A stretch of DNA of 64,000 nucleotides, taken from Macrocybe gigantea (lineage: Eukaryota; Basidiomycota; Agaricomycetes; Agaricales; Callistosporiaceae). The translations under genes were made by a program, and so were the position numbers. Below the pieces are notes generated by a model that was not told the DNA's origin, made no database searches, and saw only the letters and a list, made by a program, of their open reading frames with translations. The DNA is taken from positions 17,839-81,838 of the forward strand of contig SJRY01000324.1 of assembly GCA_011319805.1 (NCBI GenBank). Reading direction: 5' to 3'. This document shows positions 1 through 64,000 of the stretch, piece after piece (position 1 is the first letter of the stretch; every line of letters begins with the position of its first letter).

Positions 1-233
1 CCGCACGCACCTCTGGACCGGGAGAACCCCTGATGGGACCGGCCCCACTGCAGCTGAACGTATCGCGCTTCGCGAAGCAATGGAAATGCTTTGCACAGAA
101 AACCGGCGGCTTAAACTCCTCGCCACCACACTCCACCACATTCGCGCCTATAATGAAGAGCTCATTCATACATGGGCCCCGCGTGCCGCGACCGCCTGGG
201 AGACCAATACTGGGTGGGGACAGCTGGACTAAG
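1..233 (+). CDS. 3' part of accessory ORF3, gypsy family A (partial)
   Basis: The window opens inside this reading frame; it stops with TAA just before LTR A. The 76 visible residues equal the C-terminal part of the 132-aa ORF3 at 22295-22693. Aligned with that copy I count six nucleotide differences, all third-position transitions that leave the protein unchanged, so this is a maintained coding sequence and not random 3' sequence. I recognise no domain. It ends with a Trp-rich tail (TAWETNTGWGQLD). The frame read by the longest local ORF (ATG at 33) is a shadow. Function unknown; its position after pol is where other retroelements may carry an accessory or env-like gene. Confidence 0.6.
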
Positions 234-269
234 GTTTTTCGCGAGGACGCGAATCTAAAGAGAGGGTGA

Positions 270-589
270 TGTTACAGACGCCGCCCAAAGGACTATTCAT
301 TTTCTTATCTTATCTTTCCCACATCCCTTATCTCCCCCATCATGCTGCGCAGTGCGCAGCCATCGAGTCATCTCACTTCCCTAGTCATCCTGAGTCATCT
401 CCTTCCAGTCTTACTCATCCGCAGTCCACAGCATTGCGCAGCCCATGGTCCGTGCTCGAGTACTGTAGTGTATATAAGGACTCCCAGATGTACCAGTAAC
501 GCTAGGCTTAATATTCCTTTTGCCATCATCTCAAGACCACTCTCGCACTTAGTCTGCCCGAGTCCTTCTGAGATTCATCTAGCCTAACA
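270..589 (+). repeat. LTR A (3' LTR of a family A element)
   Basis: A 320-bp LTR starting TGTTACAG and ending CTAACA, preceded by a purine-rich tract (AAAGAGAGGGTGA) that fits a polypurine tract. It closes the element whose ORF3 lies at 1-233. The following bases GCAGC (590-594) continue directly into element C. The other C copy is uninterrupted at the same site (29387-29391), so GCAGC is the predicted target duplication; its left copy would lie outside the window. Confidence 0.85.
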
Positions 590-1950
590 GCAGCAGTCTC
601 GTCCTGCATTTCTATGTTCTGTGTGACATATTTCAGTCAGGGGTTCATTGGGCAGTTATGTCTGATATGTCCCTTCTGTCTGCATCAGAAGCAGCATCCT
701 TCGCATCTCATCTGGTTGACGTCTATGGCATTTGGGTCAGGCTATCCTTGAGCATTACCAGTTGCAAGTGCCGGAGTTTGCTCCTTAGGTGCCGTGGTTC
801 CCTGTGCTGGTTTCTGTGTTTGCTTAGGAGCGAATTGCTCCTTCGCACTGAATTCTTTTTGGGCCTGGCGATATTGCCGGTCCAGTTCCATCATGCATTT
901 GTACCACCAGTCAATGTCCTCCTCACGGATACCTCCTAGTTCAATAATGTGTCGTCCAAGCGCCTGCTCGAGTCCGTGTTTAAAGATATCGATGAGAGCG
1001 ATATCATTGTATTCTGTTAAGGGAGCCCAGCTCCGGAATTTGACAATATAATCCTCGACTGGTCGTTGTCACTGCAACAGTTTCTTAATCTGGATGATCA
1101 CATCATTCCTGGTCTCCGTGGTCATGAAGAATTCGCGGGCTTCTGCCTTAAAGTTCTTCCAGTCCTTGAATGGTGGAAGATGTCCAAGGGGGTCCATCCT
1201 GACTTCTGGAGTGTTAGCCATTGCCGGCATAACAATGCATCTATGTTCCCAATTGTCATAGGTGGAATGGTTTCCAAATTCCTGTCTACATCCATTCAAT
1301 TCTGTCTTGAACTCGAGCCACTCTTGTAGCTTGGAGTCCGCCCAGTTCTGCGCACATTCAGCCTTGCCTCTCATAATCCATTGCAATGCATAGGTTATCA
1401 TATCCCATTTGTTGGTGATTTCTTCTTTGTCAAAGTAGACTTCCATACATCGAAGCCAGCTTCTGATTAAACCGGGATCCCCTTTATATGGATCCGGCGG
1501 TTCTGATTTTGTTCTCTTGGGCTTCTTGCCCAAGTCCAGTTCTTCTTTGATCACATCAACTAAAGTCCGAGTCGCGTTCTGAACCTGTTCAGCCTGCTGA
1601 AGGTTGTTTCAGAGGGTGCCCTAGGCTAAGACAAGAGGGTTTGCAGCGAAGAGGGTAGTGAGGATAATTGTGATGAAAGTGAAGAGGGCGGTGATGAGCT
1701 CTATTATGGGTGTCGCTCAGGAGTTTCCCTTCTTCAGTGAAGTCGAGGGTAAAATTCAAGTTCTGGGGGTCTTCGTTGGGATAGTAGTTGGTCCAGTACT
1801 CGTACTCAACCTTGACTGTGCGGTTTCGAAGGTGAAGGTCTTTTTGGATGAGAGTGTATCCGATGTGTCATTGGTAAAGAGGGTTGCAGTGGATTCTTGT
1901 GCAGAAGGAAGCGAGGTTGGAAACGGGGCTGTTTTGTGTGATAGAATAGT
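590..1950 (-). pseudogene. gag of Ty3/gypsy element C (broken)
   Basis: Minus-strand gag of a gypsy element, read from about 1554 (MIKEELDLGKKPKRTK) downward. The capsid-like core runs from about 1554 to 1069, with the local motifs CMEVYFDKEEITNKWDM and KAECAQNWADSKLQEWL typical of gypsy capsid proteins. Further down, around 650-715, lies a CCHC knuckle region that is broken by a stop here but intact in the second copy (C-X2-C-X4-H-X4-C at about 29440-29500). 1555-1950 is leader between the PBS and the gag start. The element is cut at 590 by LTR A. The site at 1259-1260 (TA) is where the second C copy carries a DNA transposon, so this copy is the empty site. Confidence 0.75.
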
Positions 1951-1962
1951 CAATTAGTACCA
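1951..1962 (-). promoter_or_regulatory. candidate primer-binding site of element C
   Basis: Directly next to the LTR C boundary the minus strand reads TGGTACTAATTG. A PBS that begins TGG is expected for priming by a tRNA 3' CCA end. The second C copy has the same TGGTACTAAT at 46214-46225. I did not identify the tRNA. This contrasts with families A and B, whose PBS matches their own LTR. Confidence 0.5.
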
Positions 1963-3016
1963 TGCAGGCAGCGTGCGACTGTCGACTCCTGCTTTGGTTA
2001 GGTCCGGGAAAAGGCAGTAGGTGCCTGTTAAACTGCAGATGGGTCAGCTCGAATCCTCATTGCAATAGGAATGCCCCAAATGGCAGTCAAGGAAGGATTC
2101 TTTATCAGAAGTCCCAGCGGTCTGGCAACTCCTTTCTTGTTTCGGATCAATACACATTTCTGACAATGATCTTCAAGGGCGTGTTTGAAAGGGTGGTCGA
2201 GGGGTGGGGACTATCCGCACATCCGAGTCCTCCTGTCTCTCTTGCTGAGGTATGTCCCAGGTCAACACACTACCTGGTCAAATGCACGGTGGGACTCTCT
2301 GAAGATTATCCCAGCACAGCCTTTTGATACTCGATTCAGACAGAGTCGGACTCAACATTACTCTTAGTCCTATCATACGTCCAAGTACTATGAGCAAAGA
2401 CCTCTGATAGAGACTGAAATATAGGTTGGCACAGGGTGGGGAGTGGTGGTGGAAAGTAAAAATGTTAGTTTGAGTGGGAGAGAAAGGTATGACAATGCAG
2501 CAGGTTCCTTTGGTTGCATGGCACTCAAGGCTGTCAGGCAATGAAGGAAGGGCAGCAGAGAGAGTAAGAGTAGTGAGGTGCGCAGGGGCCAGCTTCGAGC
2601 TTTTGCTATGCAAAACTAACTCTGCGCGCAAGTCACTCTAACTTAAGAGGAGAGGCGGGGATAAGAATGCTAGTAATTAGCCAGCTCGAAGCTGGATTCT
2701 GCTATGTACAATTTAGGTATTTATACGTTACAACTCCCAAGCATGGACTATGACTATGCTATCTTCATGTTACATGAAACCCTCAACCCTTGTCTGTCTG
2801 AGTAAGGATTTGACTGTGCTCCACATGTTATCCTGCAAGTGCTGCATAATAATCCTTTGCCCTGATCAGTGCTAATGCATCGTTGTCATAGGGTTTCCTT
2901 GAGTTGTTGCATTATGTCTTATTTGTTGCATTGTGGTTTGTATCACGTATTCGTCATGTGGCTTTTGAGTCACATGCCCGTCATCAAGATAACAATAAGT
3001 CCTGGAATCATAACAG
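1963..3016 (-). repeat. LTR C, copy 1
   Basis: Long LTR of element C in minus orientation (plus-strand ends TGCAGG and CATAACA). It is homologous over its length to 46226-47219, with many substitutions and small indels. The upper end is placed at a TCATAACA shared by both copies, so it is approximate. Minus-strand ORFs in it are not real genes. Confidence 0.6.
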
Positions 3017-3154
3017 TTCTTCAGGTGTTCATAATACTTTCAGACACTTCCAGCCTGTTTAGTCAATATATTTATATGAACCATACCTTAGCAAATTAAT
3101 ATTATGTTATGTATACCAATAAAAACCAACACCTCACATTATATATTATATCTA

Positions 3155-4140
3155 TGGAAGGCATGTCCTATCCATATTTATTAGTCATGTTGCCCATGTC
3201 CTGGCCAACACCTGTAGGAATATTATAGGCATGTCAGCCATGTCCTGTATAATTATATAGAATATGGCAATCATGTGGAGCATGTCCTAGCCAACTTACA
3301 GTGGAATATTATACCCATGTTAGCCATATCCTATAGGATTACATAGAATATGGTGATCATGTGAAGCATGTCCTAGCCCACATACATAGGAATATTATGA
3401 TCATGCCAACCATGTCCTATATGATCATGTAGAATATGATGCTCATGCAGAACATGTTCTGGCCCATATACAGAGAAATATTATAGTCATCCAGAGCATG
3501 TCCTAGCCAATGCCTAAAGAAATATTATAATCATACTGACCATGCTGTGTATGATCACGTAGATCCCATTAGTCTTTGTTAGCCTTTCTGTTCTTATACC
3601 CAGTAATCACCCCTCAGTTTTTCACCCTTCCTACATATGCAGGTTAAGCCAGTTCCAGCTTCACCATATCCCTTTATTATAGCAAGAGCTGCCATTCCCA
3701 GCCTCTCTGACCATGGACATACACAAATCTGACAAATACATGATGTCTATGCAGAGCATGTCCAGGACAATACACATATAGGAATATTATAATCATGCCT
3801 AGCATGTCCTGCAGGATGATGGATAATATGATGTTTATGAGGCACATGTTCTAGCCCATCTATGGGGAATATTATAATTATATCAACCATGTTCTGTATG
3901 ACAATATAGAATATTATCTTTGTATGCAGCATAATCCAGCCAACCTACAGAGGAATATTATAACCTTGCAGGCCATGTCCTATAGAAAGATATAGAATAT
4001 GATGTCCATGCTGATCATATCCTAGCCAATCTCCAAAGAGATATTATATTCATGCTTACCATGTCCTATTCTAGCCAAGAACAATATTATGAATATGCTA
4101 GCCATGTACTGGCCATGTCTCATGAATATCATACTCTTAT
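3155..4140. repeat. degenerate ~86-bp minisatellite
   Basis: Successive units share GGAATATTAT, then CATG..AGCCATGTCCTAT, TATAGAATATGATG, TCATG..GAGCATGTCCTAGCC, with a period near 86 bp. Good examples start near 3216, 3303, 3390, 3776, 3868 and 3952. A stretch of unrelated sequence (about 3570-3740) splits the array into two blocks. The units differ considerably from each other. No coding potential seen. Confidence 0.75.
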
Positions 4141-4229
4141 GTAACCAAGATCATATTCATGCAGACTAGATATAGGACTAGATATAAAATGCAATCAAAA
4201 ACTACTTGGTGTTAGAACACAGGAGTGGT

Positions 4230-6736
4230 GGAAAGGTATTTCTTCCTCCAGTTCCAAGAGCCCCAGACTGGAATACTAACTTTAGAGGGAACTCCATCAA
4301 AACCCTAATAGTAGATCAGCCAAGAAATCAATAGTAAGGGAAACCATTACCCTTGCATGTTCCAGCATTTGAACATATCACTGGTAATAGTAATGCCTAG
4401 AAAGGTTCTTGAGATACATGAATCTAGCATCACAAGAAGCCTTCTTTATGGAATATGGGGCATCAGGATCCATAGGGTCTATCTTCATGTCCATGTCTTG
4501 GACCTCTAGCTGATCTTGGATAGAATGAGTCTTGCAGGATAATGTCAATTTACCTTGATAATGATATAGCATTGCAAGTTACAAAAGAAAATAAAATAAT
4601 CTCACCCTTCTTTCCTTTTTCATCCACTTCTACTTTCTTGTCATTATCTACTTCCTCCTCCTTGTCTTGAGTGGAACCAGTCTTGTGAGACAACATAGAT
4701 TTTCCTTAAATCATGATATATAGTTCTGACTTAAGAAAGAAATGAAGTCATCTTATGCTTGTTCCCTTGCACTTTCTCATTTTTGCTGTTGACCTTATTT
4801 TCCTTCTCTTCATCTTCACCATCTTTCTCATCTTCTTTGTCTTGATCATTCCAGATGGCTTTCCCCGTTCTCTTATCCTTGACCTGGTTGACACATCAGC
4901 AGATTCATTCTTATTCTATTTGTTTCTTACCTCATCGTTGCCACCTTGTTCATCTTGATCTGTATCCATAGCTTCCCCTTTGAGTTCAATCTCCTTCTCT
5001 TGTGTTGTCTCCTTCTGAGGGGGGACTTCATTGTCAGTCTCCTTCTCACCATCAGCCTTGTCAGTATCTTCTGATTAACAGTTGACAGGTGGAGTGGCAC
5101 AATGAGTTCCAGTGGCCTTCTCCTTCTCCTTGCCTTTGGAGTTCTTTTTTGAGGTTTAGGGGGCCTTGTCCTTCTTTCTTGTGTCTGGTTTTTCTTCTTT
5201 TTCTTTTTCTTTCTCCTTCTCCCACTCCTTGCCTTTGGAGGTCTTGTTCGAGGTCTTGTTCTTCTTCTCTGTAGCAGTTTCATCTTCTTTCACCTTCTCT
5301 GGCTCTTTGTCCTTTTCCTCCTTGTCATTACTCTCTCCCCTACAGAACTTCAAACCTGTCTTGCCTTGGACCTAACACTTGCACCACCATTCCCACAAGT
5401 CGGATATCTCCTTTTCCTTCAGATATGAAGAATCCTTGAGTTGGAACTTGGGAGGAACACAATCTGAAGAGAAATAGTGGTCCGGTTGATCTTGGAGGCC
5501 TTTCCAGTTCACCTTGGTTTTCTTGCCTGTAAACACTCCTACATATCATTAATGCATGATTTGTTTGTGAGAAAAGTATGTAGGTTTATGAAAATTAAAG
5601 GTCACAAATTCCCATATGAGGTGTTTATGGGTTTTCAAGGAAAGATTGTTACTCTTAGGCAAAAGAGCAGTGTTGTCAGAGAGATTAATGGAAAGGGAGC
5701 CTTCTACATCTTCTTTTTCATTACCATCTTCCTTGTTATTGTCCTCTTTCTCCTCAGCTATAGGCCACTTAATATGTTAGATTATATCAATAATAATTGG
5801 ATCACTTAATCACTTACAGAATTGGCCCTTAGCATATTCACACTACTTTGCATAAAGTCCTGTTTTCTATCCCAGAATCTCCATGAAAAGTGTGGATCCA
5901 ACAGATGGATGAGAAGTCACACTATTGAAGACATTAATATCTCAGTGCCTCAGAAATAGTATTACCTCTCACCAGCAAGTGGTTAGATCCTCTTCTGCAC
6001 TCGAAGGGTGGGTGACTAGCATCAGAATCTGAGCACTCATTATGCATTTGACATTGGTAGCAAAATCGGTAAGAAGCTTTTCCAAATTCTTGCAGTTTCT
6101 AAATAACTCTATTGAATAATAAACACTGAACATATATTGAATGTGCTTACTTTGCTTGTATGGAGGCAGGCTGCAACTCCATATTCCATCGATGGGCCTC
6201 AGCTTCCAACTCTGGCATCTGTTTCTTTGACAGTTTCTTCATTCTCTCTGAGACAATATTGTTTCTGGCATTAAGCCAAGGAAATGTGTGATCCTTACCA
6301 GAGGCTTTCTTGGTGGTCTTATTGAGATCCTTCTTGTATTTGTGGATATAGACCTGGGTCACTGTGATCTTCTTACCAAAGCTGAATGCTTTCTCAGGAA
6401 TGGAAGAGGGAACAGATGATTCTCCCTTCTCCTTTCTTTGAGCATTGCAATTGGGCTTGGAACCATAAGCCCCCAAATAGACATAGTTGTTAAAATAGAT
6501 ATAGATTTTCTAGCAACATAGAAGGTGAATAAATATTTGGAATAATAGAGAACCAGGTACTTGCCTTTGCTAGGTCTAGTGGTAAGTCCTTGGAGTTCAC
6601 CTCTTGACTATGTTTGACTATAATAGCCACCTCTGCTGATTTCTTGATGGCATTTCTCATATCACAGGTGGCCTCTGCCCAGCACTTTCCATGTTCCTGG
6701 AGAATATCAGTATAAGAGGTTGACCACATGATGAGA
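4230..6736 (-). pseudogene. decayed spliced gene, basidiomycete hypothetical family
   Basis: On the minus strand several exon-like pieces with plausible GT..AG joins follow each other: about 6729-6563 (starts MWSTSYTDILQEHGKCW), about 6530-6370 (GAYGSKPNCNAQRKEK), about 6270-6150 (ARNNIVSERMKKLSKKQ), and about 6105-5970 (NLEKLLTDFATNVKC). Further down, about 5350-4930 encodes a very Lys/Glu-rich tail (EKEKEKEKEEK). The ARNN..ERMKKL..EAEAHRWN stretch resembles a large family of uncharacterised basidiomycete proteins that I know only as hypothetical. Frames are interrupted and I cannot join a full gene, so I call it a pseudogene. Function unknown. The low-complexity part could also be simple-sequence drift. 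Confidence 0.35.
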
Positions 6737-7140
6737 TGTTGAGTGGAGGTGGAATAGAAGGGGTTGAATGCAGTGGATGATGAGTGTCAAAGCTCACATA
6801 TTAATTCAATGCCAGAACTAGAAAGTCAATATTGATTATGTAATTAAAATATGGAGGCAAACAAGTACATGTAGCTATGAAAAATGAATACTTCAAGCCT
6901 ATTCATTGGAATCTTTGAGCCAATGTTGTCCAGCTCTATTACTGTGAAATACTAGAGATGCTCTAGTACCTTTAAAATTCAAATTATAGTAAGTTAGTTC
7001 TGTTGAGTGGAAAACAGTTGCATCACCATTCCTCAAGGCCAGAACCAGACTGAGCTCATGCAGAACTAAATCACCTCCCTTGCAATCGGAGATGATCACT
7101 ACTATACAGTAGTCATCATCTCTGGAGTCCTGATGGGCTC
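6737..7140. other. no feature seen
   Basis: AT-rich spacer between the decayed gene and element F. Short ORFs here show no recognisable motif. Confidence 0.5.
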
Positions 7141-7148
7141 ATGTCACC

Positions 7149-9533
7149 ATGTTGGCATTTAATACAGAACCTGTCATTACTGAAACACCTGAAGTCATGT
7201 CAGAAAACCCTAAAAAACCCAGACCGCAACCATGCAAATGGGAACACGCACTGCCTTGCGAGTATCGCATTCGCGCGACAGACTCCAACTCCCTTTGCCT
7301 CAAGGTCGAGGTCCAAACAATGGACACTGGTGATGTCTTTTCAGTTGCCGCGCTCCTTGATTCCGGCACAACTGGCCTCTTCCTCGATCACACATTCGCT
7401 GTGAGGCATCGCATCACAACCTGACCCCTTACCTGACTGATACCCATCCACAACATTGACGGCACTCCCAACGAAGACGGCATGATTCATGAAGTTGTGG
7501 ATTTGGTGATTCACCACCAAGGCCACACCAAGCACGCCGTTTTTGCCGTCACCAGACTCGGACACCAGGAGATGATTCTGGACTTCCCCTGGTTAAAGTT
7601 ACACAATCCTGATATCGACTGGGAAAAGGGTACGATCAAAATCAATCGTTGTGAGCGCACCTGCCACACTTGCGTGAACGACGCGAAAAGCGAATGCTTG
7701 CATGAGTGAAAAGACTGAAACCGGATGAAGGCTGTGATTTGCGCTTGTCGCACCGGCCCTATGCCGCACCTCGCCACTGTCGAGGATGAAGGTGAGGTCC
7801 CCGAAATGGGATGCGATCCGGACGAACTGACCAATGAACCCATTGAGGAGGGCGATCGCTTCTTCATGATCCCCATGCATGATCCTCCGGCCGCATCCAT
7901 TCACGTGATGGTGAACATTTTGCAGCGTCTCGTGGTAGCTCATGCGAAAAATAGCAAAGTGCGCACCTTTTGCGATGCAGTTCCCAATCACTTACACGAG
8001 TTCGAAGATGTATTCGCGAAGTCATCATTCAACACGCTCCCTGAACATCGCACCTGGGACCACGTGATCGAATTGGTGCCTGACGCGAAAGCAAGCCCAT
8101 GCAAGATCTACCCACTCAGCCTCGATGAGCAAAAGGAGCTCAACACCTTCCTTGAAGAGCATCTCGCCACCGGTCATATCTGCCCGTCCAAGTCACCCAT
8201 GGCTGCCCCCTTCTTCTTCATCAAGAAAAAGGATGGCACCCTTTGTCCTGTTCAAGATTATCGTGCACTCAACGCGGCAATGATCAAGAACCGATATCCC
8301 ATCCCTCTGATCTCAGATCTCGTCAATCAACTGCGAGGTGCGAAGTATTTCACGAAACTGGATGTGCGATGGGGATACAACAATGTGCGCATTCGTGAAG
8401 GCGATGAATGGAAGGCCGTGTCCTGCATGAACTGCGGCTTATTCGAGCTGCTGGTAATGTTCTTCGGCATGACGAACTCGCCCGCAACATTTCAGACCAT
8501 GATGAACGACATCTTCCATGACCTTATCATGGAAGGCGTGGTCTGTGTATACCTTGATGACATCCTGATCTTCATGAAGATGCATGAGGGACACCATCAC
8601 ATCACGCGCCTCATACTAGAACGCCTTCACGAGCACAAGCTGTACCTCAAGTAGGAGAAGTGCGAATTCGAGTGCACATGCATCAAATACCTCGGTCTCA
8701 TTATTGAAGAGGGTAAGGTGCGCATAGATCCCGTGAAAGTTGTGGGAGTTGCGGAATGGCCAACGCTGCAAAACTGGAAGGAGGTTCAATCCTTCCTCGG
8801 CTTTGTGAACTTCTACCGCCGGTTCATTTGCAACTTTTCACATCACACGCGTCCGCTCTTTGACCTCACCAAGACCGATGTACGATTCCATTGGAGCGAA
8901 GCTGAACAGATCACGTTCGATGCGCTAAGGTCTGTGGTGACCAGCGAATGGATTCTCATCTTCCCCGATGATGATCGCACCTACCGCGTCGAAGCCAATA
9001 GTTCCGATTTTGTGACAGGCACCATCCTCTCGCAGGAATCTCCTGATGACAGCAAGTGGCATCTGATCACATTCTATTCGAAGAGCCTCTCGGACATGGA
9101 ACGCAACTACGAGATCCATGACAAGGAGCTGCTTGCAATCGTCTGTGCACTAGAGGAGTGGCACCATTTCCTCAAAGGCGTGCATCACTCCATCGAGATC
9201 TGGACAGACCACAAGAATCTCAAGTACTTCCGCACGGCTCAGAGACTCAACCGGCACCAAGCGCGATGGTCGCTCTACCTCTCATGCTTCGACTTCTCAC
9301 TTCATCACCACCCCGGCCACTCCATGGGTAAGCCCGATGCACTCTCACATCGCGCGGATCACAGCAACGGGTCGGCTGACAATCGCGACATCGTGCTTCT
9401 CAAGCCAGAGCTTTTCGTGATTCGCACAACTGAGGCAATAGAGGTTGAAGGCCCAGAGAGAGGTTTGTTGCAGGAGGTTTGGGCGAAGAATCGCGAGCAG
9501 GAGTTCGAAGAAGCCATCGTGAAGGCCGCATGA
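7149..9533 (+). pseudogene. element F pol: protease, reverse transcriptase, RNase H
   Basis: 5'-truncated Ty3/gypsy pol with no gag or 5' LTR. An aspartic protease motif (LLDSGTTG) lies near 7350-7380 and its second half (DLVIHHQGH..ILDFPWLKLHNPDIDW) near 7500-7620. RT spans about 8040-8660, with PSKSPMAAPFFFIKKKDG and the catalytic box YLDD at 8550-8561. The frame is broken by a TAG at 8652-8654. RNase H follows (YEIHDKELLAIV, TDHKNLKYF). The first RNase H aspartate of the usual D-A/S-S motif is Asn here (AAT, 8997-8999), so that domain is probably dead. Base composition is more GC-rich than the flanks. Confident family call; clearly defective. Confidence 0.85.
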
Positions 9534-9588
9534 GATCTCGCGCACACTTGCGCAAACGCCATTTGCAGTTCTGACTGGACCAAGACCG

Positions 9589-10171
9589 ATGGACTACTCT
9601 TCTACCACGGCTGCATCTACGTACCCCGCGACATGGACCTACGATGATGCATTATTGAATTATATCATGATTCGCGTGTCGCGGGCCATCCCGGCCATTG
9701 GAAGATGCTCGAGCTGGTCAGTTGCAATTATTGGTGGCCCTCAATGTCACGCCAAATCAGACTCTACTGCAAGACATGTGACATGTGCCTCCAAACGAAG
9801 ATCCAATGCAATGCGCCACAGGGAGAGCTCCACCCCCACAACATTCTGCCGTCGCACTGGCACACCATCAGCATCGATTTCATCGTGGAACTCCCGGAGT
9901 CAAAGGGGTACGACGTGATCATGGTCATGGTCGATAAACTCTCCAAGCGTGCACACTTCGTTCTGATGCACACCACATGCACTGCGATAGGCGCAAATGT
10001 GCATGTGCCTGACCTCGTCGCCGACTTCTATTATGAAAATCCAACAGCTGCTGGCATGCCAGGCAAACGACGACCGCCTGAATATGAATGCTCGTGCGCG
10101 CCATGCGAATTCATAGAACCAGAGATCGATACCAACACACTGCGATGCACTCGAGGACGAGCGCGCCCTTA
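9589..10171 (+). pseudogene. element F integrase, internally deleted
   Basis: The zinc-binding part is present around 9670-9800 (GHPGHWKML..NYWWPSM..CKTCDMCLQTK), followed by the start of the catalytic core with its first aspartate (ISIDFIVELPESKGYD). After about 9990 the second Asp and Glu of the DDE triad are missing and the reading frame passes straight into a tail ending RCTRGRARP. A large internal deletion is the simplest explanation. A purine tract (10171-10183) and LTR F follow at once. Confidence 0.75.
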
Positions 10172-10183
10172 GAGGGGGAGTAA

Positions 10184-10560
10184 TGTCAGGGGATATCCTG
10201 TGTTCCACCACCAAGTCCTCTCGACAACGTGACCCAAAGACGCTTCACGTGACGGTCATGCAACGTTTGCACCTGTCGCGCAAGCTATTGCACCCTTCGT
10301 GCCTTTTGCATCATGGTGCTCCTGAATAAGGCTGCTTATGCACCTCGTTCCCACCTCACTCCCGCCACGTGCCCACCTCATGTAGTATCGTATATAGCTA
10401 GGTAGTGCCCTAGAGGGGAACCTTAGAGTATTCTCTTAGGTTTCCCCTCTAGGTGAGTCAGTGTACATATGTGGCTACCTCAAGAACTTAGGTTTCCCCT
10501 CTAGGTCCATCTGAGCCCCTCGCGCATATTGCACGTCACGTTTAGGCCATCCTCAGCAGT
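10184..10560 (+). repeat. LTR F (3' LTR)
   Basis: Starts TGTCAGGGGATATCC right after AGAGGGGGAGTAA, a good polypurine tract. It contains a TATA-like GTATATAGC at about 10389. The right end is not fixed because no 5' LTR is present; it lies between about 10557 and 10570, where the frame of element G begins. It holds three related copies of a CCTAGAGGGG / CCCCTCTAGG motif (see findings). Confidence 0.7.
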
Positions 10561-10570
10561 CACCCTAACA

Positions 10571-12625
10571 AATGGCATTAAGATGGATCCCATTAAAGTC
10601 GAAGGCATCAAGGAATGGCCGAAACCTACCTGTAAAAGGGACGTCCAACAATTTTTAGGCTTTTGCAATTTCTACCGACACTTCATTGAGGGATTCACAA
10701 AAATCGTGAAACCCTTGACGGAACTGACTGGAAAAGCGAATTGGACATGGGGGAAAGCCCAAGATGACGCATTCGATGGATTAAAGAATCGGATCTGTTC
10801 AGCACCAATCATCATAATGCCATGAGATGATGGAAAGTTCTGAATAGAAGTCGATGCCTTGAACTATGCACAGGAGGCATCCTTTCTCAAGAACAATCCA
10901 ATGGCACCTGGAGACTGGTGGCCTTCATGTCAAAGTCATTGAACCTGACAGAATGGAACTACAAGATCTATGACAAAGAGATGCTCATGATTATAACTGG
11001 ACTTGAGGAATGGTGCCAATACCTTTGCAGTACTAAATAGAAATTTGAGATTTGGATAGACTATAAGAATCTCAAATATTTCTGGAAGCCTCAAAAGCTG
11101 AATCGCCAGCAAGCTTGTTGGATCTTGGAACTCCAAGACTATGACTTTGTTCTGGAGCACAAATCCAGGAAGTCAATGATGAAGGCAGACAGTCTGTCGA
11201 GATGACCAGACCATGAGAAGGGGGAGAACGATAATGAAAACATCATACTTCTAAAGCCAGAGATTTTTCGCCGGATTTTCATGGCAAAAATCATGCTGAT
11301 ACCAGAATTCCAGAACATTCTGGACCAGATCAAACGGGCCTGGAAACAAAGAGAGCCTGAGGTCCAGAAATGTCTTGATGAAGGCAAACATGGCTGGGAG
11401 GAAAATGACCGAATCGTGACATGGTTAAAACAGTACTACGTTCCCAAGAGCCAAAAGATAAGAGAACGGATCATCGAAATCCATCACTTGGATCAGATCT
11501 CGGGACACCCAGGACAAATAAAGATGCACAAGTTAATCACGCGTAACTTCTGGTGGCCCAAAATGATGAATGATGTCAAGGCATATGTCAAAGGATGTGA
11601 CAAATGCCAATGAATGAAGATCATCAGAGATCGGAAGCATGCCCCACTTCACCCGAATGAAGTACCGAAGAAACCATGGGAGATTATATCTGTAGACCTC
11701 ATCAGACCCCTCCCTGAATCTCAAGGGTTCAATGGCGTAATGGTGACGGTAGATCGGTTCACAAAAGGAGCCAAATTCATACCAGTCAATATGGAAATCA
11801 CAGCAGAAGGGGTTGCTCGCAATCTATGCGACACTATATTCCTGAACTATGGACTCCCAAAGAAAGTCATCAGTGACAGAGGAGGACAATTTATCTCTGC
11901 ATTCATGACAGACCTCTATGCACTTTTGGGAATTAAAGGAGCCCCTTTGACACCATATCATCCACAGACTGATGGACAAATGGAATGAGTCAATCAGGAA
12001 CTTGAACAGTACCTGAAACTCTTTGTGAACTATCAGCAAACTGACTGGGCAGATTGGCTACCAATGGCCGAATTTTCCTATAAAAACCGAGTTCATTCGG
12101 TGACCAGATACTCCCCATTCTATTTGAATCACAGGCAACATCCATACACTGGAAAGGAACCTCCAAAGCACAATGCTAAGTTGCAAACTGCTGAAGAGTT
12201 TGCTGAAATGATGAAGGAAGTTTGGACCAGAGCCAAAACCTCTCTGTTAAAAGCTGCAGAGACAATGAAATGGACCCATGACCAGAAATAGAAGCCCACC
12301 GGAAAATATCATGAGGGCGACCAGGTCTGGCTGGAAGGAACAAATATTACAACTGACCAGCCAACTGATAAGCTTAACGACAAATGGTTTGGTCCATTCA
12401 AAGTCAAATGGCGAATTGGAGAATCAGTGTATGAACTCAAACTACTGGAACATTGGAAGATTCACCCTGTCCAAAATGAATCCGAACTCACCCTGTACAC
12501 AGCACCGGCATTTCCACAACAAAAAGTAGTAACAATTCTAAAACGACCTCCTCTCATTGTCGTGGAAGGAGAAGAACAATACAAAGTAGAATCTATAGTA
12601 AATTCTCGATGGAACAGAGGGAAAC
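10571..12625 (+). pseudogene. element G pol: RT end, RNase H, integrase, chromodomain start
   Basis: Ty3/gypsy pol starting in the last part of RT (NGIKMDPIKVEGIKEW, FLGFCNFYRHFIEGF). RNase H (about 10840-11210) is shifted and carries several stops. Integrase is clear: the zinc region SGHPGQIKMHKL..CDKC near 11500-11610, and the core with VDLIRP, SDRGGQF and YHPQTDGQMEXVNQE near 11690-12000 (TGA at 11986). An SH3-like tail (GDQVWLEGTNI) follows, and then a chromodomain start (EEQYKVESIV) cut at 12626 by transposon T0. Related to, but distinct from, family A pol. Defective. Confidence 0.85.
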
Positions 12626-12627
12626 TA

Positions 12628-13169
12628 TGGTGCAGGACACCTAACCACCACCACTTTTGTGCAGTGGCCAAATTGACCAGTCATCAAACCTCACCATCGT
12701 AGATGCCAAGATATCAAGCAAAATTAGTTACTCATTGATAGTCTGATAGGCATCCTATGCATATTTACAGTAATATCCAATTTTTTCTTCATTTTTTTTC
12801 ACCAGAAATGGTCAGCCACAGGAAGAGCTGGCGAAAAGCATCAGCTGCGAATGCCAGAGCTATGAAACAACAAAAGCATAGAACACAGAATGAGTCCAAT
12901 AGCTCAGATAGCAATGTTGAGATTGTTGAGATTCTGGATTACAAGCCAGAGGATGAGTCGGGCTGGACAAGTGGTATCAACCACTGGATCAGCGATGTTG
13001 AGTGGTCAGATGAAGAAGATGACTCATCGGATGAAAGTGATTTGGAACTTGAAGAGTTGGAAGGACCCAAGTTGATAGAGAGCCTTCGAGCTGGTGTCGA
13101 AAACAAACTGGCAATCCTGCAAGATCAGCAATCACCTTCCAAGGAGTTCACAGCATACCAAAGACTCAC
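12628..13169 (+). mobile_element. DNA transposon T0, left part
   Basis: Begins with a TIR (TGGTGCAGGACACCTAACC) after a TA target site inside the chromodomain of G. It is about 95% identical to the left part of T1 and encodes the same N-terminal transposase segment (HRKSW..KASAANARAMKQQK from 12809). It is interrupted at 13169 by LTR B with target duplication CTCAC and continues at 28636. It is the oldest T copy in the window judging by its differences from T1-T3. Confidence 0.85.
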
Positions 13170-13332
13170 TGTAAGCCCGCCTTTGGCTTACATCAGCTAC
13201 ATTACATAACAGTGGGCACTTGTTGTGTATTGTGGGCATCATGTACTTCACTTCGTTCCATATACATCTGGCTTAAAGATTACTTCACGTTCGACTTCAT
13301 CTCTGCAGTTTTCCCTTACAGGAGGGTTTTCA
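13170..13332 (+). repeat. 5' LTR of element B
   Basis: TGTAAGCCCGCC...GGGTTTTCA, with TG..CA ends. The 10-mer TTAAAGATTA at 13273-13282 is the exact reverse complement of the PBS just outside the LTR. A TATA-like CATATACAT lies just upstream of it. Confidence 0.85.
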
Positions 13333-13337
13333 CTTTT

Positions 13338-13347
13338 TAATCTTTAA
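13338..13347 (+). promoter_or_regulatory. self-complementary PBS of element B
   Basis: TAATCTTTAA, starting 6 nt from the LTR end, pairs perfectly with TTAAAGATTA in the LTR. There is no tRNA-type TGG start next to the LTR. This fits priming by the element's own transcript 5' end, as known for Tf1 and its relatives. Confidence 0.5.
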
Positions 13348-13414
13348 TGCCCAGTTTTGCCCACATAAATCGCCCACTTCATTCTTCACTCAGCGACCTC
13401 AAGGCGACCTGAAA

Positions 13415-13734
13415 TGTTACAGACGCCGCCCAAAGGACTATTCATTTTCTTATCTTATCTTTCCCACATCCCTTATCTCCCCCATCATGCTGCGCAGCGC
13501 GCAGCCATCGAGTCATCCCACTTCCCTAGTCATCCTGAGTCATCTCCTTCCAGTCTTACTCATCCGCAGTCCACAGCATTGCGCAGCCCATGGTCCGTGC
13601 TCGAGTACTGTAATGTATATAAGGACTCCCAGATGTACCAGTAGCACTAGGCTTAATATTCCTTTTGCCATCATCTCAAGACCACTCTCGCACTTAGTCT
13701 GCCCGAGTCCTTCTGAGATTCGTCTAGCCTAACA
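13415..13734 (+). repeat. 5' LTR of element A
   Basis: TGTTACAGACGCC...CTAGCCTAACA, 320 bp, with the core promoter and presumed transcript start inside it. It lies in the leader of element B, 82 bp after the 5' LTR B. Confidence 0.92.
13616..13659 (+). promoter_or_regulatory. LTR A core promoter and presumed transcript start
   Basis: TATATAAGG at 13616-13624 lies 33 bp upstream of AGGCTTAATAT (13649-13659), the 11-mer that pairs with the PBS. That is a normal TATA-to-start distance, so the 11-mer is probably the 5' end of the mRNA. The 11-mer is kept in the diverged LTR at 61350-61360. Confidence 0.6.
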
Positions 13735-13736
13735 AG

Positions 13737-13747
13737 ATATTAAGCCT
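13737..13747 (+). promoter_or_regulatory. self-complementary PBS of element A
   Basis: ATATTAAGCCT, two bases after the 5' LTR, is the exact reverse complement of AGGCTTAATAT (13649-13659). Same arrangement as the self-primer of Tf1: the first 11 nt of the mRNA anneal to the PBS. Confidence 0.65.
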
Positions 13748-13800
13748 CGTCGAGACTTGCTCAGACTCACACACACACCACGTCACACTTTATCAAAGAC

Positions 13801-15558
13801 TTGATCAACATTCGACGACAAGCGGTCGCCGACCCAGCGAGCACTAGCACGAACGACGAGAGCACTTGGCTCAGAGAAATAGACCAGACATTGCAGTCCA
13901 CGCCATTCGCAGAGACAGTCCACGCCACCCGCAGAGACACTAGCAATCCAAACAAACGAAAGAGAGAGCACACGCCTACACCAAGTAGCGACGACGAAGA
14001 ACAGGCATTTCTGAGAGAGTTTGCCTTCACCACCACAGACGAGCCCGCTGAGATCCTCAGCGAAGGAGCAGCACAACTCATTGCAGAACTCTTCCTAGAA
14101 GGAGAATACGGGATAAGCCCAGAAGAGCTGTGGTCAGACCAGAATCTTCTTGCCGAAGAAGAGGACGAACCCATCCGCAAGAAAACAAGAGAAGAACGAA
14201 CACAAGCCCGAGATTTTAGGCGACAACAGATCGAGAACTATAATCGCCGAACACAGGAGGAAGACATACTGATACAGAGAGGGCACGACGCACAGAGCAT
14301 ACGACAGAACCAACGAGAACGACACCAGAGTCAAGGACACACAGGAACGAAACCGCCGAATCCCTTCAGAGGACCAATCCGCCGAAGCACTGCATAAGGA
14401 GAGAATCGCACCACCGTGGCGAAAGTAAGCAACAGCAACTGGGATGAATACTATCGGTGGAGGGAGTGAAAAGGATTACCAAAGACAACCGGACCGACCG
14501 CCGCAGAGTGGGCCGATTTTGAACAAGCTTGTAGAATCACAGGAGTCGACCTAGACTACTGGAAAGAACAGAGAGAGGAGCGAAGACAGAAACAGCTCCA
14601 AGAACAGCAAGCCCAAGTACAAGCACAGCAGACCCAAGAACAACAGATCCAGGAACAGGAAGACCAAGACCAAGAGAACGACGAAGAAAACCCCCAAAGG
14701 ATGACGACAGAATACAAGGGAATCATCGCCGACCCGAAATCCTTTACAGGAGATCGAACGTCCTTCGATATTTGGTGGAGAAAGATGAAACTCTACATAA
14801 CCGCACATGGAGACCTCACGGATACACAGAAGATTGGAGCGGTCCTGTCTAGAATGACCGACGGACCCGGAGCCCACTGGGCATCAAAGAAGATCGACAC
14901 CACTACCAACCAAAGCACATGGGCCGACTTCATAACCGAGATAGAGACACGATTCAGCAACGTCATGTCGCCATCACAAGCAGGAAGCAAACTATTCAAC
15001 ATCAGACAGGGAAACCGACCCATCGACGAATTTCTGGATGAATTCGTAGACCTCGCAGGGAAAGCAGGAATGACAGGAACAACCCCTCGTTTCCTACTCA
15101 AGAAGAGCTTAAACCGAAGGACAGCAGAAGCCGTACACTCAATCTCCACACTTCCAACAGATGGAGATGAATATATCAAGACAGTTTGAGTGATTGGACG
15201 AAACATCGATGAACACAGAAATGTGATGAGAGGAGAATTCACAAGCAATCAGTGCAAAACTGGAAATCCAAGCCGAGGAGCAGGACAGGCCATGGAAGTC
15301 GACAAAGTATGAAGCAACAACTGCTTCAACTGCAATAAACCAGGACACATCTCACGAAACTGCCCGGAACCACGAAAAGGAGCAGCAAATGTCACATGTT
15401 TCAACTGTGGCTTAAAGGGACACTATGCACGAAACTGCAAGAAGAAGAAGAAAGGAAAATCCCGAGTCAGAGAAGTGAAAGAAGAAGAAGGAGAGGACGA
15501 AGAAGACAAGGATGAAGAAAGCTCTGACAAAGAGGGTTTTGCCGAAGGGTCCGACTAG
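13801..15558 (+). pseudogene. gag of element A (several stops)
   Basis: One frame from ATG 13801 to TAG 15556-15558. The first third is charged and disordered-looking (KRKREHTPTPSSDDEEQAF) and a Gln-rich stretch follows near 14590-14660. The capsid-like region is at about 14701-15189 (KMKLYITAHGDLTDTQK, GPGAHWASKKI, FSNVMSPSQAGSK). Two zinc knuckles follow: [14 protein letters not shown] near 15330 and [14 protein letters not shown] near 15400, then a basic and acidic tail. In-frame stops at 14398, 14467, 15187 and 15310 would each be explained by one C-to-T change. TAG 15556 is probably the genuine gag end, because the pol frame overlaps it. Confidence 0.85.
15534..15540 (+). promoter_or_regulatory. 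candidate -1 frameshift site, gag to pol of A
   Basis: GGGTTTT, read in the gag frame as G GGT TTT, fits the X XXY YYZ rule. It lies inside the short overlap (about 15528-15558) between the gag frame and the pol frame, which is -1 relative to gag. A weak possible stem (GGGTC 15547-15551 with GACCC 15574-15578) follows after 6 nt. Position and frame are right; activity is inference. Confidence 0.5.
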
Positions 15559-17721
15559 GAGGTGCTAAATCGCGACCCATACAACTGAAACAGACTCGCT
15601 TCGATACCGGATGTAGATCATCCCATACTCTGAAATACACCATTCCTGCCAAGCGATCTGAAGCACCAAGAAAAACCATCCAAGGGGACAAACCACCAAA
15701 GAGGAAAGAGCTCGCAGTACCAGCAAGGATACGAACCCGAAAAGGAATCACAATGATAACACCAGAAGTTGATAGCGGAGCGGATAGGACCTGCATCAAC
15801 ACCGCGATAGTAGCAAAAACGGGACTGAAGACACGATGAATCAAGAAAATTCCCATCATAAATGCAGACGGATCACCCAATCGTCAGAAAACAGCAGACC
15901 GAGTAGCGGAGGTCCACATCGACATTAAAGGACACAAGGAGCATATGGAAGCCATCGTACTCGATATCGGAAAAACCGACATGCTACTAGGACATGACTG
16001 GCTTGTCTACCACAACCCAACAATCAAATGGAGGACAGGAGAGATTGTCTTCGACAGATGCCCCAAAACGTGCAAAATAAACCACCAGACGATCAAGATA
16101 CAGAAGGTGGCTGAACCAGCAAAAACCACAGCCAGCGACAAGACAGGAACCCAGATACCCCCATATCTGATCAGATTCAAACACCTCTTCAAGGAGAAGA
16201 ACTTTGATCGCTTACCAGACCACAAAGAATGGGACCATGAAATAAACTTAACGAAGGATGCACCCAAAACGATACCGAGCAAGGTCTACCCGATGACGCA
16301 GAAAGAGCTAGAGGAACTAGATGCCTTCGTCGAAGAAGGATTACGAACAGGAAAAATACGCCCATCGAAATCACCTTACACAGCACCCTGCTTCTTTCGC
16401 AATAAGAAGGATGGAAGCAAGCGACTCATCCAAGACTACCGGGAAATAAACAAATATACGGTCAAGGACAAGTTTCCACTACCACGCATCAGCGAGCTCC
16501 TCGACGTACTACAAGGAGCAAAGTACTTTAGCAAGATCGATATTATCTGGGGGTACAATAATGTGCGCATCCGGAAAGGGGACGAATGGAAGGCAGCCTT
16601 CCTAACAGCAAGAGGACTCTTCGAACCGACAGTCATGTATTTTGGGCAGTGCAACGCACCAGGCACTTTTAGCCGAATGATGGCAAGCCTCTTCCAAGAC
16701 CAAATACGAAGAAGAGTGTGCATAATCTATATGGACGACATTATAATCATCGGACGAACACGAGAGGAACTCCAAAAGAACACCATAGAAGTCATGGAAA
16801 TACTGAACAAGAACAACCTATTCATCAAAGAACCGAAATGCGTCTGGGAATCATCGAAAGTCCCAGTACTAGGATACATCGTAGGAGAAGGGAAGGTAGA
16901 AATGGAACCAGAAAAGATCACAGCCGTACAATCCTGGCCAACCCCAAAAACGAAGAAAGAACTACAAAAGTTCTTGGGATTCACGAACTTTTACCGACGA
17001 TTCATCAAGGGATATGCAAAGGTCGCCAAACCCCTGACGGAGTTGACTGGAAACAAAGCATTCCAGTGGACAGACAAGCAACAGGACGCTTTCAAAGAGC
17101 TGATCCGACATATAACCTCAGCACCCATTCTAGCACTACCACAAACAGAAGGAAAATTCCGAGTCGAAACGGATGCCTCAGGATATGCCATTGGAGCGGT
17201 ACTATCACAATAACAGAAAGGACTATGGCATCCGATCGCATTCATTTCGAGATGCATGACCCCAGCGGAACAAAACTACGAAATCTACGACAAGGAACTT
17301 CTTGCGATAATGGTCGCACTAAAGACATGGAGACAATACCTCCTCGAAGCTCGAGAGAAGTTCGAAATATTGACGGATCACAAGAACCTATCATACTTCC
17401 GGAAGCCGCAGCGACTCAATTCGAGACAGATTGGCTGGTACCTGAAATTACAGGAATACGACTACGAACTACGACACGTACCAGGAAAGGCGAATGGAAA
17501 AGCGGATGTCCTGTCACGAATGGCAGGATATGAAGAAAACCTAGCAGAGAAGGACGACATACAAATGATCAAAGAAGCAGCATTCATTCGACATCTGGAA
17601 GAGAATAATGAACGAGACTTCGAATTTATGATGTTCAAGGACGAACACCCACAGAAAGAAGAAGCAGAAAATAACGAAACAATACAAACAAGAGGAATCA
17701 TGATGATCGAATCCTCAAGGA
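15546..17721 (+). pseudogene. pol of element A, first part: protease, RT, RNase H
   Basis: Pol frame (-1 to gag). Protease motif EVDSGADRTCIN starts near 15768, followed by its LGHDWLVYHNP half near 15990. RT spans about 16300-16850: PSKSPYTAPCFF, LIQDYREINKYT, FGQCNAPGTF and catalytic YMDD at 16728-16739. The connection (FLGFTNFYRRFIKGYAKV) and RNase H (ETDASGYAIGAVLSQ, YEIYDKELLAIM, LTDHKNLSYF, PGKANGKADVLSRM) follow. Stops at about 15837 (TGA) and 17211 (TAA) break an otherwise long frame of 422 codons. T1 inserts after a linker at 17722; integrase resumes at 20838. Confidence 0.9.
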
Positions 17722-17723
17722 TA

Positions 17724-20700
17724 TGGTGTGGGACACCTAACCACCACCACTTTTGTGCAGTGGCCAAATTGACTGGTCATCAAACCTCGCCATCATAGAT
17801 GCCAAGATATCAAGCAAAATTAGTTACTCATTGATAGTCTGATAGGCGTCCTATGCATATTTATAGTAATATCCAATTTTTTCTTCATTTTTTTTCACCA
17901 GAAATGGTCGGCCACAGGAAGAGCTGGCAAAAAGCATTAGCTGCGAATGCCAGAGCTGTGAAACAACAAAAGCATGGAACACAGAATGAATCCAATAGCT
18001 CAGATAGCAATGTTGAGATTGTTGAGATTCTGGATTACAAGCCAGAGGATGAGTCAGGCTGGACAGATGGTGTCAACCACTGGATCAGCGACGTCAAGTG
18101 GTCAGATGAAGAAGATGACTCATCGGATGAAAGTGATTTGGAACTTGAAGAGTTGGAAGGACCCAAGTTGATAGAGAGCCTTCGAGCTGGTGTCGAAAAC
18201 AAACTGGCAATCCTGCAAGATCAGCAATCACCTTCCAAGGAGTTCACAGCATACCAAAGACTCACCAGGACTACCTTATCTTCAAAGGAATGGCAGGCTG
18301 CTGAGAAGAAATGTGGATTTGGATACACTGGCAACTCTGAACGCATGAAACGAAGGCTTGCAAAAGCTGCACATGACAAGGAAGAGGGAGATGTGAAGCT
18401 GAGGAGCAGGTGAGTGATGGTTTGGATGTAAGAAACATTGATGACTTACCAAAAAACCATTAGCAAGGGTGCCCAGATCATGAAGAAGTTTCTTGCACAA
18501 GGTGCTCAGGGTGCTCGCTGAAGCCTGAAAAGGATGCCTGTTCACAGCAATGCTGTCAGCGATTCGAACCAAGAGCATGGCAATGAGGTGATGCATGATG
18601 CATCTGAGTCGATCAGCAAGATCTTCATGGGATATGCTTCGGATATCACTGAGAATGTTGACTGGATTGGGGATGGCTCAGATGATGAGCATGCAGATGG
18701 CGGCGGATCCACAAATGCAACAAACGACATACCTGAGTCAGTGGAACTGTCAATCCGACCTCCCCCACTTCTCAAATGCCATCGTCTGTCTGTATCATAT
18801 CATGCTGTGCATTTACAGACCTGGGAAGTGCAGCAAAATGAATTGAAGGAGGCCCTGGCTGGAATAGAGAAGTTGATTTGCTCAAAGAAAGCAGATACTT
18901 TTAATCATAGCCAGAATGGTTTGCAGGAATACCGAGCATGCACAATCCAGTCGTACTTGCATATGGTGGTTTGTAATGGCCAGAAGAGCATCAAAGCTTC
19001 CATCTCAGCTGCTGAAAGTCAAGAATTCTCACTGAAATGGGGTGCATGACTGGTATGGTGATGGGCTTGCCATTGAATCACCTCTCGACAGCTTCCACAT
19101 TCACACCATGGACATCACCCAAAATCCTTCTCGATTCTTGAAGACCCTGCCATTCATGCCAAACTGCATTCATTCATTCGGTCAAACAAATGGGCAATCA
19201 ATCCTGAGAAAATAGCCTCTTTTTCAAAGGAGACTTTGATTGATGAAGCAGCAAAGAAATACTTGCAGAATGCCATGGAGCAGGAGATGCCAAAGGTGCT
19301 TAAGCAATATTTGGAGGTCGAGCTGATGCCTCGGATCCAGATGAAGACAGTCAAGGGCATGTTATTGAAGACTGCACATCGATAGCTGTGCAAAGAAGGT
19401 TTTTGATATATGGAGCACAAGAAAGGGCTTTATTACGATGGCCATGAGTGACCCGACATCGTTGATTATCGGCAGAATGTTTACCTTCCTGCAATACAGG
19501 CCTTGTAGCATTGGATCGTCAAGTATGAGGTTGGGAACATGGAAAAGGAGGTTGCAAAAGGACTATTCATAATAGGGGGGAACTGTGTCAAGAAGCAATC
19601 AGTCCTGGTGTATCAAGACGAAATGACCATGCAGGCAAACAATGGGATGAAAAGGAGCTGGATTTCTGAGGGTGAGCAGCCTCTGAGAAAAAAAGGTGTT
19701 AGGCGTGGCATCCATCATTCTGAAGTGATCTGTTCGACTGTTGGATGGATCAAGGAAGCCAGTCAGACATTGGAATATGGAAAGAATTATGATAGTTATT
19801 GGAATGGAGAACTTTTCATCAAGCAGGTACAGGCTCTTCAGATTATTATCCAGAAATCACTCAAATACTGTTGCACAGCTGAAAGAGAAGATCATTCCTG
19901 CCTTCGAGCAGCTGCATGGTGCAGGATATCAGGCTGTCATCATCATTGATAACTCTCAAGGCCATTCTGCCTTTGCAAAAGATGCTCTGGTTGCATTACG
20001 TATGAACTGGAGAAAAGGTGGCAAGCAGCCCTCCATGCATAATGGATGGTTCATGTAAAACAGTATGCATATCGAACAAGAAATGAACTTCCCATCGGGT
20101 GAGCCAAAGGGCATAAAACAAGTCATCATCGAGTGTGGATTGTGGTGAGATGGACTGAAGATGCAATGTGACAAGTGCAATACTGGGTGAACTGACTGTT
20201 GTGGCAGATGCATTCTTGCTCATCAGCCTGATTTCATGGCTCAGCACTCTCTTGTCCAAGAAGTCATCAAAGATGCTGGACATATTTGCATCATCCTCCC
20301 AAAGTTTCACTGTGAACTCAACACTATCAAGTTTTTCTTCAGAGCAACCAAGCACTGGCTGTGGTCCAACTGTGATTATACCTTTCAAACTCTGCTTGCA
20401 AACTCACCAAAGGCATTGGGGTCAGTTTCCATCAATCTTATCAGGAAATATGAACACCAGGTGCTGCGGTGGATCGAGGCTTACATTTCAGGTCTTTCAG
20501 TAAAGGATGCTCAGTCACAGGTATAAAAGTTCAGCTCAACGAAGTATACCTCTCACCGCCACATTCCGGAGGGTGTTGCAAGATCAATGGATGCTTAGTC
20601 ATATTCCATATTAGGCTAGGGCTTTCCATATATGTATATATTACATCAGCTGGCCAAATCTGACCTGATGAAAAAAAATACCTCACTCAATTTTGAACCA

Positions 20701-20835
20701 AATGAAAATCCGCTTGGACATTTTGTTCTACAGCTAAATTAGAGCATTTTCTTCAAAAAATGAAAGGCAACTACTAAAATTTGAGTGTGCTATTTTGTTT
20801 GCACAAAAGTGGTGGTGTTTAGGTGTCCCGCACCA
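17724..20835 (+). mobile_element. DNA transposon T1 (IS630/Tc1-mariner-like), copy 1
   Basis: 3,112 bp with 36-bp TIRs (17724-17759 and 20800-20835, two mismatches; outer bases TGGTGTGGGACACC and GGTGTCCCGCACCA), flanked by TA on both sides (17722-17723, 20836-20837). A TA duplication and a DDE transposase fit the Tc1/mariner-IS630 group. It splits the pol of element A between RNase H and integrase. It starts the 12,323-bp tandem repeat. Confidence 0.93.
17904..20526 (+). pseudogene. transposase of T1 (inactivated)
   Basis: Starts MVGHRKSWQKALAANARAV; the next ATG upstream (17853) is also in frame. The first exon ends at a GTGAGT donor and a 54-bp intron (18410-18463) follows. Catalytic motifs: first Asp in VYQDEMTMQ (about 19610), second in IIDNSQGHSAF (about 19945), and a Cys-rich insertion then QPDFMAQ and LPKFHCELNTIKFFF (about 20290-20340). 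Family members known to me read CELNxIEFFW there, so the catalytic Glu is Lys (AAG 20329-20331) and the Trp is lost. At least eight in-frame stops lie between 18520 and 20190, mostly TGA in place of Arg CGA. Dead protein. Confidence 0.85.
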
Positions 20836-20837
20836 TA

Positions 20838-22298
20838 GAACAAATTCAACAATGCACACGAAGGGAGACAATCGTAACAACAGGACTGAAGGAAAAACCA
20901 CACTGGTTCACAGAAGACGACCACATCGTATATGTAGGAGGGAAAATCTATGTTCCTCCAGACAACAAACTGAAGGAAAACATCATGTTTGAACACCACG
21001 ACACACCCATCGGAGGACACCCAGGGCAATACCGCATGCACGAGCTCATAAGCCGCACCTATTGGTGGCCATCAATGCTGACAGACATCAAGAAGTATGT
21101 CAATGGATGCGAAACATGTCAGCGAAACAAAATCATCTGACAAAAGAAACACGCACCCCTGCACCCGCACGAAGTCCCACAGCAACCATGGGAAGATATC
21201 GGAGTAGATCTCATAGGACCGCTACCCAGCTCGAACGGCTTTAACGCCATCGCCGCAGTCACAGACCGCCTGACCAAGATGATCCACCTAGTTCCCACAA
21301 AGACCGAACTCACAGCAGAAGGTCTCGCACGACTATACCGAGACAACGTGTAGCGGCTTCATGGAATTCCACGAAAGATCATCAGTGATCGAGGACCCCA
21401 GTTCGCAGCACGATTCATGACAGCACTTCTAAAATTACTCGGAACAAAGCAAAACCTATCAACGGCCTATCATCCACAGACAGATGGACAGGCGGAGCGA
21501 TCCCACCAAGAAACGGAAGCCTTCCTCAGAAGCTTCACAAACAACCTACAGGACGATTGGGCAGAATGGATAGCAATTGCAGAGTACCAATACAATGACA
21601 AAGCACACCAGGGAACAAAGGAGACACCATTCTACCTCAACTATGGAATGCACCCCTGGAAGGGAGAGCCGCAGACGACAGAAGGGAATAACCCCGCAGC
21701 AAAAGACTTCGTCAAAAGAATGAGCCAAATACGAAAGGAAGCAAATGCCGCGCTGCAATATGCACAAACACGAGCCAAAGACAATTACGATGCGAGACGA
21801 AAACCTGCCCGTGAATACAAGAAAGGAGATAGAGTATGGCTAGAAGCCACCAATATCACAGTCAATCGACCATCAAAGAAGTTATCGGCACTCCGATACG
21901 GACCGTTCAAGGTGGTTGAAAAGAAAGGAGCCTCGGCATATCGCCTGGAACTCCCAGCATCATGGCAGCTGATACACCCCGTGTTCAATGAAACACTGCT
22001 CACGCCTTACAAAGGACCCCGTTTCAAGATACAAGAGTGACCATCACCACCACCCCCTGAAATCATAAATGATGAAGAAGAGTACGAGATAGAAGAGATC
22101 CTAAAAAGGAAGAAACAAGGGAGGGGGACACTATTCCTGGTCAAATGGAAAGGATACGGACACGAAGAGAACACATGGATCAAAGAGAAGGAGCTGGGGA
22201 ATGCGCAGCAAGCTCTAGACCACTTCCTAAAGAAGACTGCGAACCAGGATAAAAGGATCATGACAAGAGGGAAGAAGACCAAAAATCGCACTTCATGA
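20838..22298 (+). pseudogene. pol of element A, second part: integrase and chromodomain
   Basis: Continues A pol after T1. The zinc region has GGHPGQYRMHEL and CETCQRNK (20985-21130). The catalytic core has DLIGPLPSSNGF, ISDRGPQFAARF and TAYHPQTDGQAERSHQE (about 21210-21520). Then come the SH3-like KGDRVWLEATNI and a chromodomain (EYEIEEIL..LFLVKWKGYGHEENTW, about 22080-22180). Stops at 21139, 21352 and 22038 would each be C-to-T changes. The frame ends with TGA 22296-22298, which overlaps the ATG of ORF3 as ATGA. Confidence 0.9.
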
Positions 22299-22693
22299 CC
22301 ACCAACGCCCCCATCAGCATCGACAGCAGCGAGGGCAGCCGCGCACCTACCCCCAACCACCCAAGTGACCTCGAGAATCTGGCAAGGATTCTCAATGCTA
22401 GCAACTACATGGACCCCCTCGCCATCACACTCGGCGCATATATGTGCTATGTTATGACCGTCCGCACGCACCTCTGGACCGGGAGAACCCCTGATGGGAC
22501 CGGCCCCACTGCAGCTGAACGTATCGCGCTTCGCGAAGCAATGGAAATGCTTTGCACAGAAAACCGGCGACTTAAACTCCTTGCCACTACACTCCATCAC
22601 ATCCGTGCCTATAATGAAGAGCTCATTCATACATGGGCCCCGCGTGCCGCGACCGCCTGGGAGACCAATACTGGGTGGGGACAGCTGGACTAA
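22295..22693 (+). CDS. ORF3 of element A (132 aa, unknown function)
   Basis: Starts at an ATG that shares ATGA with the pol stop, which suggests re-initiation by the terminating ribosome. The protein begins with a Ser/Pro-rich segment (SIDSSEGSRAPTPNHPSD), then a compact part with LENLARILNASNYMDP, a short hydrophobic patch (LAITLGAYMCYVM) and an amphipathic, probably helical stretch (ERIALREAMEMLCTENRRLKLL). It ends TAWETNTGWGQLD. No known domain. It is fully open although gag and pol of the same element carry many stops, and the other copy at 1-233 differs only at synonymous sites. Real coding ORF likely; its role in the retroelement is unknown. Confidence 0.6.
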   Translation: MTTNAPISIDSSEGSRAPTPNHPSDLENLARILNASNYMDPLAITLGAYMCYVMTVRTHLWTGRTPDGTGPTAAERIALREAMEMLCTENRRLKLLATTLHHIRAYNEELIHTWAPRAATAWETNTGWGQLD

Positions 22694-22730
22694 GGTTTTT
22701 CGTGAGGACGCGAATCTAAAGAGAGGGTGA

Positions 22731-23050
22731 TGTTACAGACGCCGCCCAAAGGACTATTCATTTTCTTATCTTATCTTTCCCACATCCCTTATCTCCCCCA
22801 TCATGCTGCGCAGCGCGCAGCCATCGAGTCATCCCACTTCCCTAGTCATCCTGAGTCATCTCCTTCCAGTCTTACTCATCCGCAGTCCACAGCATTGCGC
22901 AGCCCATGGTCCGTGCTCGAGTACTGTAATGTATATAAGGACTCCCAGATGTACTAGTAGCGCTAGGCTTAATATTCCTTTTGCCATCATCTCAAGACCA
23001 CTCTCGCACTTAGTCTGCCCGAGTCCTTCTGAGATTCGTCTAGCCTAACA
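22731..23050 (+). repeat. 3' LTR of element A
   Basis: 320 bp, two differences from the 5' LTR. The purine tract AAAGAGAGGGTGA (22718-22730) lies directly before it and the target duplication TGAAA directly after. Confidence 0.92.
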
Positions 23051-23157
23051 TGAAAGGTCCCAAAATCAACCCTAGATCAATGAACCAATTGCGCATGGGG
23101 CTCACCTGAAAGGTGAACACCCCCGCCTTCGTTTGATTCGCTACGCCCCACTCTAGT

Positions 23158-25011
23158 TTGACAGGTACCGTGCATCGACAAGACGGGCAACCTAGCAGGA
23201 GATTGAAGAGGTTAAACCCTGACCCTCAGCTATCTTCCTGCCCTTCTATGCCAGTAGAGGATCGTCCTTCCTCACTGTTAATGCCCATCCCCTCAGAAGA
23301 GGAAACTGAACGATTTCCACTGCATATAGCTGGGTTGTACCCCAGTTTTGGACAGATTCGTCATCCTAGGAACACTCTGACACCTTTTTCATCTCCTTTG
23401 CGAGCTCAGAAGTCTACCAAAAGATGTCATTCGACCTCAGATCCTTCATCGCCTACAGAACCCATATGCATCTTACCCATCATGTTGACCCAAGTCAATG
23501 GCATACAATATGCTACCTTTATGCAAGGCGCGCTGAATAAACTCCCCATCCTCTCTTCTGGTGTTATCGATCCTCTAGTCCTACGGGAATTTCACAGGGG
23601 ACTCTCACATTATTTCAACAAGAAAGAAATCACGGAGGATGCGGAGAAGATTCGAAAGACAATGATGTCCTGCCGGGATGGCCGCCAAGCGGATTGGTTC
23701 GATGGAAATCAGGACGCCCTGCTCGCATTATCATTCAACGATTTCTTTGCAAAGTTCAAGGCTACCTTCCTCGAACCGGATTGGGAGGACAAAGTTTACG
23801 TCAAGCTCATGGACAAGAAAATGTGGAAGAACGAGCGTTTTCTAGCTTGGGCGATGGAATGTCAGAAGCTGAACAGTCTGTTGAAAGGGACCGCATCTCA
23901 TCTCTCAGATGAGGCGTTGATGAAGATTCTCAACGCTAAAATGGTCCCCGACCTCAGAATTGCGACAAAGAAGATCGACAGGACAGGCTCCTTCTTCACG
24001 TGGCTACACGTGGTCCATGATGAGGATGAAAAGCTGGCACGGGAGAAGGTCCGTTTCAATGAACATAGCAAGGGAGGCTTGGGAACTTCATCTGCCCAGG
24101 CGGAGAACAACCCAAGGAAATGAACCACCTCCGGATCGTTCACGTCAGCCCTGCTGAGGAAGGGAGGTACCAAAGGCTTGCAGCGCATGAGGGGATACGA
24201 TGCGAACACTCGGTCCGGCTCCAATTATGATGTTTTGCCACCTCTCCTGCAGCAATTCGAACGTCGTGCTATTTTCGAGAACAACAGTTGTTTGCTGTGT
24301 CGTGACCCCTTTGCAGATCATTACTCTGACAAATGCCCCACTGGCCCACCTGATGGCGCCTCCTACGTCCCGCTCACGATGGAGAGAATCAAAGCGTTGC
24401 AAAAAGGAAAACAGAGCGCCGGTTCCTCTAACGCCACTGCAGCTCCGGCTGCTACGACACAAAGATCCTGTCTGGCACCTAAGAAGGGCCGATCGGTTAA
24501 TGCTGTCCTGAATGATGCCAGTAACTCTCGCATCGAGGTTATTGATGAGGACGATGATTCCACTATGGCTGCAAATGTTATTATGCCCAACATCGTCAAC
24601 GACTATGATTCTGATTTGGTGAGCGCCCCCATCGTGGTGCCTCATCTCCGTTGGACATGTCATTTGACACCCCACGGAGATGGGCCCACTTTGCAGGTTA
24701 CGGCTCTTATTGACAATGGTGCACACATAGTCTTAATCCATCCCGATATCATGGAGAAACTCCAATTACATTGTTTTGCATTGCCTGAACCAGAACGAGT
24801 GGATGTCGCCATCCGCAAAAAGAAAATGACTATTGTATTAAAGGAATTCATCAAATTGTGTTGTATGACTAGCGATGGCTCGTGGTGTTCTACTCCCGTT
24901 AGGGCCCTGATTGCACCCAGACTTTGTATGTCTTTGATTCTTGGAATGCCTTTTTTGACTGCGAACCATATTGTTATCGACTATGCTGACTGTATTGTGA
25001 TTGATAAATGA
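23158..25011 (+). pseudogene. gag and protease of element B
   Basis: One frame broken by stops at 24121 and elsewhere. The capsid-like part is about 23480-24080 (REFHRGLSHYFNKKEIT, FNDFFAKFKATFLEPDWE, KLNSLLKGTASHLSDEAL). A zinc knuckle with unusual spacing, C-X2-C-X6-H-X4-C (CLLCRDPFADHYSDKC), lies near 24290-24340. The protease has ALIDNGAHIVLI near 24705, where Asn replaces the common Ser/Thr after Asp, and the second half SLILGMPFLTANHIVIDY near 24930. TGA at 25009. Gag and protease share a frame; the RT frame is -1 to it from about 25330. Confidence 0.85.
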
Positions 25012-25017
25012 GTTAAC

Positions 25018-26681
25018 GTGAACATCCTAGACCCTACTGTACCTACTCCTATGCCCTGGGTACCGAGACCCCTTTCGATTATGAAAAGACCTGCTTCGTA
25101 TAATAAGTCCGTACATACAGAAAATGCCAAAGTCTTTGCAGAGAAGCATAAAATTATGTTGAATGAGCTCGAAGGTGTCTTGGCATTGAAGAAAGTCAAT
25201 GCCAACACGCAATGCGAAAAAATTTGCAAGGTCGATATCATCGCAGCGGTAAAAGAAAGAATAGAGGCGCTGGCGCACCTGGATGAGCTAAACAAACTGG
25301 ATAACAATCTGCAAAACGATTCAGTCAGATTTTTCAGCCTATACCACACACAGATAAGTTACCTTGGAATGTGTACACATCAATCAGATTGAAAGATGTG
25401 AATAAGAAGATTGCGACAAGGACATATGGGTGCCCGCGCAAATATAGGGACATGTGGCACACGTTAATACAACAGCACCTTGATAGCAGAAAGATTCGAC
25501 CCTCATCGTCCCAGCACGCTTCACCTTCATTTATCATTCTGAAGGCAGACACTACGGTCCTGCCATGATGGGTTAATGACTATCGCCAGTTGAATACAAA
25601 TATGATTGCAGATAGCCATCCACTGCCAAGGATCGATGATATCTTGGCTGATTGTGCAAAAGGGAAAATATGGGCAACAATCGATATGACAAATAGTTTC
25701 TTTCAGACAAGAATGAGACCGGAAGATATCACGCTCACCGTGGTGTCGATGCCCTTCGGCCTGTATGAATGGCACGTGATGCCTATGGGCCTAAAGAATG
25801 CACCAGCGATCCACCAGTGACGGGTGACAGCAGCCTTGCATCTGTGGATTGGAAAGATCTGTTACGTATACCTTGATGACATTGTCATTTGGTCTGATTT
25901 GGTTGAAGAGCACATTAAGAACGTACGGACGATCCTGAAAGCATTGGCTGATGCGAAGCTTTACTGCAACCCAAAGAAAACGAACCTGTTTTGTTTGCAG
26001 ATCAATTTTTTGGGCCACGTCATTTCGCACAAAGGAATTGAAGCTGATGGTTCGAAAATAGCCTGTATTTTGGATTGGCCAGTGCCGAAGTCTGTGTCAG
26101 ACATACGTGCATTCTTGGGTTTGGTCCAGTATATTGCCAGTTTCCTGCCAAACTTAGCGGAATATACACGGATACTGAACATGCTCACTACAAAAGCCTG
26201 CGAGAAGCGTTTCCCGGAGTGGAACACAGATCATCAATGGGCTTTTGATAGTATAAAAGGTTTAGCAACGTCAAGCAAGTGCCTAATGACGATAGACCAT
26301 GAGAATCCAGGGGACAACCAAATTTTTGTAACGATGGATGCTTCCAACCATGGGACAGGCGCCATGCTGTCCTGGGGGCCTACCTGGGAGTCGTCGTGGC
26401 CTGTGGCATTTGATTCGGCTCCCCTGAAATCAGCGGAATGGAACTATCCCATCCATGAAAAGGAATTACTGGCAATAATTCAGGCATTAAAGAAATGGAG
26501 AGTTGATCTCTTAGGCTCACCGTTCACAATTTACACAGACTATCAGACCTTGGAATCCTTCGAGAAACAGAAAGACCTGTCACAGCGACAAGTGCATTGG
26601 ATGGAGCTGATGTCCCAGTATGATGCAAAGATCGTTTACATAAAAGGGAAATCAAATGCAGTTGCCGACGTGCTGTCATGA
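25018..26681 (+). pseudogene. RT and RNase H of element B
   Basis: Protease-RT linker at 25018-25330, then RT in another frame from about 25332: IRPSSSQHASPSF, VNDYRQLNTNM, MPMGLKNAPAIHQ and catalytic YLDD at 25869-25880. Stops at 25566 and 25818. Connection FLGLVQYIASFLPNLAEY, then RNase H with TMDASNHGTGAML, YPIHEKELLAIIQAL, YTDYQTLESF and IKGKSNAVADVLS, ending at TGA 26679. All RT and RNase H core motifs are visible, but stops and the shift inactivate it. Confidence 0.88.
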
Positions 26682-26708
26682 TTACCTAAGGCTGCCAGTT
26701 CTGCGGAG

Positions 26709-28374
26709 GTGGTACCTGTCAACCCTCCAACCCTGCTCAGTTCGGACAGTGAAATCGGAAATGAAGCTTTCATTGCAACATTGTTACCGACGACCTTCTT
26801 GAAATCAACATCCGACTCAGTCTTCACCACCTCGCAAGCGTTATCGAGCTCACCGATGGACAAAGATGACGACAGCATCATCGGAGTGGTGCTCGACATT
26901 TCATCTGACTCGGATCTGCTGATGGCTATCAAAGCAGGGTATGAGAACGATAAATGGATCAAAAAGCTCACCGAAGCGGCAATGGGCATGCAAGAGGTCA
27001 AGTCGGTCAACGGTCTGTGGTACATCAGCCAACGCCTTGCCATGCCTCAAGTAACCGAGGTCCAGGAGGCGCTGTTCAGAATGGTGCACAATGCACTTGG
27101 TCATTTCGGTTTCAATAAGTCCTACGCTGCTCTGCGAGACAGTTTTTACTGGCCTAACATGAGAAAAGATTTAGAGGAGAGCTATATTCCCAGCTGTGAT
27201 GATTGCCAATGCAACAAGAGCGTGACAAGAAAATGTGCAGGCCTGCTCCATCTATTGCCTGTACCAGATGCTCACAGCAACTGTATCGCTATCGATTTTA
27301 TTGGTCCCTTGCCCGAGGACGAAGGGTATGACTGTATCGCAACATTTACTGATCGCCTGGGTGCAGATATCCAGGTTGCACCATGCAATGTCAATATGAC
27401 GGCGGAGGAGTTGGCCATGCTCTTTTTCGACAAATGGTATTGCAAAAATGGTTTGCCCACCGAGATCATGTCTGACTGCAACCACCTGTTTCTCTCTTGC
27501 TTCTGGGCAGTGCTGCACAAGCTAACGGGCGTAAAGCTGAAGCTCAGACCTCGTATCACCCCCAAACGGATGGCTCATCGGAAAGGACGAATAAAATGGT
27601 CATTCAATGCCTACGCTTCCATGTTGAACGAAACCAGAAGGGCTGGGTCTGCGCCCTCCCCCACATACGTTTCGAAATAATGAATACGGTTAATGCGAGC
27701 ACAGGTTTTTCGCCATTCTTCCTAAAGACCGGAAGGCACCCTCGACTCATGCTGCCATTGTCTACCTCGGCAAGCGAAGAATGCGGGGCCGCTGACAATT
27801 CTTGGAACAGTTGCAGGTCGACATTTGGGAGGCTCAAGACAACTTGCAAATGGCAAAGATCAGTCAAGCACAACAGGCGAATCGACACCGGGGGCCCGAA
27901 CATGAGTTCCAGGTCGGTGATCGCGTTCGACTTACATTGTTCCACAGGCACTGGGAATTCAAAAAGGACAGCGAAAAGAGAGTGGCAAAATTCATGCCAA
28001 GGTATGGAATTTATAAGATTATAGCTAAACATCCAGAAATGTCCAACTATACGATTGATCTACTGGTATCATCGAAACAATACCTAGTATTCCATGCATG
28101 CGAGCTCGAACCGTACCACAAGAACGACGACAAGAAGTTTCCATCACGCCGCGCCACATGACCAAAACTGATTTTGATGGAGGAAGGTGAAGAAGAGTTT
28201 TTCATTGACCGCATTATCGACTCGAAATGTTGCAGATGTGGTGGAGTGGATCGCGAGTTCTTAGTGCGATGGGAAGGTTATGGGCCCAAAGAAGACAGCT
28301 GGCTCCCACGTGACGAGGTCAACGATTGCTCCACATTGGATGACTGGTTGAGGGAACACCCTGAAGATGCCTGA
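26709..28374 (+). pseudogene. integrase and chromodomain of element B
   Basis: The zinc region has HNALGHFGFNKSYAAL and CDDCQCNKS (27090-27220). The core has IAIDFIGPLPEDEGYD (first Asp), MSDCNHLF (second Asp, where SDR/SDN is usual) and SYHPQTDGSSERTNKM (Glu); the frame shifts between the last two near 27545 and again near 27800. The SH3-like tail (VGDRVRLTLFHRHWEF) and the chromodomain (FFIDRIIDSK..FLVRWEGYGPKEDSWL, 28190-28310) are intact in sequence. Identifies B as a chromovirus. Confidence 0.88.
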
Positions 28375-28467
28375 CCAGCGGTAGCTTTTTCCCTATGGGG
28401 TTTTTTAATGCACCCATCTGGTTAGGTGCACTTCTGGGGGGAGAGGTTTTTTTGGAGGCCGTGAGAG

Positions 28468-28630
28468 TGTAAGCCCACCTTTGGCTTACATCAGCTACAT
28501 TACATAACAGTGGGCACTTGTTGTGTGTTGTAGGCATCATGTACTTCACTTCGTTCCATATACATCTGGCTTAAAGATTACTTTGCGTTCGACTTCGTCT
28601 CTGCAGTTTTCCCTCATGGGAGGGTTTTAA
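28468..28630 (+). repeat. 3' LTR of element B
   Basis: 163 bp, about 10 differences from the 5' LTR. The end is TTTTAA instead of TTTTCA. A G-rich purine tract (GGGGGGAGAGG, about 28435-28445) lies 22 bp upstream. CTCAC and the rest of T0 follow directly. Confidence 0.88.
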
Positions 28631-28776
28631 CTCACCAGGACTACCTTATCTTCATAGGAATGGCAGGCTGCTGAGAAGAAATGTGGATTTGGATACACCG
28701 GCAACTCTGAATGCATGAAATGAAGGCTTGCAAAAGCTGCACATGACAAGGAAGAGGGAGATGTGAAGCTGAGGAG
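28631..28776 (+). mobile_element. DNA transposon T0, right fragment
   Basis: Starts with the CTCAC duplicate and continues the T0 sequence exactly where 13169 left off (matching T1 18265-18408), then is cut at GAGGAG by a clipped LTR A. The rest of T0, including its right TIR, is missing. Confidence 0.85.
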
Positions 28777-29056
28777 TGTTACAGACATCGCCCAAAGGAC
28801 CATTCATTTTCTTATCTTATCTTTCCCACATCCCTTATCTTCCCCATCATGCTGTGCAGCGCGCAGCCATCGAGTCATCCCACTTCCCTAGTCATCCTGA
28901 GTCATCTCCTTCCAGTCTTACTCATCCGCAGTCCACAGCATTGCGCAGCCCATGGTCCGTGCTCGAGTACTGTAATGTATATAAGGACTCCCAGATGTAC
29001 CAGTAGCGCTAGGCTTAATATTCCTTTTGCCATCATCTCAAGACCACTCTCACACT
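28777..29056 (+). repeat. LTR A, 3'-truncated
   Basis: 280 bp matching LTR A from its TG end; the last 40 bp including the CA end are gone, replaced by element C sequence. No target duplication can be recognised. Confidence 0.8.
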
Positions 29057-30044
29057 CTGCAACGTGTGAAGTGCATCGTGGTCATTCATTTGATTGATCT
29101 CACGAAGCTTTTCCAGTGAGATGTCCTTCTGTCACAATTGATCTGTCCATGCCTTAAAGATTGAGTACGCCTTAGACTCGTTCTGCCAATAGATCTGTTG
29201 AGCCACCCAGGGTAGGGTATATCCTTTTACAAGACCGAACTCTTGTACACCTTCTCATTCAAAATATTCTTTAAGATCGGGAATGTCTTTTATATTAATA
29301 TTTGATGATACATAGTCAGCCAGCGAAGCAGTGCTTCTTCCCAGCTCTATTGAAAACCCTGTTTCAGCTCTTCAATCTTAGTAGTGGCAGCAGTCTCGTC
29401 CTGCATTTCTATGTTCCGTGTGACATATTTCAGTCAGGGGTTCATTGGGCAGTTACATCCGATGTGTCCTTTCTGTCTGCATCGGAAGCAGCAGCCTTCA
29501 CACTTCATCTGATCGACATCCATGGCATCAGGGTCAGGCCATCCTTGAGCATTACTGGTTGCTAGTGCTGGAGTTTGCCTCTTAGGTGCCGTTGCCTCCT
29601 GTGCCAGTTTATGTGTCTGCTTGGGAGCAAATCACTCCTTCGCACTAAATTCTTTCTGGGCCTGGCAATACTGTCAGTCCAGTTCCATTGCGTGTTTATA
29701 CCACCAGTCAATGTCCTCCTTGTGGACACCTCCTAGTTCAATAATGCATTGTCTGAGCACCTGGTCAAGTCCATGTTTGAAGATATTGATAAGGGTGATG
29801 TCATTGTACTCTGTCAAGGGAGCCCAGCTCCGGAATTCAATGATATAGTCCTCAACCAGTCATTAGCATTGCGACAGTCCTTTAATCCTAATGATTGCAT
29901 CATTTTGTTATGAAGAATTCCTTGGCTTCTGCCTTGAAATCCTCCCAGTCCTTGAACAGTGGTAAATGTCCAAGCGGGTTGGTTCTGACTTCTGGAGTGT
30001 TAGCTGTTGCTGGCATAATGATGTGGCCATGTTCCCAATCATCA
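29057..30044 (-). pseudogene. element C copy 2, 3' part of gag (minus strand)
   Basis: Minus-strand C gag, homologous to 590-1258 and extending about 330 bp further downstream. It holds an intact zinc knuckle CFRCRQKGHIGCNC (about 29440-29500) and the end of the capsid-like region (MPATANTPEVRTNPLGHL, near 30010). It is interrupted at TA 30045-30046 by the middle T copy. In the original arrangement this sequence continued at 45482, as the uninterrupted copy 1 shows. Confidence 0.75.
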
Positions 30045-30046
30045 TA

Positions 30047-33000
30047 TGGTGTGGGACACCTAACCACCACCACTTTTGTGCAGTGGCCAAATTGACTGGT
30101 CATCAAACCTCGCCATCATAGATGCCAAGATATCAAGCAAAATTAGTTACTCATTGATAGTCTGATAGGCGTCCTATGCATATTTATAGTAATATCCAAT
30201 TTTTTCTTCATTTTTTTTCACCAGAAATGGTCGGCCACAGGAAGAGCTGGCAAAAAGCATTAGCTGCGAATGCCAGAGCTGTGAAACAACAAAAGCATGG
30301 AACACAGAATGAATCCAATAGCTCAGATAGCAATGTTGAGATTGTTGAGATTCTGGATTACAAGCCAGAGGATGAGTCAGGCTGGACAGATGGTGTCAAC
30401 CACTGGATCAGCGACGTCAAGTGGTCAGATGAAGAAGATGACTCATCGGATGAAAGTGATTTGGAACTTGAAGAGTTGGAAGGACCCAAGTTGATAGAGA
30501 GCCTTCGAGCTGGTGTCGAAAACAAACTGGCAATCCTGCAAGATCAGCAATCACCTTCCAAGGAGTTCACAGCATACCAAAGACTCACCAGGACTACCTT
30601 ATCTTCAAAGGAATGGCAGGCTGCTGAGAAGAAATGTGGATTTGGATACACTGGCAACTCTGAACGCATGAAACGAAGGCTTGCAAAAGCTGCACATGAC
30701 AAGGAAGAGGGAGATGTGAAGCTGAGGAGCAGGTGAGTGATGGTTTGGATGTAAGAAACATTGATGACTTACCAAAAAACCATTAGCAAGGGTGCCCAGA
30801 TCATGAAGAAGTTTCTTGCACAAGGTGCTCAGGGTGCTCGCTGAAGCCTGAAAAGGATGCCTGTTCACAGCAATGCTGTCAGCGATTCGAACCAAGAGCA
30901 TGGCAATGAGGTGATGCATGATGCATCTGAGTCGATCAGCAAGATCTTCATGGGATATGCTTCGGATATCACTGAGAATGTTGACTGGATTGGGGATGGC
31001 TCAGATGATGAGCATGCAGATGGCGGCGGATCCACAAATGCAACAAACGACATACCTGAGTCAGTGGAACTGTCAATCCGACCTCCCCCACTTCTCAAAT
31101 GCCATCGTCTGTCTGTATCATATCATGCTGTGCATTTACAGACCTGGGAAGTGCAGCAAAATGAATTGAAGGAGGCCCTGGCTGGAATAGAGAAGTTGAT
31201 TTGCTCAAAGAAAGCAGATACTTTTAATCATAGCCAGAATGGTTTGCAGGAATACCGAGCATGCACAATCCAGTCGTACTTGCATATGGTGGTTTGTAAT
31301 GGCCAGAAGAGCATCAAAGCTTCCATCTCAGCTGCTGAAAGTCAAGAATTCTCACTGAAATGGGGTGCATGACTGGTATGGTGATGGGCTTGCCATTGAA
31401 TCACCTCTCGACAGCTTCCACATTCACACCATGGACATCACCCAAAATCCTTCTCGATTCTTGAAGACCCTGCCATTCATGCCAAACTGCATTCATTCAT
31501 TCGGTCAAACAAATGGGCAATCAATCCTGAGAAAATAGCCTCTTTTTCAAAGGAGACTTTGATTGATGAAGCAGCAAAGAAATACTTGCAGAATGCCATG
31601 GAGCAGGAGATGCCAAAGGTGCTTAAGCAATATTTGGAGGTCGAGCTGATGCCTCGGATCCAGATGAAGACAGTCAAGGGCATGTTATTGAAGACTGCAC
31701 ATCGATAGCTGTGCAAAGAAGGTTTTTGATATATGGAGCACAAGAAAGGGCTTTATTACGATGGCCATGAGTGACCCGACATCGTTGATTATCGGCAGAA
31801 TGTTTACCTTCCTGCAATACAGGCCTTGTAGCATTGGATCGTCAAGTATGAGGTTGGGAACATGGAAAAGGAGGTTGCAAAAGGACTATTCATAATAGGG
31901 GGGAACTGTGTCAAGAAGCAATCAGTCCTGGTGTATCAAGACGAAATGACCATGCAGGCAAACAATGGGATGAAAAGGAGCTGGATTTCTGAGGGTGAGC
32001 AGCCTCTGAGAAAAAAAGGTGTTAGGCGTGGCATCCATCATTCTGAAGTGATCTGTTCGACTGTTGGATGGATCAAGGAAGCCAGTCAGACATTGGAATA
32101 TGGAAAGAATTATGATAGTTATTGGAATGGAGAACTTTTCATCAAGCAGGTACAGGCTCTTCAGATTATTATCCAGAAATCACTCAAATACTGTTGCACA
32201 GCTGAAAGAGAAGATCATTCCTGCCTTCGAGCAGCTGCATGGTGCAGGATATCAGGCTGTCATCATCATTGATAACTCTCAAGGCCATTCTGCCTTTGCA
32301 AAAGATGCTCTGGTTGCATTACGTATGAACTGGAGAAAAGGTGGCAAGCAGCCCTCCATGCATAATGGATGGTTCATGTAAAACAGTATGCATATCGAAC
32401 AAGAAATGAACTTCCCATCGGGTGAGCCAAAGGGCATAAAACAAGTCATCATCGAGTGTGGATTGTGGTGAGATGGACTGAAGATGCAATGTGACAAGTG
32501 CAATACTGGGTGAACTGACTGTTGTGGCAGATGCATTCTTGCTCATCAGCCTGATTTCATGGCTCAGCACTCTCTTGTCCAAGAAGTCATCAAAGATGCT
32601 GGACATATTTGCATCATCCTCCCAAAGTTTCACTGTGAACTCAACACTATCAAGTTTTTCTTCAGAGCAACCAAGCACTGGCTGTGGTCCAACTGTGATT
32701 ATACCTTTCAAACTCTGCTTGCAAACTCACCAAAGGCATTGGGGTCAGTTTCCATCAATCTTATCAGGAAATATGAACACCAGGTGCTGCGGTGGATCGA
32801 GGCTTACATTTCAGGTCTTTCAGTAAAGGATGCTCAGTCACAGGTATAAAAGTTCAGCTCAACGAAGTATACCTCTCACCGCCACATTCCGGAGGGTGTT
32901 GCAAGATCAATGGATGCTTAGTCATATTCCATATTAGGCTAGGGCTTTCCATATATGTATATATTACATCAGCTGGCCAAATCTGACCTGATGAAAAAAA

Positions 33001-33158
33001 ATACCTCACTCAATTTTGAACCAAATGAAAATCCGCTTGGACATTTTGTTCTACAGCTAAATTAGAGCATTTTCTTCAAAAAATGAAAGGCAACTACTAA
33101 AATTTGAGTGTGCTATTTTGTTTGCACAAAAGTGGTGGTGTTTAGGTGTCCCGCACCA
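30047..33158 (+). mobile_element. DNA transposon T, middle (chimeric-flank) copy
   Basis: Same 3,112 bp as T1 and T3 with TA on both sides, but the left flank is element C (as for T3) and the right flank is element A (as for T1). It carries the same dead transposase (30227-32849, with the same stops and the Lys for Glu change at 32652-32654). It marks the crossover joint of the tandem duplication. Confidence 0.92.
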
Positions 33159-33160
33159 TA

Positions 33161-34621
33161 GAACAAATTCAACAATGCACACGAAGGGAGACAATCGTAA
33201 CAACAGGACTGAAGGAAAAACCACACTGGTTCACAGAAGACGACCACATCGTATATGTAGGAGGGAAAATCTATGTTCCTCCAGACAACAAACTGAAGGA
33301 AAACATCATGTTTGAACACCACGACACACCCATCGGAGGACACCCAGGGCAATACCGCATGCACGAGCTCATAAGCCGCACCTATTGGTGGCCATCAATG
33401 CTGACAGACATCAAGAAGTATGTCAATGGATGCGAAACATGTCAGCGAAACAAAATCATCTGACAAAAGAAACACGCACCCCTGCACCCGCACGAAGTCC
33501 CACAGCAACCATGGGAAGATATCGGAGTAGATCTCATAGGACCGCTACCCAGCTCGAACGGCTTTAACGCCATCGCCGCAGTCACAGACCGCCTGACCAA
33601 GATGATCCACCTAGTTCCCACAAAGACCGAACTCACAGCAGAAGGTCTCGCACGACTATACCGAGACAACGTGTAGCGGCTTCATGGAATTCCACGAAAG
33701 ATCATCAGTGATCGAGGACCCCAGTTCGCAGCACGATTCATGACAGCACTTCTAAAATTACTCGGAACAAAGCAAAACCTATCAACGGCCTATCATCCAC
33801 AGACAGATGGACAGGCGGAGCGATCCCACCAAGAAACGGAAGCCTTCCTCAGAAGCTTCACAAACAACCTACAGGACGATTGGGCAGAATGGATAGCAAT
33901 TGCAGAGTACCAATACAATGACAAAGCACACCAGGGAACAAAGGAGACACCATTCTACCTCAACTATGGAATGCACCCCTGGAAGGGAGAGCCGCAGACG
34001 ACAGAAGGGAATAACCCCGCAGCAAAAGACTTCGTCAAAAGAATGAGCCAAATACGAAAGGAAGCAAATGCCGCGCTGCAATATGCACAAACACGAGCCA
34101 AAGACAATTACGATGCGAGACGAAAACCTGCCCGTGAATACAAGAAAGGAGATAGAGTATGGCTAGAAGCCACCAATATCACAGTCAATCGACCATCAAA
34201 GAAGTTATCGGCACTCCGATACGGACCGTTCAAGGTGGTTGAAAAGAAAGGAGCCTCGGCATATCGCCTGGAACTCCCAGCATCATGGCAGCTGATACAC
34301 CCCGTGTTCAATGAAACACTGCTCACGCCTTACAAAGGACCCCGTTTCAAGATACAAGAGTGACCATCACCACCACCCCCTGAAATCATAAATGATGAAG
34401 AAGAGTACGAGATAGAAGAGATCCTAAAAAGGAAGAAACAAGGGAGGGGGACACTATTCCTGGTCAAATGGAAAGGATACGGACACGAAGAGAACACATG
34501 GATCAAAGAGAAGGAGCTGGGGAATGCGCAGCAAGCTCTAGACCACTTCCTAAAGAAGACTGCGAACCAGGATAAAAGGATCATGACAAGAGGGAAGAAG
34601 ACCAAAAATCGCACTTCATGA
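33161..34621 (+). pseudogene. element A integrase and chromodomain, unit 2
   Basis: Duplicate of 20838-22298 with the same stops. Here the 5' half of element A (LTR, gag, protease, RT, RNase H) is absent, because unit 2 begins at the transposon. Confidence 0.88.
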
Positions 34622-35016
34622 CCACCAACGCCCCCATCAGCATCGACAGCAGCGAGGGCAGCCGCGCACCTACCCCCAACCACCCAAGTGACCTCGAGAA
34701 TCTGGCAAGGATTCTCAATGCTAGCAACTACATGGACCCCCTCGCCATCACACTCGGCGCATATATGTGCTATGTTATGACCGTCCGCACGCACCTCTGG
34801 ACCGGGAGAACCCCTGATGGGACCGGCCCCACTGCAGCTGAACGTATCGCGCTTCGCGAAGCAATGGAAATGCTTTGCACAGAAAACCGGCGACTTAAAC
34901 TCCTTGCCACTACACTCCATCACATCCGTGCCTATAATGAAGAGCTCATTCATACATGGGCCCCGCGTGCCGCGACCGCCTGGGAGACCAATACTGGGTG
35001 GGGACAGCTGGACTAA
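34618..35016 (+). CDS. ORF3 of element A, unit 2
   Basis: Identical duplicate of 22295-22693, including the ATGA overlap with the pol stop. See that entry. Confidence 0.55.
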   Translation: MTTNAPISIDSSEGSRAPTPNHPSDLENLARILNASNYMDPLAITLGAYMCYVMTVRTHLWTGRTPDGTGPTAAERIALREAMEMLCTENRRLKLLATTLHHIRAYNEELIHTWAPRAATAWETNTGWGQLD

Positions 35017-35053
35017 GGTTTTTCGTGAGGACGCGAATCTAAAGAGAGGGTGA

Positions 35054-35373
35054 TGTTACAGACGCCGCCCAAAGGACTATTCATTTTCTTATCTTATCTT
35101 TCCCACATCCCTTATCTCCCCCATCATGCTGCGCAGCGCGCAGCCATCGAGTCATCCCACTTCCCTAGTCATCCTGAGTCATCTCCTTCCAGTCTTACTC
35201 ATCCGCAGTCCACAGCATTGCGCAGCCCATGGTCCGTGCTCGAGTACTGTAATGTATATAAGGACTCCCAGATGTACTAGTAGCGCTAGGCTTAATATTC
35301 CTTTTGCCATCATCTCAAGACCACTCTCGCACTTAGTCTGCCCGAGTCCTTCTGAGATTCGTCTAGCCTAACA
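35054..35373 (+). repeat. LTR A (3' LTR), unit 2
   Basis: Duplicate of 22731-23050. In this unit it has no partner 5' LTR. Confidence 0.9.
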
Positions 35374-35480
35374 TGAAAGGTCCCAAAATCAACCCTAGAT
35401 CAATGAACCAATTGCGCATGGGGCTCACCTGAAAGGTGAACACCCCCGCCTTCGTTTGATTCGCTACGCCCCACTCTAGT

Positions 35481-37334
35481 TTGACAGGTACCGTGCATCG
35501 ACAAGACGGGCAACCTAGCAGGAGATTGAAGAGGTTAAACCCTGACCCTCAGCTATCTTCCTGCCCTTCTATGCCAGTAGAGGATCGTCCTTCCTCACTG
35601 TTAATGCCCATCCCCTCAGAAGAGGAAACTGAACGATTTCCACTGCATATAGCTGGGTTGTACCCCAGTTTTGGACAGATTCGTCATCCTAGGAACACTC
35701 TGACACCTTTTTCATCTCCTTTGCGAGCTCAGAAGTCTACCAAAAGATGTCATTCGACCTCAGATCCTTCATCGCCTACAGAACCCATATGCATCTTACC
35801 CATCATGTTGACCCAAGTCAATGGCATACAATATGCTACCTTTATGCAAGGCGCGCTGAATAAACTCCCCATCCTCTCTTCTGGTGTTATCGATCCTCTA
35901 GTCCTACGGGAATTTCACAGGGGACTCTCACATTATTTCAACAAGAAAGAAATCACGGAGGATGCGGAGAAGATTCGAAAGACAATGATGTCCTGCCGGG
36001 ATGGCCGCCAAGCGGATTGGTTCGATGGAAATCAGGACGCCCTGCTCGCATTATCATTCAACGATTTCTTTGCAAAGTTCAAGGCTACCTTCCTCGAACC
36101 GGATTGGGAGGACAAAGTTTACGTCAAGCTCATGGACAAGAAAATGTGGAAGAACGAGCGTTTTCTAGCTTGGGCGATGGAATGTCAGAAGCTGAACAGT
36201 CTGTTGAAAGGGACCGCATCTCATCTCTCAGATGAGGCGTTGATGAAGATTCTCAACGCTAAAATGGTCCCCGACCTCAGAATTGCGACAAAGAAGATCG
36301 ACAGGACAGGCTCCTTCTTCACGTGGCTACACGTGGTCCATGATGAGGATGAAAAGCTGGCACGGGAGAAGGTCCGTTTCAATGAACATAGCAAGGGAGG
36401 CTTGGGAACTTCATCTGCCCAGGCGGAGAACAACCCAAGGAAATGAACCACCTCCGGATCGTTCACGTCAGCCCTGCTGAGGAAGGGAGGTACCAAAGGC
36501 TTGCAGCGCATGAGGGGATACGATGCGAACACTCGGTCCGGCTCCAATTATGATGTTTTGCCACCTCTCCTGCAGCAATTCGAACGTCGTGCTATTTTCG
36601 AGAACAACAGTTGTTTGCTGTGTCGTGACCCCTTTGCAGATCATTACTCTGACAAATGCCCCACTGGCCCACCTGATGGCGCCTCCTACGTCCCGCTCAC
36701 GATGGAGAGAATCAAAGCGTTGCAAAAAGGAAAACAGAGCGCCGGTTCCTCTAACGCCACTGCAGCTCCGGCTGCTACGACACAAAGATCCTGTCTGGCA
36801 CCTAAGAAGGGCCGATCGGTTAATGCTGTCCTGAATGATGCCAGTAACTCTCGCATCGAGGTTATTGATGAGGACGATGATTCCACTATGGCTGCAAATG
36901 TTATTATGCCCAACATCGTCAACGACTATGATTCTGATTTGGTGAGCGCCCCCATCGTGGTGCCTCATCTCCGTTGGACATGTCATTTGACACCCCACGG
37001 AGATGGGCCCACTTTGCAGGTTACGGCTCTTATTGACAATGGTGCACACATAGTCTTAATCCATCCCGATATCATGGAGAAACTCCAATTACATTGTTTT
37101 GCATTGCCTGAACCAGAACGAGTGGATGTCGCCATCCGCAAAAAGAAAATGACTATTGTATTAAAGGAATTCATCAAATTGTGTTGTATGACTAGCGATG
37201 GCTCGTGGTGTTCTACTCCCGTTAGGGCCCTGATTGCACCCAGACTTTGTATGTCTTTGATTCTTGGAATGCCTTTTTTGACTGCGAACCATATTGTTAT
37301 CGACTATGCTGACTGTATTGTGATTGATAAATGA
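35481..37334 (+). pseudogene. element B gag and protease, unit 2
   Basis: Duplicate of 23158-25011, with the same zinc knuckle, protease and stops. Confidence 0.85.
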
Positions 37335-37340
37335 GTTAAC

Positions 37341-39004
37341 GTGAACATCCTAGACCCTACTGTACCTACTCCTATGCCCTGGGTACCGAGACCCCTTTCG
37401 ATTATGAAAAGACCTGCTTCGTATAATAAGTCCGTACATACAGAAAATGCCAAAGTCTTTGCAGAGAAGCATAAAATTATGTTGAATGAGCTCGAAGGTG
37501 TCTTGGCATTGAAGAAAGTCAATGCCAACACGCAATGCGAAAAAATTTGCAAGGTCGATATCATCGCAGCGGTAAAAGAAAGAATAGAGGCGCTGGCGCA
37601 CCTGGATGAGCTAAACAAACTGGATAACAATCTGCAAAACGATTCAGTCAGATTTTTCAGCCTATACCACACACAGATAAGTTACCTTGGAATGTGTACA
37701 CATCAATCAGATTGAAAGATGTGAATAAGAAGATTGCGACAAGGACATATGGGTGCCCGCGCAAATATAGGGACATGTGGCACACGTTAATACAACAGCA
37801 CCTTGATAGCAGAAAGATTCGACCCTCATCGTCCCAGCACGCTTCACCTTCATTTATCATTCTGAAGGCAGACACTACGGTCCTGCCATGATGGGTTAAT
37901 GACTATCGCCAGTTGAATACAAATATGATTGCAGATAGCCATCCACTGCCAAGGATCGATGATATCTTGGCTGATTGTGCAAAAGGGAAAATATGGGCAA
38001 CAATCGATATGACAAATAGTTTCTTTCAGACAAGAATGAGACCGGAAGATATCACGCTCACCGTGGTGTCGATGCCCTTCGGCCTGTATGAATGGCACGT
38101 GATGCCTATGGGCCTAAAGAATGCACCAGCGATCCACCAGTGACGGGTGACAGCAGCCTTGCATCTGTGGATTGGAAAGATCTGTTACGTATACCTTGAT
38201 GACATTGTCATTTGGTCTGATTTGGTTGAAGAGCACATTAAGAACGTACGGACGATCCTGAAAGCATTGGCTGATGCGAAGCTTTACTGCAACCCAAAGA
38301 AAACGAACCTGTTTTGTTTGCAGATCAATTTTTTGGGCCACGTCATTTCGCACAAAGGAATTGAAGCTGATGGTTCGAAAATAGCCTGTATTTTGGATTG
38401 GCCAGTGCCGAAGTCTGTGTCAGACATACGTGCATTCTTGGGTTTGGTCCAGTATATTGCCAGTTTCCTGCCAAACTTAGCGGAATATACACGGATACTG
38501 AACATGCTCACTACAAAAGCCTGCGAGAAGCGTTTCCCGGAGTGGAACACAGATCATCAATGGGCTTTTGATAGTATAAAAGGTTTAGCAACGTCAAGCA
38601 AGTGCCTAATGACGATAGACCATGAGAATCCAGGGGACAACCAAATTTTTGTAACGATGGATGCTTCCAACCATGGGACAGGCGCCATGCTGTCCTGGGG
38701 GCCTACCTGGGAGTCGTCGTGGCCTGTGGCATTTGATTCGGCTCCCCTGAAATCAGCGGAATGGAACTATCCCATCCATGAAAAGGAATTACTGGCAATA
38801 ATTCAGGCATTAAAGAAATGGAGAGTTGATCTCTTAGGCTCACCGTTCACAATTTACACAGACTATCAGACCTTGGAATCCTTCGAGAAACAGAAAGACC
38901 TGTCACAGCGACAAGTGCATTGGATGGAGCTGATGTCCCAGTATGATGCAAAGATCGTTTACATAAAAGGGAAATCAAATGCAGTTGCCGACGTGCTGTC
39001 ATGA
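37341..39004 (+). pseudogene. element B RT and RNase H, unit 2
   Basis: Duplicate of 25018-26681; the YLDD box is at 38192-38203. Confidence 0.86.
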
Positions 39005-39031
39005 TTACCTAAGGCTGCCAGTTCTGCGGAG

Positions 39032-40697
39032 GTGGTACCTGTCAACCCTCCAACCCTGCTCAGTTCGGACAGTGAAATCGGAAATGAAGCTTTCATTGCA
39101 ACATTGTTACCGACGACCTTCTTGAAATCAACATCCGACTCAGTCTTCACCACCTCGCAAGCGTTATCGAGCTCACCGATGGACAAAGATGACGACAGCA
39201 TCATCGGAGTGGTGCTCGACATTTCATCTGACTCGGATCTGCTGATGGCTATCAAAGCAGGGTATGAGAACGATAAATGGATCAAAAAGCTCACCGAAGC
39301 GGCAATGGGCATGCAAGAGGTCAAGTCGGTCAACGGTCTGTGGTACATCAGCCAACGCCTTGCCATGCCTCAAGTAACCGAGGTCCAGGAGGCGCTGTTC
39401 AGAATGGTGCACAATGCACTTGGTCATTTCGGTTTCAATAAGTCCTACGCTGCTCTGCGAGACAGTTTTTACTGGCCTAACATGAGAAAAGATTTAGAGG
39501 AGAGCTATATTCCCAGCTGTGATGATTGCCAATGCAACAAGAGCGTGACAAGAAAATGTGCAGGCCTGCTCCATCTATTGCCTGTACCAGATGCTCACAG
39601 CAACTGTATCGCTATCGATTTTATTGGTCCCTTGCCCGAGGACGAAGGGTATGACTGTATCGCAACATTTACTGATCGCCTGGGTGCAGATATCCAGGTT
39701 GCACCATGCAATGTCAATATGACGGCGGAGGAGTTGGCCATGCTCTTTTTCGACAAATGGTATTGCAAAAATGGTTTGCCCACCGAGATCATGTCTGACT
39801 GCAACCACCTGTTTCTCTCTTGCTTCTGGGCAGTGCTGCACAAGCTAACGGGCGTAAAGCTGAAGCTCAGACCTCGTATCACCCCCAAACGGATGGCTCA
39901 TCGGAAAGGACGAATAAAATGGTCATTCAATGCCTACGCTTCCATGTTGAACGAAACCAGAAGGGCTGGGTCTGCGCCCTCCCCCACATACGTTTCGAAA
40001 TAATGAATACGGTTAATGCGAGCACAGGTTTTTCGCCATTCTTCCTAAAGACCGGAAGGCACCCTCGACTCATGCTGCCATTGTCTACCTCGGCAAGCGA
40101 AGAATGCGGGGCCGCTGACAATTCTTGGAACAGTTGCAGGTCGACATTTGGGAGGCTCAAGACAACTTGCAAATGGCAAAGATCAGTCAAGCACAACAGG
40201 CGAATCGACACCGGGGGCCCGAACATGAGTTCCAGGTCGGTGATCGCGTTCGACTTACATTGTTCCACAGGCACTGGGAATTCAAAAAGGACAGCGAAAA
40301 GAGAGTGGCAAAATTCATGCCAAGGTATGGAATTTATAAGATTATAGCTAAACATCCAGAAATGTCCAACTATACGATTGATCTACTGGTATCATCGAAA
40401 CAATACCTAGTATTCCATGCATGCGAGCTCGAACCGTACCACAAGAACGACGACAAGAAGTTTCCATCACGCCGCGCCACATGACCAAAACTGATTTTGA
40501 TGGAGGAAGGTGAAGAAGAGTTTTTCATTGACCGCATTATCGACTCGAAATGTTGCAGATGTGGTGGAGTGGATCGCGAGTTCTTAGTGCGATGGGAAGG
40601 TTATGGGCCCAAAGAAGACAGCTGGCTCCCACGTGACGAGGTCAACGATTGCTCCACATTGGATGACTGGTTGAGGGAACACCCTGAAGATGCCTGA
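39032..40697 (+). pseudogene. element B integrase and chromodomain, unit 2
   Basis: Duplicate of 26709-28374, with the same frameshifts. Confidence 0.86.
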
Positions 40698-40790
40698 CCA
40701 GCGGTAGCTTTTTCCCTATGGGGTTTTTTAATGCACCCATCTGGTTAGGTGCACTTCTGGGGGGAGAGGTTTTTTTGGAGGCCGTGAGAG

Positions 40791-40953
40791 TGTAAGCCCA
40801 CCTTTGGCTTACATCAGCTACATTACATAACAGTGGGCACTTGTTGTGTGTTGTAGGCATCATGTACTTCACTTCGTTCCATATACATCTGGCTTAAAGA
40901 TTACTTTGCGTTCGACTTCGTCTCTGCAGTTTTCCCTCATGGGAGGGTTTTAA
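40791..40953 (+). repeat. LTR B (3' LTR), unit 2
   Basis: Duplicate of 28468-28630; no 5' LTR B exists in this unit. Confidence 0.86.
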
Positions 40954-41099
40954 CTCACCAGGACTACCTTATCTTCATAGGAATGGCAGGCTGCTGAGAA
41001 GAAATGTGGATTTGGATACACCGGCAACTCTGAATGCATGAAATGAAGGCTTGCAAAAGCTGCACATGACAAGGAAGAGGGAGATGTGAAGCTGAGGAG
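40954..41099 (+). mobile_element. T0 right fragment, unit 2
   Basis: Duplicate of 28631-28776. Confidence 0.82.
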
Positions 41100-41379
41100 T
41101 GTTACAGACATCGCCCAAAGGACCATTCATTTTCTTATCTTATCTTTCCCACATCCCTTATCTTCCCCATCATGCTGTGCAGCGCGCAGCCATCGAGTCA
41201 TCCCACTTCCCTAGTCATCCTGAGTCATCTCCTTCCAGTCTTACTCATCCGCAGTCCACAGCATTGCGCAGCCCATGGTCCGTGCTCGAGTACTGTAATG
41301 TATATAAGGACTCCCAGATGTACCAGTAGCGCTAGGCTTAATATTCCTTTTGCCATCATCTCAAGACCACTCTCACACT
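41100..41379 (+). repeat. truncated LTR A, unit 2
   Basis: Duplicate of 28777-29056. Confidence 0.8.
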
Positions 41380-42367
41380 CTGCAACGTGTGAAGTGCATC
41401 GTGGTCATTCATTTGATTGATCTCACGAAGCTTTTCCAGTGAGATGTCCTTCTGTCACAATTGATCTGTCCATGCCTTAAAGATTGAGTACGCCTTAGAC
41501 TCGTTCTGCCAATAGATCTGTTGAGCCACCCAGGGTAGGGTATATCCTTTTACAAGACCGAACTCTTGTACACCTTCTCATTCAAAATATTCTTTAAGAT
41601 CGGGAATGTCTTTTATATTAATATTTGATGATACATAGTCAGCCAGCGAAGCAGTGCTTCTTCCCAGCTCTATTGAAAACCCTGTTTCAGCTCTTCAATC
41701 TTAGTAGTGGCAGCAGTCTCGTCCTGCATTTCTATGTTCCGTGTGACATATTTCAGTCAGGGGTTCATTGGGCAGTTACATCCGATGTGTCCTTTCTGTC
41801 TGCATCGGAAGCAGCAGCCTTCACACTTCATCTGATCGACATCCATGGCATCAGGGTCAGGCCATCCTTGAGCATTACTGGTTGCTAGTGCTGGAGTTTG
41901 CCTCTTAGGTGCCGTTGCCTCCTGTGCCAGTTTATGTGTCTGCTTGGGAGCAAATCACTCCTTCGCACTAAATTCTTTCTGGGCCTGGCAATACTGTCAG
42001 TCCAGTTCCATTGCGTGTTTATACCACCAGTCAATGTCCTCCTTGTGGACACCTCCTAGTTCAATAATGCATTGTCTGAGCACCTGGTCAAGTCCATGTT
42101 TGAAGATATTGATAAGGGTGATGTCATTGTACTCTGTCAAGGGAGCCCAGCTCCGGAATTCAATGATATAGTCCTCAACCAGTCATTAGCATTGCGACAG
42201 TCCTTTAATCCTAATGATTGCATCATTTTGTTATGAAGAATTCCTTGGCTTCTGCCTTGAAATCCTCCCAGTCCTTGAACAGTGGTAAATGTCCAAGCGG
42301 GTTGGTTCTGACTTCTGGAGTGTTAGCTGTTGCTGGCATAATGATGTGGCCATGTTCCCAATCATCA
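41380..42367 (-). pseudogene. element C gag 3' part, unit 2
   Basis: Duplicate of 29057-30044. Here the T insertion is the genuine one: C resumes at 45482 on the other side of T3. Confidence 0.75.
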
Positions 42368-42369
42368 TA

Positions 42370-45300
42370 TGGTGTGGGACACCTAACCACCACCACTTTT
42401 GTGCAGTGGCCAAATTGACTGGTCATCAAACCTCGCCATCATAGATGCCAAGATATCAAGCAAAATTAGTTACTCATTGATAGTCTGATAGGCGTCCTAT
42501 GCATATTTATAGTAATATCCAATTTTTTCTTCATTTTTTTTCACCAGAAATGGTCGGCCACAGGAAGAGCTGGCAAAAAGCATTAGCTGCGAATGCCAGA
42601 GCTGTGAAACAACAAAAGCATGGAACACAGAATGAATCCAATAGCTCAGATAGCAATGTTGAGATTGTTGAGATTCTGGATTACAAGCCAGAGGATGAGT
42701 CAGGCTGGACAGATGGTGTCAACCACTGGATCAGCGACGTCAAGTGGTCAGATGAAGAAGATGACTCATCGGATGAAAGTGATTTGGAACTTGAAGAGTT
42801 GGAAGGACCCAAGTTGATAGAGAGCCTTCGAGCTGGTGTCGAAAACAAACTGGCAATCCTGCAAGATCAGCAATCACCTTCCAAGGAGTTCACAGCATAC
42901 CAAAGACTCACCAGGACTACCTTATCTTCAAAGGAATGGCAGGCTGCTGAGAAGAAATGTGGATTTGGATACACTGGCAACTCTGAACGCATGAAACGAA
43001 GGCTTGCAAAAGCTGCACATGACAAGGAAGAGGGAGATGTGAAGCTGAGGAGCAGGTGAGTGATGGTTTGGATGTAAGAAACATTGATGACTTACCAAAA
43101 AACCATTAGCAAGGGTGCCCAGATCATGAAGAAGTTTCTTGCACAAGGTGCTCAGGGTGCTCGCTGAAGCCTGAAAAGGATGCCTGTTCACAGCAATGCT
43201 GTCAGCGATTCGAACCAAGAGCATGGCAATGAGGTGATGCATGATGCATCTGAGTCGATCAGCAAGATCTTCATGGGATATGCTTCGGATATCACTGAGA
43301 ATGTTGACTGGATTGGGGATGGCTCAGATGATGAGCATGCAGATGGCGGCGGATCCACAAATGCAACAAACGACATACCTGAGTCAGTGGAACTGTCAAT
43401 CCGACCTCCCCCACTTCTCAAATGCCATCGTCTGTCTGTATCATATCATGCTGTGCATTTACAGACCTGGGAAGTGCAGCAAAATGAATTGAAGGAGGCC
43501 CTGGCTGGAATAGAGAAGTTGATTTGCTCAAAGAAAGCAGATACTTTTAATCATAGCCAGAATGGTTTGCAGGAATACCGAGCATGCACAATCCAGTCGT
43601 ACTTGCATATGGTGGTTTGTAATGGCCAGAAGAGCATCAAAGCTTCCATCTCAGCTGCTGAAAGTCAAGAATTCTCACTGAAATGGGGTGCATGACTGGT
43701 ATGGTGATGGGCTTGCCATTGAATCACCTCTCGACAGCTTCCACATTCACACCATGGACATCACCCAAAATCCTTCTCGATTCTTGAAGACCCTGCCATT
43801 CATGCCAAACTGCATTCATTCATTCGGTCAAACAAATGGGCAATCAATCCTGAGAAAATAGCCTCTTTTTCAAAGGAGACTTTGATTGATGAAGCAGCAA
43901 AGAAATACTTGCAGAATGCCATGGAGCAGGAGATGCCAAAGGTGCTTAAGCAATATTTGGAGGTCGAGCTGATGCCTCGGATCCAGATGAAGACAGTCAA
44001 GGGCATGTTATTGAAGACTGCACATCGATAGCTGTGCAAAGAAGGTTTTTGATATATGGAGCACAAGAAAGGGCTTTATTACGATGGCCATGAGTGACCC
44101 GACATCGTTGATTATCGGCAGAATGTTTACCTTCCTGCAATACAGGCCTTGTAGCATTGGATCGTCAAGTATGAGGTTGGGAACATGGAAAAGGAGGTTG
44201 CAAAAGGACTATTCATAATAGGGGGGAACTGTGTCAAGAAGCAATCAGTCCTGGTGTATCAAGACGAAATGACCATGCAGGCAAACAATGGGATGAAAAG
44301 GAGCTGGATTTCTGAGGGTGAGCAGCCTCTGAGAAAAAAAGGTGTTAGGCGTGGCATCCATCATTCTGAAGTGATCTGTTCGACTGTTGGATGGATCAAG
44401 GAAGCCAGTCAGACATTGGAATATGGAAAGAATTATGATAGTTATTGGAATGGAGAACTTTTCATCAAGCAGGTACAGGCTCTTCAGATTATTATCCAGA
44501 AATCACTCAAATACTGTTGCACAGCTGAAAGAGAAGATCATTCCTGCCTTCGAGCAGCTGCATGGTGCAGGATATCAGGCTGTCATCATCATTGATAACT
44601 CTCAAGGCCATTCTGCCTTTGCAAAAGATGCTCTGGTTGCATTACGTATGAACTGGAGAAAAGGTGGCAAGCAGCCCTCCATGCATAATGGATGGTTCAT
44701 GTAAAACAGTATGCATATCGAACAAGAAATGAACTTCCCATCGGGTGAGCCAAAGGGCATAAAACAAGTCATCATCGAGTGTGGATTGTGGTGAGATGGA
44801 CTGAAGATGCAATGTGACAAGTGCAATACTGGGTGAACTGACTGTTGTGGCAGATGCATTCTTGCTCATCAGCCTGATTTCATGGCTCAGCACTCTCTTG
44901 TCCAAGAAGTCATCAAAGATGCTGGACATATTTGCATCATCCTCCCAAAGTTTCACTGTGAACTCAACACTATCAAGTTTTTCTTCAGAGCAACCAAGCA
45001 CTGGCTGTGGTCCAACTGTGATTATACCTTTCAAACTCTGCTTGCAAACTCACCAAAGGCATTGGGGTCAGTTTCCATCAATCTTATCAGGAAATATGAA
45101 CACCAGGTGCTGCGGTGGATCGAGGCTTACATTTCAGGTCTTTCAGTAAAGGATGCTCAGTCACAGGTATAAAAGTTCAGCTCAACGAAGTATACCTCTC
45201 ACCGCCACATTCCGGAGGGTGTTGCAAGATCAATGGATGCTTAGTCATATTCCATATTAGGCTAGGGCTTTCCATATATGTATATATTACATCAGCTGGC

Positions 45301-45481
45301 CAAATCTGACCTGATGAAAAAAAATACCTCACTCAATTTTGAACCAAATGAAAATCCGCTTGGACATTTTGTTCTACAGCTAAATTAGAGCATTTTCTTC
45401 AAAAAATGAAAGGCAACTACTAAAATTTGAGTGTGCTATTTTGTTTGCACAAAAGTGGTGGTGTTTAGGTGTCCCGCACCA
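42370..45481 (+). mobile_element. DNA transposon T3
   Basis: Third 3,112-bp copy, TA at 42368-42369 and 45482-45483, with element C on both sides. The join across it (CAATCATCA-TA-GGTGGAGTGG) matches the uninterrupted C copy 1 at 1249-1270. Its transposase (42550-45172) carries the same stops and the Lys for Glu change at 44975-44977. Confidence 0.93.
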
Positions 45482-46225
45482 TAGGTGGAGTGGTAACCAA
45501 ACTCCTGTCTATGGTTGTTCAATTCCATTTTGAACTTGAGCCACTCTTGTAGCTTGGAGTCCACCCAATTCTGTGCACATTCGGCCTTGCCTCCCATGAT
45601 CCATTGCAATGCATATGTGATCATATCCCATTTGTTGGTTATTTCCTCTTTGTCAAAATAAACCTCCATGCATCAGAGCCAGCTTCTGATTAGGCCGGAA
45701 TCTCCTTTGTATTGATCTGGCAGTTCGGATTTCATTTTCTTGGATTTCTTTCCCAAGTCCAATTCTTCTTTGATCACATCGACCAAAGTCCATGTAGCCT
45801 GTTGTAACTGTTTAGCCTGTTGTGGGTTATTTCAGAGGGTGCTCCAGGCCATGGCAAGAGGGTTGGCGGCGAAGAGAGTGGTGAGGATGATGGTGATGAA
45901 AGCAAACAAAGTGGTGGTGAATTCCATTATGGATGTCATTCAGGGGTTTCTCTTCATCGGGGAAGTCGGGGGTAAAATTCAAGTTCTGGAGGGTCTTTGT
46001 CCCAGATGAAGACAGAGGGGTTGCATCGAGGGGAGAGGTTGGAATAGTAGTTGGTCTAGTACTCATACTCAACCTCAACTATGCAGTTTTAAAGGTGAAG
46101 GTTCTTTCAGATGAGAGTATAACTGATGTGTCATTGATATAGGGAATTGTGATGGATTTGTGTGTGGAAGGAGGCAAGGTTGGAAACAGGTCAGTTTTGT
46201 GTGATAGAGTAGTCGATTAGTACCA
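45482..46225 (-). pseudogene. element C copy 2, start of gag and leader (minus strand)
   Basis: Homologous to 1259-1962. Minus-strand gag segment MEVYFDKEEITNKWDM..KAECAQNWVDSKLQEW at 45669-45484; leader and TGGTAC primer site near 46214-46225. Broken by stops around 45680-45760. Confidence 0.75.
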
Positions 46226-47219
46226 TGCAGGCGGTGTGCAACCGTCGACTCCTACTTTGGTTAGGTCCGAGAAAAGAGATGGGTGCCTGTTAAACTGCGG
46301 AAGGGTCAGCTCAAATCCCCGTGGCCATGGAGATGCCCCAAACAGCAGTCAAGGAAGGTTTCATCATCAGAAGTCCCAGCAGTCTAGCAACTCCTTTCTT
46401 GTTTCAGGTCAACACATGTTTCCGACAACGACTTTCAAGGGCATATTTGAAAAGGTGGTTGGTGGGTGGGGACTGTCCACATGTCTGAGTCCTCCAGTCT
46501 CTCTTGCTTCGGTATACCCCGGGTCAGCAAACTACCCAGTCAGACGCACGGTAGGGCTCTCCGAAGATCACCCTAGCACAGCCTTGTGATGTTTGGTTTG
46601 GACGGGGTTGGGCACAATGTTACCCCTAGTCCTCTCACACTTCTGAATGCAACAAACAAAGACTGATGACAGAGACCAGAACAAAGGTTGGTGTAGGGTG
46701 GGAAGTAGTGGTGGAGAGTAGAAATGTTAGTTTCAGTAGGGGAAAGAGATATGATGATGCAGCAGGTTCCTTTGGTCGCATGGCACTCAGAGCTGTCAGG
46801 CAATGAAGGAAGGGTAGCAGAGGAGAGTGAGAGTAGTAAGGTGCACAAGGGCTAGCTTCAAGCTTATGCTACGCAAAACCAAATCTGTGCACAGGTCACT
46901 CTAACTAACTTAGAGGTGAGAGGCAGAGAGAAGTATGCTAATATTTAGCCAGCTCGAAGCTGGGTTCTACTGTACAAGTTCTGCCTACTTTTATAATACT
47001 GTCCTATCTACCATGCAATATCCTCATGTATCAAGGGGTTTGTGCTACTGGCTATATGAACTGTTGCTGACTGAATACCTCACACCCTCCTGCAGGTGAT
47101 GAGTAAGAGCCATCTTGGTGATGACACATCCTTGTCATGTGACTCCCTGTTGGTTTCCTCATGTCATGTCCCATCTCGTGATCAGCTTTGTCATGTGTTC
47201 GTTGATTGTTTTCATAACA
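46226..47219 (-). repeat. LTR C, copy 2
   Basis: Minus orientation: the element-strand start is TGTTATGAAAAC (47219 downward), ending CTGCA at 46226. About 994 bp. It abuts the inverted-repeat arm of element D at 47220, so C was inserted into D. Confidence 0.7.
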
Positions 47220-47394
47220 CTTTCCCAAAACCATTCCAAAATCACTTTGTTCCTTTTCCCTATCTCATTCCTTATCTTCTTGGGTTACTCTGTGACTTGG
47301 ACAGCTTGTATTTTTACAGCCTCAGATAGGGACTGCTGCTTCCTTCATTCCACCTTGTTGGTTTTATTGGTTAGTGCTATCCAATAGTCATCAA
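47220..47394 (+). repeat. inverted-repeat arm, left (D LTR-like)
   Basis: CTTTCCCAAAACC..CTATCCAATAGTCATCA. Nearly identical to the reverse complement of 49358-49529. Cut on the left by LTR C. Probably part of the LTR and leader of element D in plus orientation. Confidence 0.75.
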
Positions 47395-49222
47395 CAGATG
47401 CCTTGCTCTTGATCAGTCCAAGCAAAGGTGCCATTCTGAAGGCACATGAAATGGTGCATAAGCTTTTGTTCTTTGGGCCAAAGGAAGCCTTCAGAATGAG
47501 CTTTATTGACAAGATCCCAATGCTCTTTGGTATAACAGCCTGTTGGAAAAAAGAAAGGAGAATTGGGGAATAACTCTGGCATATTCGTAAAAGAATTGCC
47601 ATGGATTTCACAAAGAATTTGAAACTGGCCATTCTCAGAAAGGGGAGCAACAACGGAACAGACTTTGAGAGTGATGGGCTTGTATTTGCCTTTTGCAAAG
47701 GTTTTGCATGTCTCAGAAAGGGTATCTTGGGTATATCTGCGGACTTGGAAGCAGATCTGGTAACATCATATAATAAAACAAAATCAGAAGAAGAAGTGTT
47801 TATGCATGGAAATGGTGTCTGAGCTCATGTTGAACAATTACTAGACTTGTAAAGTAAAGCTGAAATTGGCAAAACAGAAGTGTCACAAGCAAAAAGGTAT
47901 AAGGATGAAAGATAATGAGAGATAGGAGCAAAAACAGAAGCAGGATCAGGAGTGGAAACTTGGGTATAGTAATCAAGGCAAAGGTCCAAAGTATCTTGAG
48001 TTTTGTCCAAGGAAACAATGAAAGCGTAATTGCCATCAGCTAGTGTATCCTCTATTTGTGAAAAAAATCCACAGCTGCTGTTTTCTTGCTTGGCATCATG
48101 AATTTTGGCTTGCTATGGGGCTGCATGGGGATTGTAGTATGTCAGTTGGTGTTAGGATCATGGATAGTGATAGTCTGGTCTTCATTTCAATAGTTCTTAA
48201 CAAGGGATTCAGTTAAGATATGAAAGGGGTGACCAAGGAGAATATCATAGGTGGGATTGGGCAACACATGAATCTGTGTGTAGAGGGTGATTTTATTGAT
48301 AGTGACCAGAATGTTTTGAGAAATGCCAAGAGACTTGTCAATTTTACCATTGGCAGACTGCATATTGAGGTGAATAGTAGGGTCATAGGTAATCCTGAGT
48401 TTGTGACAAATGGCATCGAACATGGCTATAATCTGAGAACTGGGATCAACAATGCATTCAATATAGTTCTGATGATCAATGAGGCAAGTAATGGAACATA
48501 GGGCATGGCTTTCTTTGGCAATGATAAGACATCCAGGATCAATTTGGTCCTGGCTCATGCTCAAAATGTATGTTAAAATTGGGTCATTGATAATAGTCAT
48601 GCCTTCCAGTGGTGTAGCTTGCCTGTAAGTAGCGCCTGCTGGATAGCATCACAAAAATTGGCATAGGAATGTCCTAGATACTCCAGGAGACTTTTCCAAA
48701 GCTCGGAAGTTGTGAAATCAGGAAATGGATTGAATACTCTTTCTTCTGCTTATTGCTGGTGACTCTGGCATCACTGAAAAGATGATTGAGCTTCCAAAAG
48801 TAGCAGAAGAGTTCATGGGGTTGCACAGAATCAAAGCGCAGAGCTGTAGAGTAGCCACAAGCCAGCATAGTGACTAGGCATGCAGGAGCTAGTTCTCCAG
48901 CACTGGTCCCAGTCTTGAGATTGGTGGTATCATTTGTAGACATGGTGGATATAAGGTCACAGATATATTGGCAAATATCACAGAGCTGTTGGATGTTTCA
49001 GAATGGGGCTCTTTTGAGAGGTGTCTGTGACAGAGTTGGATCGACAAGTGAGAGACTTGAGTCTAGATTCAAAAGAGGACTTAAGAGGAGCTCTGGATCA
49101 GAATCTGTTTCTTGCTTGACTGAGGTTGGGGACAAGGGTTCAGGAGACAAAGGAAGTGTGTCAGAAAGTGAGATAAGGAGTTGGGAGATGGTGCTCATGA
49201 TTGCGGAATGGGTGATTGACAA
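47391..49222 (-). pseudogene. element D gag, protease and RT start (minus strand)
   Basis: Minus-strand gypsy fragment. Gag: about 49222-48674, with STALRFDSVQPHELF and LNHLFSDARVTSNKQKKEY. Protease: 48600-48187, with ITCLIDHQNYIECIVDPSSQ and PNPTYDILLGHPFHI. A pre-RT linker at 47582-47391 has GFLWPKEQKLMHHFM..NGTFAWTDQEQG, typical before the RT domain of this fungal gypsy group. It stops abruptly at the opposing left arm. The RT C-terminus onward of the same type of element lies on the plus strand from 50645. No knuckle found. Confidence 0.65.
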
Positions 49223-49357
49223 AGATTTTGAGAACCAGGAGTTTGTCTTCTAAGAGCAGCTGCCTCTGCTTGAGAGGTAGAAGGGATTGGAAGGAATGAT
49301 TGTCAGTCAGGGTTACTTGAAATCTTGAACTAGCCCCTTGCAGTGGGCTCCAAACAT

Positions 49358-49529
49358 GATGATTATTGGATAGCACTAACTAACAAACCAACAAGGTGGA
49401 ATGAAGGAAGCAGCAGTCCCTATCTGAGGCTGTAAAAATACAAGCTGTCCAAGTCACAGAGTAACCCAAGAAGATAAGGAATGAGATAGGGAAAAGGAAC
49501 AAAGTGATTTTGGAATGGTTTTGGGAAAG
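49358..49529 (-). repeat. inverted-repeat arm, right (D LTR-like)
   Basis: Reverse complement of 47220-47394 apart from a few changes and a small indel. Minus-strand sequence upstream (to about 49820, with a TATA-like CTATAAAACCC near 49810) is probably the rest of this LTR, but its other end is not defined. Confidence 0.7.
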
Positions 49530-50640
49530 GTTTTGGTGATTTTGGGAATGTGTAGGGGACTTAACTATGATCCCAAGCAATGTCGGGAATAATGATGATG
49601 GGTTTCAAAGGGGCTTGGAATGACGGTGACTTCTACATAAAGTCAGGAACACTGGATTTCTGGACTTGACACTGCAGCTTCATACAAGTGCGATACTGCA
49701 AGGTTGATAACACAAGGACTCCACATGAGCTATAGACTGCGAGGACTGCTGAGAACTGAGACAGTAACTTTTTTCTATTATTATTACAAACACCAAGTAC
49801 ATGGGTTTTATAGGTAAAAGATTTCAAACATTTGGAGAATTGGCAAAGTCAAAACCAAGAAAAAGAAAGTGTTGTATGATTTCAAAACTGATAAGAAAAG
49901 GACATTGTCTGATTTTGAGAGGTTTCAAAGTGAAAGAAAGAGAAAGTCATAAGATTTCAAAAGAACATATCATGGCCAAAATATTGGAGGATGTAGGTCT
50001 GGTTGGAATCAGAAGATAAATGGTAAAAGTATAGGTAAAATGCATTCCAATACCAGTGATATGCATGGTAAGGTGAAGTGCAAACATACTCTAAGGAATG
50101 TAAAGTGAATCAGCAAAACAAAAGTTGTGATATTTTGAAAGAAAGGCAACAGAAATATGGTCACTTGCTCAAAATCATCTGTTTCAAGCATGCAGTGGCA
50201 AAGGGTCTTTAGAAGCACCAGAACACATGAGGTGATGCAATACTAAGAATGGCAATAGCTTTGCCATAGCAAGATCAGTAGATTGGGAGTGACATATGGT
50301 AGAGGAATTACCAGATTAGCCATTGGCAATACAGGATTGGCAGAAGGTCTGAAATGTAAGAATGTGACACATTTGGTGAAGTCTGGGATCTGGAATGGAA
50401 GCTTCACAGAGTTCTTTGGAATTTCGAGTGCTGGGCAAGCAATCATGACTAAGGCTATGGAATTGTGCTAAGGGAGCTAAGCAATCAGTGGTGATTTCGA
50501 AAGCAGGAGCAGGATTGCCAATTTAGGACTTATTGGCAGTCAGCAGTACAGAGCACTCATTACTGTCACTTCGTTTGGAAGCATTTTTGCAATCTAAACT
50601 ACATTGTCCAGCACATAAAGTATTCCAGAGGCACCTTTTC
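49530..50640. other. element D LTR/leader-like sequence, no clear gene
   Basis: AT-rich, weakly structured. 49530-49820 looks like LTR promoter sequence of the minus-strand D copy. 49820-50640 holds only short ORFs without recognisable motifs and is probably decayed retroelement sequence. Confidence 0.4.
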
Positions 50641-50644
50641 TGGC

Positions 50645-53600
50645 ATGAAACTCACTCTTTCCAGTCCTGAAATTATAGTCCTAGGGCATTGTTGCACACT
50701 GAAAGGTCATCTTCCTAATGAATTCCAAGTCATCATGATCAAGACTTGGAAGCCATGTCAGGACCTCTCAGACATTTATGCTTTCTTAGGGACTATTGGT
50801 GTCATGCATATTTTCATTCAAAATTTCGCTCATTGTGCTGATGCCATAGTTCATCTTACATGAAAGAACATTGATTTCATCTTTGGTCAGGAACAACTTG
50901 ACATGCAGGAGGACTTGAAACAAGCTCTTATCACTTCTCCTGCACTTTGACCCCTCAACTACAAATCTGACGCCCCCTATTATCCTTGTCATTGACATGT
51001 CTTATATTGCCGTTGGTTATTTCCTTTGCCAATGTGACATTGACAACCCTCAAGTCCGGTATTACAATTGATTCAGGTCTATCACCTTAAATAATTGCAA
51101 GCACCATTTCTCTTAGCTGAAACTTGAAATCTATGGCCTATTCCGATCCATTCATGCTGTTCATATGTACATCATTGGCATCCAAAATCTCGTAGTTGAA
51201 GTTGACGCCCATTACATCAAAGGAATGTTAAACAATCCCAATATAGTTCCCTCTGCTAGCATCAATCATTGGATCTTAATGATCCTTACCTTCCACTTCA
51301 CGCTTGTTCATGTTTCAGGTTCTAGTCATGGTCCCAATGGTCTTTTCCAAAGGCCAGGGGATCCTAAGCCAGATCAAGATAAAGATTTCGATGATTGGAT
51401 CGACCAAGTCTATGGTTTCATCCATTTTGTCAATACTCCACGATATCATCCCGAAACTCATTGAAATCATCTTATTTCAGTATACTTAGGACAAGATGTT
51501 TCAAGTGGGAAGAACAGTCAAGCTGCCCTCTGTCAAAATTCCTTCTCTCCTTCTCCCAAGCCAGAAGACCTCTCGAAACCAATCCCAACCTTCAACAGCT
51601 TAGTTCTATTCATGACTATACCCTTGTTCCTCATTCGAAATCAGCTGTGATCAACAATCAGTGCCTTGACTTGATATAAGATTACCTGACCACTCTGCAT
51701 CGTCTGCCTAGTTTGACAGACTCTGCCTTCAAAGCTTTCATTTGGTATTATTTCTATTTCTCTATTGCCACTGACAAGTTATGGTGCAAGGACAATCAGG
51801 ACAGTCACAAACTCATAATTCCTTGAAATTGACACTTGAACATTCTTGCTCAGGCCTATAATGACCTTGGTCACAAGGGCATCTATCCAACTTGCACTTT
51901 GGTTTGCAAACACTTTTGGTGGCCTCATATGCTAGCCAATATTTCTTAGTTTTGTAGAACTTGTCACATCTGTCAACAGCATCAGACCCAACAGATTCTC
52001 ATCCCACCAGTTGTCACTGTTCTCATACTTCTTTTTGGAAAGTTCTATGCTGATATGATAAAGATGCTGAAATCTAATGGCTATTAGTACATTGTCCAAG
52101 GCCATTGCTCCCTAATGCATTATCCTGAATTTCAAGCACTTCAAAGAGAGAACATAATGGGGTAGTGTTCGCAAAATCATTACTAATAATAGTGGTCCCT
52201 TTGTGGCAGGTCTTGATTATCTTGGGAAACACTACAGCATCTACCATATTTAGATTTCGACTTACAACTCCCAAGCAAATGGAATAGCTGAGTAGCCACA
52301 CTATGATATTTGTCAATCACTGATAAAGGCAGCAGATGGTATTGAAACCAAGTGGTCACAATATGTTCATTCCATTTTCTCTATCAAGAGAGTCACCGCC
52401 CAATATTGAATGGGTTGTTTACCCTATTTTGCAATCACCAGCACTCATCCAATCCTTCCATTCGATATCATAGAAGTGACATACCTACAGCCACCTCCTA
52501 AGTCAATCCTTTCTTCCACCAATCTTATTTCTCATTGCATTATCACTTTACAGAAACAAACAGAACAGTTACAGGCCCTTTATACTGACATTTACAATAC
52601 CCATAGAAAGGCTGCTGAGCAATTCAAGAAGAAACACTATTATGTGATCTGCGATTTCGACTTCAAACAAGGTGCTTTAGTCCTTATTCAAAACACCTAT
52701 GTGGAGAAGAGTCTTGATTGGAAGATGTGACTTTGATACCTTGGACCTCTTATTGTAGTCTCTTGAAATTTCAGAGAAGCTTACATTATTGCCAAACTTG
52801 ATGGCATGGTTCTGGACCATTCTGTTGCAGCATTTTGAATCATTCCATACTTCACATGCTGTGAAATCACTATTCCTAAAACACTTCTTGATATCAACAC
52901 TAACTGACTCTGTGAAATGCAGGTTTCAAAAGATCAAGGCAACAAAGTCTCCAATGATTCTGACATACCTGTTGATCAAGATCCTGAATTCAATATTGAT
53001 CTTGAAACTTCTTCTGAGCTTGACCCTGATTCCAATGCAGTTTCCAATGCTCCCAACAACTTGATCTTGATGTGGCTATTTGGCAGCATAGAAGCTGCAA
53101 GCTCCCAAACTGTTGGCATAATGTCTGAGATATCAACCCCCTTGAAATCATCAATGCATAGCGTTGTGTGATCCAGTGGCAGGCCTCAGTTTCGACAACA
53201 TGAGGAATGTTCATGGACATGAAGGGTGTTCTTGTAGGCCTCTGTGCAACAACCAAGATACTGCAAAGTCATGTCCACCTGGGACAAATATTCCTCTCTA
53301 TGTTTAGCTCAGGATCACATTGCATTCAAGGCTATCTCAAGAGTGTGGGCAAGCTTAAAGAGGTGGCAGGACTCATTGTTGGTGCTCCTGATGGTATGAT
53401 GAAGGAAATCATAGGCTGACATCATTCCCAGAACCTCGAAATCATAGAACTCATAATATGTCCATGGCTCAAATGACAAGAGATTGACTTTGTCACTGAA
53501 AGGTGACTTGTAGCAGCAGATCTTGTGTTATGTTGTCTACTAAACATCGCTGCAGAGAATACTACCAGAAGGGTGACAGAAGAGTAGCCAAATTTATGCC

Positions 53601-53890
53601 AAGGTTCGATGGCCCATACAAGATCACTGAAGCCTAGCTGGAATGCTCAGTTTACACTCTCGATCTCCCTAATTCCTCAAATATCTTTCTGACATTTCAT
53701 GCCTCTGAACTATGACCCTACCAAGACAATGATGATGATGCATATCCTTCAAGAAAATGTGAGTGACCAGGTCCCATGGTGACTAATGAGGGGCAGGAAG
53801 AATGGCAAGTCAAGGAAATAATCAATAAATGCAAATGAGGACAAGGCATACAGTACCTAGTGTGATGGAAAGGTTACAGGCCAGAGGACA
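50645..53890 (+). pseudogene. element D pol: RT end, RNase H, integrase, chromodomain (decayed)
   Basis: Many stops and shifts, but the order is clear: RT end (GHCCTLKGHLPNEFQV, AFLGTIGVMHIFIQNFAH, 50690-50830); RNase H end (HVSGSSHGPNGLFQRPG, 51310-51370); integrase zinc region (YNDLGHKGIYPTCTLVCKHFWWP and CRTCHICQQHQ, 51860-51980); integrase core (KFYADMIKML.., YIVQGHCSLMHYPEFQAL, 52040-52150); SH3-like tail (CDFDFKQGALVLIQNT, 52655-52700); a linker (AKFMPRFDGPYKITEA, 53590-53630); and a chromodomain (WQVKEIINKC, WKGYRPEDN, 53800-53890). LTR A' follows immediately. Confidence 0.75.
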
Positions 53891-53892
53891 AC

Positions 53893-54113
53893 TGTTATGA
53901 ATGCCTGAAGGACTGTCCATTTTCTTATCTTATCTCACCCTATTCCATCACTTCTCCTTATTGCCCTATTCCATTATACTACCCAAATGTCTTATCACCT
54001 TATCATAGCTATGCAGTATGCAGCCATTTGAGTCACTTCTTCTGAGTCATCTGGACTCATTCCTTGTCATCTCACTCTTGCATAGTCTGCAGTCCATGGT
54101 CCATGCCCCAGTT
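53893..54113 (+). repeat. diverged LTR A' , left part
   Basis: Begins TGTTATGAATGCC and aligns with LTR A (shared TTTTCTTATCTTATC, GAGTCA, GTCCATGGTCC). Interrupted after GCCCCAGT by the hAT element. Its right part is at 61301-61424. Together about 345 bp. Confidence 0.75.
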
Positions 54114-54410
54114 AGTGTTGCCGCGGCTCCAACTCGGAACCGACTAAGAACCGGAGCCGAGTTGGGGCCAAGCCGAAGCCGAGCCGGATCGGCAATAACC
54201 GCTAACGTCGGCTCAGGGGAACCGAACAGCCGCGGCTCGTTTGCCAAGTCGGTTGGAGTCGACTACAGCCGCTGAACTGATGGAGCTGGGCATTCCAGAG
54301 AAGAAAAAGTAAAAATGCACATTAGATTACGTGTATACTTCCAAGAATTATGGTAATACTAAATGTCGTGGTATCGTAGTCCTAGAAATTAGATGTAGTA
54401 TTGACAGCTA

Positions 54411-56916
54411 TTATTTGGCACGTAACTTTCGAGCTTCGGTGCGCATTGCCTGCATAAGTCCATCGTTAATCTTTTTTTGCTCTGGCGTCTCGTAACCCTG
54501 GCATAAGTCCGCAGAAGTCAACTCGACTATCTCTCCTGACAGGCTGTCCTCGCCGCTCTCGTCTCGGTTCATGACGGCGCACCGGATGATTGCCGTGTCA
54601 TCATCATACCGGTGATGGATGCGACGCACGTATTTACCTCGGTGCTCGCCTCTCACGACCACTAAAAGACCGTTGTCGCGAGTTGGATGAGCCGGTTCAA
54701 CCGTAACCCATTGCGTTGGGATATTTTCCGACGTTTTGTAGTGCTGGTGTCGCAGAGAGACATTGCCGTTTTCATCGGATACAATCGAGATTGCCAGCTT
54801 CTTGTTGTATCCGCCGCCGTTCACCTTGACCCGTACCATACGACCGACAAGACGTGGATCGAGCAAAAAATGCTGCGCCTCGGATTGTTGGCTTGTGGAA
54901 CTGGGATGCAGGCTGGGAGCAGGTTGTCGCGGAGTCAGTGCAGGGAGAGGTGAATAGGGCATCCACGCGCTGGGATTCCAGGCTGGGCTCGACAAGCCAA
55001 AGTTTGGCATCGGTGTTTGACCACCTGTCATCCCAAGTGTGGGTGGGGCCAGTGAATGAGAAGAGCTTGATGCCTCGGGGTGATTGCGAGGCTTAAATCG
55101 AGGATTGCCATGTGGAAGGCAGGTGAAAAGTTTTTGACCGGACCTGTTAGATTCGAATCAGCAAGGACTTATGCCAATGCAACCAGAACTTACGGTGGAT
55201 CAACCACGTCGTCATAATCGAACATGTAGTTTTGAAATGGGGCGGCGGGATTGAAGCGCAGAAGTTGGACAACTAATTTGATGCCGCTTGCAGTAGATTC
55301 ATCGCATATGACGTCCTGGACCATAGCGCGAGCGCCCTTCATGGAGTGGTGCTGCTTCGTTATCAACACCTCACGTCCCCTCCATGGAATGTACTCTCGG
55401 TCCTGCGTCGTTTCGCGCGGCGGTGGCGGGTTTAGCAGATTTTCTGGCTCAATAATCCTTAGGCAATTGATGTGCATGGAATACGACTGGGAAAGATATC
55501 AGAAATAGTGATAGAAATATCGCAGGCGTCCTTACAACTAAGTTGCTCCCCATGGATTGTGCCAGGCCATCCGGCTGCTCAAGAAGGTGCACAGTTGTAT
55601 CAACCACGCCCACGACCCACGCCTTTTGGCCTATACGTGGTCCGCCCGTCATTTCAACGAAATTTCCTGCCACAATCGCTTTGCGAAGATCACGCCAGGG
55701 AACGTTGACCAAGCCCTCCCCATTTTCCAAATCTACTTCAACGCCATTCTCAGAAAGAGAGCGAATAGTTCCTCGCTTGCCTGAGGATGTGACGTCGACA
55801 ATTTCCTGCTCTGCAAATTTCCACTCTGCGGGACATATGAACTTGGCAGTCTGGACCGCCGGATGACCGCTGACATGGTATGTCAGAAACGCCTCACTGG
55901 ACAAGTGAACGTCAGCACGAGTCACGGAATGAGAGTCGAAGTCCTTCAACAGGAGTCCGTGTTCCAAATTCACACCACAAAGCTGGAATACTTGATCCTC
56001 CTCCATGTGCCTGAGCCGAAGGTGTAAGCGTTCGGGGAGAGCGGAGGGATCGAATAGCTTGGGGACGGGAGGAATAGTTGATCGTTTCCTCTTCTTCGGG
56101 TGGGGCGGATCGTTGAAAGTCAGGCGAGGTATCAGCAAGACACCTACGAAGGGGCCGGCACAGTTGCGGATTAAGCCTACGTCGCCCTTGTACCGGCCCC
56201 GGAGAACCCTCACCCATGACCCGACTGTAGGAGTATCCACAGGCTCCAATACCGTCAAGGTCCGCTGCCAATCCTTTACGTCGATCTGCTTTGCGTTGAT
56301 TTCCAGGGTACGATGAGAAACACCTGGGATTATTTTGAGGAGCTGGCGGAGGGCTTGATTCATCGTTGCTTCTACATAGATGGAGCCGCGAGGTAGACCC
56401 CTATGGAAAGCAGCACGGAGTTGATGCTCAGGTTTGGCTGCCAGGAATAACGACATCAACGCCTGATCCTCCACGCCAATCTACACAGAGAACGTTAGTA
56501 GCCATCGAAATGCTTAAGGTCCACTTACGCGGCAAGGAATACGCCATAATGGATAGTCATCGTCTTTCAATATGCCCTCCAACGGAACGCCCACACTGAT
56601 TTCTTCGTCCAGCGGACACAGAGACGTATTTCGAGGTTGATGCGCGTACTGTGCGATGCGCGACAGCAGGCTTTCAAAGCCGTCCTCGTTTTCATTGTCC
56701 TCCGGTAACCGGCGTGCGGAGGGACCAGTTTGCACATCAGGGATCGTATCGTCTATGAAGTCGTCTGGAGATAGAATAGTTATCTTGTGTCATTTCATAG
56801 AGTCAGTCCAGCTCACCAAGATCGTCCTCCTCCTCATCATCACTGTCATTTTGGTCGTCCACCTCCGCCTCAACGTCGAAGAATCGTAAAGCTGCGTCTG
56901 AAACGTATCGGGGCAT
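54411..56916 (-). CDS. Spt5-like protein with NGN and KOW domains (cargo of hAT)
   Basis: Five exons on the minus strand: 56916-56817, 56764-56529, 56480-55536, 55486-55194, 55143-54411. Introns are 48-52 bp with GT..AG ends. The exons sum to 2,307 bp, 768 aa plus stop, with no interruption; an in-frame ATG at 57000 would add 28 aa. N-terminus acidic (DVEAEVDD, SDDEEEDDLDDF). The NGN-like domain is about residues 100-170, with PLWRIPCRIGVEDQAL and the hallmark GSIYVEA at about 144-150. KOW-like segments: VGSWVRVLRGRYKGDVGLI (about 193), GNFVEMTGGPRIGQKAWVV (about 390), REVLITKQHHSMKGARAMV (about 460), VGRMVRVKV (about 600) and LLVVVRGEHRGKYVRRIHH (about 668). Spt5 is a nuclear RNA polymerase II elongation factor. 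This protein is shorter than a typical Spt5 and lacks an obvious C-terminal heptad-type repeat. Role in the transposon unknown; it could tune transcription of the element. Start codon is uncertain. Confidence 0.8.
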
Positions 56917-57158
56917 TGCGGCAACTTTGAGTGCGGCGTAGAGGCTAAGAATCATTATCAGCATCCTGCCGCACGAAACCGATGGGTAAAACGACGGCAA
57001 TGATCATTGCGAACGACGCGTACGTCGTGCAATGACTGATTTCACGCGTTCTTCTTTGCCTTTCATTTTTTTTCTCACTCATTTTCATTGCAATAACTAT
57101 TTACTGACTACTAGAACGAACGTTGACTTACCGGGAGTGGACGACCACACCACGAAGG

Positions 57159-57371
57159 GGGATGGTAGTAGTAGCGGACGAGGAGTGGAAGCGTGCGAAA
57201 GCGGAGTTGGGCGGCATCATAGGGTAGTGGGAAGTTGAAACGTCGGGTATTGCCCGGGACCGAGTTCCCGACTCGGGCAATACCCGACGTTTCAACTTCC
57301 CACTACCCTATGATGCCGCCCAACTCCGCTTTCGCACGCTTCCACTCCTCGTCCGCTACCACCACCATCCC
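57159..57371. repeat. long nearly perfect palindrome between the two hAT genes
   Basis: Arms 57171-57256 and 57274-57359 are perfect reverse complements (86 bp) around a 17-bp loop. With two mismatches the arms extend to 57159 and 57371 (98 bp). It lies in the presumed shared upstream region of the divergent genes. Transcription would give a long hairpin RNA. Confidence 0.92.
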
Positions 57372-57778
57372 TCCTCATAGTGTACCAAGTTGCCATCCCA
57401 TTGTAGTTAGGCGTCGATTTACATTAGATAGTACCTGAGTAACTTGAATGTCATGAAATGAAGTGACTGTCTGAGAAGTTAATGGACAATGAGGAGGATA
57501 AATGGGTCAATGACGCCCAAGTAGGTCAGATAACCCGAACGCATGATGATAAAGCACCACCATACATGCAGCTTAGGGAGGACCTCGAGGAGGGGAACAT
57601 TCAAGTACGTCCCTTGCCAGCATACTCTCTAAACGTAATCGAGCCTCTTATCTTTGCCATGCAGGATGTAGCATGCATACCGCATTCAATCCCTCCCGTC
57701 CGCGTCATCAGGTGGCATGTTCCACCTTATATGACCAGGCGAGCGTTTCGGACTTGTGCCATCTCCACCCAGTCAGTA

Positions 57779-60700
57779 ATGCCTCGCAAACCACGACGCC
57801 AAGCGACTACAGAGCCATCGACGGATGCTCCACCAACAGTTCCCATCGATTCTACACCCGAACCTTACACTCCGGAAACTGAAGGTGGCGCTGGAATAAA
57901 GACAAGGAGACAGCGGGCTATCCCTTCACGGCCAACTCACCCCACCACTCGTCTGGCAGCCCAGCAGTCTGCTCCACATTCTCTCCAGCCTTCTACGATT
58001 TCCTCAGCGGATCCCACTCCGCGTCCTATTCCGCCTGAGATCTTTCCGCCTCAGACCCTTCTGCTGCCTCGTCCCACTAGACGCCAAGCTGCATCTCCCC
58101 CCGACCTTTCCTCTGGTGAGGAGTTCGACTATGGAGGCGTTGATGGCCAGCGGTACAGCGACGATGAAGGTTCTACTAATGCGCCACCACCGTCAGAGAG
58201 TCTGGCAACCGAAGCCGGCTCTTCACCCCTTCCAGTCGTCAATTTCACGGGCCCTGCGAAGTCCAAAGGACGAAATATCGCCTACGATATACAACACTTC
58301 TTCGATAAATCGGACAAGACCGTAGGCACCGTGTGCCTTTTGTGCAAGTAAGTCGATCTCAATAGCCCTGAATTCATCTCCCTAATGCTTGCCATATTGT
58401 AGGAAGAACGGAATCAACAAGGTCTTTAGTTCCACGACTTCGAACTCTCCCCTTCGCGACCACTTGTTCAGCAAGCACCGGGACGAGTACCTCAATGTTT
58501 GCGCAAGTAAGGGATGGAAAGTTCAGAGTGCCGATACAAGGAACGCTCCAGCCTTATCAGCACTAGACGCCAACAGACTACCTTTCACGCTCGAGAGGTT
58601 TCATGAGTATCTCGTCAGATTCATCATCGTCGATGATCAGGTAGGCCCATAGTTTGTACATGACAGCCTGACACTGACTGTTATTCCCGTTTAGTCCATC
58701 AGCGTCGTTGAATGCCCAGAGTTCCGGACGCTGCTCCTCCTTCTGCGGGAAGCACTGCGCGATGCGGACATTCCTCATCGGACAAAGATAAGGGAATCGA
58801 TTATGCAGCGAGTACACCGTCTTCTACCTGAATTAAGGCAGAACTTTGCGGTTTGTTTTTGATTTACATATTTCCGTCTTGTTATTCATCAGATTTTTCA
58901 GAACGCTCCCGGAAAAGTGAACTTCACGATGGATATTTGGTCCTCGTCATCTTTACGCCCGTTCTTGGCTATCACAGCGCATTGGATAAGCCGCGACAGT
59001 GACAGTCGTGCTCTCAGTCTCGAGTGTTCCCTGATTGCTTTTCATCACCTGCGTGGCACACACTCCGGAGAACGTCTTGCTAGAGTCGTCCTCCCTCTTT
59101 TGGACCGCGTCGGAGTAACCGTCAAGGTAATGCCATTTTACATACAAGAAGTGCTAGCTCTAACATTTAAGTAGGTTGGACTTTTCACTCTTGACAACGC
59201 GTCCAACAACGTGACTACTCTTCAACATCTCGAGTCCCTCCTCCGACAACGCGATATCCCATTTCACCACCGAGAGAATCGTATACGATGCTTTCCTCAT
59301 GTTGTGCACATTTGTGTGACACATGTCATTAAGATGTTCTCGAGCAAACCAGAAGAACGCGCCAACATTTGTATTGAACCGTCAACATCCGATGCTTTTA
59401 CCATTCCCCTTGACGCATCCGCGATCCCGAACGTTTTCTTGGATACCTCAGATCCAAGTAACGACCAAGATTTCGATGAGAGTATTCTGCACTCCATTCC
59501 ACCCCCTCCTAGCTGGGATAACGAAGCTCGTCAAACGTATGAGGAAGCCGTGGCTCGTAATCCGCTCGCCTTGGTCCGGAATGTTTGCTGTGCTGTGCGT
59601 TCATCTGGTCAACGAAAAGAAGCGTTCTTTCAAGTCATTCAAGATGGCATCGCACGCGGAAGATTCAAGGACGACGAAGGCCTATTATTAACCGTCTACG
59701 AGCTTCTCCTCGATGTCAGGACACGATGGGATTCAACGTTCCTAATGGTTGAGCGATTCCTTTATCTCCGTCAGGTATGTATTACCAATCCAACTTGGTC
59801 ACGGATTCACAGTCTTACAATGAATCCCAAATAGCCGATCGAAGTCTTTTTGTCGTTGCCGGAACAGAAAGCTCTTCACAAACTACGTTTAACGTCATGT
59901 GAATGGCAGGTTTTGGTCGATATTAAGAGCATCCTCGAGGTATTGTAGCTGGAGCATTCTATTAACAGACTTTTTTCATTTATTCCTCCTTAGGTGCCAC
60001 ATAACGTGTACAATGTCTTATCGTTTGAGCGGGTACCTACACTATGTGATACAATCCCTGCCATAGAGACATTCATGACTCTCTGGGAAGAGCTCCGCGA
60101 GAAGAAACCGCATCTTGGTCCTTTCATTGATGTCGGTTTGGACTACGCTATCAAGTACTACCGAAAAATCGACGATACCCGAGCCTATGCAATCGCATTA
60201 TGTGAGTAGCCCATTGTGACGTGGACATTTACTGACAGCATTGTCTAGTTCTAAATCCGACTGTGCGGATGTCGTGGTTTCGAGTCCACTGGGAACGGGA
60301 ATACGCTGACGAGGCTGAGAAAGCGATCAAGGAAACAGTACGTTCGGTTGTGTTTCTATTTGATCGACTGCTGATATTCAAGTAGATGATGGAATATCGG
60401 CATAATCAACCAGTCACGCGGATCGCGAGCAATGCCCCTGCTGAGCCACGTCGCGTCGCTCCACGACAACTCGCCTGGCAGAAACTGACGTTGAAGGTGA
60501 CAGAAGGACGTGGCATCTCGACCGGAACCCAGAGCGTCGAGGAAGAATTTCAACGGTACGTCATGGGCCCATTGCATAATATAGGTGAAATTGTTCCACT
60601 TCGATTTTGGCAGGTAAGTTGATAAATATTGAATATTCGAATGACCTCTCATGAATTTATCCAGGCGAACGAAACGGTCTTTCCTACCCTTTACGCTATG

Positions 60701-61015
60701 GCACTCGACTATCTCTCTGTACCCGCCTCAGCTGTTCCGTCAGAGCGAATATTCTCATCGGCCAGCGAAACGGACACAAAAAAACGCAATCGCATTCATC
60801 CAGCGCTTATGGAAGCCCTTCAGTTACTCAAATTCGCATACAAGAAGGATCGCATCAATTTCACGCAAGGCCTCCTTACTCCGATTTCGGACTTGATGCC
60901 TAGTGACGGCGATTTGCTTGCCAGACTGGCTGGTGATGCTGATTCATCGATCATGGATGACATTTTACGAATGACGGGGCAGTATTATGACGAGGAGATG
61001 AACGAAACAAACTAA
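57779..61015 (+). CDS. hAT transposase (BED finger, hATC dimerisation domain)
   Basis: Ten exons: 57779-58347, 58403-58640, 58695-58850, 58902-59126, 59175-59774, 59835-59939, 59994-60201, 60249-60337, 60386-60613, 60665-61015. They sum to 2,769 bp, 922 aa plus stop, without interruption. A Pro/Ser-rich N-terminus (PTVPIDSTPEPYTPETEG) precedes a BED-type zinc finger across intron 1 (CLLC at about 186, then HLFSKH). RNase H-like core: Asp in NFTMDIWSSSS (about 332) and in LFTLDNASNNV (about 403). C-terminal hATC domain with LSVPASAVPSERIFSSAS (about 822-842) and RNRIHPALMEALQLLKF. Start chosen at MPRKPRRQ; the frame is open upstream to an ATG at 57482, so a longer first exon is possible. Probably active. 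Confidence 0.88.
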
Positions 61016-61300
61016 TATTGTCTATTTAACACGAACGAAATACAGGTTACTTTTTCTACACTACACCAGCACATTTCGACTCCCCACATAAGCCGAACGA
61101 TGACGACGCATGTGCCTCAACAGCATTTTGCTGTCGCTGAACAGGTCCGAGAGCCGGCTTGGTGACCAGTTTAGTCGGCCCAAACAGGCTTAGCTGAATA
61201 AATCGGCTCGGCTTTACCCGCTGAGCCGAGTCAGACCCGAAGTCGCGGCTCACCAGAGCCGACTTGCGGTTAGCCGAGCCGCGGCAACACTAGCCCCAGT

Positions 61301-61424
61301 AGACTACATATATAAGACCTCAGAATATATCCATAACTCTAGGCTTAATATTACCTTTGCAATCATCTCAAACCGCTCTTGTACTTAGTCTGCCCAAGTC
61401 CTTTGAGATTTGTCTAGCCTAACA
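61301..61424 (+). repeat. diverged LTR A' , right part
   Basis: Continues LTR A' after the hAT element: TATATAAG (61309-61316), the conserved AGGCTTAATAT (61350-61360), and the end TGTCTAGCCTAACA. The bases after it (ATGAC) do not match those before 53893, so it is not a simple solo-LTR insertion; it more likely closes element D. Confidence 0.75.
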
Positions 61425-61689
61425 ATGACCTTTGGTTGCCAGAGAGGGAGATGAAAGATTGTGAGGTGTTGGACAACTGGGTAGCAAAGAAGACAAAGAA
61501 GATGCCAACAAAGATGCCTAGAATAATGGATAACACGTAACCTCCCTGCCAGTAGCTTTTCTCCAACACCTCATTGGGGTTTTTGATGCACCTGTGTGTT
61601 TCATCTTTAGAGGAGGGAAGGGTGTAAGCCTGGCCTACAGCAGTTGACATAATGAGAACTGACATCATTAGACTGACACATAATTGCAT
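61414..61689 (-). pseudogene. small secreted/membrane-type protein fragment
   Basis: Minus-strand frame of 91 codons from 61689. The first 21 residues look like a signal peptide (MQLCVSLMMSVLIMSTAVGQA) and a hydrophobic segment (GGYVLSIILGIFVGIFFVFFA) at about 49-69 could span a membrane. The last codons and stop come from the end of LTR A', so the gene is cut or the frame is accidental. The upstream sequence and first ~25 codons are duplicated at 63637-63790. No family recognised. Confidence 0.35.
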
Positions 61690-61790
61690 TGCTGACTAAT
61701 GACAATATGTTCTACATATATATCTGTAGCTACTATCAAGGAATCCAATCCCCATTTTGTGACTATTCTCTCTTCATCCCTGTTCCACCC
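61622..61790 (-). repeat. duplicated gene-start segment, copy 1
   Basis: Minus strand: GATTCCTTGATAGTAGC, a TATATAT box, AGCAATGCAATTATG and the signal-peptide coding region. Clear similarity to 63637-63790. Confidence 0.6.
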
Positions 61791-61799
61791 CCCTCTTGC

Positions 61800-62550
61800 C
61801 AGTGTGGCATGCCCCAATGTGTGCTTTGGATAGTTTCATATAAGGTGTCCTAGTTTGTTGCAATTGAAGCAGTTGTTGCTTCTTACTTTGTTAACCTCCA
61901 TCACTTGTTCTCCTTCCTAACTTGAACTTCTTGATTTGTGATGGGTGCTTGCGAAATCTCCCCTCATGATGTTTCTGTGCTTATTGATGTTTTATCCTAC
62001 TGCTTGAATGGTCTTGATGTATTCATCTCTATCTGCTGGGAGTTCCAAGATCAAATGTACTGCTTCTGCAGTTCACTAGTTAAGGCTCCTTTCGAGTAGA
62101 AAGTATGGCACTATTTCTGTTACTCTGGCTTTTCCTACAAGGTCTACAAATTTGTTCAAGGACTCATTGATCAGTCAGTTCCCTTGTCTGATATTGGAAG
62201 TTTGCTTCCTGCCTGTAAGGGTGACATAATGTTACTAAATTGTGCTTTGATTTTAGTTATGAAGGCAGCCCATGTGTCTGTGGTTGTAGTGGTATTGATC
62301 TTCCTTAATGCCCAGTGGGCTCCTGGTCTGTTAGTCATTCTTGATAGGACTGCTCTAATCTTCTGCTCATTGGTGAGTTTCTGGTATATGCCTATGAATA
62401 GTTTCATCTTCTTCTACCAAATATCAAAGGCAGTTCAATCTCCTATAAAGGATTTCAGGTCAGCAATGACTCCTTTGAGTTCTGTTGCTATTCTTAGTCC
62501 AAGTTTGAGCTCTATCTCTGGCTATTTAGAAACTTCTTCTAGAGTCTCTC
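61800..62550 (-). pseudogene. gag remnant related to element A
   Basis: Minus strand. The capsid-like part at 62407-62171 (MKLFIGIYQKLTNEQK, RAVLSRMTNRPGAHWALRK, FSNIMSPLQAGSK) matches element A gag (14787-15000) closely in protein. Further down (about 61870-61910) is a decayed CCHC knuckle (CFNCNKLGHL). No LTR or pol is attached. Several stops. Confidence 0.7.
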
Positions 62551-62559
62551 TAGAATGGT

Positions 62560-63636
62560 AAAAAATTAGTAAAGAAGTGTAAAAAGCTCTCAAAGCTTCT
62601 AAAACATTAAATTACAGCTTTTAAATATAAATAGATGCTAGTAAGCATAGGAATGGATGGAAATAGAATCTGTAATATTGAGGCATTGTTCTGACTAGCC
62701 TTAATCATACTTAACATGTTGACAAGTATTTATTTTTGAAAGCTAGAACTAAACAAGGGCAACCTTATAGAAATAAAGTTACAGTTCTTTTATAGCAGTT
62801 TTTATAAATAATAAAATTCCCAAAAACAAAAAAAATTTCAATTCAGCAGTCACATGACCCATGTGATGTGATTCTTCATATCCCTGATGTATTGAAGCAC
62901 TATGTCTTTATGTATGCCTTAAAGAATGAGGTCTCAATTCTATTCCAGAGATTATCCACATCACTGGCATTTCATAGGCAACACTCTGTCAGACTGCATG
63001 TTACAAAACTTAACAGAAAGCATTATAAAAGTCATATCTTGTTGTGCTGAGGCTTTGTGAAGGGTGGTAGGCATTCAGAGCATGCCAAATGCAGAGTTCT
63101 GCACAGAAATAAGATAGGTAACATGACATTTAATTTGCAATTTTTTTTTCAGAAATCTCATTATTTATGAAAACAGCTGTAAACAAAACATTCCAAGAAA
63201 TTGCCATCTGTTATACTTCATGTAAAAACAAGCTTGCAAAAGTGATAGCATTGGGTTTTTTAAATTGAGGCATTCTTCTGATGTGCCAATGCTAGGATAT
63301 GTACAAAACATATATGTGATAATATGAAAAAGTGCCTCTGATGAATTTCTGCAGTATAAATTGAGGCATTGTTCTGAATTGCTTTTAAAAGTAGTAGCAT
63401 TGGTTTTTTTAAATTGAGGCATTATTCTAAATTGCTTAATATTACTTTATAGCTTGATAGTTGTTTATTTTGAGGGCTAGAGCTGAACAGAGACAAAGTC
63501 AAGCTCTTGACTATGACCAAGGCAATTAACTGAAATGTAACATTTTATTTTGGCAAAGTGCATTGGTTCTTTTAAGTTAAGGCAAACTAAACAATTATTT
63601 ATAATTAAATAATCTATATATCTCATCTTAAGCTAT
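62560..63636. other. AT-rich spacer with a recurrent TTGAGGCATT motif
   Basis: No gene. TTGAGGCATT followed by a TTCT-type core occurs near 62679, 63267, 63361 and 63414, with a weaker form near 63575. The spacing is irregular. Confidence 0.5.
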
Positions 63637-63790
63637 GTAAGCCTGGCTTACAGCCCTTGCACAATGAGGCTGACTGACCACCAGACTGACATACTCACAT
63701 AATTGCATTGCTTACTCATATAATACACCCTATATATACTACTAGCTATGATTGAGGAATCCAATTCCTTCTTTGTGACTGTTTTCTCTT
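63637..63790 (-). repeat. duplicated gene-start segment, copy 2
   Basis: Minus strand: ATTGGATTCCTCAATCATAGC, a TATATATAGGG box, AGCAATGCAATTATG, then a hydrophobic start MQLCEYVSLVVS..SQAY that soon stops. Counterpart of 61622-61790. Confidence 0.6.
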
Positions 63791-64000
63791 ATTTCTTGTT
63801 AGTGTTACATGTGACACATGCTTCCACTTTTTTTGAACAGCTTCTACTCATGCTCCGGTGTGGAACTCAGTGGATTCCTCTCTTCTTGTTCTCTTGTTCT
63901 CCCCCAATCTCTTCGAACATCGTCTCTGTGCCTTTTTCAAACACCCATGCCCATGCACTCATCCCTGAATATTGTTCAAACTGCCACTAAAGGTAGAACC
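63791..64000. other. no feature seen
   Basis: Pyrimidine-rich sequence at the window end without a convincing reading frame or repeat. Confidence 0.5.

Follow-up and report, generated by a model that had tools for sequence, protein, structure and literature searches.

A hAT transposon of Macrocybe gigantea carries, divergent to its transposase gene, a second gene encoding a compact Spt5 paralog, and this Spt5-like gene forms, together with the palindromic region between the two genes, a module that also occurs in a Plavaka transposon. The element lies in a 64,000-nucleotide stretch of DNA, which is referred to here as the window. A sequence-only reading had described a hAT element that bears, besides its transposase gene, a member of the Spt5/NGN-KOW family. 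This description was borne out as regards the hAT element, which does have the gene, but the gene is not hAT-specific cargo, since a Plavaka element of the same genome contains a homologous module, palindrome included.

Structure of the element

The boundaries of the element are as follows.

54105–54112, no strand: left target-site duplication (TSD) GCCCCAGT, 8 bp
54113–61292, no strand: hAT element, 7,180 bp (perfect terminal inverted repeats (TIRs), TSD, 12 more full-length genome copies)
54113–54129, plus strand: left TIR TAGTGTTGCCGCGGCTC, 17 bp, perfect repeat
61276–61292, minus strand: right TIR, 17 bp, perfect repeat to the left TIR
61293–61300, no strand: right TSD GCCCCAGT, 8 bp

The perfect 17-bp TIRs and the 8-bp duplication reported earlier were thus confirmed, as was the right end of the element, but its start had been placed at 54114 and is in fact one base earlier. 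The predicted arrangement of two divergent genes also held, with the Spt5-like gene on the minus strand and the transposase gene on the plus strand, and so did their 4 and 9 introns: all 13 predicted introns are GT-AG and the frames are open. The transposase gene model consists of ten exons, all on the plus strand.

57779–58347, plus strand: exon 1, from ATG 57779 (in-frame ATG 57482 possible)
58403–58640, plus strand: exon 2
58695–58850, plus strand: exon 3
58893–59126, plus strand: exon 4
59175–59774, plus strand: exon 5
59835–59939, plus strand: exon 6
59994–60201, plus strand: exon 7
60249–60337, plus strand: exon 8
60386–60613, plus strand: exon 9
60665–61015, plus strand: exon 10 (hAT dimerization domain, by Pfam) and stop codon

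The identification of this protein as a hAT transposase was correct, but its length is 925 aa from ATG 57779 rather than 922 aa, or 1024 aa from the in-frame upstream ATG. The hAT dimerization domain PF05699 was found in its C-terminus with 54.6 bits (cut-off 21.4), whereas PF14372 scored 12.7 bits, below the cut-off of 27. The 11 best protein matches are 30–34% identical and mostly annotated with the hAT dimerization domain. The motifs DIWSS, LDNASNN, and SERIFS, which may belong to the RNase-H-like catalytic domain of hAT transposases, also occur in the protein. Short TIRs, 8-bp TSDs, and the C-terminal dimerization domain are traits that the element shares with the hAT superfamily.

A compact Spt5 paralog beside the transposase

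The gene model for the Spt5-like protein (768 aa, 4 introns, minus strand) comprises five exons.

56817–56916, minus strand: exon 1 (acidic N-terminus); intron position and phase as in the Plavaka gene
56529–56764, minus strand: exon 2; intron comparison with the Plavaka gene
55536–56480, minus strand: exon 3 (most of NGN, KOW1-linker1, KOW2-3), from gene model, Pfam, and predicted folds
55194–55486, minus strand: exon 4; intron comparison with the Plavaka gene
54411–55143, minus strand: exon 5 with the stop codon (a single SPAWNP unit followed by a KOW6-7-like pair), from gene model and folds

The earlier assignment of this protein to the Spt5 family, with NGN and KOW-like segments, was confirmed. 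A phmmer search of the PDB matched residues 7–404 to the Spt5 chain 8qsz_Y (E = 6.1e-17), and the Pfam Spt5-NGN profile (PF03439, cut-off 22.4) scored 23.0 bits for the window protein and 31.2 bits for its Plavaka homologue, described below. Structure prediction, which had been proposed as a check on the NGN/KOW fold, yielded predicted folds matching NGN-KOW1, KOW2-3, and KOW6-7 of Spt5, so that the several KOW domains appear in the same order as in Spt5; a model of exon 3, which lacks the first NGN strand, aligns with Spt5 chains from NGN onward. Weaker profile scores were obtained for KOW (19.6 bits for the window protein, below the cut-off of 22.3) and for the acidic N-terminal family PF11942 (17.3 and 19.6 bits for the window and Plavaka proteins, below 24.2), and the first 60 residues contain 23 and 20 D/E residues, respectively. 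The SPAWNP unit in exon 5 resembles a unit of the Spt5 C-terminal repeat, but a repeat array as in Spt5 was not found in the protein, which has this single S/TPAWN unit.

The host Spt5 is encoded elsewhere (C50) and is 26–28% identical to the Spt5-like protein; apart from the module genes, the searches yielded a single Spt5 locus and a single Spt4 locus. In the tree that had been suggested as a check, the host protein falls within the Agaricomycete Spt5 group (100/100), whereas the transposon proteins are grouped on a long branch with two Dendrothele bispora proteins and are split from all Spt5 at 99.8/100. The possibility, raised in the sequence-only reading, that the gene is captured host sequence therefore fails as a recent event, which is ruled out by the low identity together with the tree placement. 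The two Dendrothele relatives were chosen by their Pfam lists and compared at the protein level; the two protein searches for relatives scored the ~8,000 candidates sharing most words, among which canonical Spt5 filled the results, and four of the matches were read fully. A scan of viral contigs for possible carriers gave 52 pattern matches and no relative.

Copies of the hAT element

The left end of the element has 14 matches in the genome, and a genome search recovered 13 full-length copies, including that in the window, with lengths of 7,177–7,180 bp. Eleven of these (window copy included) are at most 0.6% divergent from the window copy, and both frames are open in four. Perfect 8-bp TSDs flank 10 of the 13 copies, at nine distinct sites, the flanks of L011 being those of the window copy itself and hence the same insertion site; for L010, L020, and L021 no TSD was found. 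Apart from L011, assembly duplication was rejected as the source of most copies, because distinct TSDs and flanks denote independent insertions. The observed copies and termini are far beyond chance, and the element is recently active.

Whether the two genes always travel together had been posed as a question along with the search for further TIR-bounded copies. Both gene regions are present in all 13 full-length copies. The contrary outcomes named in advance, namely copies of the family without the KOW gene together with a syntenic host locus, or a predicted structure without the NGN/KOW fold, were not encountered. In addition, 16 of the 17 loci matching the C-terminus of the transposase have an Spt5-like match at a distance of ~4.2 kb, and the remaining locus is cut off by its contig end.

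Old copies have decayed mainly by C-to-T change at CpG, and DNA methylase domains are present, which together are consistent with silencing pressure. Comparison of nine young copies with the window revealed 16 nonsynonymous and 12 synonymous unique changes in the Spt5-like gene, and 18 nonsynonymous, 1 stop, and 6 synonymous in the transposase gene, many of them supplied by a single copy (L017); these counts give no clear sign of recent constraint.

A module shared with Plavaka transposons

A second Spt5-like gene in the same genome, 57% identical to the first, is divergent to an unrelated Plavaka transposase, which is recognized by PF18759 on two open stretches of L030 (56.9 and 27.8 bits; cut-off 26.3). 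The two Spt5-like genes have the same four intron positions and phases. The left edge of the Plavaka element is at C38:494376, and the sequence followed on C38 and C276 stops short of its right end. BLASTN homology between the families starts at the stop codon and ends near the far edge of the palindrome: identity is 0.55–0.78 in the exons, compared with 0.34 for 50 nt on the far side of the stop codon and 0.32 for 37 nt outside the palindrome. Differences at codon positions 1, 2, and 3 amount to 0.31, 0.23, and 0.60, as expected under protein constraint between the families; dS is saturated, so that dN/dS is not computable. Altogether, the module was found in two hAT lineages and one Plavaka family.

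For eight of the 18 loci that the Plavaka query matched, no Spt5-like match lies closer than 6 kb.

Plavaka loci without an Spt5-like match within 6 kb: C268, C245, C275, C217:64232, C120, C73, C4, C38:306254

The first of these, C268, is a deletion derivative, in which an internal deletion removed most of the module and which is 97.8–98.7% identical to the C38 element on both sides of the gap. A copy can thus persist without its own gene, perhaps helped in trans. Most of the other seven are <65% identical or lie at a contig edge.

The non-coding part of the module, which was absent from the sequence-only reading, is a palindrome (57147–57383, 110-bp arms) between the two divergent genes.

57147–57256, no strand: left arm, 110 nt, 95% complementary to the right arm
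57274–57383, no strand: right arm
57228–57249, plus strand: 22-nt core TGGGAAGTTGAAACGTCGGGTA
57281–57302, minus strand: inverted copy of the 22-nt core TGGGAAGTTGAAACGTCGGGTA

Between hAT and Plavaka, 29 ungapped columns of the arms differ, and in 27 of these the same change is present in both arms. Allowing at most two mismatches, the 22-nt core has 58 matches genome-wide, all 58 at modules, compared to 0 for the reversed control. They form 28 inverted pairs and 2 singles, each no more than 3,436 bp from a match to a module gene. At this threshold, the core is not a widespread host site.

Possible function of the module

These observations suggest that mobile DNA is able to bring along a transcription factor of its own, perhaps for escape from silencing. 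The earlier idea that the Spt5-like protein serves to transcribe through silenced chromatin is plausible, and we infer, with the balance about even, that the module is an exchangeable transposon unit whose specialized Spt5 paralog helps Pol II to transcribe its own element and keeps that element unsilenced. The palindrome would then be a symmetrical two-way promoter or leader, in which one 22-nt site precedes each gene. The Spt5-like protein would join Pol II, perhaps with the Spt4 of the host, and on transcripts of its own element might either raise processivity or block heterochromatin formation. CpG methylation and chromatin silencing by the host would be offset long enough for transposase production, and unrelated transposons acquiring the module would gain the same benefit. 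In favor of this view are the presence of both gene regions in all full-length hAT copies, the homologous Plavaka module with its matching introns and homology limits, the paired changes in the two arms, the confinement of the core to modules, the Spt5-like folds, the CpG decay of old copies, and the published parallels cited below. Against it are the changes among young copies, which give no clear sign of recent constraint, the single S/TPAWN unit, and the persistence of C268 after loss of most of its module. More tentatively, and rather doubtfully in this specific form, the module could be a eukaryotic counterpart of RfaH-ops: the Spt5 paralog would be recruited in cis via the conserved palindromic 22-nt core within the divergent promoter that both superfamilies have, and would render Pol II silencing-resistant on the element alone, making gene and site a transferable anti-silencing cassette.

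A host factor could read the palindrome instead of the Spt5-like protein. It is possible, if somewhat unlikely, that the palindrome is of this kind, a symmetrical two-way promoter with nothing unusual about it, and that the Spt5-like protein has a general action on Pol II and no special link to the palindrome. The position of the palindrome between divergent genes in both families, the symmetry of its arms, and the lack of a known physical tie between protein and palindrome would allow this. The joint movement of gene and palindrome would then merely reflect that the promoter is part of the gene. The confinement of the core to modules speaks against such a promoter. The single CTD-like unit of a protein that nevertheless has the acidic N-terminus, NGN, and KOW domains, along with the presence of just one Spt5 and one Spt4 locus outside the modules, would fit a decoy role, in which the protein takes Spt4 or silencing partners away from host Spt5 by competition, so that silencing becomes weaker throughout the genome. 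This is improbable, because the retention of folded Spt5 parts, including the KOW6-7-like end, and the constraint on the protein between families exceed the needs of a decoy, and because disturbing an essential factor would harm the host.

KOW/SH3-like barrels are able to bind nucleic acid, and the gene adjoins the transposase gene in the examined hAT copies, so the protein might alternatively bind DNA or RNA and assist in assembly of the transposase complex instead of acting in transcription. We consider such an accessory role in transposition quite improbable, as the gene accompanies two unrelated transposases and the shared DNA site lies between the genes, not at the termini. Membership of the Spt5 family would also be explained by a one-off capture of host Spt5 that is carried as a passenger; this was already disfavored by the divergence from the host protein and the separate long branch with the Dendrothele proteins, and the occurrence of the gene in a Plavaka family as well as in two hAT lineages makes it very improbable indeed.

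Relation to known systems

With Spt5 itself, the DSIF subunit, the protein shares the NGN, KOW1-linker1, KOW2-3, and KOW6-7-like folds, the acidic N-terminus, and a TPAWN-like unit, but it is transposon-encoded, compact, and devoid of the CTD repeat array. The plant SPT5L/KTF1, which functions in RNA-directed DNA methylation, is likewise an Spt5 paralog tied to silencing, and the PDB search also matched 8hyj, a chain with the name Protein RNA-directed DNA methylation 3. However, AGO-hook GW/WG repeats are the hallmark of SPT5L/KTF1, and the window protein has none (the Plavaka protein has two, scattered), for which reason an AGO-hook function was rejected. Among the literature matches listed (titles and abstract openings, with subscription journals mostly outside), none described a transposon that carries a gene for Spt5, NGN, or KOW.

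The CTD of S. pombe Spt5 is a negative regulator of heterochromatin (PMC10659198), and RfaH-type NusG paralogs, which can ride plasmids, switch on silenced genes; RfaH itself is recruited at a short cis element that folds into a DNA hairpin (PMC7593976). These specialized NusG/Spt5 paralogs, some of them borne by mobile elements, activate silenced foreign operons and so parallel the protein described here, but they are bacterial, and RfaH is autoinhibited and has one KOW, whereas the Spt5-like protein is eukaryotic and multi-KOW, and its recruitment is hypothetical. A transposon parallel is that of TET/JBP genes, which move among hAT7, Plavaka, Kyakuja, EnSpm, and other fungal transposons (Kojima 2025, PMC12730594). 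In both cases a chromatin-related accessory gene is found on unrelated superfamilies, including hAT and Plavaka, with transfer between superfamilies, but the cargo is a dioxygenase there and an Spt5 paralog here, and no palindrome or other signature is reported for the TET/JBP segment ends compared in that paper, whereas our module is shared with a conserved palindrome. The anti-silencing role of TET/JBP is a proposal that is, according to the paper, not experimentally validated. VANC of Arabidopsis VANDAL elements similarly undoes silencing through the noncoding DNA of its own family, the protein binding the element; its targets are rapidly diverging tandem repeats (PMC10398659), whereas the candidate site here is a palindrome with an identical core in two superfamilies. 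The proposed action of transposon-borne TET/JBP and SET genes is on marks (PMC12730594); an Spt5 paralog would move the silencing contest to the polymerase during elongation, which is also where RfaH acts in bacteria. With one gene-plus-palindrome unit in hAT and Plavaka, and a core that is the same though the proteins are 57% identical, the module provides a concrete, testable cis/trans pair.

An hAT transposon with a divergent Spt5-like gene

The hAT element is flanked by an 8-bp target-site duplication (TSD), GCCCCAGT, and its two genes diverge from its middle, with a palindrome between them:

54113–61292: hAT element, 7,180 bp, with perfect 17-bp TIRs that start with TAGTG
57147–57256 and 57274–57383: arms of the palindrome, 95% complementary
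ATG at 57779, plus strand: hAT transposase, 925 aa, 10 exons
Minus strand: Spt5-like gene, 768 aa, five exons

Re-modelling reproduced both gene models of the sequence-only reading, apart from the length of the transposase, which differs by three residues. The hAT dimerisation domain is recognised in the transposase at 54.6 bits (cut-off 21.4), and the protein is 30–34% identical to its 11 best protein matches, whose sources, where named, are Agaricomycetes. The second protein, whose predicted folds are Spt5-like, also resembles Spt5 in sequence: its best PDB sequence match is the Spt5 chain 8qsz_Y (E = 6.1e-17, residues 7–404), and Spt5-NGN scores 23.0 bits (cut-off 22.4). The scores for KOW (19.6 bits, cut-off 22.3) and for the acidic Spt5_N (17.3 bits, cut-off 24.2) are too low to pass.

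Both genes travel together

The left 75 bp of the element has 14 matches in the genome, the window's own included. Thirteen belong to full-length copies of 7,177–7,180 bp, again counting the window, and one more (L013) is broken off by a contig end. Eleven copies, window included, lie within 0–40 substitutions of the window, and the outlying L020 and L021 differ from it by 297 and 301. Perfect TSDs flank 10 of the 13 full-length copies; none was found at L010, L020 or L021. These TSDs mark nine distinct sites rather than 10, because the flanks of L011 are those of the window. Indeed, L011, on the small contig G000:C323, repeats the window's insertion site with identical 500-bp flanks, and its contig probably represents either the alternative haplotype or a duplication in the assembly. 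On G000:C218 the old copies L020 and L021 are inverted relative to each other and separated by about 7.4 kb; with 62 differences they are nearer to each other than either is to the young copies, an arrangement that possibly arose by local duplication or recombination.

At the protein level, the transposase C-terminus is found at 17 loci. At 16 of them an Spt5-like match lies at a distance of about 4.2 kb; the remaining one (C324:106732) runs past its contig end. This bears out the proposal that the transposon moves with its Spt5-like gene. When the exon map of the window is applied to the 13 full-length copies, nine keep the Spt5-like frame open throughout and four (window, L009, L010 and L016) keep both frames open. 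The transposase shows a one-base gap in six copies. Four of these gaps fall in a single shared C-homopolymer, and one of the four belongs to L011, the duplicate of the window's site, so an assembly error is possible there. Changes unique to single copies among nine young ones number 16 nonsynonymous and 12 synonymous in the Spt5-like gene, and 18 nonsynonymous plus one stop and six synonymous in the transposase, counts that are no evidence of recent constraint.

The module is shared with Plavaka-type transposons

An Spt5-like search of the genome gave 45 matches, many of which lie outside the hAT family and have 38–66% identity. L030 (C38) and L031 (C276), 99.8% identical over 13.6 kb, carry an open gene of 770 aa, divergent from a Plavaka transposase (PF18759) and 57% identical to the window's over 754 aligned residues, with four introns that match the window gene's in position and phase. 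Between the families, differences at codon positions 1, 2 and 3 are 0.31, 0.23 and 0.60, and it is this comparison that suggests long-term constraint on the gene.

Fifteen module loci were assigned to the Plavaka type by position and similarity, with the sequence itself examined for C38, C276 and C205. At ten of them the Plavaka query matches no more than 4.2 kb from the gene. The remaining five are C274 and C66, whose gene lies close to a contig start, C205 (decayed), C234 and C269. Eight of the query's 18 loci have no Spt5-like match nearby. One of these eight, on C268, is 97.8–98.7% identical to the C38 element and lacks the stretch from within exon 5 to the palindrome. It retains the final 65 codons and a piece of one arm, and so arose by deletion rather than being an ancestor that never had the module. 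It shows that an element can persist without its own Spt5-like gene. In this copy (L039, G000:C268:5000-12500) the deletion ends inside the last exon and inside the palindrome, part of one arm is left inverted at the junction, and the palindrome itself may promote deletions.

The Plavaka element has its left edge at C38:494376. Beyond its transposase lies a DUF6698 gene (L030:1963-2970, minus strand, 65.6 bits), and close to its right end (L037) is a cysteine-rich stretch that, judged by eye, resembles a GATA-type zinc finger.

In the further, decayed lineage L035 (C40) a hAT left end survives together with remains of the palindrome and the Spt5-like gene, which is about 60% identical to the window's and about 44% to Plavaka's; the hAT association therefore predates the present burst. 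A match on C211 (38% identity), which contains stops, stays outside these assignments.

A conserved site in the palindrome

The L030 palindrome has 97-nt arms that are 100% complementary. A one-arm search of the genome gave at least 53 matches, and all those listed fall on loci with an Spt5-like match. When the four arms are aligned, 29 of the 97 ungapped columns differ between the families. At 27 of these both arms bear the same change, and at the remaining two the window's own arms disagree; this count omits the outer columns with gaps, in which the window's arms show four further disagreements. Such matched changes may reflect either selection for symmetry or arm-to-arm conversion. Conversion within an element leaves unexplained why the core, a 22-nt site inverted between the arms, is the same in both families. 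Allowing up to two mismatches, the core TGGGAAGTTGAAACNTCGGGTA has 58 matches in 41.2 Mb (reversed control, 0), comprising 28 inverted pairs, with 17–31 nt between sites, and two singles. The nearest Spt5-like match is at most 3,436 bp away for all 58, and no more than about 0.8 kb away for 57 of them.

In pairwise alignment, the window and Plavaka modules are 55–78% identical in exons, 51–56% in introns, 54% in the leader between gene and palindrome, and 67–72% in the palindrome arms. Identity drops to 0.34 in the 50 nt past the stop codon and to 0.32 in the 37 nt beyond the palindrome, both short flanks, and BLASTN limits agree with these edges. The exchanged unit is therefore the gene plus the palindrome.

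Relation to host Spt5

The host Spt5, on C50, has a 350-aa open frame without stops (part of the gene); from NGN to KOW it shares 58–74% identity with four Agaricomycete Spt5s. It scores 69.9 bits in an NGN profile search, whose seven other matches (24.3 bits) are Plavaka-type modules, and module proteins are 26–28% identical to it. In a tree of 26 sequences and 299 columns, host Spt5 falls inside the Agaricomycete Spt5s (100/100). The window's NGN-KOW protein belongs to a group split from all Spt5s (99.8/100), formed by the two module proteins and two from Dendrothele bispora (P0043 and P0060). This group sits on a long branch, which makes the exact position of its root unreliable.

Silencing context and possible function

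With the window sequence set as ancestral, C>T/G>A changes account for 275 of 297 in L020 and 279 of 301 in L021, of which 230 and 232 are at CpG; in L017, 34 of 40 changes are at CpG. The young element, with a CpG observed/expected ratio of 1.09 against 0.17 to 0.81 in 4-kb blocks elsewhere in the window, is a CpG-rich island amid decayed repeat DNA. By block, the one at 56 kb, within the element, has 1.07 and the other 15 have 0.17 to 0.81. DNA methylase domains match on four contigs. Taken together with the CpG-biased decay, these domains make methylation of CpG in repeats by the host probable, and an element would gain from a counter-measure. Host Spt4 has one locus. Two TET/JBP-like loci (G000:C37:18386-18856 and C244:28007-28477) contain stops and score below the Pfam cut-off.

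The palindrome may act as a symmetric promoter or leader, and the Spt5-like protein would associate with Pol II and counter silencing. Two observations speak against this: the unique changes in the young copies, which give no sign of recent constraint, and the C268 copy, in which an element persists without its own gene. Parallels come from the literature: the CTD of Spt5 holds back heterochromatin in S. pombe (PMC10659198); the hairpin-forming ops site recruits RfaH, which counters silencing, and plasmids carry NusG paralogs (PMC7593976); TET/JBP genes move among fungal transposons (PMC12730594); and VANC proteins (PMC10398659) offer an analogy for an anti-silencing role.

Proposed anti-silencing cargo that passes between fungal transposon superfamilies is already known. 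Among the literature matches listed there was neither an Spt5/NGN-KOW gene as such cargo nor cargo with its own palindromic site common to several superfamilies. The main texts of the Kojima (PMC12730594) and Marasmius papers lack 'KOW', 'Spt5' and 'elongation', and a 2026 survey of how elongation factors evolved contains no word that starts with 'transpos'.

Elsewhere in the window

A 12,323-bp unit is repeated head-to-tail at 100% identity over 17838–45484 (17838–30160, 30161–42483, followed by 3,001 bp of a third). This is either a tandem duplication that happened very recently or an artefact of the assembly.
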